A stretch of DNA of 64,000 bases from a virus. This document shows positions 1 through 64,000 of this stretch, piece after piece. Positions within the stretch are counted from its first letter, which is position 1; each line of letters starts with the position of its first letter. Location of the stretch: the IMG/VR virus record IMGVR_UViG_3300035698_020096, positions 16,174 through 80,173 of that record, one strand, 5' to 3'. Below the pieces are notes generated by a model. It made no database searches. It was given only the letters and a program-made list of their open reading frames with translations, and was not told the origin of the DNA. The translations under genes were made by a program, and so were the position numbers.

Positions 1-3000
1 CTGACTCCCTATTCCTTTATCACTAATCCATGAATCTTCAAATCCCATCATTAGAGAAGCTATTAGTCCCTTACCTGTAATACCTCCCTGTTGCGTTTCT
101 AAACTACCTATAAGGGGTTCAAGGTACTTCTTATTACGAATAATAGTAGAACCATGAGAATAGAAATAGCTCTTGAGGTTAGAAGGACTGAATAAACCAA
201 AGACTTGACCTACATCTATATCCCCAGTAGCCCCTGCTTTATTCCTATTTAATTGTTCAGTTACATAAGAGAAGAAGTCTGTCTTACTTCCTGGTACTTG
301 ATATAGCTCCTCTAGACCAGTAAATTTAAGTACAGCTTTAGGTAGTCCTCCAGTACCTTCAACTCTCTTACCTCCACCTACCATAATGGAACGTAAATAT
401 ACCATTTCCCATAACAACTGGTTATTATCAGCATTACCCATCAGTTGTTTAGAATCAAGTACATACTCGACACTATTCTCTGAGGCTCTATACCAGGCCT
501 GTCTATCTAGTTTAGATACGTTAGGTAAATCATTAATAGTTCTAAAGTTATCGATAACTTCTGTGAGTGCCCCTACTTGGTCTCTAGAGTCAACTACTGA
601 TTTAGTAACATAATTACCTTCAGTATCTGAATAGGTATAGTATCTATCAAAACTATCTCCAAGAGTAGCCCTTACTAGCTCTAACTTAGCTTCTCCTGTA
701 AGCTTATCCATACTTACTATTTCTTTAGGAATACCTCCCCCTTGCTTCATCATTTCCTCAGCAGAACCCCAAACTAATACTCTATTAGTATCAGAGTCAA
801 AGGTAACTATATCTCCTCTATTTGCTAACATTACCCCTTTATGGCTCCATTCCTCTGATAGTTTAGAAGACTTCTGTCTCTTCTCACTCTTATCTATAAA
901 GCCACTCATAGTACCCATACGTCCTATTACCTCAGCTTGAGACACCTTATCTAATCTCTTCCAGTCATAGCCTACAGACCTTAATTTAGATTTAACGAAT
1001 TCTCTATCATCTGTACTAGAACCATATAAAGGATTAGCCCAAGCGTAGTCACTATAGTCCCCAGTGAGTTGAACTAAAACTATAGGGTCAAATCCTTCCT
1101 TATTACCAGTAAAACCTTTAATACCCCCAGCCATAGAGTCAGCTAATTTAGCTCTAGTTAAAAGTAGCTTTCTAGCTATAGAAGTAGACCCTGGTAGAAA
1201 CTCATTATCTAAGAATCCAAATTCATCCTTAAGTTCTTTCTTAGCTTCCTCAATTAGATTAGCTATTTCGCTATTAACAACTGTTCTAAAGCCTGCATCA
1301 CTAACTACCGCTGTATTTAAATCAGTACCTACAGTCGTCTCCACCCTACTCCACATAGTTCTAAGACTACCCATTAATTCTTCACTGTTTACAGATAGTC
1401 TTTCTAAGGAAGCCCTTTCAACTACTTTCTCAATAACTCTAGAAGGATTGTACATCCCTAGATTACTAGTACCCACTACATCCCTAAGTATTTCTACAGC
1501 TCGTTTAATTCCCCATGATTCCTTCTTAGCTAATTGAGACATTAGGTCTACTTTAATACCTGTAACTCTTTCATTAATTAGACCTGATACATCTCCTTTA
1601 GTAGTAAGACGATAAGATAGTTCTCTATCTAACTCAAACATAGGTCTACCTCCCAGAACATTCTTTAAACGTTGAGGTATCTGTGAAGCTTTCTTTGCTA
1701 CATTAAACGTATAGTTTATTGACTCATTTACAGTCTCATCTTTAAATGGAGTAGCATCTATTAAATCTTTAAAGTCTTTATTTAATCCATTAGGTAAAGC
1801 TTCCCCAGATTGGATTCTATCTACTAGTTCATCCGTATTAGCTATACCCAACGTTCTTAAAGATGACGAATATTTATCATACAGCAGTTCACTTATATAA
1901 GTAACATATTGGTCTCTAGTGTTTATATAACCCACCCCTGCAAATGAGGCCAGTTGCACTGAGCTTACATCTCCAGTAGGAGTTTTATTAATACCATACA
2001 CACTAAGTCCAGTAGTTTCTTGACTAGCTGATATACCACTACCGTCTGCTACTCCTCTAATAGCCCCTTCAGTTCCCTTACCTGTAGTATTAGCAGGACC
2101 AAAGATATAAGATTGAGCTAGAGCATATCTATAAAAAGCTTCACCTTTATTCAATTTATCTATAAATATTTGTTGATTATTATTAATACCGTATAAGGGA
2201 TTTTTAAACCATGCTTGAGATGTTCCATAGGTAGAAGCTCCAGATTGAGTAATAAAGGGTTCTAACATCCCGGCCTTTACTTCTTTAATATCTGACTTTA
2301 ATTTAGTGGCATATAGAAAGTCTTTTCTACTCTCTAATATCCCTAATGCAATATCGGATTGGAAGGTACTTACACTTTCCAATCCCATGTATCTATCGAA
2401 GGTTTCTCTAATAGCGCCTACAGCATCTTTCTTAAGTGACTCAAGAGCCGATCTTCTTTCGCGACTAACTTTAGGGTCAGTTATCTCTCTATTAACATCT
2501 CTAATTAACTCAAGATGACTTAGTACTGAACGTCTAAGAGCTAAGTCAGTATCTCCATATATTTGCTCCTTAGTAAGCCCTCTATTAGCTAATCCTTCCC
2601 CTTTAGCTAACTTATCATATATACCCCCTCCAGTAAGTTCAAGAGCTCTTTTAGAAGTACCACTTACCCTCTCTCCTAAATGTTTAGTAGTAAAAGTGGA
2701 TATAAGTTTAGATATTTCATAATCACTTAATGAATTATCTAATAGGAAAGTACCAGCACTTGAATCAGTACCTCCTGAAGCTATATGACCTCTAGATAGA
2801 TATTCTAGGTAGCCTAATCCAGCAGTAGCTAATCTAGTAGTTTGAGCATCGTACTGGCTTTCCTTTAGAGCTTTCATATAAGCCATCGGCTCAGCTACTA
2901 AAGTTCTATAAGTAGTCTCTGCTGCTAATGTACTAACTACATTTATTAACGAATCTACTGGACTTAATCTCAAAGCTTCTTTAGATTTAACTACTCGGGG

Positions 3001-6000
3001 GTTTAATTCATACTCCCCAGTTTCATCATTACGAACAAAGGAACCTTCTCCATAAGGTATTCCCCCTATATCTGTGTCAGTATTATTAACAAAGAGAGAG
3101 TTACCTATTACTTTATTCTGGTCAATCAAATATACAAAGCCCTGATTAGTTCCCATCCCTCCTTTTAAACTAGTTAGTCTAAACTTAATAGGATTAAATC
3201 CAACATTAGTATCTTGGAATCCTCTATATCCAACCATATCCGCTGGATTAATAGTGAGTTCCAACGCTAGTAAACTTCCTCCTTGTCCATATATATTCTT
3301 AACTCCCAGTCCCCCTGTATCTAAACCCATATCCTTATTTAATTGTTTAACTCTAGCTGTTATTTCAGCTATACCCAGAGCATTAACTTTATTCTCCCAA
3401 CTAGCTCTAGTTCCTTCAAGAGAAGTGTCAACATTACCTACAGTAGTTTGAGTCAATCTTCTCCATTCTCTTTCTCTATCCGTACCTTGCTGAGCATAGA
3501 AGTTCTCCAAATCTGCACCTAAATTCTCCTCTTCATTTCTATATAAGATTCCTTTAGATTTAGCATGCTCTCTCATCTCTCTAGCTAAGGCAATAACTCC
3601 TACTTCAGAACTAACAGCTTCCTTATCATCTCGACTAAATGCCATTGATTCAGAACCAAAGTTAGAGCTTCCAGTAATACTAGCTATATGTCTATATGTA
3701 TCTTCTCCAAGACCCATACCAGTTCTTTCAATAGCAAATACATTTTTAACGTGAGACATAGTTTCAGTAACACCGATAATGTTACCTCTAGTCATAGCAA
3801 GTAATTGCTTAACTGTTCTATCTGCTGCCTTACTAGCTACTGCTTTAGATTTAAACTTAGACCCTAAACCTAAACTATATTTCTCTTCTATGTTGCTAAG
3901 ACTATCTCTAGAATTAACCCCGGTTTCATCTAGTCCTAATACTTTGAGTAAACTATTTCTATTACCATGCTTACTAGTGAGTTCTTGAAGACTGCTATTA
4001 TATTCGGTCTCCATTCTCAGAGAACCAATCCTCCTATAATCTTCATTAGTAAAGTCAGATAAAGAGGGTCTTCCTTCTGTCCATCCTTTAGGTTTATATC
4101 TTCCATTTCCACTATCTACAGCAGCTTTACCTAATAGGTAATGAACCCTTTCTGTCATAGGCTCTAAGACTTTATCCCTATAGTTCCTAATATCAACAGA
4201 GATATAAGCTTGATTATTAATTAGTAAATCAAATAGATTCTCTTGTATTTCATTTCTATATATAGACCTTCTATTTGATTCTCTTTTACCTGTTAGTTCA
4301 TTAAGAGAAGTTTGCCGACTATTATCAGGTCCAAACTCCCCTCCAAAGTCTCCTCCCTTACCGTAGTACAAGTCATTGTCATATTGAAGTAACCATACTT
4401 GGTTTAGGTTCATATAGACTTCTACTCTTTTATCTGAACCCATCCCCCTCTTACCCTGAGCATAAGAAAGTATAGACCGTAAACCCTGACCTATGTCCCC
4501 CGCTAGTCCTACTTGGCCCCCAGTAAAAGCTTCACCCCCTGTTGCTCTTCTAATCCCTCCAATAGCTAATCCTCTAGTTTGGAGGAATAGATGAGTATCA
4601 ACATATTCCTTAGCTTTTTCTTCCTCTATAGAATCACTCTTTTTAGATAAACCTTTAGATTCAAGAGTACCTACATCTCTCATACTCATATAATCTCTAA
4701 GGTCAGCTCCAGTATCTCTATAGTTTTTATTTATAAGTCTTATCTTCTCAGTAATAGAAGCAGTACTATCAAATCCACTGGATACAGGGTTTAATATACT
4801 TCTCATTCGATTATGAAAGATAACTATTTCTTCATAGTTAGACCCTGCTTGCACTACTGAGTTACCTACTGGGGAAGTTAAGTTAAACGAACCCAACATT
4901 GCATATCTTTCAGTGGTATATGCCTTAGGGTGATACATGCCTTCTGACATCATCTCCAAGGTAAAAGAGGGAAGAAGTTTAGCTATCTTACTATTTATAT
5001 CTAAAGCCCTTTCTTCACTAGATATAGCAATCTTATTAGAAGCTGTAGCGCTTGCCTCTAAATCAAACTCTTTATCTAATATCTTCTTTTGAAGAATATA
5101 TAGTCTTTCCATAACCACTATATTAGGCCCTAGAATCTGGTGTCCTACCATATTTCTTCTATCCCCTTCAGTAGGGCCAGCTAGTCTTAATTGAAACTTA
5201 AACTCACCTCTAGCTATACGCCCACTTTCCCTTTCTAATTTCTTAACTAGTACATCAGCTACCGCTTTATTCTGCAGTTGAAATAAATCAATAGTTAATT
5301 CTTTCTCAGCACTTTCAATAAAGGCTACAGCTGAACGTATACCTGGTTTAGCTACATAATCTGTCTCTGTAAGTATCTGATTAGATACTTCTCTAACCCT
5401 CTCAGTTATATCGGTAAACTTCCCATATTGTCTATTAAGATTAGAAGACTCTCTACTTCTTATTAATTCTTGATGATATTCAGATACACGTCTAGTAGCT
5501 CCTACTTCTTCGGTAACTAATACATTATTCATTAACCAATTACCTGAAGCTATAGTTACTCTATCTCCACCCCATTGGTGTGAGTTATACCATCCCATTG
5601 GTTTAGTAACATATAACCCTCCATATAAAGATTTATTCCCTACTTGAGTCACATCATGTTTAAATAGATGTTGGTATGTTCCGGAAGAAACATAGCCTTC
5701 CCATTCTTCTCTTCTTCTATCCTGTTCTTTACTACTGAGAGTATCATCAAAGAAGCCTTTATCTAATCCAATATTAAAGTTACCTATAACTCTATTTATA
5801 ACCTTAGTACCACTTAAGGTCAAGTCAAACACATCCTGAGAGAAAGAAGAAAATGCGTTCCTACCTAAAGCTCTAAGGACTTCAGTCTGAGGGTCTATAT
5901 TACCTGTACTAACTGATTCAGTAGATAGCTTCTTCTGCCAACCCTTTCTATTTACTTCTCTCTTTTCACTAGTTAAACCTCTATATGAGCTTTGATATCC

Positions 6001-6135
6001 AACAATTAAATTACCAGATTCGTATGTATCTGTTCTTTCTTTATTCCATGAAAGATGGAAGTTAACCGCACCTCTAAGAGCATCATCAACCCCCATATTT
6101 CTAAATGCTGAATCATAATTCTGTATCAATGCCAT
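1..6135 (-). CDS. Giant protein with a PLD-like (HKD) domain, 3' end cut by the window edge
   Basis: The minus strand is open without a stop from an ATG at 6135 to position 1, giving at least 2045 residues that begin MALIQNYDSAFRNMG; the C-terminus lies outside the window. Residues about 265-440 resemble one half of a phospholipase-D superfamily fold: a strand-helix unit (AEKELTIDLFQLQN) followed by HPK at 402-404, Glu at 409 where the classical motif has Asp, then GSFN at 415-418 and NYEE near 433-436. I could not find an equally clear second HKD motif, so a nuclease would have to dimerise or use a diverged second half. The rest is rich in charged and helix-forming sequence with no obvious membrane segment and is not recognised. 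The gene is divergent from the chaperone/portal operon. It could be an ejected virion protein or the missing tape-measure protein. The reading frame is certain; the function is not. Confidence 0.72.
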   Translation of the reverse strand, partial: MALIQNYDSAFRNMGVDDALRGAVNFHLSWNKERTDTYESGNLIVGYQSSYRGLTSEKREVNRKGWQKKLSTESVSTGNIDPQTEVLRALGRNAFSSFSQDVFDLTLSGTKVINRVIGNFNIGLDKGFFDDTLSSKEQDRRREEWEGYVSSGTYQHLFKHDVTQVGNKSLYGGLYVTKPMGWYNSHQWGGDRVTIASGNWLMNNVLVTEEVGATRRVSEYHQELIRSRESSNLNRQYGKFTDITERVREVSNQILTETDYVAKPGIRSAVAFIESAEKELTIDLFQLQNKAVADVLVKKLERESGRIARGEFKFQLRLAGPTEGDRRNMVGHQILGPNIVVMERLYILQKKILDKEFDLEASATASNKIAISSEERALDINSKIAKLLPSFTLEMMSEGMYHPKAYTTERYAMLGSFNLTSPVGNSVVQAGSNYEEIVIFHNRMRSILNPVSSGFDSTASITEKIRLINKNYRDTGADLRDYMSMRDVGTLESKGLSKKSDSIEEEKAKEYVDTHLFLQTRGLAIGGIRRATGGEAFTGGQVGLAGDIGQGLRSILSYAQGKRGMGSDKRVEVYMNLNQVWLLQYDNDLYYGKGGDFGGEFGPDNSRQTSLNELTGKRESNRRSIYRNEIQENLFDLLINNQAYISVDIRNYRDKVLEPMTERVHYLLGKAAVDSGNGRYKPKGWTEGRPSLSDFTNEDYRRIGSLRMETEYNSSLQELTSKHGNRNSLLKVLGLDETGVNSRDSLSNIEEKYSLGLGSKFKSKAVASKAADRTVKQLLAMTRGNIIGVTETMSHVKNVFAIERTGMGLGEDTYRHIASITGSSNFGSESMAFSRDDKEAVSSEVGVIALAREMREHAKSKGILYRNEEENLGADLENFYAQQGTDREREWRRLTQTTVGNVDTSLEGTRASWENKVNALGIAEITARVKQLNKDMGLDTGGLGVKNIYGQGGSLLALELTINPADMVGYRGFQDTNVGFNPIKFRLTSLKGGMGTNQGFVYLIDQNKVIGNSLFVNNTDTDIGGIPYGEGSFVRNDETGEYELNPRVVKSKEALRLSPVDSLINVVSTLAAETTYRTLVAEPMAYMKALKESQYDAQTTRLATAGLGYLEYLSRGHIASGGTDSSAGTFLLDNSLSDYEISKLISTFTTKHLGERVSGTSKRALELTGGGIYDKLAKGEGLANRGLTKEQIYGDTDLALRRSVLSHLELIRDVNREITDPKVSRERRSALESLKKDAVGAIRETFDRYMGLESVSTFQSDIALGILESRKDFLYATKLKSDIKEVKAGMLEPFITQSGASTYGTSQAWFKNPLYGINNNQQIFIDKLNKGEAFYRYALAQSYIFGPANTTGKGTEGAIRGVADGSGISASQETTGLSVYGINKTPTGDVSSVQLASFAGVGYINTRDQYVTYISELLYDKYSSSLRTLGIANTDELVDRIQSGEALPNGLNKDFKDLIDATPFKDETVNESINYTFNVAKKASQIPQRLKNVLGGRPMFELDRELSYRLTTKGDVSGLINERVTGIKVDLMSQLAKKESWGIKRAVEILRDVVGTSNLGMYNPSRVIEKVVERASLERLSVNSEELMGSLRTMWSRVETTVGTDLNTAVVSDAGFRTVVNSEIANLIEEAKKELKDEFGFLDNEFLPGSTSIARKLLLTRAKLADSMAGGIKGFTGNKEGFDPIVLVQLTGDYSDYAWANPLYGSSTDDREFVKSKLRSVGYDWKRLDKVSQAEVIGRMGTMSGFIDKSEKRQKSSKLSEEWSHKGVMLANRGDIVTFDSDTNRVLVWGSAEEMMKQGGGIPKEIVSMDKLTGEAKLELVRATLGDSFDRYYTYSDTEGNYVTKSVVDSRDQVGALTEVIDNFRTINDLPNVSKLDRQAWYRASENSVEYVLDSKQLMGNADNNQLLWEMVYLRSIMVGGGKRVEGTGGLPKAVLKFTGLEELYQVPGSKTDFFSYVTEQLNRNKAGATGDIDVGQVFGLFSPSNLKSYFYSHGSTIIRNKKYLEPLIGSLETQQGGITGKGLIASLMMGFEDSWISDKGIGSQ

Positions 6136-6472
6136 ATTCTATATCTCTCTAAATCTTTAATATATTCTCGTTTAATCTAAAGGGACTTTCTCATGCATAA
6201 CATGAATTTAGTTAACTAGTCACCTACATTCACCCATTTTATATCCCACGGCTAAAGCACATGGGTTTTACTGTGCTTTCTATAATTCCATATAGCCATA
6301 TCAAGCCACCATTAGTTCAACATGAGAGTCTGAGTCTTAGTTCCTTTTTCAATTAATATTTAATATTCTTCCCAATCTTTCATTCATATAAATGATTTTA
6401 ATACTTCCCACATATATTTAATAACATCTGTTATATTTAAATAGACCAATCAATTATTTATCAAACAACATT
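6136..6472. other. Divergent intergenic region
   Basis: This 337-bp stretch separates the giant minus-strand gene from the plus-strand chaperone gene and has no credible reading frame. It must carry the divergent promoters, which I cannot place with confidence because the region is AT-rich throughout. The only recognisable element is the 94-bp IS605-type RNA end at 6197-6290. Confidence 0.7.
6197..6290 (-). repeat. IS200/IS605 (TnpB-type) RNA right-end element, copy A
   Basis: Read on the minus strand, this segment shares most of its sequence with 63751-63844 on the plus strand. It contains AAAGCAC...GTGCTTT (7-bp stem) interlocked with ACCCA...TGGG, an H-type pseudoknot around the core TGCTTTAGCCGTGGGA. 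That core resembles the 3' end of TnpB guide RNAs and right ends of IS200/IS605 elements, which are common in cyanobacteria. Identity with the other copy stops abruptly after AAATTCATGTTAT, where an element border or guide would begin. No tnpB lies beside it. It sits about 60 bp before the start codon of the giant gene, so it could instead be a conserved leader RNA. Confidence 0.55.
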
Positions 6473-6919
6473 ATGGCACCAGAACGTTCAAATCTATTAA
6501 CTATTGAATTCCCTGAGTTTACTCTACCTTCTGGTAAAGTAGTAGCATTTCGTTCCATTACCTTCCGAGAACGTCGAAAGTTAATGAAAGATTATAAAGG
6601 TAGAGAGGAAGGTTATGCAGCAGAAGACTTGTTTGCTGCGTATGCTTTATCTAAAGAAGATGGTATGCCTGTAGCAGACGATTGGGCTATTGATGGTGGA
6701 GTTATTGCTAGATTAGACCATTGGTCTATGAAAGACTTTGCTTATTATCTTGAAGTATTTGTTAGAACCATTGGTTTAGAAGAAGACGAACGTACTAGTG
6801 CTGAATCCGCAGCAAAAAAGATGGTGGCAGCAAGTGGTACTCAGCAAGTGAATACTACCAATCAATCTTTACCCAAGGGGCTCAAAGTACAACCATCTGG
6901 TGGTACTACCGGTTTATAA
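6473..6919 (+). CDS. Tail assembly chaperone (gpG-like, zero-frame product)
   Basis: A 148-residue soluble acidic protein beginning MAPERSNLLTIEFPEF. Size, the opening F-x-LPSG segment and above all the gene structure match the first of two overlapping tail-assembly-chaperone frames of long-tailed phages (lambda gpG/gpGT, P2 E/E'). Near its 3' end the in-frame heptamer A AAA AAG (6814-6820) allows a -1 slip into a frame that stays open to 7440. Such chaperones coat the tape-measure protein during tail assembly. Here the gene heads the structural operon immediately before the portal, rather than sitting between tube and hub. Arginine codons are a mixture of CGN and AGA. There is no Shine-Dalgarno sequence before the ATG. 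Identification rests mainly on the frameshift architecture. Confidence 0.68.
   Translation: MAPERSNLLTIEFPEFTLPSGKVVAFRSITFRERRKLMKDYKGREEGYAAEDLFAAYALSKEDGMPVADDWAIDGGVIARLDHWSMKDFAYYLEVFVRTIGLEEDERTSAESAAKKMVAASGTQQVNTTNQSLPKGLKVQPSGGTTGL
6814..6820 (+). promoter_or_regulatory. Programmed -1 frameshift slippery site A AAA AAG
   Basis: The zero frame reads GCA AAA AAG, the canonical X XXY YYZ heptamer also used in E. coli dnaX. Slipping back one base moves the ribosome into the frame that is open from 6805 to 7440. I see no strong downstream stem-loop; a weak TGGTA/TACCA pairing lies about 15 nt further on. Confidence 0.72.
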
Positions 6920-7440
6920 ATCCTTCATTAATATATAATCAATCCACAAGGTTAGGCGGTATTTTAGATTACTCATTTGAACCTAAGAATCTAAGTCGAT
7001 ATCTAAGCTGCCCTTATCTAGCTAAATACATATCTGTACTACATATATCCGATAATACTTATGTAACTGCTATACGAAAGCTAGGCTTAATTCCTAATAT
7101 CCTATTCTTCTCTAGAAGATATATATCAGCTGAGTTCTATGTTATGAAAGCATTAATTATAGATGCTATAGCAGATAATATTAGGAAGCAAGCCCATCTT
7201 GATGATTGGATAAGAGTAGCTAATATCTGTAATATTGGCTTACTAGATGGGTTTGGATTCTTAGACCTCTGTGAGTTCTGGAGAACCGCTCTATTAAAGA
7301 GTATTAATGATTATATTAAACAACAGAATGATTCTCAGAAGGAGGTAATGAGATCTATAGAAAGTAAGATGGATAAAGATATTTCACATAATAGTGTTTT
7401 CTCTAGTATTCCTAGTACTAAACACATGTTAGGTAATTAG
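6820..7440 (+). CDS. -1 frame extension of the tail assembly chaperone (gpGT-like)
   Basis: After a -1 slip at 6814-6820, translation continues as DGGSKWYSASEYYQ and runs 206 residues to the stop at 7438-7440, giving a fusion of about 322 residues with the first 116 residues of the upstream protein. The frame has no stop between 6805 and 7437. Its first ATG is only at 7144, so without the frameshift more than 300 open bases upstream of that ATG would be unexplained. The sequence looks like genuine protein: hydrophobic and aromatic in its first half, helical and charged toward the C-terminus. In lambda the extension (T) recruits the tube protein while the common part binds the tape measure; the same role is inferred here. 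A separate short 98-residue protein from ATG 7144 cannot be excluded. Confidence 0.68.
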   Translation, partial: DGGSKWYSASEYYQSIFTQGAQSTTIWWYYRFINPSLIYNQSTRLGGILDYSFEPKNLSRYLSCPYLAKYISVLHISDNTYVTAIRKLGLIPNILFFSRRYISAEFYVMKALIIDAIADNIRKQAHLDDWIRVANICNIGLLDGFGFLDLCEFWRTALLKSINDYIKQQNDSQKEVMRSIESKMDKDISHNSVFSSIPSTKHMLGN

Positions 7441-7477
7441 ACTCATTGCCTTGTGATTGAAACTTATCTTTACTTAC

Positions 7478-7516
7478 GAATGGAGTATGTTCCGTATATA
7501 TATATATACTCCATTC
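7478..7516 (+). terminator. Intergenic hairpin between chaperone and portal genes
   Basis: GAATGGAGTAT and ATACTCCATTC form a perfect 11-bp stem around a TA-repeat loop. There is no clear U-tract after it, so it may be a processing or partial-termination hairpin that lowers readthrough into the portal gene. Confidence 0.45.
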
Positions 7517-7545
7517 TCTATAGTTGATAAACAAATATATTTAAT

Positions 7546-8934
7546 ATGGATAAAAGTCCTTCAGAAGAATCTAATTCCACAATAGTCACATTACCCCCTA
7601 TTGAGATATCTCCTAGATATAGAAGGAGACCTATATATCTAGGGCAGATGGGTAAGGCTATATCTTATATAGCAAATGACAACGATATATTTACAACTTG
7701 TGTAAGGCCTAGTACAGAGCAATTGGCTCTATGGGATTCAGCTACTAGGAAAGAACCTATTATCTTTGATGGTCTACAAAAGATGACCTTAGCTATTAAA
7801 GCTAAGCTAGGTACTTACACGCATCCTACACACCCTGAGATTACTAAGTTTGTCAGGGCTAATACAAAAAGATTAAAGAAATGGATAGGAGATGCAGCTC
7901 ATATGGCTTTATGGTCAGGTTCTGCTACTGGTGAAATAGTTCATGAGAGAAGAAAAGGACCTAATGGGGAATGGCAAGTATGGGTCAAGGATATAGTATT
8001 CTATCATCCTTTAGACCCCTTATTTATAGTTAATCAAAACGGTGCTTTAACGCATGGGGAGAAGTTGATTAATAGTCCTTTTCTAACGGGAGTATGGGTT
8101 CCTTGTTCTCAATCTCTTATTAATAGAGGTAGGAGTCTCGGTCCTTCCTTCAGTGGCTCTCATGTTAGATTACCTAAGACCAAGGTATTTCATACTACTC
8201 TTAATGGTCAAAGTAATAATCCTTATGGTATATCTCAATTAGAGGCAGCTATTAAATATCATATATATAAAGAAGCCTTCCTTGAAATGCAAGGGGCTGC
8301 CTTAGATAGGTATGGTACTCCTCTTATATATGCAGTAGTTCCAATGCAACCTACTAAGGATGATATTGAAGAGCCTGATGGAACTACTAGAAAGAAATGG
8401 TATCACGAGTTAGCTACTGAGTTACTATCTGATTTAAGAGGGCAACAATCTATTGTTCTAACTCAGATGGACAAAGACCATCCAGTTAAATTAGAAACCC
8501 TTACTACAGGTAATAACTTTAGTGATGCTTTTAATCAAGCCATTGACCTATGTGATGATAACATAATGATTGCTATGGGTATACCCAACCTAATTCTTAA
8601 AGATAAGAATCAAGGCTTAGGTACTGGGGGTGCAGCTGAAAGACAGATGGAAGCCTACCATATGTTCATAGGAGAGATATATGAGACTATTACTGATGCA
8701 ATACTTGAACAGGTTATATCTCCTTTAATCCTATGGAACTTTGATTATCAAGTCTATACTGAAGCTTATGACCACGGAGGCTTTGGTAGTAAGGCTATTA
8801 GAACTTCAGAGAATGCAGTTCAAGCTACATATATTGAGAAGTTAGTAAACATGGGAATTGTTGACCCAACTGATTCCCGAGATAGAGACTGGGTAAGGGA
8901 TTTATTTAATGCTCCTATTACAAGAGATGAATAA
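7546..8934 (+). CDS. Portal protein (DUF935 / Mu gp29-like)
   Basis: This 462-residue protein has the hallmarks of the Mu-type portal family. The block NPYGISQLEAAIKYHIYKEA lies at about 225-245 and is closely followed by LDRYGTP, which matches the conserved core of DUF935 proteins; the length is close to the family norm. Portals form a dodecameric ring at one capsid vertex through which DNA is packaged and ejected and to which the neck attaches. The gene stands directly upstream of the other head genes, as expected, though no terminase gene is in the window. Arginine is encoded almost only by AGA/AGG, unlike the capsid gene, fitting a low-copy protein. The start is the first ATG of the frame and has no Shine-Dalgarno sequence. 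Confidence 0.88.
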   Translation: MDKSPSEESNSTIVTLPPIEISPRYRRRPIYLGQMGKAISYIANDNDIFTTCVRPSTEQLALWDSATRKEPIIFDGLQKMTLAIKAKLGTYTHPTHPEITKFVRANTKRLKKWIGDAAHMALWSGSATGEIVHERRKGPNGEWQVWVKDIVFYHPLDPLFIVNQNGALTHGEKLINSPFLTGVWVPCSQSLINRGRSLGPSFSGSHVRLPKTKVFHTTLNGQSNNPYGISQLEAAIKYHIYKEAFLEMQGAALDRYGTPLIYAVVPMQPTKDDIEEPDGTTRKKWYHELATELLSDLRGQQSIVLTQMDKDHPVKLETLTTGNNFSDAFNQAIDLCDDNIMIAMGIPNLILKDKNQGLGTGGAAERQMEAYHMFIGEIYETITDAILEQVISPLILWNFDYQVYTEAYDHGGFGSKAIRTSENAVQATYIEKLVNMGIVDPTDSRDRDWVRDLFNAPITRDE

Positions 8935-8960
8935 GATTCCTATTTAATAAGTTATGAAAC

Positions 8961-8970
8961 AAAGGAGGTA
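8961..8970 (+). promoter_or_regulatory. Strong Shine-Dalgarno sequence deciding a TTG start
   Basis: AAAGGAGGT stands just upstream of TTG at 8973. The only nearby upstream ATG (8954) is followed by an in-frame stop, so the TTG is the supported start. This is the clearest Shine-Dalgarno sequence I noticed in the window. Confidence 0.7.
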
Positions 8971-8972
8971 AT

Positions 8973-10004
8973 TTGACTCACCATAAAGATTTAATAACAA
9001 AGGATATTCATGCTCCCTATTCTTTCCTATATCAAACTTCATTTGAAAGAACTAATAGTATTGGGTTTACAAATGATGATATAGGAAAGTTAGCCCGTCA
9101 GCTAAGTGATGATTCTATATGGATATTAGTAGATACCAGTCCTAGTTGGTTAAAAGTATTAGTACAAGGGGATTCAACTACACCTATCGGAATAGCTGGA
9201 GGTCATCTTACAGGCTTATATCCTAATCCTACAGTTCTTCCAGACACCCATATTCATACCCCTGGTATTACCATTCCTCCTTATCCTGTAACATTACCTC
9301 CTTCTGGGCAAGCAGGTGGGGACTTATTAGGGGATTATCCTAATCCTCTTTTAAGTCCCACTGGAGTGATAGAAGGTTATTACACAGCTCCCACATTAAG
9401 AGTAGATACTAAAGGTAGGATAATACATATAGAATCTAATACTATAGGAGAAACTAATGAAGGTAATAACTTAGGCAATGGAGTAGGAATATATTCCCAT
9501 AAGTTAAACCATTTACTTAATTTCAAGACTTTAATATCTAATGGCACAGGTATTACATTAAGTTTCAGTCCTAATGAGATATTAATAGGCCAAGAAGGGT
9601 TAGCTAAATTAACTGGAGCGAGTTTCCTAGGCTTAGTTTCTACCCCTCAATTAGAAGTAGAAACATCTTTAGTAAATAAAGGTAGAACTACTTACACTGT
9701 ATTTCAACCTGGGCCTTCTATTAGTTGGGCCCCAAATCCAGACAAAGGTACTATTCAATATATAGAAGTAGGAGCCAACTTTCATATAAGCTCAGTTATT
9801 AACCCTCAACCTGGGACCATTCTTAAGTTATATATAAAACAAAGTTCTATTGGGGGGCATATAATCTCTTTCGATACAGAATATAAGTTTCCTTCGGGAA
9901 TGAATAATATACCTTCTTCAACTCCTAACTCTTTAAATCTATTAGAAGTGGATATATTGAGTACCAACTTCTATTCTTGTAGACTATATACTGATATTAA
10001 GTAA
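8973..10004 (+). CDS. Fibre-like virion protein, possible head fibre
   Basis: A 343-residue protein with fibre-type sequence. Two G-G-[HD]-L-x-G-x-YPNP motifs lie near residues 77 and 115 and are typical of phage fibre shafts. A later segment, FKTLISNGTGITLSFSPNE, is the same module found in the long fibre genes at 52168 and 54669 (FKTLLQGTGITLTPTGTD). The C-terminal third is a beta-rich domain. The gene lies between the portal and capsid protease genes, far from the tail fibres, so it may decorate the head or neck. It starts at TTG behind a perfect Shine-Dalgarno sequence, which is unusual for this genome, and ends a few bases from a convergent gene. Its receptor or partner is unknown. Confidence 0.6.
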   Translation: MTHHKDLITKDIHAPYSFLYQTSFERTNSIGFTNDDIGKLARQLSDDSIWILVDTSPSWLKVLVQGDSTTPIGIAGGHLTGLYPNPTVLPDTHIHTPGITIPPYPVTLPPSGQAGGDLLGDYPNPLLSPTGVIEGYYTAPTLRVDTKGRIIHIESNTIGETNEGNNLGNGVGIYSHKLNHLLNFKTLISNGTGITLSFSPNEILIGQEGLAKLTGASFLGLVSTPQLEVETSLVNKGRTTYTVFQPGPSISWAPNPDKGTIQYIEVGANFHISSVINPQPGTILKLYIKQSSIGGHIISFDTEYKFPSGMNNIPSSTPNSLNLLEVDILSTNFYSCRLYTDIK

Positions 10005-10017
10005 TTCTATACTTAAT
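9996..10017. terminator. Hairpin between convergent genes
   Basis: ATTAAGTA and TACTTAAT form an 8-bp AT-only stem around a 6-nt loop, spanning the stop codons of the converging 8973 and 10453 genes. It is plausible as a bidirectional terminator but thermodynamically weak. Confidence 0.3.
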
Positions 10018-10453
10018 CCTTAAATCTATTAGATAGATAACTAGCCGCCCTTTTCTTATTTAGTAAAGTCCCCTTCAACATAAGGATATGTTTACAAGGC
10101 CCTCCTTTATTCCTACTTTTCCATTGATAGTTTCCACAAGAACACTGGTAGGGTTCAGTAGATATTTGATACTCATTGCCCTTGGGACTAATACAAAGAA
10201 ATCCATTAGGTATAGGGGCAATAAAATAACCTAGAGTAATCATTTCCCCATACATAAGAATATAAAACATATTCTCAGTGGTCTCCCATAGATGATTACT
10301 AATGTCGATAATTCTTTTTACCCCTGAATTATCCTTCCATACTAAATAAGGTGTATTATTCTCTATCTTTATTTCAACAGTGGATTTCTTATCTAACCTC
10401 ATTTCTTCTGTAAGGATAGATTTAAGTAAGAGATATTCAAATGTAAGATTCAT
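10013..10453 (-). CDS. SWIM zinc-finger protein
   Basis: A 146-residue protein whose C-terminal region carries Cys104-x-Cys106-x13-Cys120-x-His122 (CSCGNYQWKSRNKGGPCKH), the pattern of the SWIM domain, a zinc-binding module known from bacterial helicase-associated proteins, transposases and recombination-associated proteins, where it binds DNA or protein. The N-terminal 100 residues are a mixed alpha/beta region without a motif I recognise. It is one of few minus-strand genes inside the structural block, convergent with the fibre-like gene and divergent from the protease gene, so it is probably expressed separately. A regulatory or DNA-binding role is possible; nothing shows a virion role. 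Confidence 0.65.
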   Translation of the reverse strand: MNLTFEYLLLKSILTEEMRLDKKSTVEIKIENNTPYLVWKDNSGVKRIIDISNHLWETTENMFYILMYGEMITLGYFIAPIPNGFLCISPKGNEYQISTEPYQCSCGNYQWKSRNKGGPCKHILMLKGTLLNKKRAASYLSNRFKD

Positions 10454-10583
10454 AAAACTAGATACTTTAAATACTTAATGTCAATATTAGGGAATTAAAT
10501 TAGTTATTAGGGATACTTAAGATGTTCACATGTATAAATCATATATCCAATAAGCTAGGAAATAATCATATATAAATAAGAGC

Positions 10584-12059
10584 ATGTTTCCTAAAAGTCA
10601 CGTATTGTCTCAGAGTGGAGGTGTACTAAAAGTACCTCTAGCTAAATTAGGTAAATGGTTTCATAAAGCATATGGAGTAGTAGAGTTCACAAGAGAAGAC
10701 TTTAAAACTATCATTGATAACTTTAGAGATAATCTCTTAGGCCATAAGCCTTATCTAACCTTCGGTCATCTGCAAGAGGATTTCTCAGTTGACTCACATA
10801 AGAAGAAAGGGGATATGATAGGGTTTGCTGAAGAAACTGATACTCTTTATGGGTTATTCAAGGCCACTGAGGACGCTTATAAGAGTGTACAGTCAGGAGA
10901 ATATGAATTCTCTTCTGGAGAGTTCATAAGAAACTATTTAGATAAGGATTCAGGTGAAACTAAAGGTACCCTTGTTTTAAGAGTTGCTTTAACCAACTCT
11001 CCTTTTATTCCCAATCTAGATAGAGTTCAAGCCTTCTCTCAATCTGAGAAAGAAGAGTCTACCCAAGTATTTACCATGAAGATTGATATGACAGAAGAAA
11101 CCAGTAATAATACAAACCCCAATGTTCCCAATACTGAAGCAGTACCTACTGAACAGAAGATGGATAAAGACTTCGTGGAACAAGTTGATAAAGTTGAAGA
11201 TCCGCTCACTAAGGATGTAGTCTCTGATACTAATCTAGATAATGATAAAGTAACTCCTCATGTAGATGTTAAAGATGAGCCTACAGTCGTTACTCCTGAG
11301 GTATTAAACTCACCTCAAGCTCCTGTTTCCCCGGTTACTGCTAAAGAAAAATCAGTTGTACCTACAGCGGAAAGTCTGTCTGTAGCTTCTACAGAAACTG
11401 AGGATAATAAACAATCAGATGAATCATTAAGCAATCCATCCTCCATTAAAACTCCTGCACCAAATATGAATACAGCTGCTCCCGTTGCCCCTTCCCCGGT
11501 ACTTAATGTACAACAAGGTTTATCTCAATCTCATCTAGATATTGATACTCTTGTTGGAGATATCACTAATAAGCTAGAGAAGCGTTATGAACGTACAGTT
11601 AATGAGTTATCTACTTTAGTTAAAGATTTACAAACTCAATTAGTTGCTAAGCAACAAGACCTAGAGAAAGTAAAGACTGTTACTCAAGCCCAAGCTTTCT
11701 CCTTATCTCAAGCTCAGCAACAAGTACTTACTGCCCAAGAAAAGGTTACTGCAGAATATTTAATGGGAGAAGGAGTATCTCCTGCTCTTATTCAACGATT
11801 CTCTCAAGTTAGAGAAGCTATCATTAGTAATTCTCAAGTAATCCGTTTATCTGATAGTGAAGGTCAAAATGAAAGAGAAATTTCTGTAATTCAAGCTCTT
11901 AGTGATTTAATTGTAGATGCAACTAATACTCCTGCTATCAACTTAAGTCAAGAAGGTACTTCTTACTATCGTCGTCATGATTCTAATGGATTACTAACTA
12001 TTGCAGAAAAGACCATTAGAGAGAATCGTCAAAGAGCTCAACAAATGAGTAAGAAATAA
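10584..12059 (+). CDS. Capsid maturation protease fused to scaffold (Mu gpI-like)
   Basis: Residues 1 to about 150 match the layout of Mu gpI-type phage proteases: a Y-G-V-x-x-F-T-x-E-D-F segment, a conserved His in TFGHLQED, a hydrophobic strand, a GEYEFSSGEF block and LTNSPFIPNLD. These proteases cleave themselves and scaffold during prohead maturation. Residues about 150-300 are a low-complexity acidic Pro/Thr/Val linker, and 310-491 a Gln-rich coiled coil, which is the usual scaffold part. The gene stands immediately before the major capsid gene, where this protein belongs. Codon use shifts within the gene: AGA dominates in the protease part and CGN in the scaffold part, which may mean that the 3' part is also made separately from an internal start, as in Mu gpI/gpZ. 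No internal start is proven. Confidence 0.78.
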   Translation: MFPKSHVLSQSGGVLKVPLAKLGKWFHKAYGVVEFTREDFKTIIDNFRDNLLGHKPYLTFGHLQEDFSVDSHKKKGDMIGFAEETDTLYGLFKATEDAYKSVQSGEYEFSSGEFIRNYLDKDSGETKGTLVLRVALTNSPFIPNLDRVQAFSQSEKEESTQVFTMKIDMTEETSNNTNPNVPNTEAVPTEQKMDKDFVEQVDKVEDPLTKDVVSDTNLDNDKVTPHVDVKDEPTVVTPEVLNSPQAPVSPVTAKEKSVVPTAESLSVASTETEDNKQSDESLSNPSSIKTPAPNMNTAAPVAPSPVLNVQQGLSQSHLDIDTLVGDITNKLEKRYERTVNELSTLVKDLQTQLVAKQQDLEKVKTVTQAQAFSLSQAQQQVLTAQEKVTAEYLMGEGVSPALIQRFSQVREAIISNSQVIRLSDSEGQNEREISVIQALSDLIVDATNTPAINLSQEGTSYYRRHDSNGLLTIAEKTIRENRQRAQQMSKK

Positions 12060-12237
12060 TATTAAGAATAATAGTTAACTTATTATCATTTAATCTTTAA
12101 TATTCTTAAAGTAATAATTAATAAGTTTTATATCTTACTTACTACTTGAATTCCCCTTTAAGTAACTATACTTATAAGTGCTTATTAGGACCCATTGATA
12201 TTTACCAATAATCTTTATATAAAAGTTAATTACGAAT
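12060..12237 (+). promoter_or_regulatory. Leader region of the major capsid gene with interlocked inverted repeats
   Basis: This 178-bp gap precedes the capsid gene. Two inverted repeats interleave: TTAAGAATA (12062-12070) with TATTCTTAA (12101-12109), and AACTTATTA (12077-12085) with TAATAAGTT (12119-12127). They could form a pseudoknot or alternative hairpins. A capsid promoter is likely here but I cannot place its boxes. Confidence 0.4.
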
Positions 12238-13518
12238 ATGCCTATTTCACAAGTACCGAATAACACCAACTTTTCTCCAAACATTACACCTTGGACTTAT
12301 ACCAAGACTGATGGTTTACCGGGAGAAAGAGTATATACAGAATTAGCTCGTTCATTTGTTCCTCTTGTAGGTAATTCTCCTTTAACTGAAATCTTTCCTG
12401 AAGAAGTAATTCCAGAACGAACAGTTATTATCCATCGTTCATTCGAAGCAGCCGCAGGTATCTTTCCTTTAGTTGACTGGGGTAAACCTGATGTAGTCTT
12501 AGGTACTGGTAATGCTGGTGCTATGGCTACTCAAATGATTCAGCCTCTAGTAATTCGACGTACCGCTGCTATATCTTATGGTGAATTAGGTATTCGAGTT
12601 CGTCCTGGTACAGCTAATGAACCCTATAGCCCTCAAGAGCAAATCAATAATGTTATCGAAAACATGGTTCGTGAGCATAACTTAACTTGGGATGTATTCC
12701 GAGCTATGATACTTCTCGGTGGTATCAACTACACTGACCCTCGTACTGGTGCATCTGTTCAAGTAGATGCTCAAATTCCTGCTCATAACTTCTGGGGATG
12801 GAATGTTTCATCTGGTTATAAAGGACGTCCAGAGAATCTTCTATTCTTAAATCTAATGGATAACAACAGCGTAGACGCCACCAGCGCTGGTACTCCTTGG
12901 ACTGACCCTAATGCAGATATTCTAGGAACTATCATGAAGTTCTCTAGTTGGTTTAAAAGCACCAATAAATCTCGTATTACAGCAATGTATATGAGTCCTC
13001 ATTTAGCTCACGTGCTTAGCTTTAACAATCAGGTTAAGATGAGTCGTGGAGCAACTGTCTTTGGTTTAGGTTCTCAACCTATCGTTCCTAACGGTCCTGA
13101 CCCTAGTGTTGAAGGTATGTTTACAATGGCTCAAGAAGGTTTATCTAGTATTGCTGGTATTCCTATTCGTATAGTTGAGACCTCTTATAGAGACCCAGTT
13201 ACCGGTATTTATAAACTCGTATGGCCTAAAAATAAGGTTGTATTCGTATCTGAACTTGGTCCTAACGGTGATTCACAAATGCCGGGTCGTACTCAATTCT
13301 GTGTATCTGAAGAAATGGGTAATACCCCCGGTCTATGGGTGCGTACACAAGACAATACTCAGCCTCCTGCACCTCCAGGAATGTATATTCAAATGGGTAA
13401 TGCCGGTATGCCTTACTTAAAGAATCCATTTAGTGTTGCTCACATGACCGTCGCTAAAGTTAACGATATTAATAAACGAATGGGTGTAGTTGGAGATATG
13501 GGCTTCGGTGTTCTTTAA
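12238..13518 (+). CDS. Major capsid protein (gpE-like HK97 fold)
   Basis: A 426-residue protein directly after the protease/scaffold gene. The centre reads like the capsid protein E family: paired arginines (VIRRTAAISYGELG), a V-R-x-G-T-A segment, a helix with NNVIENMVREHNLTWDVFRA, then LLGGINYTDPRTG leading into the second half. Length is typical. Arginine is encoded almost wholly by CGT/CGA whereas low-copy neighbours use AGA, as expected for the most abundant phage protein. It has a long leader upstream and an inverted repeat at its 3' end, consistent with its own transcription unit. There is no obvious N-terminal cleavage signal. Order, codon bias and motif pattern agree. Confidence 0.85.
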   Translation: MPISQVPNNTNFSPNITPWTYTKTDGLPGERVYTELARSFVPLVGNSPLTEIFPEEVIPERTVIIHRSFEAAAGIFPLVDWGKPDVVLGTGNAGAMATQMIQPLVIRRTAAISYGELGIRVRPGTANEPYSPQEQINNVIENMVREHNLTWDVFRAMILLGGINYTDPRTGASVQVDAQIPAHNFWGWNVSSGYKGRPENLLFLNLMDNNSVDATSAGTPWTDPNADILGTIMKFSSWFKSTNKSRITAMYMSPHLAHVLSFNNQVKMSRGATVFGLGSQPIVPNGPDPSVEGMFTMAQEGLSSIAGIPIRIVETSYRDPVTGIYKLVWPKNKVVFVSELGPNGDSQMPGRTQFCVSEEMGNTPGLWVRTQDNTQPPAPPGMYIQMGNAGMPYLKNPFSVAHMTVAKVNDINKRMGVVGDMGFGVL

Positions 13519-13539
13519 GTAGATATTAGATATCTCCAA
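13490..13539 (+). terminator. Inverted repeat across the capsid stop codon
   Basis: TTGGAGATAT (13490-13499) and ATATCTCCAA (13530-13539) form a perfect 10-bp stem enclosing the last codons and the stop of the capsid gene. The following CAATAATTAAGAAAGA also occurs within the inverted-repeat region after the 54669 fibre gene. It may be an attenuator or mRNA-stabilising 3' hairpin; no U-tract is present. Confidence 0.4.
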
Positions 13540-13691
13540 TAATTAAGAAAGAATAACTTTGAGAAATAGTTCTAAAGCCTTCCTATTTATAAAGATGTCT
13601 ATAGTTCTATTACTGGTTAGGACCTCTTTTTACTCCTAGTACCTTACTTCCTATAACCCCATTGTCAAACTCTATTATTGAATAAAACAAT

Positions 13692-15206
13692 ATGCCATCT
13701 TTATCAACTGGTTTTATCAACTCAAACCAAATCTTAGCAGGTGCTCGTAGACTCGGTACTATCATGCCTTATGTAGTAGCAGGTGTTTTACAACAACCCC
13801 GTTTTGTACTTCATGATACCGCTACTTTGACCGCAGCTATGGCTGACTATGCTACATGGTTAGCTTCAGCTACTACTTCGGCTGCTCCTCATATCATCTC
13901 TTTAGTTGGGGGTAGTATTGAGTTTGCAGGTAATGTATTTCCTCTAGATACCGGTCCGGGTTCAGGAGCTAATACCTCTGGTAACGTTAATATTGACCTC
14001 GATTATCTATTCTCTCAGCTATGTGTTAATACTGGTGGAGCTCCGGAGTATATACTAGCTGCGGTTCCTCGTTATAACGAACCGATGAGTCAAGCTGAAG
14101 CAGAGGAAATGGGTCTTAACTATTACCTATCCCTTACTGCATCAGGTGAATTTGTAGCCCGTAAGTTCATGGATCCTAAGTGTGCTGCCAACCTTTGTGA
14201 AGTAGGGGGCTGGATGCAGTTAAAACAGCGTATCATTGATGGTTGTGCTTCTTGCGAAGATTACGAATTATTTAATAGCTGCAATGACGATAATTTGTGC
14301 GAACCCTCAATGCTATGTATTCGAGGTGTAGCTTTTATCCTTGTTGAGATTCAACATGTAGGTAATTGCTGCAACCCCTTAGGTAATTACACCAAGTGCG
14401 AATTCGAGAAGCTTAAAGCTACCGTATTCAACCTTGATTCTATCCGTCTATCTCCCGACCCTGTAGCTAACACAGCTGGAACTGATGTTGGATCTACCGA
14501 CCCTGACATATATACTCTTAATGAGTTCTTTGGTTCAGTAGCAGTACCAACTCCATTCCCCTTAGATACAACTGGAGTTGGAGGTACTAATAGTTCCTTC
14601 TACGGTGTCCCTTCTGTGGGTACAGATTATGGAGATGCTAATGGTCCTGGTACTCAACTATGGAAGATCAGTTCTATTACTTTCTATCCCACTTTAGATG
14701 AAGCTCTAAACTGTGGTCAAGGTAGAACTCTTCAATCTCCTGATAGTATGGCAGAGGTTAGAGCTTTCCTTGCTAAGCTTACTTATGAGAATCCAGATGC
14801 TAATCCTTGCGACCCAAATCCATGTGGTCTTGGATGGGATGAAGCAGAGATTCGTCTAGTAGCCAGGGAATATGACTTAAGCTGCTGCACTCAACCTCAA
14901 GCGGATCAAGGTAACTTCCCTCAGATTCGTCGATTTATCACTAAGAGAGATGCAGTAGGTACTCCTTGGTTAGGTCGAGTCAATCCTATTTATAGTGACC
15001 AAGCTGCTATGTCACCTCGACTAGGTATAACAAGTCCTTCCTTTGGTATGCACTTATACGCTAATCCCGTAGCCCTACTTAAATTCTCTATTATGACGAA
15101 AGTAGACCCATTGGCTCCGGCTATTGATGGTGTATCTGACCCGCAAGCTAATGTTATTATTGACCCTGATTCCTTACAAATAGTACCTGGTTCTTTTCTA
15201 GGTTAG
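13692..15206 (+). CDS. Cysteine-rich abundant structural protein
   Basis: A 504-residue protein that I do not recognise. It contains about 16 cysteines, many paired (CASC, NCC, PCDPNPC, SCC), concentrated at about residues 150-245 and 335-410, suggesting metal sites or disulfides in a particle-exposed protein. It has few charged helices and is beta-rich, with a Gly/Thr-rich central loop. Arginine codons are mostly CGN, like the capsid gene, so high expression is likely. Its place just after the capsid gene, with its own 170-bp leader and a 3' hairpin, fits a second major head protein such as a decoration or vertex protein, or a second major tail component. Function is inferred from position and codon bias only. 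Confidence 0.6.
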   Translation: MPSLSTGFINSNQILAGARRLGTIMPYVVAGVLQQPRFVLHDTATLTAAMADYATWLASATTSAAPHIISLVGGSIEFAGNVFPLDTGPGSGANTSGNVNIDLDYLFSQLCVNTGGAPEYILAAVPRYNEPMSQAEAEEMGLNYYLSLTASGEFVARKFMDPKCAANLCEVGGWMQLKQRIIDGCASCEDYELFNSCNDDNLCEPSMLCIRGVAFILVEIQHVGNCCNPLGNYTKCEFEKLKATVFNLDSIRLSPDPVANTAGTDVGSTDPDIYTLNEFFGSVAVPTPFPLDTTGVGGTNSSFYGVPSVGTDYGDANGPGTQLWKISSITFYPTLDEALNCGQGRTLQSPDSMAEVRAFLAKLTYENPDANPCDPNPCGLGWDEAEIRLVAREYDLSCCTQPQADQGNFPQIRRFITKRDAVGTPWLGRVNPIYSDQAAMSPRLGITSPSFGMHLYANPVALLKFSIMTKVDPLAPAIDGVSDPQANVIIDPDSLQIVPGSFLG

Positions 15207-15221
15207 AACTACTAATATACA

Positions 15222-15248
15222 GAAAGGATGTATCTAATACATCCTTTC
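15222..15248 (+). terminator. Hairpin terminator candidate
   Basis: GAAAGGATGTAT and ATACATCCTTTC form a perfect 12-bp stem with a 3-nt CTA loop 15 bp after the stop of the Cys-rich gene. There is no long U-tract. It probably ends or protects the 13692 transcript. Confidence 0.6.
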
Positions 15249-15285
15249 CATTCACACATCAAATTACTTCAAATAGAACATTCTT

Positions 15286-15927
15286 ATGGTAAAGATATTT
15301 ATAAATGCTCCATTTACTTATATATTTCAAGGTAGAAGAAAGACCGTTGGTAGTGGTCAAGAATTAGTATTTGATATATCTAAACCTTCACATAGAGAAG
15401 AGTTAAGGTTTCTTTTATCTCCTACTTTTGGATTTAGAAAGTTCATTAGAGCTGATGACAATATAATCCGTATTCTTAATTCAAATAATTATGATGAAGA
15501 CGAGTTATCGATTAGACATCTAGCTGTAACTGAAAGTCCTGCATCCTTCACTCAACCAGCTCAAGAACCAGAAGAGAATCCTTTTGTACCTCAATATAAA
15601 CAAGAGCCAGAGGTATCTAATCCTGTAGTTCCTATAGAAGAACCGGTTTATGTAGAAGAATTAAAGTCAGAGAATGAAGTTCAAGAAGCAGTCATATCAA
15701 CTAATGAATCTAATCCAGTTGTTGAGTCTTCTATACCTGAAGATTACAATCTAAATGAGGAAGTAGAGAAAAGATATGAGGAATTAAATGCTACTCATTG
15801 GTCCAAGGTAAAAACAATGGTGGAAGGTAAGGGTGTGGAGTACACCAATAAACAGGAAGTTATAGAAGCTTTAATTGTATCGGAATTTAATATATCTAAG
15901 GAAACCCTAAGTGGAATACTAGCTTAG
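15286..15927 (+). CDS. Small virion protein with fibre-type N-terminal anchor and LEM/HeH-like C-terminus
   Basis: A 213-residue protein in three parts. Residues 1 to about 58 (MVKIFINAPFTYIFQGRRK...) resemble the N-termini of both long tail fibres (52168 and 54669): the same opening strand, an aromatic F-x-x-I-Y/F, a G-x-x-x-x-x-D turn, a charged E-x-x-x-x-x-S-P/G-x-F segment and R-x-F-I. Residues about 75-160 are a low-complexity acidic Pro/Glu linker. Residues about 165-213 form a small helical unit (THWSKVKTMVEGKGVEYTNK) like HeH/LEM domains, short helix-extension-helix modules that bind DNA or protein. It lies between the head genes and the connector genes. A linking or adaptor role using the shared anchor is inferred. 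Confidence 0.6.
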   Translation: MVKIFINAPFTYIFQGRRKTVGSGQELVFDISKPSHREELRFLLSPTFGFRKFIRADDNIIRILNSNNYDEDELSIRHLAVTESPASFTQPAQEPEENPFVPQYKQEPEVSNPVVPIEEPVYVEELKSENEVQEAVISTNESNPVVESSIPEDYNLNEEVEKRYEELNATHWSKVKTMVEGKGVEYTNKQEVIEALIVSEFNISKETLSGILA

Positions 15928-15955
15928 ATACAGGCTCTTCTTATAGCAGGTTTAC

Positions 15956-17623
15956 ATGAATGAATTAAATACTGAACTAAATAACTATATAAACTTAATA
16001 GTTAATACTGACAAATTCATCAATGCAGTAAGAAGAGCCTCTGTCACCCTAAACGACAGAGGCTCTATTTCTGACGAGGTGATTAAGGAAACAACTATAT
16101 ATGACTCCTTTCCTCGAATTGTATTAAGAGTAGCTACAGCTAAGACAAAAGAAGGATTGCCTGTATTTAAAGGTATTGGGTATGGTAATGATTATGCAGA
16201 CCAAGAACGAGAAGTATATAGAGTTATATCTCAAGAGCCCTTTAGTTCAGGGCTAACACGAGTAGCCTCTAGTCTTACTGCTGCCAAGTTAATTAGAAGT
16301 ATTCCTCTTAACACAGACATAAAGTTTCTAGATTCATCTAAGTTTATTGAAGAGCAGGCTATAGACGACCTTGATAGTTTGATAGGGATACTAGTTGATA
16401 ACCCCGAACTTATTGAAAGTCTTATTAAAGAAACTCAGTCCTCTAGCTTCTTCTTCGCTCAGGAAATAGACCTAGCTACTATACCCCCCTACGCCTTTGA
16501 CCGAGTAACAGGTATAGTAGCTAGATTAGATAGTGCTGACTTATATCGTAATGTAAAGATACCTACTAATACTATTGCTGAAATACATATATCTATATCT
16601 AATGCAATTGATATTAAAGAATTAAGATTACCTATTACAGATGGAGAAGATATATCGGATATAGTCAGTAAAATAGCAAATATTATTAATGAAGCTCTCA
16701 TATCTCTAGATGCTAATCTTATAGCTTCTGTAACTATTAATCCTCCTATTAAAACCCCTCTTAAATATTCAAAGAGAGAATTATATGGAGACCTAAATAA
16801 TGGGAATAAAGAGCTTATGTTTACTATTTATCCTACTATTCATAGAATTCAAATAGCAGCTAAGAGTCCAACCATAGAAACAGAGAGACAGTTAATATCT
16901 ATTAGTTCTGTCACAAGAAGTATAGAAGGGGTTGTAATTGGAGGTATTACAGGACTAGTATATAGTACCACTAGTAACTATAAGAATCTAACTAATAAAG
17001 GTCATCATTCCCTACTTGTTGATACCACTCGTATAGCTGTAAAGGATATATCCTCTACCAATAAGATAGACCCTTTAGATATAGATAGCTTTCACTTTAG
17101 ATTAAAGGATGGATATACAAGTACCCAGCCAGGTAGATTCCATGTTCGTATTAGTAATCTACCTGATAGTTCTTATCCTACTGAATGGTATATAGATTTA
17201 CCTAGTTCTCAACCTCATATTATAACTAGCTTAATACATGATTCCTTTTATGAAAGAAGATTAGGTAATCAAGTAGTTACTAGTATGGGTTCCATTAGTA
17301 CCTTGCAAATAATAGCATTTGTTTTATGTCCTAAAGAGATAAAGATAGTAGTTGACCTCTTAGATATACCTGAAGGTCTAGAAGTGGCCACTGGCTCTTT
17401 AACTCAAGTACTTACTAGTTATAGTCAATACTCTAGGTCAGTAACAGTTAAGTCTCAATTAGACTATGTTAACTACGCTAGGTCTACTAATCCTAAACAA
17501 GACCCTGTAGGTATTGGAGGTAAGGTTCCTCCTAGATATTCAGCTATATATCAAGACTTACAAGGTAAGTTAGCTAAGTTAAACAGGTGCAGTGTTCCCT
17601 TCATTAGAGGTCCTATATGTTAG
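15956..17623 (+). CDS. Putative neck or head-tail connector protein
   Basis: A 555-residue protein with no motif I can name. The sequence alternates Ile/Val-rich strands with charged turns. Residues 1-150 are helical, 190-260 look like a compact alpha/beta unit, and the C-terminal 80 residues end in a basic, Cys-containing tail (RCSVPFIRGPIC). Its stop overlaps the start of the next gene by 7 bp, so the two are translationally coupled and probably act together. Position between capsid and sheath genes makes it a candidate for adaptor, neck or tail-completion protein. The coding assignment is firm; the role is inferred from gene order only. Confidence 0.55.
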   Translation: MNELNTELNNYINLIVNTDKFINAVRRASVTLNDRGSISDEVIKETTIYDSFPRIVLRVATAKTKEGLPVFKGIGYGNDYADQEREVYRVISQEPFSSGLTRVASSLTAAKLIRSIPLNTDIKFLDSSKFIEEQAIDDLDSLIGILVDNPELIESLIKETQSSSFFFAQEIDLATIPPYAFDRVTGIVARLDSADLYRNVKIPTNTIAEIHISISNAIDIKELRLPITDGEDISDIVSKIANIINEALISLDANLIASVTINPPIKTPLKYSKRELYGDLNNGNKELMFTIYPTIHRIQIAAKSPTIETERQLISISSVTRSIEGVVIGGITGLVYSTTSNYKNLTNKGHHSLLVDTTRIAVKDISSTNKIDPLDIDSFHFRLKDGYTSTQPGRFHVRISNLPDSSYPTEWYIDLPSSQPHIITSLIHDSFYERRLGNQVVTSMGSISTLQIIAFVLCPKEIKIVVDLLDIPEGLEVATGSLTQVLTSYSQYSRSVTVKSQLDYVNYARSTNPKQDPVGIGGKVPPRYSAIYQDLQGKLAKLNRCSVPFIRGPIC

Positions 17624-18342
17624 ATAGTTTTCCAGTAGGTCCTCCTTTACCTTCTATTAATTACTTTATAAAATTCATATTAAAGAAGATAACCACGCAT
17701 CCGCTTATTATCAATCCACCTATTAGACACCCTCTAACTAATGAAAGAGTGTTTATCGATAGATGGAGAACTTACTCAGGCATAGAGTTTGGGTCAGGTA
17801 TTACATGTGCAATCTTTCCTCATTCCACGCCGACAGATGGGCTTTCTCTACCTAAACCAGGTGAAACTTCTAACTCTGTACTATTTGAAGAAAGTGATTT
17901 AGGTAGTGATTATGACCATGCTATTTATCATGTAGCTCTTAAGTTACATATGAATGAGTATAAATTAGGGAATAAGGAAGATGACTTAGACCTAATAACT
18001 GTGCCTATAGATGCAGCTATTCATCCATCTCAACAAGGATTTGAAAGTAATCAAACTAGAGAGATTGATATAGAAATTAACCCAGGGCTTATGGTTATAT
18101 CTGACTTTCTTGAACTTATAAGATTAGCAATATTAGATAAAGCTCATCCAGTTAATCTACCTTTAATTCCTCGTAGTATTCAAGTATTGTACTTCAATAT
18201 CAAAGAAGGTCCTTGGGAGAAAGATAAGCATATATATTTTCAAGAAGGAGAGATGTTAATCCGTATAGATTTAAAAGTATCTAAAGGATGGAGAGATAAA
18301 TTCAACACTGGTATCCAACGCTTAGATATTAATATTAATTGA
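17617..18342 (+). CDS. Putative tail terminator or neck protein
   Basis: A 241-residue protein, unrecognised. It overlaps the preceding connector candidate by 7 bp and stands immediately before the sheath gene, the usual place of the tail terminator or sheath-terminating neck protein (T4 gp15 or gp13/gp14 position). It contains a Pro-rich start (PVGPPLPS), a central acidic loop (GNKEDDLDL) and a basic C-terminal beta segment (LIRIDLKVSKGWRDKF). Proteins of this size and place often form a hexameric ring capping the tail tube, but no motif proves this here. Confidence 0.5.
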   Translation: MLDSFPVGPPLPSINYFIKFILKKITTHPLIINPPIRHPLTNERVFIDRWRTYSGIEFGSGITCAIFPHSTPTDGLSLPKPGETSNSVLFEESDLGSDYDHAIYHVALKLHMNEYKLGNKEDDLDLITVPIDAAIHPSQQGFESNQTREIDIEINPGLMVISDFLELIRLAILDKAHPVNLPLIPRSIQVLYFNIKEGPWEKDKHIYFQEGEMLIRIDLKVSKGWRDKFNTGIQRLDININ

Positions 18343-18427
18343 GACTAATATCGAGAATAATATTTATAACTACTAAGAACCCTTTATATACAGGTATCTT
18401 AAGCATAATTACATAGGTAAGAAATAT

Positions 18428-21400
18428 ATGTCAGCACCCCGTATTAACTTTCAAGAATTAAATGAGGGCTATTCCCCTATTCGTCCAAATGTGAATAATA
18501 GGATTGGAATATTAGCTCCTTTCTCTAAAGGCCCAGCTAATCAATTAACGTTTATATCTGGATATTCTGATTTCTCTGACCGATATGGTTCAGATAACTC
18601 AATAGGTTCTACTGCATTTCAAGCAGCATGGGACCAGAAAGCTACTGAGTTTGGATTACTTCGAGTGTTAGGTAGAGCTAGACCTGCATCAGGTCGAATT
18701 AACTTTGGAGGTTATACCAGTAAACCTAATAGTCTAGTTCTTCTAATGAGCTTTATAGGAGAAGCTCTACCGCAATCAGATAGAATCCTCACCTCAAGCA
18801 TTTTCACTAGTGGTAACTTTAGTAGCACTACTACAGGCCGCTTCTGGTTCTTAGTAGATAGTATCGATGATGATGGTTTCATTAAACTTAAATACATCTT
18901 TATTCCTCAAGGTATTGAAAACTATATAAACTGGTATCCAGAATATAGAGAACCTCAGGATTTAACTATAGACCCTACATTTCCATTAAATGGTATTGGT
19001 AATAATCTACTTAATGAAACCTCCGATATCTCTAGTATTAGCTCTTCAATTTTAAAGATTGAAGGAGCTGAACCTATGACCTTCGTTGATGGGTGTTTAG
19101 GTTTAGGTGGAACGGGAGAAGTATGTACTCTAGGTATGGTTGAAGGTTGGAAGGTAACTATCGAAGCTGGACAGATGAGATGGGTATGGCATGTAGACAA
19201 TTCTGGTACTAACTATCGTTTAAATCAACCAGAGTCAGGTTATATAGGAACTCTACCTGTTATTATCCCTGGAACAGAGGGTAATTCTAGTTTCAATACA
19301 GCTATTGATAGTGCAGTACTTACTGATACTAGAAGTGGAGAAATGGTTTCCTTCGAAGGAGTACATGCTTCTAATCCTAGGAGTGGCGCTATTAACCCTT
19401 CAGTAATGCCTGTATATGACTATGTAATTCTACATAAGACTGATAAAGGTATTCCTGTCACTATTGATAAAGGAGTATTTCTTAGCTTTGGTACTATGTC
19501 TCAAGTAGATGATATTAGTCTTCAACCAGGAGATATGTGGACAGTTAAGGTAGCTCACTTTGATTATGAGATTCCCTTATATGTAGATGCTTCCCCTAAT
19601 CAAGTAGTAACTAGCATTATCGAGAAGATTCAGGGAGTTAATCCTATTGGTATGGTAGAGCGCAATCAAGCGGATAATGGTATTATTTTCTCTCTTGATG
19701 AAAACTCTCTTACTGGTTCAGTAGGTAATAACTTTAGCTATCATGTTGAGTTAACTGAACCAGATGGGGAAGTAGTAACTGAAGGTAACTTTTATAGTGG
19801 TGAAAGATATATACAGGTTCCTATTAGATATGCTACTTACATTCAAGAAGGAGCTGAATTAAGAATCATTGATACTCCTGGTATATATGGAGTAGTTAAT
19901 ATATCTAATCCCTTTGACCCCGCATCTCCTACTCAATCACCTAATAAATCTCTTCTTCCTACCATCACTAGAGTTTTAAGAGTAGAAGCTCCTATTACTG
20001 GAGGAGGTCTAGCTACTATTTGGTTGGATAAAGATGTAGTAGCTGACTTTGATTCTATAGCTATCTTTCACTTCATGAATCCAACTGGATTAAACATGAC
20101 CCATTATACTTACTACCAAGCTAACTTTTTGCAAGGTGGTGAAGATGGGCCTAGAAGAGCTGAAAGGGATTTCTATAGTCTAGATGGTATTCCTCTACTT
20201 AAACTAGTAGCTACTAGTGAAGGAGCTTGGGCTAATAACTTAAAGTTAAGCGTTTATCCTATTGATAATAAACGAATTCAGGTTAGTATTACTGATTTGA
20301 ATAAGGATAATTACAACCCCCCGATTAGAGACGAAATTCATATATTCTCTTTTGAAGATACTGATGAGCAAGGTTTTATAACTAGACTTAACCCTTCTAA
20401 CTTTATAAGGGGAATCTTTCTGCCTAAGTATGCTAACCCTAACTATAACGTTGGGATGTTGCGTAAGAGCCCTATGCGTCTAGCTCCTCCGGATAATACA
20501 GTAGTAGACTCAGAGGATGCAGCACATCCAGAGAACTTTGGACCTCGTATTCTTAAAGACTTTACCTTAGAAGGAGGTTACGATGGCCCTCCTATTCAAG
20601 ATGAAGATTATATTAAAGCTCTGGACCAAGTAAGGAATCAACCTGTACATATCCTTATTGCCCCAGGCCAATACAGGTCTACCGTAGTTAAGTCTAGACT
20701 ATTAGCCCAAGCTGAGAATGCTAATGAACTAGAAGGATTACGAATAACCTTAATTAATGCAAGACCTGGATTAACCCCCGAAGCAGCTATGGCTGAAACT
20801 ATTGGATTTGATTCGGATAAAGGAGTAATGGTGGCTGGATGGTCTACATATGCCGGTAAGCAAGGAGCCCCTAGATTTGGACTATCCCCTGATACTCTAC
20901 TTGCTGGTAAACTATCTGGTATTCCTTTCCATGTAAGCCCTGCTGCTCGTACTACTAGTGGTCCTATCTTTGGTATTGCTGAAGTAGATACTCAACCCTA
21001 TACCTCTAGAGCTCAATTAAACCTTTATCACAATGCACGATTAGAAGCAGTACATATTGACCCTGCTACTAACTCCTTTAACTTCCTTAATGGGAGAAGC
21101 TTAAGTTCTAATCAACAATGGGACCGTATTAGCTTCAGACGTACCTTTAACGTTGTAAGGATGGATGTAGCTCAGAACTTACAGCAATATAAGAGTGAAC
21201 CTAATACCGCTGCTCTAAGAACTCGTATAGCTAGTTCTATTGATGCCTACTTAAGCACCTTAAAGCGTAACGGAAGTATTAGTGCATTTCAAGGTGCTGA
21301 AGTTGCTAGTCCTAATCCTGCCTCGGGTCTAGCAACTATTAGATTCGGATTAGCACCAGTATATGCTTTAGATTACATAGATGTGTATCTAATTCGTACT

Positions 21401-21430
21401 GATGATGGAACCATTACTAGACCAGATTAA
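18428..21430 (+). CDS. Tail sheath protein
   Basis: A 1000-residue contractile sheath protein. The N-terminus has the sheath pattern: an early G-I-L-A-P-F-S-K-G-P segment, I-S-G-Y-S-D-F-x-x-x-Y-G and a helix that includes A-A-W-D-Q-K. The C-terminal domain has the conserved order of sheath proteins: YLSTLKRNGSISAF after a helix (LQQYKSEPNTAALRTRIASS), then a closing beta strand (IDVYLIRTDD). Sheath subunits wrap the tube and contract to drive it through the envelope. At 1000 residues it is larger than T4 gp18 (659), the extra length lying in a middle insertion of beta domains (about 130-640) that would face outward. The following gene encodes the tube. A mixture of CGN and AGA arginine codons is used. 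Confidence 0.88.
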   Translation: MSAPRINFQELNEGYSPIRPNVNNRIGILAPFSKGPANQLTFISGYSDFSDRYGSDNSIGSTAFQAAWDQKATEFGLLRVLGRARPASGRINFGGYTSKPNSLVLLMSFIGEALPQSDRILTSSIFTSGNFSSTTTGRFWFLVDSIDDDGFIKLKYIFIPQGIENYINWYPEYREPQDLTIDPTFPLNGIGNNLLNETSDISSISSSILKIEGAEPMTFVDGCLGLGGTGEVCTLGMVEGWKVTIEAGQMRWVWHVDNSGTNYRLNQPESGYIGTLPVIIPGTEGNSSFNTAIDSAVLTDTRSGEMVSFEGVHASNPRSGAINPSVMPVYDYVILHKTDKGIPVTIDKGVFLSFGTMSQVDDISLQPGDMWTVKVAHFDYEIPLYVDASPNQVVTSIIEKIQGVNPIGMVERNQADNGIIFSLDENSLTGSVGNNFSYHVELTEPDGEVVTEGNFYSGERYIQVPIRYATYIQEGAELRIIDTPGIYGVVNISNPFDPASPTQSPNKSLLPTITRVLRVEAPITGGGLATIWLDKDVVADFDSIAIFHFMNPTGLNMTHYTYYQANFLQGGEDGPRRAERDFYSLDGIPLLKLVATSEGAWANNLKLSVYPIDNKRIQVSITDLNKDNYNPPIRDEIHIFSFEDTDEQGFITRLNPSNFIRGIFLPKYANPNYNVGMLRKSPMRLAPPDNTVVDSEDAAHPENFGPRILKDFTLEGGYDGPPIQDEDYIKALDQVRNQPVHILIAPGQYRSTVVKSRLLAQAENANELEGLRITLINARPGLTPEAAMAETIGFDSDKGVMVAGWSTYAGKQGAPRFGLSPDTLLAGKLSGIPFHVSPAARTTSGPIFGIAEVDTQPYTSRAQLNLYHNARLEAVHIDPATNSFNFLNGRSLSSNQQWDRISFRRTFNVVRMDVAQNLQQYKSEPNTAALRTRIASSIDAYLSTLKRNGSISAFQGAEVASPNPASGLATIRFGLAPVYALDYIDVYLIRTDDGTITRPD

Positions 21431-21456
21431 TAAGCCCTTAAATATTCAATAAGTTT

Positions 21457-22245
21457 ATGACTAATTTAAATTCAATAACTCCCCAAGATTCACTTTATTG
21501 TTCTCCAGTTAATAATACTGGGTTAGACCCGTTACAGGGTTTCGACTTTCATGTATGGGTACAGGATGTATGTACAGGAAAAGTAGCTTGGTTTGGTTTA
21601 TTTCAATCCCTTACTCTATCAATCAGAGATGCAACTGAAACTTATTTAGAATTAGGGCAACGTATCCCTATTCACCTTAATGGTGAAATTCAGGTAGCTT
21701 GGGTACTTGAGCAAGGACTAGTTGATATGCAATTTATTCAACGTACCTTTGGTGTTGACCAATTACGTCGGGATATGTATATCACTCGGGGTCCTAGATT
21801 CCAAATATCCTTTGATGCTTATGCCGGTGAATTAGAAACATTCCACCAGTTAAATGCTCCCGGTAAGATGGATAGAGACCAAGCAACTGGGTATCGTCAA
21901 GGTTCTGATGAGTACTTTACCTTTAACTTAGACCAGTATGCCGGTTACGGTCAAGACGGTAAACCAGGGGGAGAAGGGGGGAGATTTGGGGCAACAGCAC
22001 AAGGGAGATATGACATCCTCAGAGCTAAAGTAGACTCTGTTTCTTTAGGTATTATGCCAGGTAGACGTGTAGCTGCTGTTCGCTGGGAAGGAGTTTCTGA
22101 AGGTATTGCTTTTGTAAGAGAAAGTATTCAGAAGTTTAAAAAAGCACCTAACCGTCCAACAGGTGCTTCACAAGGGGGATTTGTTACTAATCTACCTTCA
22201 GGAGGTTCTCCTCCAACTACTACTGGACCCTTTGCTTTCACTTAA
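21457..22245 (+). CDS. Tail tube protein
   Basis: A 262-residue protein 26 bp downstream of the sheath gene, where contractile phages encode the tube. Its sequence has the tube-like pattern of long amphipathic strands (GFDFHVWVQDV, RIPIHLNGEIQVAWV, RFQISFDAYAG) with a loop at 80-110. The C-terminal 40 residues are Gly/Thr/Pro-rich and probably disordered. Stacked hexamers of this protein form the DNA channel. A strong hairpin terminator follows, consistent with a high-level sheath-tube transcript. It is longer than T4 gp19 (163). The call relies on position and fold pattern rather than a signature motif. Confidence 0.75.
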   Translation: MTNLNSITPQDSLYCSPVNNTGLDPLQGFDFHVWVQDVCTGKVAWFGLFQSLTLSIRDATETYLELGQRIPIHLNGEIQVAWVLEQGLVDMQFIQRTFGVDQLRRDMYITRGPRFQISFDAYAGELETFHQLNAPGKMDRDQATGYRQGSDEYFTFNLDQYAGYGQDGKPGGEGGRFGATAQGRYDILRAKVDSVSLGIMPGRRVAAVRWEGVSEGIAFVRESIQKFKKAPNRPTGASQGGFVTNLPSGGSPPTTTGPFAFT

Positions 22246-22276
22246 TATTTCCAATACAATTTTATATCAATACATT

Positions 22277-22296
22277 AGGGAGGTCTATGCCTCCCT
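22277..22296 (+). terminator. Hairpin terminator after the tail tube gene
   Basis: AGGGAGG, a TCTATG loop and CCTCCCT, followed by TTGTTA, form a compact GC-rich hairpin in an AT-rich gap. This is among the most terminator-like structures in the window. Confidence 0.7.
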
Positions 22297-22326
22297 TTGT
22301 TATATGTTCCCTACTAATATGTTATT

Positions 22327-22611
22327 ATGCTTAAACCTTCCTTATTTAATTTATTAAATAAACCTATATCCAGGAGAAAGGTTCATACGATACATATTAA
22401 TGGCAATAGACTAGGATTCTTTAGAAGTACTTCTTACTCTCAGCAAACATTAACTATATATGGTGTAATAACTAATTCTAACTTTCCTTTTAATAAAACA
22501 TTTGAACTTTACTTTAATACACAAGAAGGAACTTATAGAGTAGATAATGGGAACTACCCCTACCCTAAAGGGATAAGGGTTTTACGCACAATTTATAAAC
22601 ATGATACTTAG
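22327..22611 (+). CDS. Small basic hypothetical protein
   Basis: A 94-residue basic protein between tube and hub genes, where most contractile phages place chaperone and tape-measure genes. It has an alternating strand pattern (KVHTIHINGNRLGFF, YFNTQEGTYRVDNG) and no helix long enough for a coiled coil, so it is not a tape measure. It follows the tube terminator and precedes the hub gene by about 80 bp. It may be a small baseplate or tube-initiator protein; no family is recognised. Confidence 0.55.
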   Translation: MLKPSLFNLLNKPISRRKVHTIHINGNRLGFFRSTSYSQQTLTIYGVITNSNFPFNKTFELYFNTQEGTYRVDNGNYPYPKGIRVLRTIYKHDT

Positions 22612-22694
22612 AATGGAACTACAAGTAAAAGCTTTTCTAAAGTATCCTTCAGAATTAATATAAAAGATATTGTTCCAAGTTCTTATAGTGATAA

Positions 22695-24776
22695 ATGAAA
22701 TATTATACACCTGAAGCTTCAATACCAGCAGCCGCTATTACATATGCTGGCAATCTTTCTCCTTATCAACCTATATTATTTACTACTCAATTTGGGTATA
22801 CAGATGTAGGGTTATGTAAAGAAGGAGATGACCCTTTTAAAGGTAGACCATTAGTATGGACTATTTCATATATAAAAGTAACTCTAGTTAGGGATTGGTC
22901 TACATCTATAGCTAGTATTGTACTTACTTCATCTATGCCTAGTGCTGATTGTCCAGTACCTAAACTTCCTAATCTAGGAAAGATTAGAGGAGGTAACAAT
23001 CCTTACTTAACCTTTGAAGATGAGATAAGAATATATATGGGATATATAGGGGATGTTAATACTCCTATAAACGCTTCTATGTTAGATGAACACCCTATTG
23101 ACCTTTGTCCTAGAGATATACCAGATGTAGCTGAAGGTTTAAAGTGTGGACCTAAACATGGTGAAGACTTTAAGCAGAATGACAGTAAACCTTTAGCTCC
23201 TGTATTCTGGGGCTTCATAGATAATATCTCTATGGTAGGAGATTCTAAGTCAGGGGTTAAACTAATGATTCAATGTAGGGATAGAACCAGGGTCTTATCT
23301 GATACAAAGATAATAGCTATTCCCGAATTACAAGGTAGACTAGTAGATTCTAGAGATAAAGGTTTCTTTAAGAAGAAAGGTTCGGGAGGACTAGCTAGTG
23401 GTAGAAGAGAAGATATTCTTATTCAGGTAGCTAGAGCAGCAACTGGTAGTCTCTTTGCTAGTACCGCACGTCAAGGTCAAACTACCTTTGGTCCCCCAGA
23501 TACTAAACAATGTTGGAAACCTGTTATAGGGGGCAGTGATGAAAATCAAGAGAATTGGTATTATCCAGATTGGGGCCCTAAGATATCTGAAGGTACTCCT
23601 CAAAGTCAAAGACCTTCTCAATTAGGAGTACAACTATTTACTGGCTTTGTAGGTGAGGATAAATACTTAACTAAGATAAGCCCTGATGAGGATCCTGCTC
23701 TATGGTTAAGAGAAGCAACGCATAAAAAGATGCTTCCTTATTCAGAACCTAGATTTCACATGTGGGTACAACGTCCTCCTTTGTCTAAAGCTAATGGAGC
23801 TGCTGTATTTCAAATACTTAATAAGAGTCCAATAGAAATCATTCAGTTTCTAGCTAATACTGAAGAAAGACCTACTGATTTCTTTGCTAGTCATATTAAT
23901 GGAGACTATATATTTGGACCTAGAGTATTAGATACAAGTGGATTCTATGACCCAGTAAGAATGCACCGTACCTATTTCTTTAAGGAATATCCTAAGAATG
24001 TAGGTAAGCCTAAGGTTAATCAAATGATACTTAGGATTAGAACAGCTTCTTCATCTTTAGCTTCATTCAATAGATTCGTAGTAATGGACTCGGAGAGTGA
24101 GGGAGCTTACGATGCCTTTCTAGATAAACTATCTATTGCTTTAGAAGTATTACCTTGGACTCTTGACGGTAATACTGAAGATGAATATGGTTCACTATTC
24201 CCTGATACAGGAGGTAGAGCTATATATCCTCCTTGTAGAAATCAGATAATATATGACGGTAACCTTAGCTCTTATGGTCCTGACCCTTTCAATAGAGTTG
24301 GGGGAGCACTTATCGTAGGTATTAGTCAAGCTAGAACATGGGCTAGAGAAATGCAAGGGGTACAGTTAACCCTTACTGGTGACCCTACATTCTATCCTTC
24401 TGAAGCTATTAGAGTTTATAACACTGTACTTCATGATTACGCTACTTCTATTAACCCGGGTACTTCTTATAGTCAAGAGTTATTAGAGAAGAATCAACGG
24501 CAGATAGAAGGATTGTTTAAGGATGAATCTACTATATCTAATATAATGGACTCTTCTAATAAGAAAGGAGTACAGGACTTTAGTTCCCAACAAGCTAAAA
24601 CTGTTACTGAGATTATGACTCAGACAACTAGAGGTCATATGGTTAATACACAAAAAGACCCACTTAAAGGATTAATTCTACCTGTGTATAAAGTAAGGTC
24701 AGTCCAACATGTACTTAAAACATCAGGTACTGGTGCTGGTTTTATTACTACTATTGAATGTATTGGAGATTATTAA
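22695..24776 (+). CDS. Baseplate hub protein (gp27-like)
   Basis: A 693-residue protein immediately upstream of the spike gene, the usual hub position. Residues about 110-120 (DEIRIYMGYIG) and 175-200 (VFWGFIDNISM followed by LMIQCRDRTRVL) match the opening of hub/gpD-type proteins: a strand defining an instrument of the form D-x-I-x-I-x-x-G-Y and a second strand ending in D-R-T. The C-terminal third contains LTLTGDPTFYPSEAIRVYN, also typical of hub domains that end the second barrel. Hubs form a trimer joining the hexameric tube to the trimeric spike. It is larger than T4 gp27 (391), with insertions in the middle. The last 100 residues are Ser/Thr/Gln-rich before a final beta strand. Confidence 0.72.
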   Translation: MKYYTPEASIPAAAITYAGNLSPYQPILFTTQFGYTDVGLCKEGDDPFKGRPLVWTISYIKVTLVRDWSTSIASIVLTSSMPSADCPVPKLPNLGKIRGGNNPYLTFEDEIRIYMGYIGDVNTPINASMLDEHPIDLCPRDIPDVAEGLKCGPKHGEDFKQNDSKPLAPVFWGFIDNISMVGDSKSGVKLMIQCRDRTRVLSDTKIIAIPELQGRLVDSRDKGFFKKKGSGGLASGRREDILIQVARAATGSLFASTARQGQTTFGPPDTKQCWKPVIGGSDENQENWYYPDWGPKISEGTPQSQRPSQLGVQLFTGFVGEDKYLTKISPDEDPALWLREATHKKMLPYSEPRFHMWVQRPPLSKANGAAVFQILNKSPIEIIQFLANTEERPTDFFASHINGDYIFGPRVLDTSGFYDPVRMHRTYFFKEYPKNVGKPKVNQMILRIRTASSSLASFNRFVVMDSESEGAYDAFLDKLSIALEVLPWTLDGNTEDEYGSLFPDTGGRAIYPPCRNQIIYDGNLSSYGPDPFNRVGGALIVGISQARTWAREMQGVQLTLTGDPTFYPSEAIRVYNTVLHDYATSINPGTSYSQELLEKNQRQIEGLFKDESTISNIMDSSNKKGVQDFSSQQAKTVTEIMTQTTRGHMVNTQKDPLKGLILPVYKVRSVQHVLKTSGTGAGFITTIECIGDY

Positions 24777-24834
24777 TTCAATAGATAACTCGTAAGGTTA
24801 CTCTAAATATTTAATTAAGGAAAGTTATTTATAT

Positions 24835-26901
24835 ATGTCTTATTCTGATGGAACAGCTACTCTTAGAAGACAATGTACTGCTAATGAAGATAATAGAAAA
24901 TCCTTTCTTGCTACTCAATCTAATTTTAAGATTACTCAAGGAGTAGTAGAAGGTCTAGTTGGTATGGAGAGTCCTGAGCATATAGGTATGGTGTATAACA
25001 TCAGACTTATAGATACAGGACATTTAGTTAGATGTAGAAGATTAGTTAACTCTGCTTCATTTGATGGAGTAGGAGAATATAATCCTTTAGAAGAAGGAGA
25101 CCCAGTAGTAGTAGCTTTTAAAGAAGGTATGCTTCAAGATGGGATTATCCTTGGTTGTTTCTACACAGAAGGTACATATAAAGAGTTCTATATAGAAGGT
25201 CAAGGACTTAAACCAAGAGAAGTAAAGTCTAATTCTGTAAGGAATGTAGAGTTTAACCAACCTTCTATTCACCCTAATCGCGTGGCTCAACCCGATGCCT
25301 GGGTACATATTATTGGAGGCAAGGTAGGGCCATATAGAGACCCTGCTCTTACTGATGGTAGTACTAGTATGAAAGCTAATAGAAGACCTCCCCCAGCTTC
25401 TATTCAAATAAAGAATAAATTAGGAGATGTAGGTCAATGGGCTAAAGGAGATATCATCTTCTATTCAGATAGTAATATCATTCTTTTCTCTAGTCAAGAA
25501 GGGAAGTCTAAATGTAAAAGATTAAGAGAACTGGCTGAGTATTACCAACAAATGGTAGAGGAAATGGAGGTTTTTATAGGAGTACAAATTGAAGATGAAA
25601 TAAAACCAGCAGTATTTGAAGATGAAGCTGTTAAGGTTAGAAGCCTGGTTAATGCACATGAAGCTTCTGATAAATTTAATGATGAAGTTATAAATCCCGA
25701 ATCTTCTGAAACTAATACTGAAAACCCTGAATCTTCTGACTCAACTGACTATAACTATACAGATGACGATAGACGTAATAGAAGATATATTAATGGAGAA
25801 CCTAATATCGACTATATGATGTATGCCCCTTTAGTCGAATATCATCTTCCTCAATTAAAAGCAATGGCAGCTAAATGTAAAGAGTTAGCTATTACATGTA
25901 AAGAAGAGGCTATCAATCATGCAGGGGTTACTAATAGTAGACTAGAGGCTAGTCAAATAGTACAAGACGCTTGTTCTGCTTTATCCTCAGGGGGTCAACT
26001 AGATGATGAAAAGATAGAAGCATTGGCTGAAGGTCGTATATGTTTAAGTGGTGATGTAAGACATTACCCCTTTACTAAATGGAAGTTAGATAAATCTCAA
26101 GGTGTTGAAATAGAAGACTTAGCTTCTGACTCCGAGATTAAAGATGTATTAGTACATAAAGCTCTACTAGAAGCTTTTAAAAAGATGAGGGATGCTGCTC
26201 TATCTGAATCAGGGGGAGATATAGATTTAGCTATCGCTAGTGGGTTTAGAGACAAGGAATATTTAGATAAATATGGTTTAGACCCTAGAGATTGTGAATT
26301 ATTAGGAGGAGAGTTCCTACCTAAACCTGAACAATCTTTTGAGACAGGAGCTATAACTAATACGGGTAAAACAGGTTTAGTAGTTATAGACCCTGGACAT
26401 GGTGCGCCCGACCCAGGTGCAGTAGGTAATGGTATTGAAGAGGCTACTTATGTATTAGAGATAGCTAAATCTTTAGTTTCTACTCTTAACGGAGCAGGTA
26501 TTAAAACTCTATTAACCAGAGATATTGATGCTCAAGTACCTTCTCTTAGAGGAGCTGTAGAGTTAGCCACTAGTAATAATGCCAATCTCTTTGTTAGTAT
26601 TCATTGTAATGCTTTAGCTGGAGCTATTGCTACTGGATTTGAGGTATTTAGATATCATTCAGTTAGTGATACATTTGCAAATAATACAGTTAAAACTCTA
26701 GCTGCAAATCTTCCTACTCTTCCAAATAGAGGAGTTAAGTCTGGTAACTTCACCGTAATTAAAGCTTCCTCCGCTATCCCTTCTATTCTTGTTGAATTAG
26801 GTTTTATAAGTAATCCTAAAGAAGCAGAGTTTATGAAACAAGCCGATACTAAGTCTAAATATGTAACCGCACTAGCTCAAGCTATTATTAATACTTTATA
26901 G
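24835..26901 (+). CDS. Baseplate spike (gp5-like OB fold) with N-terminal half of VanY and an amidase_3 domain
   Basis: A 688-residue multidomain protein. Residues about 30-125 form the gp5/VgrG-type OB domain (GMVYNIRLIDTG; DPVVVAFKEGMLQDGIILG). A charged helical region follows to about 400. Residues about 413-485 resemble the N-terminal half of VanY/M15 D,D-carboxypeptidases: HYPF, then a helix LLEAFKKMRDAA, then IASGFRDKEYL, the counterpart of the SGYRS strand. Before the M15 zinc motif appears, an N-acetylmuramoyl-L-alanine amidase_3 domain begins (about 510-688): VIDPGHG, EEATYVLEIAKSL, SIHCNA and ELGFISNP supply the zinc ligands His, Glu, His and the catalytic Glu. The matching VanY C-terminal half opens the next gene, 4 bp later. 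The protein would puncture the outer layers and cut the peptide from glycan at the tail tip. Confidence 0.82.
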   Translation: MSYSDGTATLRRQCTANEDNRKSFLATQSNFKITQGVVEGLVGMESPEHIGMVYNIRLIDTGHLVRCRRLVNSASFDGVGEYNPLEEGDPVVVAFKEGMLQDGIILGCFYTEGTYKEFYIEGQGLKPREVKSNSVRNVEFNQPSIHPNRVAQPDAWVHIIGGKVGPYRDPALTDGSTSMKANRRPPPASIQIKNKLGDVGQWAKGDIIFYSDSNIILFSSQEGKSKCKRLRELAEYYQQMVEEMEVFIGVQIEDEIKPAVFEDEAVKVRSLVNAHEASDKFNDEVINPESSETNTENPESSDSTDYNYTDDDRRNRRYINGEPNIDYMMYAPLVEYHLPQLKAMAAKCKELAITCKEEAINHAGVTNSRLEASQIVQDACSALSSGGQLDDEKIEALAEGRICLSGDVRHYPFTKWKLDKSQGVEIEDLASDSEIKDVLVHKALLEAFKKMRDAALSESGGDIDLAIASGFRDKEYLDKYGLDPRDCELLGGEFLPKPEQSFETGAITNTGKTGLVVIDPGHGAPDPGAVGNGIEEATYVLEIAKSLVSTLNGAGIKTLLTRDIDAQVPSLRGAVELATSNNANLFVSIHCNALAGAIATGFEVFRYHSVSDTFANNTVKTLAANLPTLPNRGVKSGNFTVIKASSAIPSILVELGFISNPKEAEFMKQADTKSKYVTALAQAIINTL

Positions 26902-26905
26902 ATAT

Positions 26906-28825
26906 ATGTCAGATAAGTCGAATAGATTAAAATCAGTAGCTCCAGTAGAGAATAGTGAACATTTAACAGGATTCTCAGTAGATGTAGTAGATAAGAAAGA
27001 CCCTAAGACCTTTGATTTAGATGGTAATTATAAAGCTAAAGCTTGGGAATGGGTTGAAGCTAATTGTGGAAAGTATGGCTTCGAGGTATCTTTCCCTAAA
27101 GGTAATAAGCAAGGACTTAATTATGAACCCTGGCATCTTAGATATATAGGACCTGAAGTACCCGCTGAATTACAATTAGTATTTGCTTACGCTAAATCTG
27201 GTGGTAATGCGGATGAAGCTACATTAGATAAGATATGTAAAGAGTCTCCTAAGACTGAATCTATAGAACATACTCAAGATGATATTAAATCTAGAACTGA
27301 TTTAGACTTAGATAGAATTGTTAAGACCCATAGTATAGAAGCTCTTACTGTTATTACAGGGAAAGGTACCCTAAATAGCAAAAAGGCAGCTAACTACGCT
27401 TTTAACGCTGATTCAGCTATAAAGCTACATATAGCCCATGCTGTTTATCAACACGTTAGTTCGTTAAACATTTCTATAGATACCAATATTACTGCTAGTC
27501 CTAATGTACTTGCGGAAAATGAACCTGAATACCCCTCGGGTAAATCCTTTTCTATTAAGTATTTAATTAATAAAATGTTAGAAGTAAGCTCTAATACAGC
27601 TACTAATATGTTAATTCAGTACATAGGTGGAATTTCTCTTGCTCGCAAAAAAGTAAACACCTTAGGTTATTCATTAACTCTGATTAAGGATTATATATCT
27701 CTGCCAGGTAAGGTGGTAGGGGATAACCCTGATGTGACTAATACCTCTTCTACGTTTGATATGGCTAAGGCTATATTTCAATTACTTAAGTTGAAACACA
27801 GTTTACAGTTAGATGTTTTAAACATAATTGTTAATTCTCTTAGCAAAGCAGAAGTACCTAAAGGTATGCGGAATATAAAATTTAATAAGATTGGATATAA
27901 TTCTAGAGTCAATGTCAATGTAGCTGTGTATCAAAATAGTAATGGTTACTTTATAATAGCTGCGGCTAACCTTACAGAATCCAGAGATTTTGAATTAACT
28001 AAGGTAATGTTAGCTACTAACGAGGTAACTCAAGCTATAGACAATTTAGAACTCGAAGGTATAGATTTTACTAAAGCTCCTGGAACTGCTTCTAGTGCTG
28101 CTTCTAGTGCTGCTGCTCCTCGTTCTACTACAGCTAAATCTCTCCCTGTATTAATGTATCACTCTATTGGTAATGGAGAAATAGATCCGAAATATGCTAG
28201 ATACGAAGTTACCCCTGAAAGGTTTAGAGGGCATATGCAGCATCTAAAGTCTTTAGGATATACAGCAGTATTAGCTAATAATATTATCTCAGGGGACCTA
28301 CCAGATAAACCTATCGTTATTACTTTTGATGATGGATGTTTAAATAATCTAACTAATGCAGTCCCAATAATGAGAGAATTCGGAATGAGGGGACTATTCT
28401 TTATTACTACTGATTGGTTAGGTAAAACACATCCCGAATATAAAGTCCCTATTATGAATAGTAATCAAGTAGCTCAGTTAGTAAATGGAGGGCACGAAGT
28501 GGGCTCACATAGTTTAAGTCATCCTAGACTATTGGATATATCCGAAGCCCAACTTACTAAAGAGTTAGTTGATTCAAAGAATATATTATCCTATATAGTT
28601 GGAGCTAATATTAAATCTTTCTCCTACCCATTTGGTAGAACTAACTCTTCCATAGTTCAAGCTACAGCTAAATATTATCAATTAGCTTATATGGCATTTC
28701 TGACTTCTGATAACCCAGGTAATAGTAAACATATGATAAACAGAGTAGAAATTGATGGTAAAGTAAGTGATTATGAATTAGAAATAAAGGCCCAGCATGA
28801 ACATAACTTCCTAAAGCTTACTTAG
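26906..28825 (+). CDS. VanY C-terminal half + beta-lactamase-fold domain + NodB polysaccharide deacetylase
   Basis: A 639-residue protein with three enzyme domains. Residues 1-85 are the C-terminal half of a VanY carboxypeptidase: SEHLTGFSVD (His19, Asp26) and EPWH (Glu74, His77) give the full zinc and catalytic set, but the usual N-terminal half is absent here and is found in the preceding gene. Residues about 120-375 resemble class A beta-lactamase-like serine hydrolases: Ser170-A-I-Lys173 (SxxK), Ser228-Ser-Asn230 (SxN), and Lys328-Ile-Gly330 in place of KTG. An Ala/Ser linker follows near 390-410. Residues about 415-635 are a NodB deacetylase with TFDDG, HSLSH and FSYPFG motifs. Together these would attack D-Ala-D-Ala ends and remove N-acetyl groups. 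The gene starts 4 bp after the spike gene. I know of no family with this exact arrangement. Confidence 0.8.
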   Translation: MSDKSNRLKSVAPVENSEHLTGFSVDVVDKKDPKTFDLDGNYKAKAWEWVEANCGKYGFEVSFPKGNKQGLNYEPWHLRYIGPEVPAELQLVFAYAKSGGNADEATLDKICKESPKTESIEHTQDDIKSRTDLDLDRIVKTHSIEALTVITGKGTLNSKKAANYAFNADSAIKLHIAHAVYQHVSSLNISIDTNITASPNVLAENEPEYPSGKSFSIKYLINKMLEVSSNTATNMLIQYIGGISLARKKVNTLGYSLTLIKDYISLPGKVVGDNPDVTNTSSTFDMAKAIFQLLKLKHSLQLDVLNIIVNSLSKAEVPKGMRNIKFNKIGYNSRVNVNVAVYQNSNGYFIIAAANLTESRDFELTKVMLATNEVTQAIDNLELEGIDFTKAPGTASSAASSAAAPRSTTAKSLPVLMYHSIGNGEIDPKYARYEVTPERFRGHMQHLKSLGYTAVLANNIISGDLPDKPIVITFDDGCLNNLTNAVPIMREFGMRGLFFITTDWLGKTHPEYKVPIMNSNQVAQLVNGGHEVGSHSLSHPRLLDISEAQLTKELVDSKNILSYIVGANIKSFSYPFGRTNSSIVQATAKYYQLAYMAFLTSDNPGNSKHMINRVEIDGKVSDYELEIKAQHEHNFLKLT

Positions 28826-28828
28826 AAT

Positions 28829-29299
28829 ATGAAATTTAAACCCCTAATAGTAATTCATGAATCCTTATATTCATATGAAGAAGTAGCTCCTTTATTTCAA
28901 TCATCTACACATAAAGGTAGATATCATGCATTCATTAAATGTAACGGAGTAGTTCTATATATAACCCCTTCTAATAAGAAAGCAGAAGCAGCTTATGAAT
29001 CTTCCTTTAATGGAGAGGATGTATGTGATTCAGTAGACCCCTTTGCTTATCATATATGTCTAGAATCACCCGAAGGTTCTAATCCTCATGCTTCTTCACA
29101 TATAGGATATACAGAATCTCAATATTATTCTCTAGCTTGGTTAATAGCTAGAACTAAAGTTAATGTAGATAGAATAGTAGGTCATAAAGATATAGATACT
29201 AGAAAGCAAAGTATTGACCCTAGAAATTTAGATTTAAGTAGAGTTAAGTTAGATGTAAATAAGTTTAAACCCACTTCTTATCTTGAATTAGGAATATAA
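28829..29299 (+). CDS. N-acetylmuramoyl-L-alanine amidase (amidase_2 / PGRP family)
   Basis: A 156-residue single-domain amidase of the T7-lysozyme type. IVIHES places the first zinc His at position 10, GRYHAFI supplies the paired strand of the fold, and GHKDIDTRKQSIDPR near the C-terminus gives the second His and the conserved Asp-Pro. The length equals a minimal amidase_2 domain and there is no signal peptide or wall-binding domain. It cleaves the bond between MurNAc and the peptide stem, the same bond as the amidase_3 domain two genes upstream but by a different fold. It begins 3 bp after the previous stop, so it is co-translated with the virion lysins. It could be a virion enzyme or the endolysin; no holin-like gene is adjacent. 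Confidence 0.82.
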   Translation: MKFKPLIVIHESLYSYEEVAPLFQSSTHKGRYHAFIKCNGVVLYITPSNKKAEAAYESSFNGEDVCDSVDPFAYHICLESPEGSNPHASSHIGYTESQYYSLAWLIARTKVNVDRIVGHKDIDTRKQSIDPRNLDLSRVKLDVNKFKPTSYLELGI

Positions 29300-29316
29300 A
29301 TAGAAAGAATAAATAT

Positions 29317-30564
29317 ATGAGTAAGCGAGAAAAGTACGAGAAGTTATTAAATAATGTAAATGTAGTAGCTGCATTACATATGATTAATCAAGTTGAATCT
29401 AATTATGGTTCAGATTCATACGGAGTTATATTTGGGGGTAGTACCCCTCCATTAGGTACAGACCATCCTAGAATAAGCGTACCTAGGAATGATGGTACAG
29501 GGAGAACTAGTAATGCTGCGGGTAGATATCAATTCATGTCTTTCACCTGGGATGAAGTTAATCAAAATATTGGACCTTTAGATTTCTCCAATCCTAGGCA
29601 TCAAGATATAGCTGCTATTGAACGTATAGAGGTAAGAGGAGTATTAGATGCTGTTATTAAAGGAGATATAGAATTCGCTCTTACAGGAGGACATCCTGCT
29701 TCTATGGGAGTAGATGCTTGTTACTTATATCCTTCTGGGATGGCTTGTGAATGGGCTGGTTTAGCCCCTAGTAGGTATGGTCAAGGTGACGCTACTATAG
29801 CTCAGAATATAGCTGACTTCGAGAAGTTTAAAGGAGTACCTTTACCTAAAGGAGGGGGTACTCCCACTGATACAAGCAGTAATGTACCTACTACACCTGG
29901 AGATGGTAATCAAACAGCTATGCAAGCTTTCTCTGCATCAGTAAAGTATGGGGCCTCATCTATCGTTGGATTCTTAGGAGATACTAAACGAGGTATTCTC
30001 TGTCATCAGATAAGGTTATGTAAAGTAGAGGCAGGAAATCCACCTACTTCTGTTATGAAAGTAATGGGAGGTGAAGGTAACTTAACAGGCTTCACTCCTG
30101 GTATGAATAGTACAGCTACAAATGCTAATTCAGGAGGTGCTCTTAAAGCTGGAGAGTTTACACCTAGACCGGGAGCTTATATAAGTTCTGCACCGGGGGT
30201 ACCAGTAAACTCTCCTTTTGGCATGAGAGGGGGACGCATGCACAATGGAGTGGACCAAGCTGCGCCGGAAGGTACTCCCTTACTAGCCTCAGGGGATGGG
30301 ACAGTAACTGTAACTGGATATGAACCAGGTTATGGAAACCATGTTTTTATTAAACACTCCGATGGGCTTACTACTACCTATAACCATATTTTAGATGGAG
30401 GTACTAAAGTAAAGGCAGGTCAAAAAGTAAAACAAGGAGATGTTATTGCTCTAATGGGTACTACAGGTAGAAGTTCAGGACCTCATATTCACTTTGAATT
30501 CTGGAGAGGAGACCCGGATGCTGGTACTCCCATTGACCCTCAAACTATTATTCCCGACCTCTAA
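29317..30564 (+). CDS. GH104-like muramidase/transglycosylase fused to M23 endopeptidase
   Basis: A 415-residue bifunctional lysin. Residues about 10-175 follow the lambda R/GH104 pattern: a helix carrying Glu27 (MINQVESN), a GG-x-T loop with HPR at 50-52, S-x-A-A-G-R-Y-Q-F at 65-73, T-W, then Q-D-x-A-A. This cleaves the glycan. A Gly/Thr/Ala linker and a middle region of unknown role follow. Residues about 285-410 are a LytM/M23 zinc peptidase: S-P-F-G-M-R-G, His309-N-G-V-Asp313, a Y-N-H-I strand and His390-I-His392, all ligands present. It would cut peptide cross-links. It is the last of four consecutive wall-active genes; its stop overlaps the next start (TAATG). No signal peptide is present, which fits delivery in the virion. 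Confidence 0.85.
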   Translation: MSKREKYEKLLNNVNVVAALHMINQVESNYGSDSYGVIFGGSTPPLGTDHPRISVPRNDGTGRTSNAAGRYQFMSFTWDEVNQNIGPLDFSNPRHQDIAAIERIEVRGVLDAVIKGDIEFALTGGHPASMGVDACYLYPSGMACEWAGLAPSRYGQGDATIAQNIADFEKFKGVPLPKGGGTPTDTSSNVPTTPGDGNQTAMQAFSASVKYGASSIVGFLGDTKRGILCHQIRLCKVEAGNPPTSVMKVMGGEGNLTGFTPGMNSTATNANSGGALKAGEFTPRPGAYISSAPGVPVNSPFGMRGGRMHNGVDQAAPEGTPLLASGDGTVTVTGYEPGYGNHVFIKHSDGLTTTYNHILDGGTKVKAGQKVKQGDVIALMGTTGRSSGPHIHFEFWRGDPDAGTPIDPQTIIPDL

Positions 30565-31193
30565 TGAATTATTCAGATTGTATATATGAAGCAGTAAGAA
30601 AAGAGAATGGTAATAAATATCATGTATCTCTAATATCTATTCTCTTTGAACCTTCTTTTCTATTAGACAATGAAACTATATTACATGACCATAGAGCTCT
30701 TTTTCCTCTATTGAGTTTAGTACCAGTTAACTTAATGATTCTTTTAACTCTTTATCTAAATGAAGATGAGGAAAGATTGTTTAATAGTTATAAGAAATCT
30801 TATGGGGAAAAGAGGGTTATATCTTCTACTCTGGACCCCTTAACTATCATTACCCTTAATCAAAACTTTACTGGTAATCCTCATATAAATCTTCTACCCA
30901 ATATCATTCAAGTATTTAGAACAGACAAAGATAGATACAAATACTTAGGCTTTCTTTTAGGTATTGATAACTTGTTGATAGATGATAGTCTTCCCTTAGT
31001 ACAGAAGTTGGATTCATTAATCACTCAGGTATGCCCTACATGTGATATATCAGTTAAAGACGCTTTGTTAAGTCTGATTAGTACTAATGATAAGAAAAGG
31101 GCATTAGAGATATTAAGTAATCAAATATATAGATATAAAGAAGATACGACTATATTTCTTATTAATAAATTGATAGATGAACTAAATGGCTAA
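30564..31193 (+). CDS. Hypothetical structural-operon protein
   Basis: A 209-residue, mostly helical protein of unknown family. It overlaps the preceding lysin gene by one base and the following gene by a few bases, so it is translationally coupled into the baseplate operon. The segment at about 30-65 is hydrophobic (FPLLSLVPVNLMILLTLYL), long enough for one membrane pass, but it is more likely a buried helix because charged residues follow at once. No catalytic motif is visible. T4-like phages use small helical chaperones around the hub (gp26, gp28, gp51); such a role is conceivable. Confidence 0.5.
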   Translation: MNYSDCIYEAVRKENGNKYHVSLISILFEPSFLLDNETILHDHRALFPLLSLVPVNLMILLTLYLNEDEERLFNSYKKSYGEKRVISSTLDPLTIITLNQNFTGNPHINLLPNIIQVFRTDKDRYKYLGFLLGIDNLLIDDSLPLVQKLDSLITQVCPTCDISVKDALLSLISTNDKKRALEILSNQIYRYKEDTTIFLINKLIDELNG

Positions 31194-32433
31194 GTTAGAC
31201 AGCAAACCAATATTACATAGATATAGCCATATAGGTGAGGAATTAAATGACCCTTATTATGAAGCTCTATGGGATAAATCAGAAGCCTCCATTCTTAGAT
31301 ATAAACATATACTCTTTACTATTAAATCTAATCTAAGTAATCCTAGAGTAACTAAACTTGAAAGATTAAATAATGTAATCCATTCTTATTTAATAACGCT
31401 TTTAATTAGTTCTTATATAGGAGACCAAGGTAGAACTTCAATAACCCCTCATTTTAATAAGTTAATTAAATATAATCCTGAATTTAATATAAGAAATCTC
31501 TACCCTTCTACCCCCTATGTAAAGTCTTTAGTAGATGATAGATTATGTACCTGGGGAGGACCCTTTGGTACTATTACTTATTTCCTTCATCTAGTTCAAA
31601 TGAAGAAGGAATATTTAACTCCTTCACAAATAACTAGTTTATCTATTAGAACCTGTGTAAAGTTTAATACTCTTAATCCTAAATTTCCTATTGACTCTTT
31701 AACTGAGTACGAGGATTACATCTCTAACTACCCTCTTCAGATATTAGAGATTGAAGATATAAAGAAAGCTTTTAATCTGTTAGATAAATTAGTTAATATC
31801 TTACCCCTTATTCTTAATTGGTATCTAGGCTCATATATGAGTAGAGGAATACCTAATCCCCCTGCTTCTCCTATCCCTAGTAGTAATGAATACGAAGCTT
31901 ATAAGACTCTAGCAGACATAGGTAAACTTTTAATGTCTAGGGGCTTAGATGGAAAGAGTGGTTTAACTTCCTATGATTTAATTCATCAATCCTTACCACC
32001 CATATGGACTTCTACTATTGAAGATGTAATAGCTATTAGAGAAAATACTTTATATGATATTAACTTCAATAATGAAACTCCTCATGAGAATCTATGTAGA
32101 CAATTGATTGGTTCTATATCTAGAGGGAATCAAGGAGTAATAAGAAAAGCTAATTATCAGATACTTAATAATATGTTTCCCCCAGGAGGATATAATCTAT
32201 TACTTCTGATTACAGCTTTAGCCCTGGTTAATAGAGCTTATATACTAACCTTTCCTCCTAATGAACCTACAACCCAAGATATAAATAAAGCCTTGGGTGC
32301 GATATATAAAGCAGGTATATGTTTAAGAAAGAGTAATCTAAATCATTTAATGCTTATTGGTAATAACTTGACTCAACTATCTAATAAGAGCGATAATTCC
32401 CCTATTAATATAAAGGACCCTAGGTATGAATGA
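31186..32433 (+). CDS. Hypothetical helical baseplate-operon protein
   Basis: A 415-residue protein made mostly of helices with few charged clusters; no family is recognised. It contains a Pro-rich loop (GIPNPPASPIPSS) around residue 222 and a hydrophobic helix (YNLLLLITALALVNRAYIL) near 335, which may be buried rather than membrane-spanning. Its start overlaps the previous gene and its stop overlaps the next, so it is made in step with them. Being coupled to the 1138-residue protein suggests a shared assembly, possibly an assembly factor or inner baseplate part. Confidence 0.5.
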   Translation: MAKLDSKPILHRYSHIGEELNDPYYEALWDKSEASILRYKHILFTIKSNLSNPRVTKLERLNNVIHSYLITLLISSYIGDQGRTSITPHFNKLIKYNPEFNIRNLYPSTPYVKSLVDDRLCTWGGPFGTITYFLHLVQMKKEYLTPSQITSLSIRTCVKFNTLNPKFPIDSLTEYEDYISNYPLQILEIEDIKKAFNLLDKLVNILPLILNWYLGSYMSRGIPNPPASPIPSSNEYEAYKTLADIGKLLMSRGLDGKSGLTSYDLIHQSLPPIWTSTIEDVIAIRENTLYDINFNNETPHENLCRQLIGSISRGNQGVIRKANYQILNNMFPPGGYNLLLLITALALVNRAYILTFPPNEPTTQDINKALGAIYKAGICLRKSNLNHLMLIGNNLTQLSNKSDNSPINIKDPRYE

Positions 32434-35400
32434 AGAGAAAGATGATTTACTTGAATCTGTAGATAAAGATTTAAATCAACATATAGCTATGGCTGAAGAG
32501 CTATTGGACTATACAGATAATGTAACTAATAAACAATCCGAAGCCCCCGATTTAAATAGTAAAGATGTAAGTTCAGAGGATTTAATACCAGCTAATATTC
32601 TATCTGAACCTAGATATGCTGCTTTTGGTGCAGGACCAATAGAGACAGCTCAGAATACAGTTACTGAAACTATGACTAAATCAGTAAAGAATACCTCTGA
32701 TAAGGTTGAAACTGTGGCTGCCCTTAGTAGTGATAAAGCTGAGGGTTCTATTGAGGGTTCTATTGAGGATGGTTATAAATCTATACTTGCACAAGTAAAT
32801 AAGGGTACTAATAATAAAGCTGTAGAAGCATTAGAAGAAGCTAAGAATAATGTAGAAGGAAGTAATGGTGTAGCTATTGTATCCAATACTGAAGTACAGG
32901 TATCTTCCTTTAATACATTCTCTATTAATTCAGGTAGAGTAGGAACTATTCAAGCCCCTCTTTTAGTATCCCAAGCTTCTAGTAATATTGATTATTCCGA
33001 AGTAAAGACTATCATCAATAATCTTCAGAATGAGAGAAGCAGATATAGATATGCTGAAAGTGATAGAGATATTAATGTAACTAATAAGGATTTGAGAGTA
33101 GCTCAATCAAGTGAAGAAAGAGTGCTTAGAAAGAGTCTGGAAGCTGTTCAATCCTATGATGAAACCTCCAGTCTTATAGCTAGGAACAGTGAGAAGGATA
33201 CAGTTATTACAGATAACAGAGAATCCTTTGTAACTCAGGATGATATTCAACAGGCTCAGAAAGGAGGTATTCATTTCGTAATAGGTAATAGTGGTACTCC
33301 TGCTAACGCACCTGCACTATTTAGACCCATTCTTCCTGGTGAATTTAATCCTATGCAACAAACTCTATGGTCTATGAAAGGAGGGAAAATAGAGGCTACA
33401 TCTACCCATGAGTTTAATCTTAAGACTGGGAAGAGTAATACCACTGCTAAGAATATAGGTCTTATAGCTAAAGACAATCTTTCCTCTATTGCTTCCAATA
33501 ATGGAGTATATGGGGATATGACAACAATGATTGGTAAGAAAGCTCTTAGTACTGGAACTGACCTTCTATTTATGACTACTATGATTGGTAAGTTTACCTT
33601 TATGGGTGGCTTTTTATCTGTACTTCATCAGATATTAGATAGTGATATATCCCGAGTAGCACAGATAATTCTACCTCGTATTAAACTACCTACTAATTTA
33701 CCTATCCCTCCTTTACCTCCTAAAGCCTCCGCTTATACTGAGATTGACCTAAGAAAGTGTTTACCTAACTATGAAGACGATACCATTGCTGGGTATGAGT
33801 CAGATGATGGGTTAAGTAGACCCTCAGACTCTCTTGACTTTAGCGGTAGTAATGATGGGGGTATAGTAACACCTACATTTGAAGAGTTGGATGACTTAAG
33901 TGGAAATACTCAATCATCTGACGGAGATATTATTACTGGAAGTCAAGGGAATGATATGAACACTAGTAATAGGTCTGTTGGTAATTCACCTAGAGCTGAG
34001 CCTAACGCTTCCATTAATACTCCTCCTACAAGAGCAGAAACAAGGGCTGAGTTGAACAAACAGAAAGCAGTTAATAACGAGATTATTCCTGCTTCGTCTG
34101 ATAGTGGACCTCCTTCTTCTGTTGCCTGGAAGGAAGCTCAAACTAGTACTGAAAGTGTTACTACTGAAACCACTTCTTCTTCTTCTAGTACTTCTACTTC
34201 TTCTTCTAGTACTTCAGCCACCGATACATTTAAACAGAGTCAAGGAGGTGTTGATTTAACTCATAAGACAGCGTTTACTCCTAACACTTACTTAGAGATA
34301 TACCAATTAAAACCTCTTAAGTTTAATAATTTTAATGAACCCCCAGTTGATAATCCAAACTCTACGGTCAAAGAGGGAGTCCAAGCTATTACTATTAACT
34401 TTCTAAATGAAGAATTAAAGAAGGATTCTATTTTAACTGATATAGATAAGAAGATACTTGAAGATAAAGCTAAGAGTATGGAAGTATTTGAAGCTTTACA
34501 AAGAGGTGAGATACCTGAAGATTTAACTGATAATCAAAAAGCATTTCTTAAGAAAGTACTAGAGTCTCTTTCTATAACTGTAGGTATTGGAGCTATATCT
34601 ATCCCTGGAATTATTAAATCTTTAGTGCCTGATACTGTATCTAGATTTATAGATAAAGTTACTCAGGTAGGAGATAAGTTACTAAGTAAGGTTAATACTA
34701 ATACTAATGACCTTATATCTAATTTAAAGGAAGGTAAGAAAGAGGCTCTTATTGGAATAGGTAAATCAGCTTTAAAGGGAATTCAATCAGGAGATATAAC
34801 GGGTATAAAAGCGAAACTTAATGATTTGATGCTAGATATATTTCAAGAACAAGGTGGAATAGTTCCTACATTTCCTAGTGAATCAAATCCTTTAGATGGT
34901 AATGTTCTTAGAGATATAATCATTCCTCCTGATTTATATGGGGATATATCCCCTATTCTAGTTAGTTACATTCTTGAACCTGAAAGTTCTATTGAATCTA
35001 TTGAGTCCTTAGTTAAAACTACTCTTAGAGATTACTTTGGAGATAAGGTTGATAATGCTGAATCTATATATAGGAAGATATCTCCTCTTATTAAGAAGGT
35101 TAAGAATGGAGATATTCTAGACCTAATAAGTAAAGGCAATTTAAGAAATACTGTTTCTACTCTAGGAGGGGATTCTTTAGTCAATCAAGTAGATTCAGTA
35201 ATAGATAATATTGAGTCTATTATTGGTACTACTAGGTCTATTCAAGCTATACCTGCTCTTCTAAAACTAATGAATGAAGAGAAGATACCTACTTTATCTA
35301 AAGTAAGTACTATTCTTTCTTGTTTAGACTTAGCTGATAGAATATCTGATTTAGTAGGTATAGCTAAATCTCCACTTACATATACACCTAAAGCGGATAT

Positions 35401-35842
35401 CCCAGAGGTATTTACTTTCTTTGATGAAATAGAAGCTGTGGATGAAACCCTTTTTAAAGATATAGATACAGAAGAAGGGGCTGTTTCGTCTATCTATAAT
35501 AATTACTCAGCTAAGTTAAATCCTTATATGGATACAGCTTTAGTAACTCAACAACCCACCTGCGCTCCGCCCCAAATAACTAATATTCCTTCTAATGAAA
35601 TAGTTAGAACTACTAATGGGGACAAAGACTCATCCCTAGGTTTTATTACTTATCCCAAACCCAATAAGTCTTTATCTTTAAGTGAGTTTATAACTATGGT
35701 TAAAGAAAGTCTAGTTGATACTCAATTTCTTATTAGTATTAATAGCGATACTAAAGAGCAACTAGCTCCAATAGAAAAGGATTCCTTCTTTATTAATGCT
35801 AAGAAATACCCTGATACATATCAAGTTAACATCTATTACTAA
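32426..35842 (+). CDS. Large modular virion protein of unknown function
   Basis: A 1138-residue protein. Residues 1-300 are acidic and low in hydrophobics, like a disordered or coiled region. Around 370-400 lie consecutive hydrophobic stretches (LLFMTTMIGKFTFMGGFLSV) that could insert into a membrane. A Ser/Thr tract (SSSSSTSTSSSSTSA) sits near 585-600. Residues about 690-990 are helical repeats of Ile/Leu/Asp-rich type. The last 20 residues (FFINAKKYPDTYQVNIYY) match the end of the next gene's product, which reads FILQAKKYSNDFSINIYY, so the two share a C-terminal domain. It is a fallback candidate for a tape-measure or ejected protein because of its length and hydrophobic patches, but it lacks long continuous coiled coil. 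Confidence 0.5.
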   Translation: MNEEKDDLLESVDKDLNQHIAMAEELLDYTDNVTNKQSEAPDLNSKDVSSEDLIPANILSEPRYAAFGAGPIETAQNTVTETMTKSVKNTSDKVETVAALSSDKAEGSIEGSIEDGYKSILAQVNKGTNNKAVEALEEAKNNVEGSNGVAIVSNTEVQVSSFNTFSINSGRVGTIQAPLLVSQASSNIDYSEVKTIINNLQNERSRYRYAESDRDINVTNKDLRVAQSSEERVLRKSLEAVQSYDETSSLIARNSEKDTVITDNRESFVTQDDIQQAQKGGIHFVIGNSGTPANAPALFRPILPGEFNPMQQTLWSMKGGKIEATSTHEFNLKTGKSNTTAKNIGLIAKDNLSSIASNNGVYGDMTTMIGKKALSTGTDLLFMTTMIGKFTFMGGFLSVLHQILDSDISRVAQIILPRIKLPTNLPIPPLPPKASAYTEIDLRKCLPNYEDDTIAGYESDDGLSRPSDSLDFSGSNDGGIVTPTFEELDDLSGNTQSSDGDIITGSQGNDMNTSNRSVGNSPRAEPNASINTPPTRAETRAELNKQKAVNNEIIPASSDSGPPSSVAWKEAQTSTESVTTETTSSSSSTSTSSSSTSATDTFKQSQGGVDLTHKTAFTPNTYLEIYQLKPLKFNNFNEPPVDNPNSTVKEGVQAITINFLNEELKKDSILTDIDKKILEDKAKSMEVFEALQRGEIPEDLTDNQKAFLKKVLESLSITVGIGAISIPGIIKSLVPDTVSRFIDKVTQVGDKLLSKVNTNTNDLISNLKEGKKEALIGIGKSALKGIQSGDITGIKAKLNDLMLDIFQEQGGIVPTFPSESNPLDGNVLRDIIIPPDLYGDISPILVSYILEPESSIESIESLVKTTLRDYFGDKVDNAESIYRKISPLIKKVKNGDILDLISKGNLRNTVSTLGGDSLVNQVDSVIDNIESIIGTTRSIQAIPALLKLMNEEKIPTLSKVSTILSCLDLADRISDLVGIAKSPLTYTPKADIPEVFTFFDEIEAVDETLFKDIDTEEGAVSSIYNNYSAKLNPYMDTALVTQQPTCAPPQITNIPSNEIVRTTNGDKDSSLGFITYPKPNKSLSLSEFITMVKESLVDTQFLISINSDTKEQLAPIEKDSFFINAKKYPDTYQVNIYY

Positions 35843-35864
35843 TAAAGGTGAATAAGAGTAAACA

Positions 35865-36482
35865 ATGGAAGATATAAAAGTTCAGGCCTCAGATTTAGAT
35901 TTAACCTCTACTTCTTTATTAGTTAAAGATAAGTCTATACCTTTATCAGAAATACAAACAGTAATCATTACTTCCAGTACAGGGCAACCTTTATATACCT
36001 GGGTATCTCAAGATATACCTCTGACTCAAAGACCTCATGAGATAAAACCTGATGGAACTATGAGTATCACTCCCACTAATATAAGGGAGAGACCTCTTGA
36101 TATCCAAGGAAATATAACTCTTCCTGCCTGTACTTTTCCTATGCTTATCAAGCAATTCCTAGATATAACTTTAGAAGCTCTGCCCATGATTACTTTTATA
36201 GATATAGCCCTAGATAATAAGAAAATGTTGGGCGTAACTCCTTATCAATTCTCAGTTATATCAGATTCTAAATTAGATATAAATGGAAGATTAATAGAGT
36301 TACAAACTATAAGAGGCATTAAGACTTCTAGTTATGAAGGAGATTTGGCCATATGGGTTAAAGAGGGTAATGGGGTTATATGGGAGTTACAAGATGAAGA
36401 AGAAGTTGATTCTTCTATTGAACCATTTATTCTCCAAGCTAAGAAATATAGCAACGACTTCTCTATAAATATTTACTACTAA
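35865..36482 (+). CDS. Small baseplate-operon protein, paralogue of the next gene
   Basis: A 205-residue protein sharing two regions with neighbours. Its N-terminus (LDLTSTSLLVKDKSIPLSEI, then a V-I-I-T-S-S-T-G strand and W-V-S-Q-D-I) aligns with that of the 36498 product. Its C-terminal block ending SINIYY aligns with the end of the 1138-residue protein. It thus links both neighbours and suggests that all three occupy equivalent positions in one assembly. No enzymatic motif is seen. It is predicted to be beta-rich and cytosolic. Confidence 0.55.
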   Translation: MEDIKVQASDLDLTSTSLLVKDKSIPLSEIQTVIITSSTGQPLYTWVSQDIPLTQRPHEIKPDGTMSITPTNIRERPLDIQGNITLPACTFPMLIKQFLDITLEALPMITFIDIALDNKKMLGVTPYQFSVISDSKLDINGRLIELQTIRGIKTSSYEGDLAIWVKEGNGVIWELQDEEEVDSSIEPFILQAKKYSNDFSINIYY

Positions 36483-36497
36483 AACCTAACTAGAACA

Positions 36498-36992
36498 ATG
36501 AGTGTATCAAAGTTAACTTTAAAACCTTCTGAGTTAAATGTGGAAGGGAGACATCTAGCCCCTTCTAACAAGCCTAAGATATTAATATCTGATATTAAGA
36601 GAATAGAAATTGTGGATAGTAATGGAAATCAAATAGATTCTTGGGGTCCAGATATAAAAGTAAGTAATAAGCTAGAGCCTATTGAATCAAGTCTTATAAC
36701 TCTAAAGCAAGGGTTACATTCTTTTATCACGGTTATATATGAAGATAAAGGCCAGATAGCTTCAGTTAATGTAAACAAAGACCTAGGTAATCTATCCGTA
36801 ATAAGTAAGGATGACGGTTCGGTTTATTTATCTATAAATGATTCTTATCTAGACACTAATAAAGTATTCTATTTAGTTCCTACTATTGATAATAAATCAG
36901 TAGGACAATATATAACTATTACTGAGGCGTCTGTTTGTAATGGTCAGTCTCCTTTTGAGAATGCCAATTGTTATTTAGAGCAATACCTATGA
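36498..36992 (+). CDS. Small baseplate-operon protein, paralogue of the previous gene
   Basis: A 164-residue beta-rich protein. Residues 5-55 align with the preceding gene product: L-x-x-x-x-S-[ED]-L, an I-S-[ED]-I turn, a strand, D-S-N-G/S-S-T-G, W, and D-I. The C-terminal half differs and lacks the INIYY ending. The pair probably arose by tandem duplication and then diverged. Its stop overlaps the ATG of the next gene. No family is recognised. Confidence 0.55.
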   Translation: MSVSKLTLKPSELNVEGRHLAPSNKPKILISDIKRIEIVDSNGNQIDSWGPDIKVSNKLEPIESSLITLKQGLHSFITVIYEDKGQIASVNVNKDLGNLSVISKDDGSVYLSINDSYLDTNKVFYLVPTIDNKSVGQYITITEASVCNGQSPFENANCYLEQYL

Positions 36993-37507
36993 ATTTAAAA
37001 GACATAGCAGAAGTACTAGAAACATTACCTAGATTGATTCAAGTAATGAATACAACTCAAGTCTTATCTGATTCTGATATTAACAGATGTAAACATGCTT
37101 CTATTCTTAGATACTTAAAAGCTAACTATTCCCGTACTTGTTTAAACTTAGATGTTCTAAATTCTCAATTAGAAGTTATTGCGTTATTAGATAGAGGATG
37201 TATTAAATTCTATTCCATTACAGATATATCCATTAATAGTCCGGTTAAAGTATGTATTCCCACTTACTACAGAGTTAGGGATAATAGGCCATTAGTTCCA
37301 TTTAAGTCCGATAGAGAATATACTCCTACTAATTTAGATGCTAAAGTTATAGACTTTTCTATAGACACTAAAGAAGGTATATGTAGAATAAGTCCTTTAC
37401 CCCTTATCCTTAAAGATAGTTCAGATAATGTAAGTTACGAGTATAGTACTAATGACTTAGGAGTCTTATTACTGCCTGATATTAAAGATATATATTTACT
37501 ACAATGA
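36989..37507 (+). CDS. Hypothetical baseplate-operon protein
   Basis: A protein of 172 residues counted from ATG 36989, which overlaps the previous stop as ATGA. A longer frame from TTG 36968 is possible, but the ATGA coupling makes the ATG start more likely. The N-terminal third is helical (LKDIAEVLETLPRLIQVMN), the rest beta-rich. It ends in an overlap with the next ATG (CAATGA). No family is recognised; it travels with the other small baseplate proteins. Confidence 0.5.
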   Translation: MNLKDIAEVLETLPRLIQVMNTTQVLSDSDINRCKHASILRYLKANYSRTCLNLDVLNSQLEVIALLDRGCIKFYSITDISINSPVKVCIPTYYRVRDNRPLVPFKSDREYTPTNLDAKVIDFSIDTKEGICRISPLPLILKDSSDNVSYEYSTNDLGVLLLPDIKDIYLLQ

Positions 37508-37719
37508 AGATTAAAACATTTCATTTACAAAGAGACTCAGACCCATCAGGGGTGACGGGGCTGGGAATAGTAGCTATAGGAGTACAATTTCCTAATGGTA
37601 GATGTGTAATGTCTTGGGTAGATTACTATAGTGCCATTGGTATCTACGAAAACATTCAGCAACTAACCGCTATTCATGGTCATGGAGGTGATACTAAAGT
37701 AGTATGGCAAGAAGATTAG
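37504..37719 (+). CDS. Conserved small protein with IHGHGG motif
   Basis: A 71-residue protein with a distinctive pattern: K-x-F-H-L-x-R-D-x-D-x-S-G-V-x-G-x-G-I-V-A-x-G-V-x-F, then W, then I-H-G-H-G-G-x-T-x-V-V-W. I recognise this as a small, widespread family of unknown function, found in bacteria and phages. It overlaps its neighbours at both ends. The two His and the many Gly suggest a compact metal- or ligand-binding fold, but no activity is established to my knowledge. Its presence inside a baseplate operon is noteworthy. Confidence 0.65.
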   Translation: MKIKTFHLQRDSDPSGVTGLGIVAIGVQFPNGRCVMSWVDYYSAIGIYENIQQLTAIHGHGGDTKVVWQED

Positions 37720-38072
37720 ATTCTATAGCTCCCCCTAATATAGGTGCATCCGGTATAGCTTTTCTTTTATATATAAAGAACTTAACAGTTAAGGATGTAG
37801 GTAAATCGCTTTTAATTAGAGTAATTAGTAAGACTTCTACTCCTTCATTATGTGGAGATAAAGGAATAGAAGTTATTTGGGAGAAATCTATCCCTATAAA
37901 TGATGACCAAATGCTAGTTCTTATAGATAAGAAACTACATAAAGGTATCTATACCATTTCCATCAGGTATAAAAACTCAAGTGTTAATAGAACTATTACC
38001 AAATATGATTCATCTAGATTCACATTAGGTCTACCTTATTCTTCTTATCCTCCTTTTGAACTTCTTCTATAG
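37704..38072 (+). CDS. Small beta-rich hypothetical protein
   Basis: A 122-residue protein with an immunoglobulin-like strand pattern: GIAFLLYIKNLTV, SLLIRVISKT, MLVLIDKKL and GIYTISIRYK. It overlaps the previous gene by 16 bp and is followed after 4 bp by the gp25-like gene. Ig-like modules are common as surface decorations on phage baseplates and tails; that role is inferred only from the strand pattern. Confidence 0.5.
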   Translation: MARRLDSIAPPNIGASGIAFLLYIKNLTVKDVGKSLLIRVISKTSTPSLCGDKGIEVIWEKSIPINDDQMLVLIDKKLHKGIYTISIRYKNSSVNRTITKYDSSRFTLGLPYSSYPPFELLL

Positions 38073-38076
38073 AAAT

Positions 38077-38532
38077 ATGATTGATTTAATAATACATAAT
38101 GGAGACCTAGCTCTTCAGCAATCAGACCTTACTGATGGTACTCAAGGAGAGACTAATTATCATAAAGACCTGGCTTTAAAAGGGAGAGAAGCTGTTCTAA
38201 TGAACCTTCTAAGAAGAGCAGTAGAAACCCCTATTACCCATATAGGTAGATATGTAGTAGATAACAAAGGGGTTAGGAAGTTAGACCTTAGCTATGGAAA
38301 TGGTATTTATTTGGAGTTATCTGAACCAGTTACATTAGACTGGGTGAAAAGAGCTGAGGACCATATAAGAAGTGCTGTGTCCTTTCTTCCTACTGACATT
38401 AAGATTACCTCTCTTAATATCAGCCCAGATGGGTTTTATTCAGCTCGTATAGACCTTAGATATCGAATTGATGGAGGGCAAGAAACTACTCTTACATCTA
38501 GAGTTTCATTGGAGAATATAAATGCGAGTTAG
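38077..38532 (+). CDS. Baseplate wedge protein, gp25-like
   Basis: A protein of 151 residues with the gp25/gpW signature: an early dl-x-l-x-x-G-D-L-A segment (IIHNGDLALQQ), a helix with LMNLLRRAVETP and H-I-G-R-Y, and a C-terminal strand pair after a helix that starts ITLDWVKRAEDHIRSA-like sequence (VTLDWVKRAEDHIRSA). gp25 proteins initiate sheath assembly and are the most conserved wedge components in contractile systems. A frame extends upstream to TTG 38056, but ATG 38077, 4 bp after the previous stop, is the natural start. The gene overlaps the J-like gene by 11 bp, the order seen in P2, Mu and T6SS clusters. Confidence 0.82.
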   Translation: MIDLIIHNGDLALQQSDLTDGTQGETNYHKDLALKGREAVLMNLLRRAVETPITHIGRYVVDNKGVRKLDLSYGNGIYLELSEPVTLDWVKRAEDHIRSAVSFLPTDIKITSLNISPDGFYSARIDLRYRIDGGQETTLTSRVSLENINAS

Positions 38533-39583
38533 AACAGTTGACGAAGTAGTAGAAGATATAAGAGGAGAGCTTATTAGATTAAGGTCGGAAATGGCTCCTT
38601 TTCTTAAATTCAGTAATCTCTATGCTTTATTTAGAGCTGTATCCTCAGTAATTACCGAACAAGATGCAAAGATACAAAACTTATCTAATGAAGCCTTTAT
38701 CTATACAGCTACCAAAGACTTCCTGGACCGTAAAGCAATGGACTACGGAATCCTTAGATTAGATGGTACTAAAGCCGTAGGTTCTATATTAATCAAGGGA
38801 CCTAGAACTACTATTCCTAAAGGTCTTATATTAGATACTCCTAATCAATATCTTCAATATGAAACTATTGAATCTACTACTAGTTTTAATGATGTAGAAA
38901 TACCAATTAGAATAATGAGTTTAGCTAGAACCTCCCAAGCTAATCTCCCTTCTGGGACTAGATTATATACCTCCTTATTCCCTTCTCATTCCTTTACGGT
39001 AGGAGCATATAGAGATGGAAGCAGTGTTGCTCAAAGGGGGTTTACAGGTGGAAGTGAACTAGAGACAGATGATGAATTCAGAGATAGAATTCTATCTATT
39101 ATTAAGGGACCTAATACAGGTACTATTTCTGCTATAAGAAATAGTTTAAAGACCTTACCCTTTTTAGAACGAGTGTATATAGAAGAACATTCTCCTGTAT
39201 CTGGTTACTTCACAGTAGCTACTGATATTACAGATTTAGAGAATATAAATCAGATGAAGGAACTTATTAATCAAATAAAACCTATAGGAATCTCTTATAA
39301 GATAAGAACACTTTCTTCTCAAATCGTAGATATAAATATAAGACTTAAACTTAATTCTTTAAGTCAAACTTCTACTATAGATAGTCAAATAAAGACTAAT
39401 CTAAGAACACTTAATAGAGTCTTTATACCTAATCAATCCCTAACTAAAGATATGATATCAGGAATAGTTCTTCAAGTCCCAGGAGTTCAAGGATTAGATA
39501 TATTAGCTCCTATATATGATGTAACTCCTTCTAATGGTAATTTATTACAAATAGACAAAGTGGATATAAACTTTTACACCTAA
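38522..39583 (+). CDS. Baseplate J-like wedge protein (gp6/gpJ family)
   Basis: A 353-residue protein with the Baseplate_J layout. The helical start has FSNLYALFRAVSSVI, then DFLDRKAMDYGILR and the domain core with A-V-G-S-I-L-I-K-G and IPKGLIL. The conserved G-S-E-L-E-T-D-D-E-F-R-D-R segment follows near 180-192, then P-N-T-G-T. The C-terminal part includes a repeated ferredoxin-like unit (IVDINIRLKLN). J-like proteins form the ring of wedges holding the baseplate together. It lies directly after the gp25-like gene as in P2 and Mu. Confidence 0.85.
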   Translation: MRVRTVDEVVEDIRGELIRLRSEMAPFLKFSNLYALFRAVSSVITEQDAKIQNLSNEAFIYTATKDFLDRKAMDYGILRLDGTKAVGSILIKGPRTTIPKGLILDTPNQYLQYETIESTTSFNDVEIPIRIMSLARTSQANLPSGTRLYTSLFPSHSFTVGAYRDGSSVAQRGFTGGSELETDDEFRDRILSIIKGPNTGTISAIRNSLKTLPFLERVYIEEHSPVSGYFTVATDITDLENINQMKELINQIKPIGISYKIRTLSSQIVDINIRLKLNSLSQTSTIDSQIKTNLRTLNRVFIPNQSLTKDMISGIVLQVPGVQGLDILAPIYDVTPSNGNLLQIDKVDINFYT

Positions 39584-39589
39584 TTAATC

Positions 39590-42500
39590 ATGCTCAAAGA
39601 TACTTGTGCCTCAAGCTTAGTGACTCTAAGTCAACTGAATATAAATACATTTAACTCTGAATACAAACTGGATATTACTGTAGGGCGAGAATATGGACCT
39701 CTTAAGTTAATATCAGGCCATGTTAATATACCCATTTATTTCTCCACTAACCAGGTATTTCATTCTAGTTGCTTTACAGTAGGTTGCTTTGATTCATCAG
39801 GTATATGGAGCACTAAGCCGGTTGATTATAAAGAGGAGTTATCTAATTGTTTAATAGACGGATATGAAACCTGCTTTGAAGAGTATGAAGCTGTATGTTC
39901 TGTTCAAGTACCTTATAGCGAGAATGTGGTTTATGAGCCGGATGTATTCGATTTAGGTATATACCAACTACATAACGGGTATAGAACTGAATATAGGTCA
40001 GGGCTATGCTATGAAGCTCCCCTAATAGAAACTCCATTTCACCCTCTAGAAGAACTGTTTGATATAGATATATTTCCCACTACTTCCTCTATTTGTAATA
40101 AGTTTACTCTTAATAAAGACTATAACTTAAGTATTGCTACTTACACTGCGGATGTATTTGAGGAAGGAGTTTATACTAATTGTGATTATCATTTTGAAAG
40201 GGGTACAGAATTAGTAGTTTGTCTTAATGGTCCTTACGAACCAGGGATATATGAGGATTGCACTTATAATAAAACCTTTCATGTTTCATCCTACAATCCA
40301 TCAAAATGTCTAGATGAATGTGTTATATCTCCTTTAGAACCAATAGCTGCTTATAGTTCTAGTTCCTCTGGGTTAACTTTAGACCAAGCGTACAACTGTG
40401 ATGCTTCTTTTCCTTCCTCTAAAACTTATCTAACAGCTGAAGGAAAGAATCTATTAATACTGGAAGATAACTGTATTAATTCCTATTGTCAAGAAGATGG
40501 GTTATATGAGAAGAGACGTTTCTACTACGACCTAGATATGAAGCCTTATGTAGAAGAGGTGTTTGAGGAAGGTATATATGTTGATAAATGTCTGACTAGT
40601 TCTCATCAAATAGAAACAATATTTAATCCTAACTTTTGCTGTTTGACTAGAGATGATCTATATCCATTAGCTTATCTATCTGCTCAATTAAATGAGTTTC
40701 TACAGGCCCATAATCTTACTCCTAATTCAGAGTATTACCCCTATACCACTACGGAAAGGAAAGAGATTATAGATTGTAGTTCTTGCTACACACCCCTAGT
40801 CAAATCTATAGAAGGAGTAGATAGATTAACTAGATTTAATGGATATCAAGAAGAAGTGTTCTTTAATGGGTTACCCACCCCTTTAGGGGCTCTAGTAGTA
40901 GATATAGGTTATATCTACCCAGGTACTTATGAATTTGTATTACTTAAGAAAGATGTGCCTATTAACAATGATGGTACTTTTTCAAGTGAAGTATTAGCCC
41001 CCAGTGGTATTAAAGCAGTAAGACTTAAAGCTATAACTCGTAACAGAGAAGTAGTATTAGGTATGAGCTTTGGAGATAATCCTCTTTCTCCACTTTTAAT
41101 CAAAACGTATAGTGAGAATACTCCTTTATCCTTTCCTACTAATCATGTAATTTTAGAAGACCTAGCTATTACCCTTACTCTTGTAAGTCTTTCAGGTTAT
41201 AAGTCTACCCTAGATAATTGTCCTACTAATAATATAGGAATGTATTATCTAGAACCTTATATGAAAGCCCTGTTAGAAGATAATCTAACTAAACTTTCCA
41301 CCCTTATAAATAGAGATATAAATAGCCCTATTTATAACGCAATACCATCTAAGTTATATCCTGATAGTACTTATGAATCCTTATATCAGCGGAAGCAATT
41401 AGACAAGTCTTGTTATGTAGAAGGGATATATAAAGCTGAATGTGCACTTATATATGATGACCCCACAATGATAGGGGATGATTTTCTATGTCTAACTGAA
41501 TGCTTTTCTAAAGAAGAGGATATAACCCCTATTCTCCCACTAGATACAGATTTACGCTCTATTGCTTGGTTGATTATTTCTTATACCACATATCTAGATG
41601 TATTTCCTAAATCAGTTCTAGAGGAAGAATATGATACAGCCGCTACTAGATTAGGAGAATATCTAATGAGTAGATTAACCCCTTTCTTAATTGATGAAGG
41701 TAATGAGACCTCTCATACTTCTACTAATATAATGGCTTGTTTAGCCTTTATTAAACTATATGAACTTACAGCTAGTCCTACTTATCTTAATAAAGCTGCT
41801 GATTTATATATAAGCATTAATGATTATTTATATTCTTTTCTAGATAGATCCTTTATTCATGAAGCTTCCACTCAAGTATTCTCTACAGAGGCAACTATTT
41901 ATGGTCTTATATTCTCTTTATGGACTAATCAAGAAGATAAAGTAGAATCTCTACTTACACTCATGAAACTAAGAAGGAAATCTTTTAGAGATGTATATAG
42001 ATTAGCTATTACTAATGAAGAAGGATTGATAACTGATTTAGAAGGAACCCCTATTCTTATTCATCAGACTGATAGCTATGAGTTAATAAAGGAAGGATAC
42101 TTTGACCTTCTAATTCCCTTCTATACTGCACCTCAAGAGGCGGGTTACAGTCTAGCTGATACAGTTAGACTCATGATTCTATCGGATTATGTATTAAAAG
42201 CTACTGAAGCTAAAGGATTTAATATAGGCTTCTCTAATCATATAGATATATATCAAGAAGAAGTCAGAAGTAATCCTAAGTTACAAACATCTACTTGGTT
42301 CGCCTCATGCCTAACCGATATATTTATTAATCATTCTCTTATTACTCCTTCAAGTCTTAAAGATTTACAGACTCTTATATTCAATAGAGAATATGTTACT
42401 GACCAATTGAAAAAGATGATTCCGACTGGATTCGGGTGGTTTCATAAGAATGCTCTAGGTAAACAATCTAATCTAGGTAGAATGCTAAGAAGTTTTTCCT

Positions 42501-43255
42501 ATGGTCTCTCTAGTTTCTACCCTGCTCTCAATAGTATAGCTATGAGCTTTTCTCTTACAGGTAGTAAGCACTTCAACGTAGATAAATGGGAAAAAGAGCT
42601 AGAGATGTCTCGCTGGGATGGAGAATCTCTTTCTACTTATAAAGCTAGAGTTAGAGATTATCTATTAAATAAGACTATAGACAGAATAGGTATTCAAAAC
42701 CTATTTAATTTATACGATATTGATTTAATAAACATATCAGATATTACTCTTCAATCCTTTGATTCCTATACTCAACCCCAAAGTTCTTTTAACTCAGTAA
42801 TTAGAGATAGTAATCTTCTAGTAGCCAGTGAAGTTAGAGATAACTTTATAGCTAATGTACCTACAGTATTTATTACTATTAATAAGCCCGTATTAGATGT
42901 AATAGGTAATGAAGTATCTAGATTAACTCCTGTAGGAGTAATAGTTAAATTCATTGAAAAGGTAGATTATTTATCTTGCTCTAAACCTATTGATATAAAT
43001 AGAAAAGTTTCTTCCCTAGAAATAGCTGTACCTTCCTCAGCTCCAGAAGTATTAGTAGAACCCTTATGCTGTGCGGAGGAAGCCTTATGCGGTCCTATTA
43101 CATATAGAGTTAGACTACAGCACGTATCTGATTCTCCCTTATATTTATATAAGGAAGGAGATTCTTTCTATGCATCTGAATCTAGCCAGATGGGAAATCC
43201 ACTTACTATGATTCCATCTTATACAGCTAACAAATTATTTCTTTATAAACCATGA
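39590..43255 (+). CDS. Large Cys-rich baseplate protein with EEGxYxxC repeats and a helical toroid-like domain
   Basis: A 1221-residue protein in the slot after J where P2 encodes gpI and T4 gp7-type proteins act. Residues 1-620 are beta-rich with about thirty cysteines and at least six copies of a short motif of the form [VY]xE[EDP]G[IVL]Y-x-x-C (VFEEGVYTNC, YEPGIYEDC, VFEEGIYVDKC, CYVEGIYKAEC and two weaker ones). Residues about 640-930 are paired helices (NIMACLAFIKLYELT, ATIYGLIFSLW) resembling the alpha/alpha toroid of some glycan-active enzymes, though no catalytic residues can be assigned. Residues about 990-1060 form a helical wedge-like end (GFGWFHKNALGKQ, DKWEKELEMSRWDG). Its stop overlaps the next start as ATGA. 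The precise role is unknown. Confidence 0.58.
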   Translation: MLKDTCASSLVTLSQLNINTFNSEYKLDITVGREYGPLKLISGHVNIPIYFSTNQVFHSSCFTVGCFDSSGIWSTKPVDYKEELSNCLIDGYETCFEEYEAVCSVQVPYSENVVYEPDVFDLGIYQLHNGYRTEYRSGLCYEAPLIETPFHPLEELFDIDIFPTTSSICNKFTLNKDYNLSIATYTADVFEEGVYTNCDYHFERGTELVVCLNGPYEPGIYEDCTYNKTFHVSSYNPSKCLDECVISPLEPIAAYSSSSSGLTLDQAYNCDASFPSSKTYLTAEGKNLLILEDNCINSYCQEDGLYEKRRFYYDLDMKPYVEEVFEEGIYVDKCLTSSHQIETIFNPNFCCLTRDDLYPLAYLSAQLNEFLQAHNLTPNSEYYPYTTTERKEIIDCSSCYTPLVKSIEGVDRLTRFNGYQEEVFFNGLPTPLGALVVDIGYIYPGTYEFVLLKKDVPINNDGTFSSEVLAPSGIKAVRLKAITRNREVVLGMSFGDNPLSPLLIKTYSENTPLSFPTNHVILEDLAITLTLVSLSGYKSTLDNCPTNNIGMYYLEPYMKALLEDNLTKLSTLINRDINSPIYNAIPSKLYPDSTYESLYQRKQLDKSCYVEGIYKAECALIYDDPTMIGDDFLCLTECFSKEEDITPILPLDTDLRSIAWLIISYTTYLDVFPKSVLEEEYDTAATRLGEYLMSRLTPFLIDEGNETSHTSTNIMACLAFIKLYELTASPTYLNKAADLYISINDYLYSFLDRSFIHEASTQVFSTEATIYGLIFSLWTNQEDKVESLLTLMKLRRKSFRDVYRLAITNEEGLITDLEGTPILIHQTDSYELIKEGYFDLLIPFYTAPQEAGYSLADTVRLMILSDYVLKATEAKGFNIGFSNHIDIYQEEVRSNPKLQTSTWFASCLTDIFINHSLITPSSLKDLQTLIFNREYVTDQLKKMIPTGFGWFHKNALGKQSNLGRMLRSFSYGLSSFYPALNSIAMSFSLTGSKHFNVDKWEKELEMSRWDGESLSTYKARVRDYLLNKTIDRIGIQNLFNLYDIDLINISDITLQSFDSYTQPQSSFNSVIRDSNLLVASEVRDNFIANVPTVFITINKPVLDVIGNEVSRLTPVGVIVKFIEKVDYLSCSKPIDINRKVSSLEIAVPSSAPEVLVEPLCCAEEALCGPITYRVRLQHVSDSPLYLYKEGDSFYASESSQMGNPLTMIPSYTANKLFLYKP

Positions 43256-44367
43256 GTATTCCTAAACTACTAATAGTAGGAGCAGGACCTAGAGGTATAG
43301 GTCTTGCCCTTAGAGCTATTCATAGTGGAATAGAAACCACTATAGTAGACCCCTTCCCTTTAAAGACTTGGACTCCTCCTAATATGCTTATAGATATGAG
43401 TATGAGAAGTCCGATAGGATTTGATTTAGTTACCTTTTGTTCTGACCTTAAAGAATATAGTCTTAGTTATTATCTAGGTTCTTATAATGATATACAAGAA
43501 CAGAAGGAAATAGAGGTTCAGCATCAACCCATAAGTAGAGATATATTTGTTAAATACTTAAATCATATATGGGATTATGTGGGACCAAGAGTTAATTATA
43601 TAGATAAACCTATTACTCAAATAGGGAAGGATTATGTAATAGCAGGGGATAGAAAGATAGTTACTGATAACATAGCTATTGCTCTAGGTTCTCCTTCTAA
43701 ACTTAATGTTCCTAATTACGCTAGACCCTTTGTTTCCTCAGATAATTTATTAGGAACTAAAGAAATAATACTAAATAAACCACTGGGACTAACTATAGCC
43801 GTAATAGGTTCAGGTCAGAGTTCAGCTGAACATGTGGATTACTTAACTCCTGATAATAAGGTTATATGGGTAACCAATAAGGAAACTAAAGTACACCTCT
43901 ACCCGGTTCCCCCTTATTCTATTTGGGGACCAAAGTCAGCTTTAGGAGATTATTTTAGTAGATTAAAGGAAAGTGATAAAAAGGCTGCTTTAAAATATAT
44001 GAAAGAAGTAGCTGGGTGGACTCCTTCTATTACCCCCTCTATAGCTAAATCTCTTGAGGAGAAATCTCACTTAATCACTAAGGTAATGCCTCAAGATATA
44101 AATACCTATATATCAAAAGTAGATAAGGTTCTCCTATGTATTGGATTTAACACCTCTTTAGATAACATCCCCTTTTCTATTCCTATTACTAAGGAAATTG
44201 TTAAATCAGACTATCCTGAATTAAATAACTTTAAGTCTCCTGAAGGTATATATTTTACTGGGGACCTAGCTAAGTTTTATGATGGACCTAGACAAGGTTC
44301 CCTTATTTCTATTGGAATTACATCTAAGACAATAGTAGAAGACATTCTATCAAATCATTATGGATAA
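43252..44367 (+). CDS. FAD/NADPH-dependent N-monooxygenase-like oxidoreductase
   Basis: A 371-residue flavoprotein unexpected in a baseplate operon. The first Rossmann motif is VGAGPRGIGLALRA (Gly10-x-Gly12-x-x-Gly15), the FAD site of the lysine/ornithine N-hydroxylase class. The second is VIGSGQSSAEHVDYL (about 184-198), the NADPH site typical of that class. VDKVLLCIGFN at about 290-300 stands for the D-x3-[LF]-ATGY signature in degenerate form, and a C-terminal FAD-contact segment has TGDLAKFYDG. Family members hydroxylate amines in siderophore synthesis; the substrate here is unknown. At 371 residues it is shorter than IucD/PvdA types (about 430). It overlaps both neighbours (4 and 8 bp), so it is an integral operon member rather than a recent insertion. 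It could be a metabolic gene or a domesticated baseplate component. Confidence 0.78.
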   Translation: MSIPKLLIVGAGPRGIGLALRAIHSGIETTIVDPFPLKTWTPPNMLIDMSMRSPIGFDLVTFCSDLKEYSLSYYLGSYNDIQEQKEIEVQHQPISRDIFVKYLNHIWDYVGPRVNYIDKPITQIGKDYVIAGDRKIVTDNIAIALGSPSKLNVPNYARPFVSSDNLLGTKEIILNKPLGLTIAVIGSGQSSAEHVDYLTPDNKVIWVTNKETKVHLYPVPPYSIWGPKSALGDYFSRLKESDKKAALKYMKEVAGWTPSITPSIAKSLEEKSHLITKVMPQDINTYISKVDKVLLCIGFNTSLDNIPFSIPITKEIVKSDYPELNNFKSPEGIYFTGDLAKFYDGPRQGSLISIGITSKTIVEDILSNHYG

Positions 44368-44929
44368 ATATACTTTTGTAAGTTACGAAGCTGAAACTTA
44401 TCAATCCAAACAGTATAGAGCTTTACTGTTAGCTAATCAAACCTTCTACTTAGGATTATCTAAAACTAGTCCTTGGGTTGACCCTGTTAATCAATTCATT
44501 AGCGATGAGAACCCCCCTAAACCTCCTATGGCTAATCTCTATATCTTACCGGAGCTAGTGATTATGAAGAGAATTCAAGAGGTTAAGTTAGCTAGAGAGA
44601 CCTCTTGTGGTGAACATATTCTGATGGGTAAGACTTGGAACTTATACGAACCTTTTAATATTCAGTTTCTAGAAGGTAAGCCAGTCCCAGACGTAACTCA
44701 TTTATATCTTAAGATATTACTTAAACCTAACGATTTTACTACAGATGTAATAAGGGTTCTCTCATTACACAGTCATATATCTACTGTTAATAATTATCAG
44801 GAAGAAGTTATTCCTTCTAGTCTCATCAGTAGTCAAGGAATAATTCATTGGGTATCTTATTCCACTCCACTCAAGCGGAGAGACATCACTAACATATATT
44901 CAGAGATTCGTATCTTATTGGAGATTTAA
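44360..44929 (+). CDS. Baseplate protein with a gp8-like N-terminal motif
   Basis: A 189-residue protein overlapping the flavoprotein gene by 8 bp. After an opening helix, FYLGLSKTSPWVDP followed by PPKPP resembles the segment F-I-T-F-G-R-S-E-P-W with nearby P-P of T4 gp8 and similar wedge proteins. The remainder alternates strands (THLYLKILLKPNDF, VIRVLSLHSHI). It precedes the very large DUF4815-like gene by 1 bp. The gp8 resemblance is short and may reflect a common structural loop rather than orthology. Confidence 0.5.
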   Translation: MDKYTFVSYEAETYQSKQYRALLLANQTFYLGLSKTSPWVDPVNQFISDENPPKPPMANLYILPELVIMKRIQEVKLARETSCGEHILMGKTWNLYEPFNIQFLEGKPVPDVTHLYLKILLKPNDFTTDVIRVLSLHSHISTVNNYQEEVIPSSLISSQGIIHWVSYSTPLKRRDITNIYSEIRILLEI

Positions 44930-44930
44930 T

Positions 44931-47900
44931 ATGGAGCTATATTCCTACAAAGATAATCCTTTATATAGGGATAGATACGAACGAAAGAAGAGATGGTTAA
45001 AGGTATTACCTCAACCTGGTAGACCTCTTCAAACTTCAGAGTTAATAGAAATTCAATCATTACTAGCTGACCATCAAAAGCAAGTATTAAACATCATCTA
45101 TAAATCAGGGACTATACTCTCAGGTCTAGCTGTATTTATTAATGAAGTAAATGAAGATAATCTTCAAGTAACGGTCATTGAAGGTCAGTTGTATATAGAA
45201 GGTTTAGTAGTAGACATAGATACTTCTAATCAGATTATTCCTATTACGGGTAATCATTCCATTGGAGTTCTAGTTGAGGAGTTTATTATTGATGAAAACG
45301 ACGACCCCTCTCTAAGGTCTGGCGGCAATGCTTATGGCTTGGAAGGGTCAGCTAGATTAGTATGGGAAGCCTCTATCAGTATTAATAATCCTAATGCTAT
45401 AGAAATAGCTACGGTCGAAGAAGGAGTAGTTATCCAACCCTATGCTAATAGACAAAGTAAGATTGAGGATCAATTAGTTACTTATCTAGCAGATAAAGAT
45501 GGGTCTTTTGTAATAAGAGGCTTAACTGTTGAACATATAGATACTATTGTTCCTAATATTATTACTCCTTTAGCAAATACTAGAGACCAACAATTAGCTG
45601 TAAGGGAACAGACTGTTAATGATTTACAAGCTTCTCTTATAGAAATGGAGGCCCGCATTGTCAGTCTTAGACAGAAGCTTACTAGAGATACCCAAGACTT
45701 AAATAATAATCCTAGTCCTACTAACCTAAGTAAAGTTCAAGCTACTATCGCTGAGATTGAATCTCTTACTACTAATCAAGAGTTAATTAAGGAACAACTA
45801 AATGCTGAGAAGTTGGGCTTAGCTGAATTAACTCTTTCCACTCGCTCTAAGCTTAACCAACAGGTAACTGAGCATTTAAGCGTTACTCCAGGATTAGCTT
45901 ATATATCAGGTCAGAGGGTGTCTTTATCTATTAGCCGTACTATTAATATTCCTAAATCACTTGAAGAGAAATCAGTGGATGGGGTTAAGTTTACCTATAG
46001 GTCCTCTATAACTAGTTTTAATTCTTCATTAATTCTAGGAGTACCTATAGTTCAAGATAGTAACATTACTCTTAACTTTAGAGGATTACCTATAGACAAT
46101 ATCTCCATAGTCTTCACCATTACTAATAATGAAATATCAGTAGAGGACATATTACTTAAACTGATTAGTTTTCTTAATAACCCTGCTTCTTCTATAACCT
46201 CTTCCAATATATCTATTACTTCTATCCCCCTTTCTAGTAATTTACTCTCTCTCTTAAGTAATTACCTAGACTTCTCTATTGGAATAAATAATACTTTGAT
46301 TATTAATCCAAAAGTAACTTTATCTACAGAGGTTCAAGTTAATGTAGCTACTAGTAATAACTCTCTAATCTTCTGGGATGTAAGAACTGGTATAGTTAAG
46401 ACATCTATAGTTAGTAATAATTATCAACTAGATAATAAAGATATAACTAGTATTAATAACTTTATTGCTGACCTTAAGCAAACTAGTTGGCAGATGTCTA
46501 GGAATCCTAATACTGACATAGATTATTTAGGAGAGGATTCTATATTCAGAATTCTTAATGTTATCTCGGGCACCATAGTTTATAGAGAAGGGATTGATTA
46601 TAGATTAGAAGGACAATCCTCTATTATTTGGTTGAATAACTCAAGGCCAATAGGGGGTTCTACTTATTATGTAGATTATATATATACAGATGTACTTATA
46701 GAAGATACTGATTTTACCACTAATAAGTCAACAGGAGTAATTAGATTTACTGATAGAACCCCTGCCCCTGGCTATACCTTTAGTCTTAATTATAAGTATT
46801 CAATATCTAAAACTATTTATATCTACCTAGATAAGAATTCAAGTATTTCTTATAGTGATAATTTAATAAATGAGGAATCTTATTTACTATTAGCTACTGC
46901 TGTTCTATCAGCCCAATCTGTATTTATTACTCAAGTAAATAATAGAGCTTTATCTCCTACTGAACTTTACTCTTTAAACCGAGATATTAAAGAGAATCTA
47001 GCTCTTTTGGCTCAGTTAGAATTAGACCTTGATACATATCAGGATATAGCTGAAGAGAATATAGATAATCCAATAGGTAGTTTCTCTGATGCTTTAGATA
47101 ATCTATCTCGTATTAATTTAGATGAATCAACCTTTAGTATTGCTCCAGCTAGTCGTTCTATTACTCCTTTAATTAGAAGTAAAGCTTTTAAGGTCAAGTA
47201 TATATCGGGAGGTGTACCTCATTATCCTTCTCAACCTTCTAACCATAGTTCTCCTAATTATGTAACCTTACCCTTTTCTACTACTGAATTAATAAGGCAA
47301 ACCAGAGCTACTAGATATAGACCTATAAGTCCTACTCCTAGTTCAAACTATAGAGGGCGCATGTATTTAGATTCAGACTTTCATTCCTTTACTGAATCCA
47401 GATTATATCCAGGAGAAGTAATTACTACTTCTATTTCATCTAATATAAGTAAGAGTTTGAAATATAATACTAGATTTATATACTGCCCTATATATGAAGC
47501 TTTAACTTATTCTCTTGTAGATAATTACTATATAAGTGATAAAGAATTATCCACTCTTTCTACTGATAATAAGTTCCTAGGAAGTCTATCCTTCTTTATT
47601 AAAGTAGAAGGTTTAAAACCTAATGAAGATAATCTAAACTTATATCTTGATAATAAGAAGATAGATATTAGTTATATAGATTCTCTTAGTGGTACGGTTA
47701 AAGGAGTATTAGGATTAAGGTCTAGTGCTACTGGTTCTATTCAAGTGAAAGTACAGTTACTAGACCTAACCTGCGGGACTCACTTATTAGAGTTAAGAGG
47801 ACTTAGTTCTTATTCCAGTTGTAGCTTTGTAGTAGCTGATATACCTTTAATTAATTACTTATCTAATCTATGCGAATCTACTCTTTCATATAATCAAACA

Positions 47901-48992
47901 CCTAGAGATGTAGCTTTACCTTATAGTGCTTTAAATCAACATAGATTCTCCTCTATTATTCAACAATTTATTCCTAATAGAGAAGCTCTTATTACTGGCA
48001 TATCTATAAGGTTCAAGCAAGTAGGAGAAGGGTCTATTACTCTTTCAATTAGAGAAGAAGGGGAGTACGGATTACCTAGTCAAGATATTCTCGTACAGGG
48101 GCAAACAGATACTTATTGGTATGATGAATTCAGTACTCAAAGTACTATCTTTGATTTAGACTATCCTTTATATGTAAGTCCTAATAAGAAATACTTTATT
48201 GATATATCTTCAAATAGTGAAGACTTTCATATATTCACAGCACAAGTAGGCGAAAGAGACCTTTTAGATAGAAGTCGTATAGGTTCTCAGCTGTTAAGTG
48301 CTGGGGGTCTATTAGTGTCTAAAGATGGTTTATCTGTTAGTAACTTTCAGGATGAAGACTTAAGTTATGTAGTTCAAGGAGCTTTCTTTCAGTCTTCTCA
48401 AATGATAACTATAGAGTTAGGTAAGTATGGAATACTTAACAGCTTCTCTGATATAAGCCATTTCTCTTACTTCTCTAAGGATATAAAGCCTATTGGTACT
48501 GACATTAAATATCAATATAGAACTTCTAATAATACACAATGGATTGATTTTAAAGTAGGCACCGTTATCAAGTTAGGTAGTTTAGTTTCCCATGTAGAGG
48601 TTAGGGCTCTTCTTACTAATAGTAGTAATACTTATTTAAGTCCCTTATTAGATACAGCTTCCAATTATATAGTCCTTAGTTCTCCTTCTAATAATAGTAA
48701 GGTAACCTATAAAACTATTGATTATCCTATTATATTCGAGAACTTGAGAGTTTCTATCCAAGCCTTTGAGCCTCCTGGTAGTATTACTAGATGCTATATA
48801 GAAGTGAATAATTCTCTAGTAGAGTTAAGAAAAGATTCTTCTATTCCCCTACAGGATTATCCTTCTATTCATACTATTACCTTTTCAATATCCAATCTAA
48901 GCCTTACTAGGATGAAAGTAGTAATAACTCAATATAGTGATTCTCCTAATCTAATTCCCTTCTATAGAAACTTTAAGTCTTATGTATGGTAA
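44931..48992 (+). CDS. Very large baseplate/tail periphery protein (DUF4815-like)
   Basis: A 1353-residue protein. Its start (YKDNPLYRDRYERKKRWLKV, then PGRPLQTSELIEIQSLL) has the pattern of DUF4815 proteins of myoviruses: D-x-P-x-Y, a variable stretch, P-G-x-x-L-Q-x-x-E-L-x-x-x-Q. A coiled-coil hairpin lies at about 220-300 and is followed by TPGLAYISGQRVSLS, also found in the next gene. The rest consists of repeated beta domains, with a possible carbohydrate-binding jelly-roll near 1010-1110. These proteins sit at the baseplate rim and carry fibres. The 10-bp overlap with the next gene indicates coupled synthesis. Function is inferred from family and position. Confidence 0.65.
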   Translation: MELYSYKDNPLYRDRYERKKRWLKVLPQPGRPLQTSELIEIQSLLADHQKQVLNIIYKSGTILSGLAVFINEVNEDNLQVTVIEGQLYIEGLVVDIDTSNQIIPITGNHSIGVLVEEFIIDENDDPSLRSGGNAYGLEGSARLVWEASISINNPNAIEIATVEEGVVIQPYANRQSKIEDQLVTYLADKDGSFVIRGLTVEHIDTIVPNIITPLANTRDQQLAVREQTVNDLQASLIEMEARIVSLRQKLTRDTQDLNNNPSPTNLSKVQATIAEIESLTTNQELIKEQLNAEKLGLAELTLSTRSKLNQQVTEHLSVTPGLAYISGQRVSLSISRTINIPKSLEEKSVDGVKFTYRSSITSFNSSLILGVPIVQDSNITLNFRGLPIDNISIVFTITNNEISVEDILLKLISFLNNPASSITSSNISITSIPLSSNLLSLLSNYLDFSIGINNTLIINPKVTLSTEVQVNVATSNNSLIFWDVRTGIVKTSIVSNNYQLDNKDITSINNFIADLKQTSWQMSRNPNTDIDYLGEDSIFRILNVISGTIVYREGIDYRLEGQSSIIWLNNSRPIGGSTYYVDYIYTDVLIEDTDFTTNKSTGVIRFTDRTPAPGYTFSLNYKYSISKTIYIYLDKNSSISYSDNLINEESYLLLATAVLSAQSVFITQVNNRALSPTELYSLNRDIKENLALLAQLELDLDTYQDIAEENIDNPIGSFSDALDNLSRINLDESTFSIAPASRSITPLIRSKAFKVKYISGGVPHYPSQPSNHSSPNYVTLPFSTTELIRQTRATRYRPISPTPSSNYRGRMYLDSDFHSFTESRLYPGEVITTSISSNISKSLKYNTRFIYCPIYEALTYSLVDNYYISDKELSTLSTDNKFLGSLSFFIKVEGLKPNEDNLNLYLDNKKIDISYIDSLSGTVKGVLGLRSSATGSIQVKVQLLDLTCGTHLLELRGLSSYSSCSFVVADIPLINYLSNLCESTLSYNQTPRDVALPYSALNQHRFSSIIQQFIPNREALITGISIRFKQVGEGSITLSIREEGEYGLPSQDILVQGQTDTYWYDEFSTQSTIFDLDYPLYVSPNKKYFIDISSNSEDFHIFTAQVGERDLLDRSRIGSQLLSAGGLLVSKDGLSVSNFQDEDLSYVVQGAFFQSSQMITIELGKYGILNSFSDISHFSYFSKDIKPIGTDIKYQYRTSNNTQWIDFKVGTVIKLGSLVSHVEVRALLTNSSNTYLSPLLDTASNYIVLSSPSNNSKVTYKTIDYPIIFENLRVSIQAFEPPGSITRCYIEVNNSLVELRKDSSIPLQDYPSIHTITFSISNLSLTRMKVVITQYSDSPNLIPFYRNFKSYVW

Positions 48993-51405
48993 ACTCTTAC
49001 TTCCTAAAACATCAGTACCTCTAGATATATCAATCCTTAATGATGTTCAGTCTATATATTTAAGTAATCTAAGTAGAAATACTAACTATCTCCTATCTTT
49101 CTTTCAAGTAGTTAATGGTTTATCTGTAAGTATTATTAAGAAGAAACCATTAACTATATTTGTTAGTGCGGGTAGAGTATATGCCCATATAGAAGGGAGA
49201 GACTATGTTTTAGATATACCGTCTAGAACAATAGTTTTAAAGGAAGGATTAGATAGTTATTTAATAGGAGTATCCATTGAATTATATGAAGAAGATAACT
49301 TTAAAAACCCTCTTCAAGGTGGAAATGTTCTAGGTTCATTAGGAGCTAAAAGGTTAGTTTATAAAACCCAATTAGTTATCAATGAAGATTCTTTTACTAT
49401 TGGGCTTATAACTAAAGATTTAGAAGTCAGACATATTAATAGTAAGGGAAATATAACTCTTCATCGCAATATTAGTAATGCTTACATTCCTTATCTAGAT
49501 ATATATAAAAAGGATATAGGTAATTATGTATCTAGAGGATTCTCTATTAGTGAAACTGAAGATTCATATATTATCAGTCCAGGGGTAGCTTATATATCAG
49601 GACAAAGAATAAACATACCTAGAGTCACTATTCTAGATAAACCCTTAGATAATAAATCGTTTCATATAGGAGTAAATACTAATGGTGAAATAGCTATAAG
49701 CTCCTCATCAGATACATATGAATACCCCGAGGGCTCCTCAGTAAGTACTGAGGAGGGAGAAGATATATATGTGATTAGAGAGGAAGATGAGATTCTAACT
49801 AATATTTATATTCATGAGGGAATTATAACAACTCCTCCCTTGTTTCTACCACTTGTAATGAATCTATATAAAAATAGTAATAGAGAGATAGAAGAATGTC
49901 CTGTGTTCATGCCTTCTAATTCTGATATTAGGAATATTCAACAGGAGCTATTAGGTATAGAAAGAAGAACCGGGGAGGTAATAAACAGATTGAATCTAAT
50001 CAAAGGTACAAGTAATTTAAACGTATCTAAGTATTTAGTTATTAGCTCTTTTGATATTACTAACTCTGATATAAACTATCCTGGATATTCAGCTTATACA
50101 GATACTACTGGTTTAAACTCCACTACTTCTTTATTAAGTATTGATATCCCTTTTCTAGATGCTAGAGATAACTTATATCCTTACTATTTAGCAGGGGAGC
50201 TTATAACTGCTTATCCTATATGGTATGAACTATATAATATAGAAACCCCTTCTGCTTCTAGTTATATAAATGCTTCTTTATCTCCTACACATATAATCTT
50301 ATTTGAACAATTGAAGTATTTATTTCTAGCAATTAATTCAGAAGGAGGAGTTTCTATAGATAAAGAAGGAAATATAGCTGATACTCCTTTATTAGGTAAT
50401 ACTACGGATAATAGAATATATACAGGTAGTCTAATAGCACTGGTTGGTCCTAAGCCTAATAAGCTCAATGTTAATAATGAAACCTACCGCCAGGGGTTAA
50501 ATCTATCTGTAGGTAGAGGAACTATATCCCAATTAATAAATTTATCTAATCCTATTCTTAGTAACAGAGTATATATCCCTATCACCTCTTCTTGCCTTCT
50601 TTTAGTAACAGGAGACTATTTAGGTAATCCAGATTTAACTAACTTAAAAGCCTGGGGGTACTCTCTTTCATCTACTAATTACATAGAGTTAAATAAACCC
50701 CTTAGTCTATCAGGTAAAGTTCATGTTCTACTTGTCACTACTTTAAATATCCCTATTACTAACAGTTTGAATATTGGAACTGAACCGTCTAGGACTTATA
50801 TGGGGAATAATAGTTGGGTATCTAATACTTACTATTTACCTATTAGATTCAATGAAATAAACTATAGACAAGTAGAGAATAAAGTTCCTCTTACTATCTC
50901 TAGTAATAATCAATTTAATGAGATACGTTTTAACTTCAAAGGGATAAAGAGTCTTAGTTACAGCTATCAATCAGGGTTACAGTCGGGTCCTACTTCAAAT
51001 CTTTATTTAAAGTTAAGTACATATACTCAATCAACTAATATCGAATTAAACTTAGCTAAAGGGGATTATATAGATGTATTAGGTTCATATATAGATTTAG
51101 GATATATAAATCAAACCTTTAATTGGATATCAGTTAACTACTTTATAGAGAAGCCTTATAGAGGTATTCAAGTATTTATAGATGCCGAGGTAATCCTATC
51201 TTTCTCTTCTAACTATGGTCAAGCTTGGACTCTTATTCCTAGATCTAATCTAGGGGAGTATTATATAGAAGATTTAAGTAATACTGTACCTTATGAAGGT
51301 GTAACCGATACTACCACTCTTATTCGTAATAACTTAAAGTTAAGAATACAATCCGATACATTAGATAAACCTATCAGTAATATTCAGATTAAATTAATAC
51401 AATGA
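48982..51405 (+). CDS. Baseplate/tail periphery protein, paralogue of the preceding gene
   Basis: An 807-residue protein sharing the early layout of the 1353-residue neighbour: an N-terminal helical segment, a strand module (LTIFVSAGRVYAHIEGRDYV), then ENNFKNP-like loop sequence with QGGNVLGSLGAKRLVYK where the neighbour has RSGGNAYGLEGSARLVWE, and SPGVAYISGQRINIP where the neighbour has TPGLAYISGQRVSLS. The pair arose by duplication and both are probably rim or fibre-attachment proteins. The C-terminal half is beta-rich and unrecognised. It overlaps neighbours at both ends. Confidence 0.62.
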   Translation: MYGKLLLPKTSVPLDISILNDVQSIYLSNLSRNTNYLLSFFQVVNGLSVSIIKKKPLTIFVSAGRVYAHIEGRDYVLDIPSRTIVLKEGLDSYLIGVSIELYEEDNFKNPLQGGNVLGSLGAKRLVYKTQLVINEDSFTIGLITKDLEVRHINSKGNITLHRNISNAYIPYLDIYKKDIGNYVSRGFSISETEDSYIISPGVAYISGQRINIPRVTILDKPLDNKSFHIGVNTNGEIAISSSSDTYEYPEGSSVSTEEGEDIYVIREEDEILTNIYIHEGIITTPPLFLPLVMNLYKNSNREIEECPVFMPSNSDIRNIQQELLGIERRTGEVINRLNLIKGTSNLNVSKYLVISSFDITNSDINYPGYSAYTDTTGLNSTTSLLSIDIPFLDARDNLYPYYLAGELITAYPIWYELYNIETPSASSYINASLSPTHIILFEQLKYLFLAINSEGGVSIDKEGNIADTPLLGNTTDNRIYTGSLIALVGPKPNKLNVNNETYRQGLNLSVGRGTISQLINLSNPILSNRVYIPITSSCLLLVTGDYLGNPDLTNLKAWGYSLSSTNYIELNKPLSLSGKVHVLLVTTLNIPITNSLNIGTEPSRTYMGNNSWVSNTYYLPIRFNEINYRQVENKVPLTISSNNQFNEIRFNFKGIKSLSYSYQSGLQSGPTSNLYLKLSTYTQSTNIELNLAKGDYIDVLGSYIDLGYINQTFNWISVNYFIEKPYRGIQVFIDAEVILSFSSNYGQAWTLIPRSNLGEYYIEDLSNTVPYEGVTDTTTLIRNNLKLRIQSDTLDKPISNIQIKLIQ

Positions 51406-51599
51406 AAGACCCTAGATTAAACATTCCCGGTGAGTATATAAAACATGGGGCTATTGCGTTCCCCCCTAAGAACAATATTAATAAAGAGCTAGAAGCCCTT
51501 AGAAAGGAGGTTGAGGAGAATAATAAAATAGTCAATCAACTATTACAACTCTTTCAACAACAACTTCAAACTTCTACTAAACTCCCCACTGAGGATTAA
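51402..51599 (+). CDS. Small coiled-coil protein
   Basis: A 65-residue protein overlapping the previous gene by 4 bp (ATGA). Residues 25-55 form a heptad-rich helix (INKELEALRKEVEENNKIVN, then Gln-rich), so it probably oligomerises. It ends inside the 3' end of the convergent minus-strand LAGLIDADG-like gene (57-bp overlap). It may be a small fibre-attachment or chaperone protein; nothing more specific can be said. Confidence 0.5.
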   Translation: MKDPRLNIPGEYIKHGAIAFPPKNNINKELEALRKEVEENNKIVNQLLQLFQQQLQTSTKLPTED

Positions 51600-52109
51600 T
51601 TCTTTATCCAGCAATTGAATACTTTCCTTTTTATATACCCTTAGTCTATTTATAGATTGAGGGTTATTTATTACTAGATTACATTCAATAAGAAACTCTC
51701 GTTTAAGATAATCACGAAGTCCTTGTAGTACTAGTAATTTAGAACTACTTACCTGTAGATAATATTCTCTATGATTAGCTTGATTCCATCCTTTTGTGTA
51801 TATAACTTTACCCTTACACTCCAAGGAACCCGATATGAATCCCCTAATGAATTCTCTATTATCAACTCTATTGAATAGGAGATAATCTATATCTTCTCTC
51901 TTACCTTTAATATGTATTTCATACATCTCTCGTTTATAACCACTTAATAGCCAAGTAGTTAGATTAAAAACTTTACATAGTTCATAGACTTTATCCACTA
52001 TATCTATATCGGAAGTAGTAACTATATACCCTTGTTTCTTCTTTTTATGTCTAAGTAATAGAACAGCAAGGAGCCAGCCTTGATTAAATGATTGACATAC
52101 TAAACTCAT
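51543..52109 (-). CDS. Degenerate LAGLIDADG-family protein
   Basis: A 188-residue minus-strand protein with two half-repeats of a LAGLIDADG homing endonuclease. The second motif is clear (EFIRGFISGSLECKGKV, about 86-102), followed by a strand-rich segment and YYLQVSSSKLLVLQGLRDYL, as in the family. The first motif (GWLLAVLLLRHKKKKQGYIV, 11-30) has lost its catalytic acidic residue: Arg-His stands where Asp-Gly is expected, and in the second motif Ser-Leu-Glu replaces the usual Asp-Gly. It is therefore probably cleavage-defective, or a maturase or DNA-binding derivative. It is free-standing between the baseplate and fibre genes and transcribed against them, typical of mobile homing genes in phage genomes. 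Confidence 0.6.
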   Translation of the reverse strand: MSLVCQSFNQGWLLAVLLLRHKKKKQGYIVTTSDIDIVDKVYELCKVFNLTTWLLSGYKREMYEIHIKGKREDIDYLLFNRVDNREFIRGFISGSLECKGKVIYTKGWNQANHREYYLQVSSSKLLVLQGLRDYLKREFLIECNLVINNPQSINRLRVYKKESIQLLDKELILSGEFSRSLKLLLKEL

Positions 52110-52167
52110 TCTTCATATCCCTAATATTTACTAAGAGCAACGTTGTCACTAGTAAATATATAGATAT

Positions 52168-54492
52168 ATGGTCAAGATACATGTATTAAGATCTTTCAGG
52201 TTTATTTATGGAGATAAAAATATATATCTTCCAGCAGGTACTATTCATACTTTAGACCCTTCTATCCCTGCACAGAAAGCAGAGATAGATTATATGAAAT
52301 CTCCTTCCTTTCCTTACAGATTCTTTATTAGTATAGAAGAACCTGTAACTCCTACTAATCCGGGTGGTGGGACTGGGGGTAATAACGGAGGATGTAACGG
52401 GGGAGGTACAGGCGGTGGTGGAAATACAGGTGGGGGTTCTACTGGTAATGTAATCCCAGTGTTAGATACACCTCCTACTAATCCTCCTGTAGGTTATATT
52501 TATTATCATTTACCTACAGATAGATTAATGATGTGGGATGGGGCTATGTGGGTTCCTTTAACCGGTGGAGGAACTGGAGGTACAGGTGGTGGTACTTCAG
52601 GAATAATACCTCAAGTGTTTGGGGATATAACTAGTAATGGCTTAACCAATGAATTAACTATTAGACCTGGAACTATTGTAGATAGTGATATATCTCCAAA
52701 CGCTTCTATAGCTCTATCTAAACTGGAAAGGAATCCTCTTGATAGGATGAATCATATAGGAGTACAGCCTGCTTCTACTATTATCGACTTTGATTCCAGA
52801 GTAAGAGCTAATTCCTTAGATAAGTTTGCTCCGGCTCAAAATGATGTATCTATGGGAGGTAATAGATTAATCCATCTAGATTTACCCTGTGAGGATACCG
52901 ATGCGGCTAATAAAGCCTATGTAGATGCAAAGGTTAATAATATAGACCTTTGTAATATTATGGGTCCGACCTGTGATTTTAACTTCAGAGGTTATAAATT
53001 AAATAATCTAGGTGACCCAGTAGACCCTAAAGACGCAGTTAGTAAGAGTTATTTAGAGAGCTTTGTAGCTTCCCAACTTAATACTTTAGGTTCAGTACGT
53101 CTTATAGCAAACAGTGAAATTCCTTCTCTTAGAGGTCTAGATGTAGTTATAGATGGTAGACCTGTACAAGTAGGAGATAGAATCCTATATAACGGAGACA
53201 GAGACCCACGTCTTAACGGGGTTTATCTAGTCTCATCAGGCAACTGGATTAGAGCTCTAGATGCCGATTCAGGTACAGAGTTAAAACCAGGTAGAACCTT
53301 TATGGTTACCGAAGGTACTTCTTACGCTAATACTGCCTTTGTAACTGTATCACCTGATACCAATCCTGTAATGGGTGTAAGTGCTTATTCCTTTAGGCAA
53401 TATACAGGCTCAGGTTCAGTATTAATAGGAGATGGGCTGTGTTACCTCAATAACCGTATAGTAGCTAAAGGTGTACCTGGAGAAGTATTGGTTACTAACA
53501 GTGGTATTGGATTAGACCCAACATGGTCTGGTTCTACTTATCTCTCTATATTAGGTACCGTCACTCATGGTACTTGGAAAGGTAGGCCTATTGAAATAGC
53601 TCATGGGGGTACAGGAGCTAATAATAAAGCAATGGCTAGGTCTAACTTAGGTGCAGCCGCCTCAGGGGTTAATGGAGATATATCTGAACTAGTAGGTTTA
53701 ACCACACCTTTATTTATAGACCAAGGGGGTACTGGTGCTTGTAATCCAGCAGATGCTAGAGTTAATCTTCAAGCTGCTGATTGCATTAATGGAATATCTA
53801 CCTGTATTACTCAATTACCTAACTTTGTTGGTCCTCTAGGAATACATCAAGGTGGTACTGGAGCTATTGAAAAGAATACAGCTAGATTCAATCTATCAGC
53901 AGCTAAGAGTGGTTCTAATTATGATATTACCTCTCTGCATGGATTATCTACCCCACTATCTATCTCTCAAGGAGGAACTAACGCTACTACTGCGCCTGAA
54001 GCTAGAGTAAATCTAGGGGCAGTGGGTACAGGACTTAATCTAGGTACGGGTCAAGGAGTATATTTAGATACAGTTAATCAGAATGCAGATAGAGTAATGA
54101 GATTTAAAACCTTATTACAAGGTACAGGAATTACTTTAACTCCTACCGGTACAGATATTACCTTAGCTGTTAACCCTGCTACTATACCCTTATCTAGTCT
54201 GGCAGGAGTTCTTTCAATAGAGAAAGGGGGTACTAATGCCATTACAAGTACTCAAGCTTTAACTAATCTAAATGGAGTATCTACTGCCATAAATGTAGGA
54301 GCGGGCACAGGTCTAGTCTTTATAGATAAGCAAGGTACTACTTTAAGATTAAGGAGCGTAAGAGCTAATCCAGGAATTAGAGTTGAAACTATAGGGGATG
54401 AAATAGTCATTAGCCCTAATATCACGGCAGGGGCTGGTATTCAATTAAATACAGTAGGAGATATTATTCAAATAGTTAATATGAATCCTTAA
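52168..54492 (+). CDS. Long tail fibre protein 1
   Basis: A 774-residue fibre. Residues 1-58 are the anchor domain shared with 15286 and 54669 (VLRSFRFIYGDKN; SPSFPYRFFIS). A Gly-rich hinge (about 66-100) and a second Gly/Thr hinge near 130-145 flank a short domain with GYIYYHLPTDRLMMWDG. Then comes a shaft segment typical of myovirus fibres: IALSKLERNPLDRMNHIGVQ, ASTIIDFDSRV and DAANKAYVDAKV. The distal half has at least four HGGTGANNKA/QGGTNATTAP repeats ending in R-x-N-L-x-A, which form trimeric beta-helix shafts. Fibres recognise the host surface. The two hinges suggest a bent fibre. Confidence 0.8.
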   Translation: MVKIHVLRSFRFIYGDKNIYLPAGTIHTLDPSIPAQKAEIDYMKSPSFPYRFFISIEEPVTPTNPGGGTGGNNGGCNGGGTGGGGNTGGGSTGNVIPVLDTPPTNPPVGYIYYHLPTDRLMMWDGAMWVPLTGGGTGGTGGGTSGIIPQVFGDITSNGLTNELTIRPGTIVDSDISPNASIALSKLERNPLDRMNHIGVQPASTIIDFDSRVRANSLDKFAPAQNDVSMGGNRLIHLDLPCEDTDAANKAYVDAKVNNIDLCNIMGPTCDFNFRGYKLNNLGDPVDPKDAVSKSYLESFVASQLNTLGSVRLIANSEIPSLRGLDVVIDGRPVQVGDRILYNGDRDPRLNGVYLVSSGNWIRALDADSGTELKPGRTFMVTEGTSYANTAFVTVSPDTNPVMGVSAYSFRQYTGSGSVLIGDGLCYLNNRIVAKGVPGEVLVTNSGIGLDPTWSGSTYLSILGTVTHGTWKGRPIEIAHGGTGANNKAMARSNLGAAASGVNGDISELVGLTTPLFIDQGGTGACNPADARVNLQAADCINGISTCITQLPNFVGPLGIHQGGTGAIEKNTARFNLSAAKSGSNYDITSLHGLSTPLSISQGGTNATTAPEARVNLGAVGTGLNLGTGQGVYLDTVNQNADRVMRFKTLLQGTGITLTPTGTDITLAVNPATIPLSSLAGVLSIEKGGTNAITSTQALTNLNGVSTAINVGAGTGLVFIDKQGTTLRLRSVRANPGIRVETIGDEIVISPNITAGAGIQLNTVGDIIQIVNMNP

Positions 54493-54527
54493 TATTAATA
54501 AGTCATTTAAATCAAGTAAATAACACA

Positions 54528-54564
54528 AACAACACAGAGATATATTTCTTATCTCTGTGTTGTT
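54528..54564. terminator. Strong bidirectional-type hairpin after fibre 1
   Basis: A perfect 15-bp stem (AACAACACAGAGATA with TATCTCTGTGTTGTT) closes a 7-nt TATTTCT loop in the gap between the two fibre genes, followed by TATTATAT. It is the most stable simple hairpin I found in the window. Confidence 0.7.
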
Positions 54565-54668
54565 TATTATATGCCATACAGTTTTTATATTTACAACCTC
54601 ATTTCCTTACTAGACAATTACTTGAAGCTATTAATAAGTAAAGCTTCAATAATCAGGATTTAAAGTAA

Positions 54669-57600
54669 ATGTCTACTAGAATACCAGTTAATATTCTAAA
54701 GAGCTTCAGACATATTTATGGTAATAAAGACCTTAATCTTCGTAATGGAGGTATTTATTATTTAGATATTGAGAAGCCAGAAGACCGTGATGAACTCATC
54801 TACATGATGTCTGGGTCTTTCCCACACAGACACTTCATTTCAGTAGAGATGTCACCTGCACTAATGCAAGTCTTAGCTCTATCTCAATTCGATGCTAAGG
54901 AAAGACCTCCTACTGCTCCTGCCTTAGCTCAGGTGTATTACAACACTCTTACAGGTAAAGCTTATATATGGGATGGTTCAGCTTGGAGAGATATGACCTG
55001 TTGTGGGGATTCAGGTACAGGGGGTGCAGGTAATGCTACAGTACCTGCATTATTTGGGGATGTAACTTCAGATGGATTCTCTAACGAAGTACAAATTAGT
55101 CCTAATGTAATAGTAGATGCAGACATTTCCCCTTCTGCTGCTATTAAACTTAGTAAGTTAGAAAGGAATCCTGTAGATAGAGCTAATCACACAGGTACTC
55201 AACCGGCCTCTACTATTCACGACTTCCTTCCCACCGTAAGAAGTGTGACGTTAAACCAGATGGCTCCGCCTAATGGTAATGTCACCATGAATAACTTTCG
55301 CATTACTAATCTACAACCTCCAATAGCTGCTACAGATGCAGCTACTAAAGGATATGTAGACCAAGCTATAGCTGGTATGGGTCTAACCTTTCCTATTCCA
55401 CTAAGTCAAGGTGGTACAGGAGTGGCTGCCTCATCCCCTGTAATGGCTCTTAATGCTTTAGAGGGTATCGCTGATGGTAGAAATCTACCTATAGCGGGCA
55501 CACCTCCTGCTAATAGTGGAAGAATATTCTTTGGTAAGAGTACTGGTACTGGAGTAACCCCTTCTTATTTAGACTTTAGAAGAATAGCTGTTACTCCTCC
55601 TCTTACTATTATTGAAAATACAGACCATCTTCTTATAGGTTTTAGTAATACGGGGGGTGCTGGTCTTGATATTAATACAGCATTGGTAGGTTATCCTCTT
55701 GCTATTAATAGAGGAGGTACTGGTGCTACTACCGCTCCTAACGCTCGTATAAACCTAGGTGCAGTGGGAAGAGGGGAAAATTCATTAGGAGATAGTACGA
55801 CTACTGGTAATGTTTACAGAGATGTAATCAACTCCAGTGGTGATATCACCATGAGATTCCGTTCTCTAGTTGAAGTGCCAATGGGTGCTATTGATATTAG
55901 TCAAATAGGGAATGGGGTCCACTTCTCCGTTAAACAAGGAGAGTTGAACCTAGCCAATATAGGAGGTTCTATTGACCTTGCTACTAACCAAGCTACCGGA
56001 ATTCTTCCTATTAGTAAGGGTGGTACTAACGCTACTACAGTACCGGCAGCTAGAGATAATCTAGATATTATTTATGATGCTCGTCTAATAACAGGAGCCA
56101 CGGGGCAATCCCCTCTTGCTTCTCCTGCTGTTGTTCAAACTCCTGGAGATGGTGGAGTTATTCAAGTTAAAGGTATTAGAGCTGGTAACAATATTACCAT
56201 TGTTTCTACTGGTACTGATATAGAAATTAGTGCTAATGCTGCCACTGTTTCTACTGGTATGAATATTGGTACTGGAGTAGGTAAAGTATATGCTAATAAC
56301 AATGGTCCTGTACTTAACTTTAAATCTATAGCTGCTGGTCCTGGTATAGGTATAGTAAATGGTACTACTGATGTAACTATTAGTGCTAGAGCCGAGAATC
56401 TTCCGGGGGCAGGGGCTATGGTTCTAAATACCCCCTTACCTGTAGTGGCTGGAGCTCCTATTCAATTCCGTACTATTGCACCAGGAGCAGGAATAACTGT
56501 AGTTCAAAATACTAATGATATTACCATTTCCTCTCTAGCTCCTACTTCAGTAACTAATGTAGGTAGTAAAGCAGGTCAAGTATATAAAGATATAACTGCT
56601 GGAACTATTAACCTTAGAACTATTGGAGGCACCACAGGTGTATTAGCCGCCGATGGTATTCAAGCCATAACTGTAGGAGATGAAATCCATCTTTCTACTC
56701 TGATTGCAAATGCAGCTAATATTGGTACGGCTCAACCCATTTTAGCGACAGCTACTCCTATTAGTGCCACTGGAACTGTTCTTCAGTTTAAGGGTATTAG
56801 AGCGGGTAGGGGTACTAGCTTAACTACTAGTACCGCTACTGATGTAGTTGTTGATACCCTACTTGTGGGTTTAGGTTCAGGAGAACCAATTTTAATATCA
56901 GAAACCCCCGCAGCAGGCGCTCCTTACCAATTAAAACATATCTTAGGTGGTACAGGTATTACTGTAACTACTGTTGCTAATGATATGGTTATTAGCTATG
57001 CTGGAACCACTGCTGTGGCTTTGAATGGTGGTTATGGTATAACCGTAACTGGTGCAGATATAGTAGCTCATGCAGCTAACCTAGGGGGACAGCAGGTTAT
57101 ATTAGCTAATCCTACTGGAGCAGCTACTGACCCAATGAACTTCAAAGGTATCACTGCTGGTACTAATGTAAGTCTTGCTAACTCCACAGCTACTGAGGTA
57201 ATTATAGATGTTACAGGGGTGATAAGTGCAGCCGCTAACATTACTGCTCCTCCTGCACTAACTGGTACATATACCCCTGGTACTTTCTATAGAGATATAA
57301 TATCTCCTACTATTAACTTTAAGACCTTACATGTAGGTTCACCCCTAGCCTCTTTCCCTGGAGCTACTGTTACAAATAGTGCAAGTGATGTAGTAGTAGA
57401 CTTACATATAGTTAATGCAGAAAGCTTAGGTACTAGTGCACATATATATACTACTGGCCCTGTAACCGCCCCTGGCACCACTCTACAGTTCAAAGGTATT
57501 ACGGCTGGTACTGGTATATCACTAGCTAACACTACAGCTACCGATATTGTTATTGATGCTTTACCCTTCAATGGAGTTAATGTAGGTGCTGGTCCTGGTC

Positions 57601-58604
57601 AATCATTAGTTACTCCCTTAGTAGCTGGAGGTCCAGTACAATTCCGCAGTATCTTAGGTACTAGTGGTATTACCGTTACCCAGACAGCTACTGAAATAAC
57701 AATAGCTGGACCTGCTACTGTAGCTAATACCCCCATTTCTATTGGTACTGGTGTTCCTGTATATAAAGGATTAAATGGTACTAGTGAAGAGCATAGAAGT
57801 ATTCTAGGCGGTTATGGTATTACTGCCGAACTTTCTACTTCTACTAATGAAGTTAATGTTAGAGCCCATGCTGAGAACTTACCAGGTACAGGTCAGCTAA
57901 TTCTATCTACTACTAGTCAGTTAGATGCAGACCCCCTACGCTTTAGAACTATTGCTCCTGCTATCACTAATCCTGGTATTGCTGTAACTAGTGATGCTAA
58001 TAACATATATCTCCAAGCTACATTAGCTGGTGTGACTGTGGTAGGTACTGGTGTAAGTCTAACTACTTCTACTCTACCTTTAACCCCTGGTTCTACTCTT
58101 GCCCTTAAGACTGTCCTAGGTGGTCATGGTATTACTGCTGAAAATAGTCTAAGTGGTAATGAAATTAATGTTAGAGCACATGCTGCTAGTGTAGGTACTG
58201 GGGTTCCTGTATTAGCTAATCCTACTGGGGCGGATGCGGACCCATTAAACTTTAGAAGTGTTCTAGCTGAACTAAATTCAGGTATAGATGTAACTTTAGT
58301 TGGCAATGATGTAGTTATTGGTTATACTCCTCCAGTACCTATCTCACCTAATGGTTTCTCTACTACTGCTCCTTTATCTCCTGTAACTAGTGCAGGTATC
58401 CATACTTGGACAGTCACTCATAATCTTGGACTACCTGCACCATTCACTCAGTTTACTTATATGGGTTATGATTCCGGAACTGGAGATGGTATATTAGTGG
58501 CTAATATTACTCCTGTTGATGGCAATACCGTACAATTCACTGTTGTTAATGGAGGGGCTGCCCCTTCTACTTCTACTCATTTCCGTCTAGTTAAAGCTCT
58601 TTAA
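54669..58604 (+). CDS. Long tail fibre protein 2
   Basis: A 1311-residue fibre built like fibre 1. Residues 1-60 are the shared anchor domain (LKSFRHIYGNKDL; SGSFPHRHFISVE), followed by a short WDG domain and the shaft segment (IKLSKLERNPVDRANHTGTQ; DAATKGYVDQA). From about 240 to 1230 the protein is a long array of beta modules of 45-70 residues, each with a form such as GTGVPV, then L-x-F-K-x-I-x-A-G-x-G-I-x-x, then D-x-x-I. Early modules also carry QGGTG/RGGTGATTAPNARINLGA units. The last 85 residues (HTWTVTHNLGLPAPFTQFTY) look like a distal receptor-binding or knob domain. It is probably the main adhesin. No enzymatic depolymerase motif is visible. Confidence 0.8.
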   Translation: MSTRIPVNILKSFRHIYGNKDLNLRNGGIYYLDIEKPEDRDELIYMMSGSFPHRHFISVEMSPALMQVLALSQFDAKERPPTAPALAQVYYNTLTGKAYIWDGSAWRDMTCCGDSGTGGAGNATVPALFGDVTSDGFSNEVQISPNVIVDADISPSAAIKLSKLERNPVDRANHTGTQPASTIHDFLPTVRSVTLNQMAPPNGNVTMNNFRITNLQPPIAATDAATKGYVDQAIAGMGLTFPIPLSQGGTGVAASSPVMALNALEGIADGRNLPIAGTPPANSGRIFFGKSTGTGVTPSYLDFRRIAVTPPLTIIENTDHLLIGFSNTGGAGLDINTALVGYPLAINRGGTGATTAPNARINLGAVGRGENSLGDSTTTGNVYRDVINSSGDITMRFRSLVEVPMGAIDISQIGNGVHFSVKQGELNLANIGGSIDLATNQATGILPISKGGTNATTVPAARDNLDIIYDARLITGATGQSPLASPAVVQTPGDGGVIQVKGIRAGNNITIVSTGTDIEISANAATVSTGMNIGTGVGKVYANNNGPVLNFKSIAAGPGIGIVNGTTDVTISARAENLPGAGAMVLNTPLPVVAGAPIQFRTIAPGAGITVVQNTNDITISSLAPTSVTNVGSKAGQVYKDITAGTINLRTIGGTTGVLAADGIQAITVGDEIHLSTLIANAANIGTAQPILATATPISATGTVLQFKGIRAGRGTSLTTSTATDVVVDTLLVGLGSGEPILISETPAAGAPYQLKHILGGTGITVTTVANDMVISYAGTTAVALNGGYGITVTGADIVAHAANLGGQQVILANPTGAATDPMNFKGITAGTNVSLANSTATEVIIDVTGVISAAANITAPPALTGTYTPGTFYRDIISPTINFKTLHVGSPLASFPGATVTNSASDVVVDLHIVNAESLGTSAHIYTTGPVTAPGTTLQFKGITAGTGISLANTTATDIVIDALPFNGVNVGAGPGQSLVTPLVAGGPVQFRSILGTSGITVTQTATEITIAGPATVANTPISIGTGVPVYKGLNGTSEEHRSILGGYGITAELSTSTNEVNVRAHAENLPGTGQLILSTTSQLDADPLRFRTIAPAITNPGIAVTSDANNIYLQATLAGVTVVGTGVSLTTSTLPLTPGSTLALKTVLGGHGITAENSLSGNEINVRAHAASVGTGVPVLANPTGADADPLNFRSVLAELNSGIDVTLVGNDVVIGYTPPVPISPNGFSTTAPLSPVTSAGIHTWTVTHNLGLPAPFTQFTYMGYDSGTGDGILVANITPVDGNTVQFTVVNGGAAPSTSTHFRLVKAL

Positions 58605-58611
58605 TTAGATT

Positions 58612-58683
58612 GATATCTTCAATAATTAAGAAAGATTCTAAATCTTAAGTCCAAAGTGATTGTCTTTAATTATTGAAGATATC
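58612..58683. terminator. Long inverted repeat after fibre 2
   Basis: GATATCTTCAATAATTAA (58612-58629) and TTAATTATTGAAGATATC (58666-58683) are perfect 18-bp complements around a 36-nt loop, which itself contains AAGATT...AATCTT. It lies between fibre 2 and the 72-residue gene and could terminate, stabilise the mRNA ends, or act as a recombination site. Confidence 0.6.
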
Positions 58684-58722
58684 TATTCTTATCTTTTAAG
58701 TTCTATTATTTAATAAAATATT

Positions 58723-58941
58723 ATGGCAAGTCCAATAATCCAAGTAATGCGACATTATGCTTCAGAGCAAGGTGTAACAATGGACCGTGTAGGTGTATAT
58801 CGATATGAAGAAGGGGCTGAACACTTTAAACAATCAGAGTGGGATGCTCTTAAGTCCTATCCTACCTTTGAAGAGATAGAGGCTTATATTGCTGGTTTAG
58901 GTCAAGTCTTCATAATTGGATTCTATGTAAAACCCGAATAG
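58723..58941 (+). CDS. Small acidic protein, probably highly expressed
   Basis: A 72-residue acidic alpha/beta protein (VGVYRYEEGAEHF, then WDALKSYPTFEEIEAYIAGL, then a closing strand FIIGFYVKP). No family is recognised. All three arginines use CGN codons, as in the capsid gene and unlike most neighbours. It also has its own leader and a hairpin terminator, so it looks like an independent abundant product, such as a small decoration, fibre-associated or chaperone protein. The sample of codons is small, so this inference is weak. Confidence 0.6.
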   Translation: MASPIIQVMRHYASEQGVTMDRVGVYRYEEGAEHFKQSEWDALKSYPTFEEIEAYIAGLGQVFIIGFYVKPE

Positions 58942-58977
58942 CTTACTAAATAAACCTAACTTTCCTCCAACTTATGC

Positions 58978-59008
58978 AAAGAGCATCCTATTTAATAGGA
59001 TGTTCTTT
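58978..59008 (+). terminator. Rho-independent-type terminator
   Basis: AAAGAGCATCCTATT pairs with AATAGGATGTTCTTTT (one G-T pair) over a short loop, and the right arm ends in TTTTGATTT. This is the only clear hairpin with a T-rich tail between the 72-residue gene and the next operon. Confidence 0.65.
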
Positions 59009-59031
59009 TGATTTATATCCATCAAACTTAT

Positions 59032-59445
59032 ATGAATGAAGATTTGTTTACATTCCTTCAAAAGATAAATCCATTAAAAGAAAGTTTGCCTCTTAGATCA
59101 GGGGGGTCTCTTGTAGATAATAATAAGAATTACTTATTAAAGATGTTACCTGAGCTACCAGACTATAAAGTTTATTTATTATCGATTCTTCTTCAACATC
59201 AAAATATAAGAGTCTTTACTAAAGATGAATTAGTAACAGTAGCTAGTTTAAGACTTGAACTCCTTAATGATTATAGTAATGCCACAGTACCTACAGTTAT
59301 AACTAATGATGACCCTTTATTTGATACTGGTTCTAATCGAGTTAATAGATTGATAAGTAACAAAGGTCTAGCTTCATTACAAATAAATTACATGAATGCT
59401 CGTAAGATTAAATCAGTTAAAGGATTTATAGAGGAAATTATATGA
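59032..59445 (+). CDS. Hypothetical helical protein coupled to a large tail protein
   Basis: A protein of 137 residues from ATG 59032; an upstream TTG at 59008 lies inside the terminator hairpin and is unlikely. It is mostly helical (LFTFLQKINPLKESL; LLKMLPELPDYKVYLLSIL), unrecognised, and overlaps the next gene as ATGA, implying coupled synthesis. It may be a dedicated chaperone or assembly partner of the following large protein. Confidence 0.5.
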   Translation: MNEDLFTFLQKINPLKESLPLRSGGSLVDNNKNYLLKMLPELPDYKVYLLSILLQHQNIRVFTKDELVTVASLRLELLNDYSNATVPTVITNDDPLFDTGSNRVNRLISNKGLASLQINYMNARKIKSVKGFIEEII

Positions 59446-62400
59446 AGAGTAAAGAAGCCGATGCTAAATGTGTAGCCAGTGTAAAACGAATTTATAACTT
59501 ACTCCGTAGGCTAACTTTAACTTTACCTGATACTGAAACTAGAAAAGCTATACAAGAATTAGAACCAATAAAGCCTGATACAGATTTGGTTGATTATATT
59601 CAATCTTTAGATGATTTACTTAATAGAGCTATATCCGCTTTAAACTTCAGACTTATCTTTACTTACGAGTCGAATGATAATCCCAATTTAGAAAGTCAAG
59701 TAAAACAATTAATAGAGAGTCGAACCGAGCTATATCAAATAGCTGATTCTTGTATTAGCGAAGTAGTGCCTACCGATTCTATTGGGTTAGATACAGGTCA
59801 ACCCTGTAAAGAATTACTCAACACTATGTATGACTTATTCTTAGTTCATTTAGCTGCTTCTTCTTCTTATACTGGTTATACCCCTGAAGAGCTAGTTAGT
59901 AACTCATTAGGTAAAACCTTATTAGATAAAAAGGATTCTCTTCAAGATAAAGCAGAAGACAGTATAAATTATATTAATGAAGCTGAAGAACTTTATAAGA
60001 TTATTGAGTCTTTTAAAGTAAAAGCAAATACAACTACTGATAAAAAGGCTTTACCTAAACTTAATGTTTGGTTAGAGGAGTTAAAGAAGAAAGACTGGAA
60101 AACATGTTTAGACGGAACTAAGGCTCTTACGGAATTAGAAGAAGCCGATGCTAAATGTGTAGCCAGTGTAAAACGAATTTATAACTTACTCCGTAGACTA
60201 ACTTTACCTAATACTGAAACTAGAAAAGCTGTACAAGAATTAGAACCAATAAAGCCTGATACAGATTTGGTTGATTATATTCAATCTTTAGATGATTTAA
60301 TCAATAGAGCTATATCCATTTTAAAGTCGAATGATAGTCCCAATGTAGAAAGTCAAGTAAAGCAATTAATACAGAGTCAAACCGAGCTATCTCAAATAGC
60401 TGATTCTTGTATTGCAGGTAGAAAATCTTTAAATTCATATAAAGAAACTGGTCAACTTAATCCAGTAGTACCAGAACCAGTGGTACCTTCACCTGATAAT
60501 CCTGAGATTAGAAATAATATATGTACTAAACCTAGTCCTGATAGATGGGGAGTAAAGTTTAAATATACAGTAAATGGAGATGGAGGGAACTACGGTTGCC
60601 CTTCATCTGATGGTCCAGCCTCTAGTGAATTCGCTACTCGCCATGAATGGTTCCTTACTCTATTACCTGCCATGCGTTCAGTAATGCCCGCTAACGGGGG
60701 AATGGATACTCCAGGAGCTCTCCCTGGTTTACAGTTCCAAATAAGAAGTAATGTAGCTAAACATAAAGTACCAGGATTCCAACCTATATTTCAACATATG
60801 GGAGTTGATAGTATTATTATTACTATGGTAGGTACATTTACTGGAGATGGAGGATTAGGGGGAATATATTCACTTAAACCTCCTGAACCTAAGGAAGAGG
60901 AGCCCCAAGTTGTTAATGCTGAGTTAGTTGAAGATGTCCCTGATAACTTACAGAAGTTAGAATATGTCCCTTGGGCTAGACAAGGTAAGCAACACTATTT
61001 ATCTTCTGATACTATTAATCCTTTATGGAATAAAACCATACCTACACATAATAGAGCTCTAAGACCTGCTACTGGTTATACCAAGGAAGGGGGTGTTACT
61101 AGAGCTAATTGGAATCCATATAACTCTCCTAATGCTGGATGGGAGAATGGAATAGACCCCAATGCTGTTAAAACTAGTGATGAGATACCTTGGGAGAATC
61201 CTGATATATACATGACTAAGAATTTATTAAGGGCAGGTATGTTCGATAGAGATGGTTGCCCTGGTACTTGCCCTAGTCCTGAACTAGGTGATAATAGTTA
61301 TGATATGTACACAGGTGGATTAAATATAGTTCAAGAACAAAGATTAATAGGTCAGGATTCAGATGTTTCCTCTGCTTATACCTTAAGAGAACTTTCTGCT
61401 TATCTAGACGCTTATCATGAATTCACTTCTTTCTATAAAGTAGCTATTCATGAATCTAGAGAAATGGAGATAGAAATTAATCTAAGAAAGAATCATGATG
61501 GTCTTAATCCTCAAGTAAATCACTTCCCTAAGTACGCTAGGTCGGCTCTTGGTATGCTTCGTAATGATAATGGTAATCCAGCATTTAAAGGTATAGTTAG
61601 AGATTTAAGAGTATTTCAAGCTAGGTCTGATAGAACTTGGTACATGATGGATATAGAGGTAAGTGATTATGGTATGGCTGGTAAAGAACCTATTAATCTA
61701 ACTAATGATCTAGAAGAAAGGACTAAAGTTGCCTTAGATGAATTACAAAAGATAAGGAAAGAAGAAAATAAACAAGATATTCGTAATGATAGTGATGAAT
61801 GCGGGGAAGCTATTATTAAAGCTGCTGATATTAAGATTAGATTAAGGAGTTCTTCTCTCGGTTCAAAAGGAGACTTCTTCGTAATAGATACTAAAAGTGG
61901 ATATTCTACTTATGCTATCAGTACAAAAAGGGGGAACTTAGAATATAACGGGAATAATCCAGTAAATGGCTCTATTACAGATCCTAGGTCTACCCTCAAA
62001 CATTTACTTAATGAGGTAAATGCTGCCGGGATAATAAGTGGCGGAAGTGCAGTTTATAATGCTTTAAAGAAGTTTATAAAAGAATTATTTGCAAGTAACC
62101 GTATCCAACCTAAAGTTAAATATGAAGAAAAACATTACTATGGTAAAGAATTGCAGGACCTTAATCTAGAAAGATTAACCGGATTTTATATTCTATTAGT
62201 AAACTGGAGAGCTTATCTGGATAAAGACACGGGTTATGGTATAAAGACAAAGAGTGGATTAAGGGGTTTAGTTATACCCGACAGCTTTGAATTGATAAGC
62301 CCTGGAACCCTCTTCTATGAAGAGGTATTAGTCCCTGCTAACAATAGATGGAAAGTAGATGCTCTGATGTTAATTAATAATCCCAGTATTGATTTTATCG

Positions 62401-62885
62401 GAGATAACTCGGCTGTTACCGACTGCAGTGGTATCTCTAGTGAAACACAGAGTACTAATACCTCTAATGCCAGTGGAGGTATTCAAGCTCCACCTGTACG
62501 GAATAAGTCATCTCGAGTTTCCGATTTAACTAAGCGAACACTTGTAAATTCTTTTGTTGATAAGTTAATTGGTCATAGTAGGTCAAATGGTAATCATACA
62601 GATTGGACAAATGTATTAACCGAAGATGCGGCTAACTCTCTTGCCGTAGGTACTGATTTACCTGGTTATAACATCATAGTACTTAGGTCAAGCTTTGAAG
62701 GAGACCGATTAATAACCCGAGAAGAGCATAGCTGGAATGCTATTGGAGGATTTAAGAAATGCTTTATAAAGGTTTATTTCTTTGTTAAAGAAGACCACGG
62801 GAGTATAATCAAGAATCTTATTAGTAACATAAAGAGTGGGGAAGAAGATTGTTTCTTAAAACCCCCCGAGAAGATTGTTTCTTAA
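59442..62885 (+). CDS. Large tail/baseplate protein, 3' end frameshifted by a tandem duplication
   Basis: The frame gives 1147 residues and ends soon after entering a second copy of a 26-bp repeat. Deleting one copy would join it to the frame ending at 63301, giving about 1277 residues. Residues 1-325 hold two copies of a helical unit (EADAKCVASVKRIYNLLRRL; PIKPDTDLVDYIQSLDDL), the product of an internal duplication. From about 365 on, the sequence resembles baseplate/hub-associated tail proteins: FQPIFQHMGVDSIIITMVGT, HEFTSFYKVAIHESREMEIE, then IVRDLRVFQARSDRTWYMMD. A basic helical stretch follows (LKKFIKELFASNRIQPKVK). Function is inferred as tail-associated. It is coupled to the 59032 gene. 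Confidence 0.6.
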   Translation: MKSKEADAKCVASVKRIYNLLRRLTLTLPDTETRKAIQELEPIKPDTDLVDYIQSLDDLLNRAISALNFRLIFTYESNDNPNLESQVKQLIESRTELYQIADSCISEVVPTDSIGLDTGQPCKELLNTMYDLFLVHLAASSSYTGYTPEELVSNSLGKTLLDKKDSLQDKAEDSINYINEAEELYKIIESFKVKANTTTDKKALPKLNVWLEELKKKDWKTCLDGTKALTELEEADAKCVASVKRIYNLLRRLTLPNTETRKAVQELEPIKPDTDLVDYIQSLDDLINRAISILKSNDSPNVESQVKQLIQSQTELSQIADSCIAGRKSLNSYKETGQLNPVVPEPVVPSPDNPEIRNNICTKPSPDRWGVKFKYTVNGDGGNYGCPSSDGPASSEFATRHEWFLTLLPAMRSVMPANGGMDTPGALPGLQFQIRSNVAKHKVPGFQPIFQHMGVDSIIITMVGTFTGDGGLGGIYSLKPPEPKEEEPQVVNAELVEDVPDNLQKLEYVPWARQGKQHYLSSDTINPLWNKTIPTHNRALRPATGYTKEGGVTRANWNPYNSPNAGWENGIDPNAVKTSDEIPWENPDIYMTKNLLRAGMFDRDGCPGTCPSPELGDNSYDMYTGGLNIVQEQRLIGQDSDVSSAYTLRELSAYLDAYHEFTSFYKVAIHESREMEIEINLRKNHDGLNPQVNHFPKYARSALGMLRNDNGNPAFKGIVRDLRVFQARSDRTWYMMDIEVSDYGMAGKEPINLTNDLEERTKVALDELQKIRKEENKQDIRNDSDECGEAIIKAADIKIRLRSSSLGSKGDFFVIDTKSGYSTYAISTKRGNLEYNGNNPVNGSITDPRSTLKHLLNEVNAAGIISGGSAVYNALKKFIKELFASNRIQPKVKYEEKHYYGKELQDLNLERLTGFYILLVNWRAYLDKDTGYGIKTKSGLRGLVIPDSFELISPGTLFYEEVLVPANNRWKVDALMLINNPSIDFIGDNSAVTDCSGISSETQSTNTSNASGGIQAPPVRNKSSRVSDLTKRTLVNSFVDKLIGHSRSNGNHTDWTNVLTEDAANSLAVGTDLPGYNIIVLRSSFEGDRLITREEHSWNAIGGFKKCFIKVYFFVKEDHGSIIKNLISNIKSGEEDCFLKPPEKIVS
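59453..59756 (+). repeat. Intragenic direct repeat, copy 1
   Basis: This 304-bp segment is repeated at 60140-60413 in the same orientation and frame with high identity. Copy 1 has a 6-bp and a 24-bp in-frame insertion relative to copy 2. It encodes the helical unit that starts EADAKCVASVKR. Confidence 0.85.
60140..60413 (+). repeat. Intragenic direct repeat, copy 2
   Basis: This is the second copy of the helical unit, 274 bp, in frame with copy 1 and lacking its two short insertions. The low divergence indicates a fairly recent duplication or gene conversion. Confidence 0.85.
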
Positions 62886-62895
62886 AACCCCCCGA
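62844..62895 (+). repeat. 26-bp perfect tandem duplication causing a frameshift
   Basis: A 26-bp unit beginning GAAGATTGTTTC and ending CCCCCCGA occurs twice without a gap (62844-62869 and 62870-62895). Because 26 is not a multiple of three, two copies end the upstream frame at 62885, while one copy would keep it open to 63301. Each unit contains runs of four A and six C. Confidence 0.9.
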
Positions 62896-63301
62896 GAATA
62901 TTGGTGCTCCTAGAGAAACTTCAAATGGTCTTAGACCCTTAACCGAAGAAGAGAAATGTAATATCAGAAAAGAAGTAGCAAGAAAATGGGTTGAGAGAAT
63001 GAGAGAGTATCGGGTATCAAAGTTTACTCCTGTTAATTGGCAGGATATAGGTACTTGGAGACCTTCCGTTACTTTAGAAAAGGAATATGACTCTTGCACA
63101 ATAGAAATAAAGGATATAAAATGTATAGGCGATAAGGTAATATTGGTTACAAATAATTATGGTGTAAAGGGGGGAACTCTTGTCCCACCAACCTGTATAG
63201 AAACAACTCTTTCATTTGACGAAGTTATGACACCTGATGGTCCAACTTATCCTTTAAAGATGATGTTCGGCACCATTATTTCCTCTAGCTCCTGCGATTA
63301 A
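62870..63301 (+). pseudogene. Displaced C-terminal part of the 59442 tail protein
   Basis: This frame reads EDCFLKPPENIGAPRETSNG and continues for about 143 residues (helix EEEKCNIRKEVARKWVERM, then strands with a Cys pair and a final PLKMMFGTII). The upstream gene ends with the same EDCFLKPPE, so this is its original C-terminus, put out of frame by the duplication. A TTG at 62849 could start it alone but has no Shine-Dalgarno sequence. It may be restored by repeat contraction or by frameshifting at the C6 run. Confidence 0.7.
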
Positions 63302-63310
63302 CGTTTACCT

Positions 63311-63712
63311 TTAATTACCTTTAATTACCGAATCGTTAAATAATCCTATATCAAATCTATCTATATCTAGAATCAATCCTTTAACATCTCTATTAATAAG
63401 TCTTTCTCTTATCTGATTGAACTCTTCTCCTTTACTCCATAAGTAATTAGTAATAGATGTAGGTAATCCACTATAATTTTTCTTAGTAACAGTTAATAGT
63501 TCGTTAGTAATCCTTAACCTTCTAATAGATATATCAACCTGATAGTTCCAGTAGTAATTAGGCAATAAACTCGAGCTAGTATTAGACTTAATCTCAGGTT
63601 TCCTTACTCTTTTAACCAAGTATAAGTAGTTATTACTCTCTACTAACTTATCTAGATATTGGAATATATCCGTATATGATTTAGATTTGAAATATATATT
63701 AAAGTCTTTCAT
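63311..63712 (-). CDS. Hypothetical protein, minus strand
   Basis: A 133-residue basic protein (MKDFNIYFKSKSYTDIFQYL) with helical N- and C-termini and a strand-rich centre (YYWNYQVDISIRRLRITNEL). It converges with the 59442 gene about 10 bp after that stop and is followed on its upstream side by the IS605-type RNA end. No family is recognised; its codon use resembles ordinary phage genes, and it is probably not part of the structural operon. Confidence 0.5.
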   Translation of the reverse strand: MKDFNIYFKSKSYTDIFQYLDKLVESNNYLYLVKRVRKPEIKSNTSSSLLPNYYWNYQVDISIRRLRITNELLTVTKKNYSGLPTSITNYLWSKGEEFNQIRERLINRDVKGLILDIDRFDIGLFNDSVIKGN

Positions 63713-63750
63713 TAGCCATTCTTATTAATTTAACTACTGGAACAAAGAAG

Positions 63751-63844
63751 GAACTTATGGAAAGCACAGTAAAACCCATGTGCTTTAGCCGTGGGATATA
63801 AAGTGGTTTAACGTAGGTAAGTAATTAACCAAATTCATGTTATA
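63751..63844 (+). repeat. IS200/IS605 (TnpB-type) RNA right-end element, copy B
   Basis: This plus-strand copy matches the minus-strand copy at 6197-6290, identical through AAAGCACAGTAAAACCCATG and on through the TTTAGCCGTGGGATATAAA core, more diverged for the next 30 bp, and identical again in AAATTCATGTTAT. The interlocked stem (AAAGCAC/GTGCTTT) and pseudoknot (ACCCA/TGGG) are conserved. No tnpB lies upstream within the window. The sequence just after the border, AATTAACACAACTGATTAAT, would be the guide if it works as a TnpB RNA. Confidence 0.55.
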
Positions 63845-63870
63845 ATTAACACAACTGATTAATCTAAGCT

Positions 63871-64000
63871 AATTCAAGTAGGCGTATCGACTACACGTTG
63901 AAATACCCTAGGTCGGTGAAACTCCCGCCAGAAAGAAACTACCAGCCATGCTGGAAAAGACTAAGGAACAGGCAAGCAAAGACAGGATATCGAGTGTACC
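63871..64000 (+). ncRNA. Start of a GC-richer structured RNA, possibly HEARO/IscB omega-RNA, cut by the window end
   Basis: Composition jumps to about half G+C against roughly 36% elsewhere, with no reading frame. Conserved-looking purine-rich joints (GGTCGGTGAAACTCCCGCC; CCAGCCATGCTGG hairpin; GACTAAGGAACAGG) alternate with short stems, a texture typical of large structured RNAs of mobile elements. From memory the pattern resembles the HEARO RNA that precedes IscB nuclease genes; domain I of a group II intron is the main alternative. The element runs past the window edge, so its identity cannot be settled here. Confidence 0.4.

Follow-up and report, generated by a model that had tools for sequence, protein, structure and literature searches.

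The gene that precedes the portal gene in the phage sequence analysed here is very probably expressed in two forms. Low-level -1 frameshifting on the heptamer A_AAA_AAG would yield a short product, G, and a 322-aa fusion, G-T, which would form a tail chaperone pair. The window, that is the whole stretch of 64,000 nucleotides that was analysed, extends from base 16174 to base 80173 of a viral record 80,173 bases long, which is incomplete or has unknown ends. By sequence comparison the reading is based on the T frame, the shift site, the absence of another start and the selection that appears to act on T in one clade; the predicted fold of G lends it less firm support. From these we infer the slippage itself, its rate, the role as chaperone and the client. 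The features concerned are:

6473..6919, plus strand: gene G, the putative short chaperone in the zero frame, an ORF of 148 aa with homologues in 18 other distinct records.
6814..6820, plus strand: candidate shift site A_AAA_AAG in the phase of G, its two full codons being G codons 115-116.
6820..7440, plus strand: putative T extension, 206 aa read in the -1 frame past the shift; this frame opens at 6805.
7144..7146, plus strand: first ATG of the -1 frame, 110 codons past the first base of the heptamer and the likely choice of a gene caller.

Judging by its proteins, the window phage is a cyanophage related to Microcystis phage Ma-LMM01 and Microcoleus phage My-WqHQDG. Its G is 32% identical to that of My-WqHQDG (E 5e-13) and 26-27% identical to those of LMM01 and several MaMV phages (E 2e-4 to 5e-3). 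Moreover, the portal is 37-42% identical to the portals of LMM01, the MaMV phages and My-WqHQDG, and the capsid protein 44-46% identical to the capsids of LMM01 and My-WqHQDG, the latter being cut at the end of its locus. The tail is contractile, given that a sheath gene is present. An earlier note on this DNA, made from the sequence alone, had spoken of a jumbo-type myovirus; the word 'jumbo-type' is not supported, the record having 80,173 bases and the named relatives 162-182 kb.

7546..8934, plus strand: portal protein gene, next downstream of G/T (Portal_Mu, E 5.2e-22; phrog_113).
18428..21430, plus strand: tail sheath gene (PF17482, E 9.6e-10; phrog_30392, E 3.5e-155).

The G/T arrangement was compared in 19 distinct records, namely the window, five annotated phage loci and 13 viral contigs obtained from portal and G alignments; loci L020-L024 repeat contigs already counted and stand outside the 19. 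Twelve of the records form the LMM01 group and are near-identical to each other. Contig L009 begins inside G, which is cut at its 5' end, and L017 is the most distant relative, with 22% and 28% identity over two G-like stretches. These stretches seem to stand in tandem in a G of 266 aa (L017 7102-7902, minus strand), and in this contig G, T and a giant frame form one minus-strand series. No relative was found when viral contigs were scanned with a single G or T sequence, when phage records were searched by tblastn with T alone, or when bacterial genomes were searched with the portal alignment.

Codons 114-117 of G are GCA AAA AAG ATG, which gives A_AAA_AAG the right phase for tandem -1 slippage. 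The codon phase thus bears out the in-phase heptamer that the earlier note had placed at 6814-6820 in the frame beginning at 6473. Its other readings of this region also hold: positions 6805-7440 are open in the -1 frame, whose first ATG lies at 7144, and the junction AAKK-DGGSK is correct, 116 residues of G being followed by 206 of T. No GTG or TTG stands ahead of that ATG either. The copy in G is the only in-phase A_AAA_AAG among the 19,867 codons of 37 window ORFs, each of at least 140 codons. The closed window ORFs of at least 140 codons contain 51 Lys-Lys pairs, of which 11 are written AAA_AAG and one has an A before it. When the bases of 6920-7440 were shuffled, one chosen frame stayed open in none of 20,000 trials. 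A longer -1 open frame is found at five other ORF ends, where it starts 1-8 codons before the stop and is the next gene; at G it starts 37 codons before the stop.

T lies in the -1 frame of G in all 19 distinct records. The heptamer stands in phase at the homologous Lys-Lys codons in 16 of them (the window, the 12 records of the LMM01 group, L007, L018 and L019), which amounts to five of the seven lineages as we grouped them. Between the heptamer lineages the ungapped nucleotide identity near the site is only 29-41%, and the shift site therefore outlasts most of the sequence that surrounds it. With the T protein, its frame and the site kept over such distances, the prospect that a chance open frame lies beside a chance heptamer is negligible. 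Presence of the heptamer in relatives had been set beforehand as a test by which the reading could be refuted, and apart from a few exceptions the result favours the reading. The 16 records just named carry it, whereas L002 (My-WqHQDG) and L008 have A_AAG_GAG at the homologous codons (GCA AAG GAG) and L017 has a poly-A run in another phase, with its G/T on the strand opposite to the portal. L019, which is 83% identical to L002 in G, carries the heptamer, so that A_AAG_GAG in L002 and L008 is probably a loss within the clade.

An independent start well upstream in the second frame had been named as the other refuting finding, and none is present in the 15 sequences examined: from the point where the -1 frame opens up to the shift site a scan for ATG, GTG and TTG found nothing, and the earliest such codon comes 53-137 codons past the site. 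In L019 it is GTG 5768, which falls downstream of the conserved T core LDNWVAIAN and leaves this core out of reach for an ordinary start. Moreover, the substitutions show purifying selection on T in one clade, ahead of any start codon. Between L002 and L008 the 25 T codons that separate the G stop from the first start hold nine synonymous and no non-synonymous changes, and in the overlap all three changes are silent in T and non-silent in G. For the stretch of T after the G stop and before the start, dN/dS is 0.20 (L002 against L019) and 0.08 (L008 against L019). In the overlap the T frame gives weak values against L019, 0.52 for L002 and 0.69 for L008, the zero frame being aligned there over only 10-11 codons. 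Within the LMM01 group the T stretch before the start shows 3-5 changes per pair, which are mixed and too shallow; L004 and L015, for instance, differ there by one synonymous and three non-synonymous changes. In the overlap, two changes between L010 and L004 are silent in G and not in T, and two between L003 and L015 are silent in T and not in G. For L007 and L018, dS before the start is near 1 and dN/dS is 0.72. Together the selection and start data argue against an independent ordinary start of T.

T could nevertheless be a separate gene, with the heptamer incidental; its translation would then begin at a start of its own, perhaps a non-standard one, or by ribosomes that re-initiate once past the G stop. 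The ATG at 7144 would agree with this, as would the records of LMM01, three MaMV phages and My-WqHQDG, which annotate T as a separate short ORF, and T4-like phages reportedly make their chaperones without frameshifting (reference list, PMC10885494). We regard such a gene as highly unlikely, because 53-137 codons past the site are free of ATG, GTG and TTG in 15 of 15 sequences, the first start of L019 lies past the conserved core, and in L002 and L008 the T frame is conserved before any start as well as inside the overlap. The programmed -1 frameshift of G/GT type that the earlier note had proposed is well supported by these comparisons (-1 frame in 19/19 records, heptamer in 16/19, startless T in 15/15 sequences).

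In the proposed frameshift, ribosomes would initiate at 6473 and most of them would stop at 6919, giving G (148 aa). On A_AAA_AAG a small share would slip by -1, the lysyl-tRNAs of the P-site and A-site re-pairing one base upstream, and would read the T frame to 7440, giving the 322-aa G-T. G and G-T would be a tail assembly chaperone pair made from one start, in which the G part would coat a long tail protein, be it the tape measure or another, and the T part would recruit tube subunits.

In E. coli, A_AAA_AAG is reported among the three most efficient heptamers when stimulators are present, and A_AAG as the most shift-prone tetramer, for which a strong stimulator is required (PMC4066793). 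The shiftiness has been tied to a single tRNA-Lys that reads both codons, as in about half of the known bacteria (PMC5009743). By a simple pattern that may miss genes, and ARAGORN on chosen hits, tRNA-Lys UUU only was found in a Microcystis MAG and a Planktothrix genome, and UUU together with CUU in Microcoleus vaginatus and a Pseudanabaena MAG; the MAGs may be incomplete. No tRNA was found in the 80-kb record of the window phage.

A downstream pseudoknot or hairpin was rejected as a general stimulator, the shuffle z ranging from -1.77 to +1.82 over four lengths and eight sequences with no shared structure. In the window no Shine-Dalgarno-like stimulator was seen either, and in view of both results the efficiency of frameshifting may be low. 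The GGAGG just upstream of the site in LMM01-like sequences was rejected as a stimulator for being too close, since it lies nearer to the site than the usual spacing of a Shine-Dalgarno stimulator. A low slip rate would suit the function, as the lambda G and GT products stand at about 30:1 (PMC5009743). In L002 and L008 a 29-base stretch chosen by hand (L002 6322-6350; L008 7391-7419) can form a hairpin of -12.4 kcal/mol, with 5 of 200 shuffles as good; the same stretch of L019 gives -4.3 kcal/mol, with 45 of 200 as good. It is possible that this hairpin, in a stretch that was chosen post hoc, compensates for the missing heptamer; in the broader test of downstream structure L002 and L008 gave z of -1.3 to +0.7.

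The run of six A's could also act on the mRNA itself, if transcriptional slippage inserted a base in part of the transcripts and so opened the T frame. The run is present in the heptamer lineages and, in another phase, in L017. However, a run of six A's is short for polymerase slippage to be efficient, T stays in the -1 frame in L002 and L008 although these have just three A's there, and 16 of 19 records show the phase that is canonical for a tandem slip, so that we consider this route extremely improbable.

A chaperone role of G and G-T is likely, judging from the predicted fold of G. Its model was built from 8 sequences and has a pLDDT of 69. When 589 PDB chains were aligned to it the best was YqbN (3KLU; Z 7.2, 96 residues, rmsd 5.2), which we take to be a member of the XkdN-like tail chaperone family. 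The tail assembly chaperone of HK97 (2OB9; Z 5.3, 94 residues, rmsd 4.2) was the second entry and 5IR0, a PICI protein, the third (Z 4.8), the others reaching at most 2.2. Identity of G to YqbN and to the HK97 chaperone is 10-12%, and a Z below 8 can mean merely a common arrangement and is not proof of kinship. In a Foldseek search of the PDB the G model gave E 0.33 for 3KLU and 1.0 for 2OB9, with no match below 0.001. Among viral models (BFVD) an uncharacterized protein matches best (E 0.001). Of the 50 matches listed, 8 bear the name of a tail assembly or tape measure chaperone, and the best of these belongs to Bacillus phage Gemini (E 0.021, probability 0.99). The matches listed also include gp181 and gp182 of phage G and one T4-like hub assembly protein. 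These fold matches, each weak alone, together fit the chaperone reading of G.

No family was found for G in Pfam, and a PDB profile search with G gave nothing convincing. In PHROGs, eight of nine G rows fell in the unnamed phrog_32670 and only unnamed PHROGs were reached at E <0.1. For T, Pfam gave only one sub-threshold, chance-level family, and the best PHROGs match (E 0.0074, in 3 of 10 rows) was to an unrelated family; the T model is poor (pLDDT 47.6) and unusable. The tail chaperone identity put forward in the earlier note is moderately supported on the side of the predicted G fold, by the YqbN and HK97 matches with Z below 8.

Two further genes bear on the client of the putative chaperones:

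1..6135 of the window, minus strand: 5' part of a giant neighbour gene, a possible client; HxK...GSxN lies here and DFDGD outside the window.
32426..35842, plus strand: alternative tape measure candidate, 1138 aa, by size and position.

The location beside the portal, which had been described as unusual, is real and conserved: in all 19 records G/T is followed by the portal gene, and in 17 of the 19 its other side is taken by a homologous giant gene. In the window G/T is not between tube and hub. The exceptions to the giant gene are L009, which begins inside G, and L017, in which the giant frame (at least 2188 aa) is dissimilar and had no match to the other giant genes at E up to 10. Giant gene and G point in opposite directions in the window, the LMM01-like loci, L007 and L018, and they share a strand in L002, L008 and L019, as do G and the giant frame of L017. 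A gap of about 2.4 kb, holding at least three ORFs, separates the end of the giant gene from G in L018. The whole giant gene of the window phage (G000:C1:7939-22308, minus strand; window 1-6135 plus L025) encodes 4789 aa and that of LMM01, MAP_080 (L026:7701-18389, minus strand), 3562 aa; a further homologue is L027:1-7869.

DxDGD is invariant in the five giant genes aligned, which are otherwise 24-31% identical to the first. The motif resembles the active site of two-barrel RNA polymerases, and the giant protein is possibly a virion RNA polymerase. A PDB profile search with the DxDGD region found no two-barrel polymerase (best E 0.35, to an unrelated chain), and for the three giant proteins scanned Pfam gave nothing above the curated cut-off. 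In Thermus phage P23-45 the same motif is reported to have revealed a polymerase fused to a tape measure protein of 5,002 residues, and its gp96 is described as having, beyond the motif, no detectable similarity to known two-barrel polymerases (PMC10770324). A phospholipase-D-like motif, HxK...G(S/T)xN, was also noticed in the N-terminal parts of the giant proteins (window ~4882-4932, minus strand; LMM01 MAP_080, residue 287), and similar motifs were seen by eye in L017:3-6566 and L018:3-2621, both on the minus strand.

It is possible, if doubtful, that G and G-T are dedicated chaperones of the giant protein, which would serve both as tape measure and as virion RNA polymerase and would carry a phospholipase-D-like part at its N-terminus. 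If so, a frameshifted chaperone would serve to bring an injected polymerase into a contractile tail, and G/T would stand in the usual neighbourhood of chaperone and tape measure, kept through inversions. The intervening ORFs of L018 and the dissimilar giant frame of L017 slightly lowered our estimate of this. The 1138-aa protein is the positional counterpart of LMM01 MAP_098 (1177 aa), to which it has a weak match (E 3e-5 over 131 aa), and 32426..35842 is thus a candidate for the tape measure gene. The existence of this other candidate of 1138-1177 aa argues against the giant protein as tape measure. Tape measure proteins account for 0.15 nm per residue. The tail of MaMV-DH01 is reported to measure 230-260 nm (PMC9927357), and the giant protein is far longer than such a tail needs, which is a further argument against it. 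In addition, the early genes of Ma-LMM01 are reported to have SigA-like, host-type promoters (PMC5780444), which makes the need for a virion polymerase doubtful, and the accessible text of the MaMV-DH01 paper reports no RNA polymerase (PMC9927357).

The same neighbourhood would suit a real frameshift whose product is not a tail-tube chaperone and instead escorts the giant neighbour or serves the head, given that the portal (19/19) and the giant gene (17/19) adjoin G/T, far from tube and hub, and that the 1138-aa tape measure candidate lies elsewhere. We consider this unlikely, because the best structural matches of the predicted G fold are tail assembly chaperones and because in L018 G stands about 2.4 kb away from the giant gene, with other ORFs in the interval. 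Moreover, the giant protein may include the tape measure, as reported for P23-45 (PMC10770324), in which case escorting it and acting as tail chaperones would both be true of G and G-T.

Some other genes of the window were recorded in passing. A tail-cluster protein (26906-28825, plus strand) has VanY-like carboxypeptidase, beta-lactamase-like and polysaccharide deacetylase domains. A lysine/ornithine N-monooxygenase-like flavoprotein gene (43252-44367, plus strand) lies within the series of baseplate and fibre genes, and the annotations of MaMV-DH01 and My-WqHQDG place similar genes in their tail gene series. A small SWIM zinc-finger gene (10013-10453, minus) runs on the opposite strand in the interval from the portal region to the protease gene, and a minus-strand ORF occupies a comparable place in LMM01, three MaMV phages and My-WqHQDG.

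The slip site of phage lambda is GGGAAAG, unlike the A_AAA_AAG found here, and the genes also differ from those of lambda in their order, giant gene-G/T-portal, and in showing no Pfam sequence similarity to known chaperone families. The likeness to lambda gpG/gpGT, as described in PMC5009743, lies in a short G with a -1 shift near its 3' end, a T without its own start, and two products from one start. The HK97 chaperone (2OB9) and YqbN (3KLU) are the best PDB matches of the G model, although only at the identities and Z values given above. The hub assembly chaperones of T4, of the gp26/gp51 type, have the contractile tail in common with the window phage, and the BFVD matches listed for G include a T4-like hub assembly protein. 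They differ in that they are reportedly made without frameshifting, T4 being named as an exception in PMC5009743. E. coli dnaX has the same heptamer in the same phase (PMC5009743); it is reported to possess an upstream internal Shine-Dalgarno sequence and a downstream stem-loop (PMC5600365, PMC7282821), whereas no such element is consistent here.

In the literature we found no description of this frameshift in the LMM01 group (searches included Fukuivirus with frameshift, from 2019), and the accessible text of the PRFect paper makes no mention of Microcystis or cyano-. Under the present reading, two genes that five LMM01-like records annotate as hypothetical would gain a likely function and the second product that the annotations miss. 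Frameshifting of the G/GT type would also be extended to phages described as T4-like, as Ma-LMM01 has been (PMC5780444), though T4 itself is the named exception. Moreover, the family may offer a natural comparison of shift sites, with A_AAA_AAG in five lineages and a sister clade that combines A_AAG_GAG with a stronger hairpin at the site. More surprising as a lead than the frameshift is the neighbouring giant gene, a possible client.

Follow-up and report, generated by a model that had tools for sequence, protein, structure and literature searches.

A VanY domain of a phage tail spike divided between two adjacent genes by an Amidase_3 domain

The window analysed here is a 64,000-nucleotide stretch of the viral record IMGVR_UViG_3300035698_020096, and it carries two neighbouring genes, called P1 and P2, that together encode a tail spike and a series of cell-wall enzyme domains (Table 1). 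The N-terminal region of P1 is a probable OB-fold of the baseplate injector type, which is homologous to the LMM01 baseplate protein and which scores 18.6 bits on Pfam, below the threshold of 23.8. P1 and P2 are read in different frames, and no Shine-Dalgarno-like sequence was found upstream of P2. The virus of the window is cyanophage-like.

Table 1. Coordinates, within the window, of P1, P2, their domains and neighbouring genes.
Feature	Coordinates	Strand	Remarks
Conserved baseplate gene upstream of P1	22695..24776	+	phrog_34291; served to find the family
P1 (688 aa)	24835..26901	+	gp5/VgrG-like spike, VanY N-half and C-terminal Amidase_3
Spike OB region of P1	24835..25584	+	Phage_base_V sub-threshold; phrog_30576 baseplate protein, E 9e-30
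VanY N-half, P1 aa 439-490	26149..26304	+	HKALL...SGFR...RDCELL; invariant Ser469 and Arg472
SGFR motif, P1 aa 469-472	26239..26250	+	Arg472 aligned to SpLdcB Arg120
New linker from VanY N-half to amidase, P1 aa 491-512	26305..26370	+	missing from intact relatives
Inserted Amidase_3, P1 aa 516-686	26380..26892	+	DPGHG, GIEE, SIHCNA and VELGF motifs
P1 stop and spacer	26899..26905	+	TAG and 4-base spacer (ATAT) preceding the P2 ATG
P2 (639 aa)	26906..28825	+	VanY C-half, Beta-lactamase2 and polysaccharide deacetylase
VanY C-half, P2 aa 6-84	26921..27157	+	SEHLTGFSVD, EPWH; zinc ligands His19, Asp26, His77, with Glu74
Beta-lactamase2 domain, P2 aa 162-353	27389..27964	+	SAIK, SSN and NKIG motifs
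Polysaccharide deacetylase domain, P2 aa 464-589	28295..28672	+	TFDDG, SHSLSH
Amidase_2 gene 3' of P2	28829..29299	+	gene order as in intact relatives
Lysozyme-like and peptidase M23 gene	29317..30564	+	order conserved

The Pfam profile for VanY (PF02557; 132 positions, gathering score 25) matches the two gene products in complementary parts. Residues 4-82 of P2 cover profile positions 51-131 at 71.1 bits, and residues 439-476 of P1 cover positions 3-37 at 14.0 bits (E 0.046), which alone lies below the gathering score. Joining the halves yields a single match from position 3 to position 131 at 87.7 bits, a span that neither ORF covers by itself. An earlier note on this DNA had placed the N-terminal half of a VanY/M15 fold in the spike gene just ahead of its amidase domain, and the joined alignment bears this out. 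Control sequences in which a shuffled or reversed N-half was joined to the C-half scored 69.8 and 69.5 bits, respectively. The joined halves reached 120.5, compared with 99.8 for the C-half alone, on a family HMM made from the VanY domains of 16 intact viral proteins, and none of 1000 shuffled N-halves attained the joined score (maximum 107.9). Solved LdcB/VanY structures, 4ox3 and 4mph among them, also align with the joined sequence through the junction, and P2 contains no second N-half. The VanY of the window is not a single contiguous polypeptide domain; its P1 and P2 parts are separated by Amidase_3 and a stop codon, and its division between two neighbouring genes is well supported.

All ten invariant VanY residues are kept, with two on P1 (the SGxR serine and arginine) and eight on P2, so that neither protein could form an active site without the other. 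The earlier note had assigned every zinc-binding and catalytic residue to the second gene. The three zinc ligands and the nearby glutamate are indeed all on P2, but the conserved SGFR arginine is on P1. In S. pneumoniae LdcB (SpLdcB), this arginine, Arg120, touches the product carboxylate (PMC4087270). Activity of the C-half by itself, in which the complete set of zinc ligands and Glu74 on P2 would bind or cut peptidoglycan unaided, consequently seems quite improbable, as the N-half supplies a strand in addition to the invariant Ser and the product-contacting Arg, and every other VanY in the alignment retains both halves.

Relatives in which the domain is unsplit reveal the origin of this arrangement. 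In L019 (equal to L020), L021 and L027, one uninterrupted ORF that lacks an amidase encodes the spike OB region, a complete VanY and Beta-lactamase2, and Amidase_2 and M23 genes come next, as they do in the window. Given this shared gene order, the amidase of the window is an insertion, which agrees with the earlier proposal that a VanY domain is interrupted by an Amidase_3 unit, accompanied by a stop codon and a fresh start. The Pfam score of the joined halves lies between those of the intact L019 (91.0) and L021 (82.8) domains, and on the family HMM the N-half contributes 20.7 bits in the window, 20.1 in L019 and 29.2 in L021. Mean identity of the N-half to 14 other VanYs is likewise comparable to that of the intact sisters (0.270 for the window, 0.221 for L019 and 0.272 for L021), indicating no accelerated divergence. 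The split is known from one lineage only, represented by two near-identical records. A candidate for another split, L138/L139, in which the match begins only at residue 46, was rejected because both are intact.

The break falls between RDCELL of P1 and NRLKSVAP of P2 with no VanY residues lost; the same stretch reads RTCTDL/TSIKSVAP in L019 and RTCDSL/ERLKEVAP in L021. In an AlphaFold model of the intact L019 VanY (pLDDT 85.7), which matches 4mph and 4ox3, this point maps to a loop of low confidence that separates helix 54-65 from helix 70-75. The end of the N-half and the start of the amidase share an 18-nt near repeat (15/18; positions 26279 and 26387). However, approximately 0.7% of 18-mers sampled from this region have a partner as good, and the repeat is therefore only a hint of microhomology rather than a target-site duplication. 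Two other kinds of interruption were considered and rejected. A self-splicing or group I intron finds no Rfam intron match between positions 24000 and 31000 at E values up to 1, and for an intein, the Pfam content of P1 is limited to Amidase_3 and the spike OB region, and P2 follows a stop codon with its own ATG.

The inserted domain, which continues the VanY N-half in frame, looks like an intact enzyme, with a full-length match to PF01520 (positions 1-174 of 174, 146 bits, E 1e-42) and its zinc-site motifs present. No close donor was found among cellular matches, which reach only ~29-41% identity and are spread over phyla. When the complete P1 was searched against viral contigs, the sister contig was the only match, and at E 1e-3 the insert matched none of the family's other spikes. 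That sister contig, IMGVR_UViG_3300035034_002254 (L018), carries the same split, although over 15.6 kb it differs by 14 substitutions and a single 12-base deletion; within P1 the two haplotypes differ by one synonymous and no non-synonymous change. Both records are metagenomic, and an amidase gene could conceivably have been joined wrongly into the spike gene during assembly. The recurrence of the structure in a second haplotype leads us to reject this error as extremely unlikely, and the base composition of the insert, which is like that of its flanks, also speaks against it.

Insertion might simply have broken VanY, leaving the N-half as a spacer ahead of the amidase and the C-half as a relic preceding the beta-lactamase-like domain; P2 would then act as an enzyme that is either free or attached in some separate way. 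Domain insertions are usually destructive, and N-halves across the window/L019/L021 clade are weaker than those of other VanYs, with that of the window being the weakest when scored alone on Pfam (somewhat below the 20.8 and 22.4 bits of intact L019 and L021). This clade also lacks the Gln125 conserved by LdcB enzymes, and together these features suggest that VanY activity may have altered before the split. Moreover, if the event was recent, decay would not yet show, and its absence says little. We nevertheless regard a broken VanY as unlikely, because the invariant residues are all retained on both sides of a junction without residue loss, the N-half has diverged no further than in intact sisters, and P1 shows no non-synonymous difference between the haplotypes.

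Alternatively, some P1-P2 fusion, with the amidase nested in one polypeptide, could arise if translation of P1 ended in a programmed +1 frameshift or bypass. Phage tail genes do use frameshifts, the two genes lie only 4 bp apart, a +1 shift would suffice, and the reading frame of P2 extends without a stop for 10 codons 5' of its ATG (a 649-codon open frame). However, the end of P1 (ATT ATT AAT ACT TTA TAG) contains no recognised slippery sequence, and an ATG directly follows the stop in the style of a coupled operon, which makes such a fusion highly improbable.

We favour insertional gene fission as the probable explanation, with complementary VanY halves that probably reassemble in trans and tether P2 to the spike. 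Neither half shows decay in its sequence, which suggests that P1 and P2 may rejoin at the tail tip. The earlier note had raised reassembly in trans as one possibility, and this is consistent with everything seen in the sequences. The intact relatives show an ancestral single tail-spike protein in which the OB spike led to an LdcB/VanY-type zinc carboxypeptidase and then to a serine beta-lactamase-like domain. In the lineage of the window, an Amidase_3 with its own stop codon would have landed in a loop-encoding part of the VanY sequence, and what was left of VanY would have gained a start codon 4 bp downstream. P1 and P2 are probably produced from one mRNA by coupled translation and most likely meet via their VanY halves. 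In the rebuilt active site, P2 would then provide the zinc ligands and the glutamate and P1 the arginine, and P2 would be held non-covalently on a spike to which it was covalently tethered before the split. The outcome would be a tail tip with one extra peptidoglycan-cutting activity. More tentatively, the divided VanY may combine the role of active site with that of a docking joint for the multi-enzyme P2 on the spike, in which case the gene was split by the gain of a useful cell-wall enzyme and not by a parasitic endonuclease.

The split phage enzymes found in the literature are homing-endonuclease insertions in DNA-metabolism genes. If our reading is true, the split described here affects a structural, virion-borne enzyme, and what interrupts it is itself a domain with a function in that pathway. 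This would suggest a route by which tail tips gain enzymes and subunits, namely domain insertion and fission in which the broken domain becomes a subunit interface. It would also mark a place at which the LdcB/VanY fold divides naturally, and the halves could serve as a split-enzyme pair for testing.

Several known systems share parts of this architecture. The T4 gp5 lysozyme spike is an OB tail-spike protein that carries a peptidoglycan hydrolase and consists of two associated polypeptides, but these derive from one chain cut post-translationally between domains, whereas the window has two genes and the cut lies within a domain. Microcystis phage Ma-LMM01 and Microcoleus phage My-WqHQDG have an OB spike that is homologous to the one in the window and lies in the same baseplate neighbourhood; their spikes end in a divergent Amidase_3-like domain and in Beta-lactamase2, respectively, and both are without VanY. 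The LdcB/VanY zinc carboxypeptidases (MEROPS M15B, PF02557; 4ox3, 4ox5, 4mph) share with the window domain its fold, its H-x6-D...E-x2-H zinc site and the arginine of SGxR. However, the window domain lies on two polypeptides, and Gln125 of LdcB is replaced throughout its clade.

For a spike-borne VanY split by Amidase_3, the literature searched offers as its only precedents the genes-in-pieces of the Aeh1 type and cox2 of Campsomeris. The former include NrdA of Aeromonas phage Aeh1 (mobE insertion), T4 topoisomerase gp39/gp60 (mobA) and the phage 25 DNA polymerase 43A/43B; full activity has been shown for Aeh1 NrdA, and co-purification and polymerase activity for 43A/43B (PMC2988022). As in the Aeh1 NrdA type, a phage enzyme gene that is contiguous in relatives has been split by insertion into two ORFs, both pieces are kept with complementary conserved residues, and their products would be jointly needed. 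The insert of that type is a homing endonuclease (the origin of the gene 43 split is less certain), whereas in the window an Amidase_3 of the same broad function is fused in frame to the N-half, and reassembly is predicted from sequence. Mitochondrial cox2 of Campsomeris wasps likewise underwent insertional fission into two complementary genes whose products form an apparent heterodimer (PMC5374615), but there a 3-kb insert with a putative nuclease divides a mitochondrial respiratory protein of an animal.

A single VanY domain (PF02557, M15B, an LdcB-type zinc carboxypeptidase) is divided between two adjacent genes of the window. P1, the spike gene product, carries an OB spike region, the VanY N-half and an Amidase_3 domain, and P2, the product of the next gene, opens with the VanY C-half after a gap of 4 bp and in a different reading frame. 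The earlier note had read the start of the second gene as the other half of VanY, and the VanY match there begins mid-profile, at position 52 of 132 with the whole of P2 and at position 51 with the C-half fragment alone.

Layout of the split VanY genes and their domains
Feature	Location	Strand	Description
P1	24835-26901	+	ORF, 688 aa
P2	26906-28825	+	ORF, 639 aa
Amidase_3	P1 aa 516-686	+	Pfam
VanY C-half	P2 aa 5-82	+	Pfam
Beta-lactamase2	P2 aa 162-353	+	Pfam
Polysaccharide deacetylase	P2 aa 464-589	+	Pfam

On its own, the P1 fragment preceding the amidase matches Pfam VanY weakly (positions 3-37, 14.0 bits). When this fragment is joined to the start of P2, one match spans positions 3-131 with 87.7 bits; the C-half by itself scores 71.1, and a reversed or shuffled N-half in place of the real one gives 69.5-69.8. 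A family HMM trained on 16 intact viral VanYs, with the window left out, scores the joined halves at 120.5 and the C-half at 99.8. The highest score among 1000 shuffled N-halves is 107.9, and the best obtained with other 90-aa stretches of P1 is 104.3. In phmmer searches the alignment of the joined halves to enzymes of known structure, for example Bacillus subtilis YodJ/LdcB (4ox3), runs through the junction. The proposal that the spike gene holds a VanY N-half is thus borne out.

Unsplit relatives, sought on the suggestion of the earlier note, were found among the 41 contigs of the viral collection that carry the upstream baseplate gene (phrog_34291), and a rescan with a closer alignment of this marker returned the same set. 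The OB spike, a complete VanY and Beta-lactamase2 occupy a single ORF in contigs L019 (878 aa; the L020 spike is identical), L021 (944 aa) and L027 (770 aa), and L026 encodes a spike with VanY. In all of these, Amidase_2 and then M23 follow downstream, in the same order as in the window. Within this set the split occurs only in the window and its sister haplotype L018 (IMGVR_UViG_3300035034_002254). Other family spikes end in Amidase_2, GDSL lipase, Beta-lactamase2 alone or amidase-like domains, and this diversity indicates that the C-terminal slot exchanges enzymes often. VanY and a divergent Amidase_3 also occupy this slot, and the baseplate context remains constant (window 24835-30564; L002, L016, L019-L035, L039, L042). 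An intact VanY also resides in another gene of L022 (15598-17676), where it follows a lysozyme-like domain, judged GH108-like by eye, and M23. In L030 (9995-11828) and L033 (9627-11405) the baseplate gene conserved upstream is present as two ORFs, possibly through sequencing errors or further fission.

Aligned to L019 and L021, the N-half ends in RDCELL (RTCTDL in L019, RTCDSL in L021) and the C-half begins with NRLKSVAP (TSIKSVAP and ERLKEVAP, respectively). By this alignment no homologous VanY residue has been lost. In an AlphaFold model of the L019 VanY (mean pLDDT 85.7), which matches LdcB, VanXY and VanY structures, the break point falls in loop 66-69, between helices 54-65 and 70-75. This loop is among the lowest-confidence parts of the model, and would be a surface loop that tolerates insertion. 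The inserted amidase has complete Amidase_3 motifs, its best cellular matches share 38-41% identity, and its base composition is that of the flanks.

All 10 columns invariant among 18 viral VanYs are retained, with Ser469 and Arg472 on P1 and Ser17, Glu18, His19, Gly22, Asp26, Glu74, Trp76 and His77 on P2. Arg472 corresponds to Arg120 of Streptococcus pneumoniae LdcB; that residue touches the carboxylate of the product, and it and Glu204 lie on either side of the water that acts as nucleophile (PMC4087270). With the conserved residues so divided, and this arginine on P1, an LdcB-like site would require both proteins. Mean identity of the N-half to 14 other VanYs is 0.270 in the window, 0.221 in intact L019 and 0.272 in intact L021, and the N-half contributes 20.7 bits to the family HMM score, similar to the 20.1 of L019. 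L018 differs from the window over 15.6 kb at 14 sites and by one 12-base deletion, with the structure unchanged and one synonymous but no non-synonymous difference in P1. Judged from sequence, the retained residues, identity, score and constancy of P1 argue against decay of the halves, but would say little about function if the split is recent. In the window/L019/L021 clade the N-halves are weaker overall and lack LdcB Gln125 (Leu at P1 aa 477, Leu in L019, Asn in L021), and therefore substrate preference may have been altered before the split.

Several further observations concern P2 and other loci. The four P2 substitutions between the window and L018 (27411, 27422, 28593 and 28773) are all A>C and non-synonymous; one puts Gln in place of Lys173, part of the SxxK motif of the beta-lactamase, reflecting either sequencing error or true activity loss in L018. 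The 12-base deletion in L018 (28086-28097) is in frame and falls in the linker, rich in Ala and Ser, that joins the beta-lactamase-like domain to the deacetylase domain. A flavin monooxygenase-like gene (43252-44364; Lys_Orn_oxgnase, E 1e-10) keeps unusual company amid the tail gene cluster. On the minus strand are a possible homing endonuclease (51543-52109; LAGLIDADG_3, E 0.007, a weak match below the cut-off) and a SWIM zinc-finger protein between head genes (10013-10453).

Translation of P1 and P2 is probably coupled; no Shine-Dalgarno-like sequence lies upstream of the P2 start, although neighbouring genes mostly lack one too. The VanY halves probably dock P2 onto P1, and both proteins would function at the tail tip. 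Docking is appealing because the beta-lactamase-like domain of the relatives is covalently part of the spike, and a reassembled VanY would hold that of P2 in this location. Phages offer known cases of insertional fission followed by functional reassembly, namely Aeh1 NrdA, phage 25 gene 43 and T4 gene 39/60 (PMC2988022), and insertional fission has been described in a wasp mitochondrion (PMC5374615). The window would be a further case of insertional fission, set apart from these precedents by the kind of protein that is split, the kind of piece inserted and the joining of that piece to one of the halves.

Follow-up and report, generated by a model that had tools for sequence, protein, structure and literature searches.

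Most accounts give a phage one or two virion lysins. The virus record IMGVR_UViG_3300035698_020096 (80,173 bases) raises the question of how seven kinds of wall-related domain came to stand in four neighbouring genes of a single phage, and whether one of these enzymes, a carboxypeptidase divided between two of the genes, can still work. The window analysed here is a stretch of 64,000 nucleotides (positions 16,174 to 80,173 of that record); coordinates refer to the window unless a relative's contig is named, and the genes and domains placed below lie on its plus strand.

Genomic setting

The four wall-enzyme open reading frames (ORFs) are consecutive, lie on one strand within the tail module, and follow genes that profile searches assign to a portal protein, a major head protein and a tail sheath of 1000 residues. 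Upstream of ORF1 stands a conserved tail protein of 693 aa, a homologue of LMM01 gp093 (22695..24776; PHROG 34291, 2.3e-84), which shares 51% identity with its Microcoleus phage homologue and 36% with that of LMM01. No DNA-level relatives were found among named phages, and by sheath identity the nearest named ones are Microcoleus phage My-WqHQDG (45%) and the Microcystis phages of the Ma-LMM01 group (40%). The module has the LMM01-like order of sheath, gp093-like protein, OB spike and M23 gene, and the tail modules of Ma-LMM01 (Fukuivirus; gp091-gp098) and My-WqHQDG share this arrangement, including the C-terminal enzyme on the spike and the GH104-like/M23 gene. Unlike the window, both lack VanY, NodB and a split domain: LMM01 has a weak Amidase_3-like domain and one GH104-like/M23 gene, and the Microcoleus phage has a beta-lactamase-like domain, Amidase_2 and two M23 genes. 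At the far upstream end, positions 1-6470 show a strongly negative GC skew (about -0.28 over the first 6.4 kb) and lack a closed ORF of 100 aa; they probably belong to a large minus-strand gene that leaves the window, comparable to LMM01 gp080 upstream of the head genes.

Seven wall-related domains

A sequence-only reading of this locus had listed seven peptidoglycan-active domains in four consecutive genes, and that count of seven kinds of wall-related domain, as judged from profiles and motifs, is correct. Six exceed the curated Pfam cut-offs, namely Amidase_3 (1.2e-42), VanY (2e-18), Beta-lactamase2 (6.1e-19), Polysacc_deac_1 (4e-25), Amidase_2 (2.4e-8) and Peptidase_M23 (5.1e-30), so that a lack of profile matches for several domains, named in that reading as grounds for abandoning it, was not found. 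The seventh, the GH104-like muramidase domain of ORF4 (29317..30564; PHROG 28672), has no Pfam match and was identified otherwise: residues 33-122 match lambda lysozyme (3d3d, 1am7) at 6e-12, which places the N-terminus of ORF4 with GH104 by sequence, and the domain also matches PHROG endolysins. The same protein ends in the M23 endopeptidase domain (30235-30540), and between ORF2 and ORF4 lies the Amidase_2 gene, ORF3 (28829..29299), with homologues in most relatives.

Catalytic motifs had been described as visible for each domain, and they can be read in Amidase_3 (zinc and catalytic motifs DPGHG, EEAT, SIHCN and VELGF), VanY, NodB, M23 (HNGVD, HIH) and Amidase_2 (VIHES, GHKD, DPR). The NodB polysaccharide deacetylase domain (28136..28822) combines its profile match with TFDDG and an HxxxH motif (SHSLSHP), and its nearest solved structures are 6go1 (2.9e-19) and 4hd5; its substrate could be another polysaccharide instead of peptidoglycan. 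The Ala/Ser-rich linker that precedes it (28100-28140) differs in length from that of the sister contig IMGVR_UViG_3300035034_002254 (L006), the ORF2 products being 639 and 635 aa long.

The Beta-lactamase2-fold domain (27389..27964), placed by Pfam and by an alignment of the clade, carries the boxes SAIK, SSN and KIG. The change from KTG to KIG reported earlier is real but is no lesion of this phage, since every relative with the domain lacks the Thr: KIG recurs in L007, and the others have KWG, KVG, KAG or no box. With SAIK and SSN present but no K[TS]G, the boxes do not fit a class A beta-lactamase, and the domain may instead bind peptidoglycan or form a slow acyl-enzyme. The SxxK lysine is missing in L032 and is replaced by Gln in the sister contig (SAIQ), so not every domain need be active. 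In the comparison of window positions 27411 and 27422 with L006 13420-13520, the replacements are D to A and K to Q in the SxxK box, two of the three substitutions of that stretch.

A carboxypeptidase split around an amidase

The earlier reading listed a D,D-carboxypeptidase and overlooked the most unusual feature of the locus, the split of this domain. The carboxypeptidase domain itself stands, but it is divided between ORF1 and ORF2, and the D,D- specificity is not established because the nearest solved structures of VanY are LdcB/YodJ-type L,D-carboxypeptidases. ORF1 (24835..26901; 688 aa) encodes a spike or baseplate protein with the N-terminal half of VanY followed by Amidase_3, and ORF2 (26906..28825; 639 aa) encodes the C-terminal half, the beta-lactamase-like domain and NodB.

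The Pfam VanY match in ORF2 (aa 1-90, 26906..27175; motifs SEHLTGFSVD and YEPWHLRY) covers only profile positions 52-131 of 132, and the start of the profile is found in ORF1, ahead of Amidase_3; VanY is therefore split between the two genes. The N-terminal half (ORF1 aa 402-490, 26038..26304; motif SGFRD) aligns with the intact VanY of L007 and L009, and ORF1 aa 439-476 within it match profile positions 3-37 with 14 bits, a score below threshold when taken alone. Joined, the halves cover positions 3-131 with 83.8 bits, the N-terminal half completing positions 3-51, compared with 82.8 bits for the intact domain of L009 and 91.0 bits for that of L007. Neither polypeptide contains a complete VanY domain, as Amidase_3 (ORF1 aa 516-686, 26380..26892) lies between the halves, and all four zinc and catalytic residues of this VanY/LdcB-type (M15B) domain (SxHxxGxxxD, ExWH) are in ORF2.

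At the junction (26899..26908), the stop codon TAG is followed by ATAT and the ATG of ORF2, the first ATG of its frame, so that translation can restart 4 nt after the ORF1 stop. In the alignment, L007 '...NKRTCTDL|DETSIKSVAPYTHSEH...' corresponds to window '...DPRDCELL|[linker, Amidase_3, stop, ATAT, M]|SDKSNRLKSVAPVENSEH...'; because conserved VanY sequence lies on both sides of the break in the alignment with L007 and L009, the restart codon sits at the domain junction. A +1 shift near the ORF1 stop might instead produce some full-length chain, in which Amidase_3 would be inserted in a continuous VanY; many enzymes tolerate inserted domains, and the open stretch of the ORF2 frame begins at 26876, 8 codons upstream of the stop. 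Such recoding is nevertheless very improbable, given that ACT TTA TAG ATA TAT G holds no recognisable slippery sequence and that ORF2 has its own start in a TATATG context common in the genome (TAT immediately precedes the ATG at 7 of 30 gene starts but at 5% of the remaining ATGs).

A mistake in assembly or sequencing where ORF1 meets ORF2 was considered and rejected: the sister contig has the identical junction, with three substitutions from the start of ORF1 to the ORF2 linker, and a frameshift alone leaves the amidase unexplained. All other relatives with a VanY keep it in one piece, which makes insertion into an intact gene the simpler direction, and we infer that an intact VanY was split by the arrival of Amidase_3. 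No direct repeats of at least 9 nt were found at the ends of the insertion. That the amidase was freshly taken from a known host is unsupported, its best genome matches being 29-41% identical and spread over many phyla and its GC content in line with that of the phage; the top solved match, 5emi (3.1e-26), is only suggestive as to origin.

The closest relatives by the upstream tail gene, L007/L008 (3300047552_001097, 3300049844_000054; 58%) and L009 (3300007723_000001; 55%), carry a spike with VanY and the beta-lactamase-like domain in the order of the window, followed likewise by Amidase_2 and GH104-like/M23. They differ in having VanY intact in a single ORF and in lacking Amidase_3 and NodB.

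Fate of the divided enzyme

Gene fission normally breaks enzymes, and the insertion could have killed VanY, leaving ORF1 as a spike-amidase and ORF2 as a beta-lactamase-like/NodB protein, each with a leftover fragment, and six usable domains in all. The split is known in two near-identical genomes only, so a recent loss of function is possible, and the beta-lactamase-like domain of the sister contig, without its SxxK lysine, points the same way. The conservation of the halves argues otherwise. The N-terminal half is 34.9% identical to L007 and 40.8% to L009, these two being 35.2% identical to each other; for the C-terminal half the corresponding values are 51.7%, 47.1% and 50.6%. By sequence identity, then, neither half is diverged faster than the intact copies, and the motifs are kept. 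In addition, ORF2 starts exactly on the domain break, and Amidase_3 has the base composition of the phage, so it need not have come from a bacterium very recently. On balance, a dead VanY appears unlikely, though it is the most serious competitor of a working one.

The structure was judged on a model of the intact L007 VanY (pLDDT 85.8), which adopts the LdcB/VanY fold (4mph, E 1.1e-10). The break corresponds to residue 103/104 of this model, where an irregular stretch links strand 80-84 to helix 118-121, and the N-terminal half supplies a core helix and strands of the fold. Despite holding all zinc and catalytic residues, a free C-terminal half would, according to the model, be an incomplete fold. 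Reassembly of the two VanY chains is thus the most likely reading, drawn from sequence conservation and from analogy with phage enzymes in pieces.

Two such enzymes, Aeh1 NrdA and the Aeromonas phage 25 gp43A/B, are reported to be active (PMC2988022). In Aeh1 nrdA (mobE), the T4 topoisomerase gene 60/39 (mobA) and gene 43 of Aeromonas phage 25, an insertion leaves the enzyme in two chains, as here, and, as with NrdA, related phages (L007/L008, L009) retain the intact gene. The likeness ends with the splitting element: in those cases a homing endonuclease or spacer divides the gene, whereas here the insert is Amidase_3, a wall enzyme fused to the N-terminal half within a structural gene. A literature search for split tail-spike enzymes found none. 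Fusions of spikes with enzymes and phage genes in pieces are already known; what is new here is that one wall enzyme has been split by another inserted into it, within a spike gene. The split VanY offers a naturally occurring case in which to ask whether inserting a domain and dividing a gene can leave a virion with a working two-chain enzyme.

Placement in the particle

The N-terminal region of ORF1 (aa 21-252, 24895..25590) is an OB-fold spike domain that matches a baseplate protein family (PHROG 30576, 8.9e-30) and, below threshold, Phage_base_V (0.0024). Its structural model is of modest confidence (mean pLDDT 63, best over the barrel). The top solved matches are spikes and baseplates of contractile systems, including cyanophage A-1(L) and T4 gp5, and small OB-fold proteins (IF1, ribosomal proteins) are also among the matches. 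ORF1 thus has the N-terminal OB fold of a gp5/VgrG-like central spike, and the baseplate family match together with the contractile-spike structural matches indicates that it is very probably the spike. An OB-fold tail-spike domain at the start of ORF1 would place the wall module in the baseplate of a contractile-tailed phage. As in T4 gp5 and VgrG-type spikes, the OB fold is joined to a wall enzyme; gp5 has a single lysozyme, and here there are several enzymes and a second chain.

All four genes had been called virion genes, a description that is well supported for ORF1; for ORFs 2-4, a baseplate location is suggested by descent and synteny. In L007 and L009 the segment of VanY and the beta-lactamase-like domain is on the spike chain itself, and most relatives, LMM01 among them, place the M23 gene behind the spike, either directly or past an Amidase_2 gene. 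These observations, with the persistence of the set among tail genes across the lineage, tell against ORFs 2-4 being late lysis proteins rather than virion parts. Endolysins often contain Amidase_2, GH104 and M23 domains, but LMM01 has two annotated endolysin genes elsewhere (gp068 and gp069, away from the tail module), and a lysis role seems improbable.

A possible two-chain spike arm

The explanation we favour, and hold to be somewhat better than evenly probable, is that the locus is an expanded modular baseplate cassette of an LMM01-like contractile cyanophage, where the insertion of an amidase left VanY as two chains that would reassemble. In this reconstruction, ORF1 would be a gp5/VgrG-like central spike whose C-terminus is the slot where the lineage swaps wall enzymes, and VanY with the beta-lactamase-like domain would be the ancestral content of that slot. 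The Amidase_3 cassette would have entered the irregular segment between the VanY halves and ended the reading frame, with translation restarting 4 nt on at the C-terminal half in a gene that also carries the C-terminal NodB. Of the two resulting chains, the VanY halves would fold together on the spike, restoring the carboxypeptidase and holding an arm of VanY-C, the beta-lactamase-like domain and NodB on the virion. Beside this arm, Amidase_2 and GH104-M23 would cut amide, glycan and cross-link bonds of the thick cyanobacterial wall during injection. The domains, their motifs, the split and the intact relatives were observed, whereas reassembly, the place of ORFs 2-4 in the virion, the host, the direction of the event and the mode of action are what we infer. 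More tentatively, and with rather less than an even chance, the split VanY may serve both as catalyst and as docking joint of the two-chain arm, allowing seven wall activities on the baseplate.

Host and wall

The nearest named phages, which infect cyanobacteria, and the occurrence of nblA in relatives suggest a cyanobacterial host. This gene was detected above cut-off in three of 13 relatives' records (L012, L015, L027) and weakly in L007; neither nblA nor psbA was found in the window's own record, which may be partial, and a search across 84,980 genomes gave no prophage match. The peptidoglycan of cyanobacteria is a thick one, with about 60% cross-linking (PMC7459746, PMC8566892), and this suits an enlarged set of wall enzymes. 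A wall-processing tail module and a host with thick peptidoglycan, both proposed from the DNA letters, fit these findings, whereas the stepwise order of action proposed with them is unsupported. The contrast drawn with typical phages, said to have one or two such activities, also holds, as a 2017 review could list two phages only, PRD1 and phi11, whose virions have two different lysins (PMC5380687). The domains of the cassette are candidate enzymes for opening cyanobacterial walls.

The spike C-terminus as an enzyme slot

The relatives comprise 41 loci found via the upstream tail gene, together with the two named phages. Their spike C-terminus is variable, carrying VanY with the beta-lactamase-like domain (L007, L009, L015), VanY (L014), the beta-lactamase-like domain (L001, L013, L032), Amidase_2 (L011, L017, L018, L019, L021, L027), a GDSL hydrolase (L012), a weak Amidase_3-like domain (LMM01) or nothing recognised (e.g., L039). 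Downstream there is often a separate Amidase_2 gene and then an M23 protein with a variable N-terminus, which may be GH104-like, GH108 (L010), GH19 (L019) or a phage lysozyme (L017). The lineage as a whole thus uses the spike C-terminus as a slot for amidases, carboxypeptidase, the beta-lactamase fold and GDSL hydrolase, paired with exchangeable muramidase-endopeptidase genes, a pattern that would suit the thick, cross-linked cyanobacterial wall.

Comparison of the cluster across related phages, suggested in the earlier reading as a check, shows the window to be the richest of those examined, with seven recognised wall domains against 2-6 per relative; it also shows that multi-enzyme cassettes are usual in the lineage, so that the module is the extreme of a family habit and not a one-off. 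NodB was found in the window only (one of 14 records) and in none of the 13 relatives' records, and Amidase_3 exceeded the cut-off in none of the 13 relatives. By eye, the spike C-termini of L010 (12260-15115), L035 (12046-13965) and L002 (7959-9524) appear Amidase_3-like and possibly degenerate; among such C-termini, a sub-threshold Pfam match was obtained in LMM01 only. The C-terminal GDSL/SGNH hydrolase on the spike of L012 (1993-3708; 3.2e-15) is perhaps an O-acetyl esterase and, as such, a functional parallel of NodB. The gp093-like and spike genes, adjacent in most relatives, are separated by approximately 5.8 kb in L027 (11848-17653), and the gp093-like tail gene of L021 (9627-11402) is apparently broken into two ORFs.

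Follow-up and report, generated by a model that had tools for sequence, protein, structure and literature searches.

An N-monooxygenase-like flavoprotein as a probable member of the baseplate module in a group of contractile-tailed phages

Described relatives and the locus

A described orthologue of the flavoprotein discussed here is gp106 of the Microcystis phage Ma-LMM01 (33% identity). Its gene directly precedes those of gp107, a gp105-type wedge protein, and gp108, a DUF4815 protein. With 337 aa gp106 is shorter than the protein presented below, and it is annotated as 'putative lysine/ornithine N-monooxygenase', a metabolic enzyme. A tail role for gp106 is not proposed in the literature searched, and the Ma-LMM01 transcriptome paper does not name it. 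Annotated phages carrying the flavoprotein are confined to the Microcystis phages (Ma-LMM01 and the MaMV series) and a Microcoleus phage, with 33–35% identity; the Microcoleus phage has the order flavoprotein, wedge, DUF4815 as in LMM01. All 20 members of the flavoprotein family match phrog_29209, which is listed with 'unknown function'.

The N-hydroxylating monooxygenases (NMOs) KtzI, PvdA, SidA, IucD, DesB/DfoA and FbsI have a two-Rossmann FAD/NADPH fold, the motifs GxGPxx and GxGQ and the PF13434 domain in common with the phage family. The phage proteins differ from them by a Phe in place of the substrate Lys, by the absence of the DDSPFxN-type loop and of the C-terminal HGxxD motif, and by being shorter, linked to the baseplate and, as far as the scans reach, restricted to phages. 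For the neighbouring genes the described counterpart is the SPO1/Twort/A511-type baseplate module, in which homologous J, wedge and DUF4815 genes stand in the same order. This module, however, has no flavoprotein gene, and its homologues of the protein encoded upstream are longer and nearly free of Cys.

The window, i.e. the whole stretch of 64,000 nucleotides analyzed here, lies in a virus record of 80,173 bases, throughout which no second copy of the flavoprotein was found. The ORF at 43252–44367 (plus strand, ATG start, 371 aa) encodes an NMO-like FAD/NADP(H) flavoprotein of the phrog_29209 family. It overlaps ORF 39590–43255 by 4 bp (ATGA) and ORF 44360–44929 by 8 bp, in agreement with an earlier note on this DNA, which had regarded both neighbours as baseplate genes. 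For the downstream gene this assignment holds. Its product is a BW3TFN (PF25691)/gp105-type wedge protein according to Pfam, and its profile matches 'Gp105' in PDB entry 6hhk and 'Baseplate protein' in 9euf; on these matches it is a true baseplate protein. The upstream gene (39590–43255) encodes a large tail protein of 1221 aa to which no annotated family could be assigned and which yields a weak alpha-mannanase match. It does follow a Baseplate_J gene, and in related phages, too, a homologue is encoded between J and the flavoprotein.

All genes of this cluster are on the plus strand. Further upstream are the Baseplate_J-like wedge protein (38522–39583, Pfam) and a putative gp25-like wedge protein (38056–38532; weak Pfam match below the cut-off). 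Downstream of the wedge gene follow a DUF4815 baseplate/fibre-network protein (44931–48992), a homologue of the DUF4815/ORF65 protein of 9euf and related baseplate entries whose profile matches the 9euf 'DUF4815 domain-containing protein', and a second DUF4815 protein (48982–51405, Pfam). Since GC and GC3 of the flavoprotein gene (33.9% and 20.7%) resemble those of the neighbouring genes (30.7–34.9% and 18–30%), there is no sign of a recent import.

Several other features of the window are recorded here. The hub region at 24835–30564 (plus strand) comprises four consecutive ORFs with peptidoglycan- or polysaccharide-acting domains, namely Phage_base_V (weak) with Amidase_3, VanY with Beta-lactamase2 and Polysacc_deac_1 in one protein, Amidase_2, and Peptidase_M23; the Microcoleus phage has a comparable set. 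An antisense ORF after the DUF4815 genes (51543–52109, minus strand) is possibly a homing endonuclease, with a weak LAGLIDADG_3 match below the cut-off. A 146-aa SWIM zinc-finger protein (10013–10453, minus strand) is encoded within the head genes on the opposite strand. A reading frame of at least 2045 aa (1–6135, minus strand) runs off the left end, on the strand opposite to the tail cluster, and an ORF of 1147 aa (59442–62885, plus strand) contains two near-copies of a stretch of about 90 residues (EADAKCVASVKRIYNLLRRLTL...).

Comparison with N-hydroxylating monooxygenases

From the letters alone the earlier note had described a two-Rossmann FAD/NADPH protein of N-monooxygenase type with the signature GSGQSSAE. 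This description was borne out by the motifs, by the profile search it had suggested and by the predicted fold. Pfam PF13434 (Lys_Orn_oxgnase) matches the window protein with an E value of 1.1e-10 and 41.7 bits (cut-off 21.3), and 19 of the 20 family members match it at E ≤ 0.01. The AlphaFold model of the window protein (pLDDT 92, pTM 0.90) has its closest PDB folds in the ornithine hydroxylases KtzI (TM 0.77) and PvdA (TM 0.73). The FAD-binding motif GAGPRG (residues 10–15, 43279–43296, plus strand) is retained, as GxGPR, by all aligned lineages but L051. The NADP(H)-binding motif GSGQSSAE (residues 186–193, 43807–43830, plus strand) is likewise retained outside L051, with an altered form in the L041/L055/L063/L073 group according to the alignment. 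Judged from sequence and model, the window protein is an FAD- and NADP(H)-binding protein that descends from the fold of N-hydroxylating (class B) monooxygenases.

The similarity is limited to one part of the molecule, because the family profile aligns with NMOs over its first ~209 positions only. In the SidA/PvdA ornithine/lysine hydroxylases the Lys of KDLVT binds the substrate carboxylate. The corresponding segment of the window protein is FDLV (residues 57–60, 43420–43431, plus strand), and in the alignment the phage members have Phe at this position, except for a Met in L051, whereas two plasmid NMOs have Lys. The NMO substrate region D(D/T)xxFxNxxFxPxY is replaced by a family-specific YPxPxYxxWxxKSAL (residues 217–231, 43900–43944, plus strand) and the C-terminal HGxxDxxLS by YDGPRQxSLIS (residues 343–353, 44278–44310, plus strand). 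A third family-specific motif, W(Q/G/T)PSITP, was identified in the alignment at residues 256–262 (44017–44037, plus strand). All three are near-invariant across the phage family and lie in the C-terminal half. The region of the D-x3-L-ATG motif reads DKVLLCIGF in the window and VLATGF in the LMM01 group, and the motif is lost in the L041 group and in L051.

These comparisons bear on an alternative, an auxiliary metabolic gene encoding an amino-acid or diamine N-hydroxylase for a siderophore or host metabolite and merely co-transcribed with the late genes. The intact cofactor motifs of the window protein fit such an enzyme, as do the PF13434 match and the match to the N-terminal NMO half, for which DfoA, DesB and FbsI (putrescine) are the best-matching hydroxylases. 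Moreover, the solved hydroxylase DfoA also has no substrate Lys (Ala in the alignment), so that the phage flavoproteins may hydroxylate amines. On the other hand, the C-terminal substrate half of NMOs is replaced, and IucA/IucC were not found in 19 phage records, several of which are fragments. Two profile scans over 84,980 species revealed no cellular relatives with phage-type motifs (ordinary NMOs would escape these scans); the nearest cellular proteins, SidA/IucD/PvdA monooxygenases located in plasmids, have about 25% identity. On this evidence the family is found only in phages. A siderophore-related function, which the earlier note had offered as its second option, loses ground with the missing IucA/IucC, the replaced substrate residues and the lack of cellular relatives, and siderophore metabolism is an unlikely function. 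We consider the metabolic gene as a whole improbable, also in view of the fixed gene position and the motif-less homologue described below.

The conserved slot in divergent phages

When the window protein alone was used as query against viral contigs there were no matches, and profile scans were required; additional lineages were recovered from scans of IMG/VR. About 15 lineages can be distinguished by their divergence, mostly 29–42% identical to the window protein (the window, the LMM01 group, WqHQDG/L035, L004/L020, L005, L015, L017, L018, L019, L021, L022, L023, L041/L055/L063/L073, L051 and L083). HMM mapping places the flavoprotein gene immediately 5' of a gp105-type wedge gene in 14 of the 15. 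The spacing, where measured, ranges from –43 to +63 bp and is mostly an overlap. In nearly all of them the order is J, large tail protein, fibres (where present), flavoprotein, wedge and DUF4815. The upstream fibre genes vary between lineages; the pair of flavoprotein and wedge is constant. Hence, in the synteny check proposed earlier, all relatives that carry the flavoprotein and whose wedge gene could be seen have it in the same slot, except L021, where it is surrounded by fibre genes and not directly followed by a wedge gene. The synteny part of the refuting condition in the earlier note thus did not turn against its proposal. Because it is found again in about 15 divergent lineages, the arrangement in the window is far beyond chance.

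NblA genes are present in LMM01, L022, L004 and L005, with a match below the cut-off in L015, which points to cyanobacterial hosts for part of the group; the window virus itself is putatively of cyanophage type. A psbA gene was not found in any of the 20 records searched.

The module also occurs without the flavoprotein. In 14 related clusters (L053, L064–L072 and L074–L077), of the SPO1/Twort type and others, J, wedge and DUF4815 genes stand without it, and in 13 of these records, several of them fragments, a search of the whole record revealed no copy elsewhere. In L053 (L053:3967–5611) the wedge gene directly follows J, and the large protein, the fibres and the flavoprotein are jointly missing. 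The LMM01-like loci L028–L034 contain J and the large protein with the wedge gene out of view and are therefore uninformative on absence.

The window flavoprotein is 29–42% identical to those of other lineages (23% to that of L051); in most lineages this is as much as, or more than, the 17–37% found for J, wedge and DUF4815. Its dN/dS of 0.15–0.38 is within the range of the neighbours or somewhat higher. Distances of the flavoprotein and of its neighbours correlate with Pearson coefficients of 0.66–0.79 for non-close pairs, the matrix entries not being independent. The close groups are concordant between the trees (the window with L015, L002 with L023, and the L041 group); congruence over the whole trees is partial, with deeper branches unresolved.

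The large upstream protein varies in its Cys content. In the window it contains 32 Cys (2.6%), two of which, residues 61 and 66, are invariant or nearly so among homologues. Flavoprotein-bearing phages have about 1–3.8% Cys in this protein, whereas the longer homologues of SPO1/Twort-type relatives without flavoprotein have 0–0.1%. This would suit an oxidative thiol enzyme that forms disulfides in its Cys-rich neighbour, and a tail locked by disulfides is known from phage Milano (PMC10811340); in the parts of that paper available to us, terms for a redox enzyme did not occur. However, a conserved Cys pair is absent from the flavoprotein, the neighbour of the motif-less L051 protein still has 22 Cys, and the Cys correlation tracks phylogeny and may reflect a single event. 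A role in disulfide formation therefore seems very unlikely to us.

A homologue without cofactor motifs and the proposed function

The L051 homologue is an intact ORF of 379 aa with 23% identity to the window protein. Its FAD and NADP(H) motifs are gone, and so are the ATG-type and the C-terminal motif: VKVNPYTL replaces GxGPRG, GTSNKCLYY replaces GSGQxAxE and IGGVFQ replaces YDGPRQ. Its gene nevertheless lies between those of the large protein and the wedge protein, with gaps of 6 and 9 bp, and the predicted fold is that of the family, although the model was built with the family alignment, which favours this fold. The L051 branch measures 5.3 substitutions per site versus 1.24 for concatenated J, wedge and DUF4815, values from different methods that serve as a contrast only; like for like in FastTree, it is 2.09 versus 1.24 for its baseplate proteins. 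This is what a protein would look like that had lost catalytic constraint and kept a structural role. Since ORF, slot and predicted fold were kept while the motifs were lost, a structural role is suggested at least in L051, where a folded protein seems to be enough. The evidence from L051 is one sequence, a second scan having recovered the same contig alone.

It could be argued that the flavoprotein is a structural pseudoenzyme throughout, its fold being a tail building block and its cofactor motifs persisting only because FAD stabilizes the fold. L051, without both nucleotide-binding motifs, would agree with this, and so would the L041/L055/L063/L073 group, in which the ATG-type motif is lost and the NADP(H) and GPRQ motifs are altered. 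The other lineages, however, keep the NADP(H) motif together with YPxPxYxxW, PSITP and DGPRQ at 30–40% overall identity, and conservation of non-cofactor motifs at this level is characteristic of an active site. Thus, a pseudoenzyme in all lineages is unlikely, and the near-invariant cofactor and new active-site motifs suggest that most members have probably retained flavin chemistry.

Taken together, the same slot in about 15 distant viruses and the retention of a motif-less copy in L051 make it probable that the function of the flavoprotein concerns the tail and not the metabolism of the host. We regard it, with reasonable though limited confidence, as a fixed member of the baseplate/fibre module in one broad group of contractile-tailed phages that works with the tail. 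Some observations count against a tail role. The conserved cofactor motifs equally fit an ordinary enzyme co-transcribed late, SPO1/Twort-type baseplates and L053 manage without the flavoprotein, and L021 has the gene without an adjoining wedge gene.

The most likely partner would be the gp105-type wedge protein encoded directly 3', to which the flavoprotein would bind. It could then remain in the particle as a flavin-bearing part of the baseplate. Alternatively it could act during assembly, where in most lineages the NADPH-reduced flavin would oxidize a group carried by one of the tail or fibre proteins. That it is a component of the virion is a serious possibility, to which we give somewhat less than an even chance; an assembly enzyme that is not packaged is less likely. 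Proteomic or structural evidence for the flavoprotein in virions was found for no phage, and the paper on MaMV-DH01 states that mass spectrometry is still needed (PMC9927357). We put forward only tentatively the more specific picture of a redox flavoprotein that is a regular, wedge-bound part of the baseplate, whose flavin senses or drives some process at infection or assembly and which in one lineage has become a structural pseudoenzyme. The proposal in the earlier note of a role in the particle, or of synthesis in step with it, instead of loose cargo is thus supported in part, by the fixed slot and by L051, for a role that may lie in the particle or in its assembly. As for the folate enzymes of T4 baseplates, which had been invoked there as a precedent, a review of the T4 tail (PMC3004832) does not mention them.

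The gene and its enzyme-like annotation are already known (LMM01, PHROG 29209). The conserved baseplate linkage, the apparent restriction to phages and the motif-less homologue are, from sequence comparison, new relative to the literature searched, the Ma-LMM01 genome paper lying outside this search. What annotations of Microcystis phages treat as the gene of a metabolic enzyme hence becomes a probable tail gene, and since cultured phages are available (Ma-LMM01 and the MaMV series), this reading is directly testable. The L051 homologue represents a natural experiment by which structural and catalytic roles could be told apart. A cofactor-bearing baseplate protein, if true, would mean a possible redox or metabolic sensor in tails, or an oxidative modification step in their assembly.
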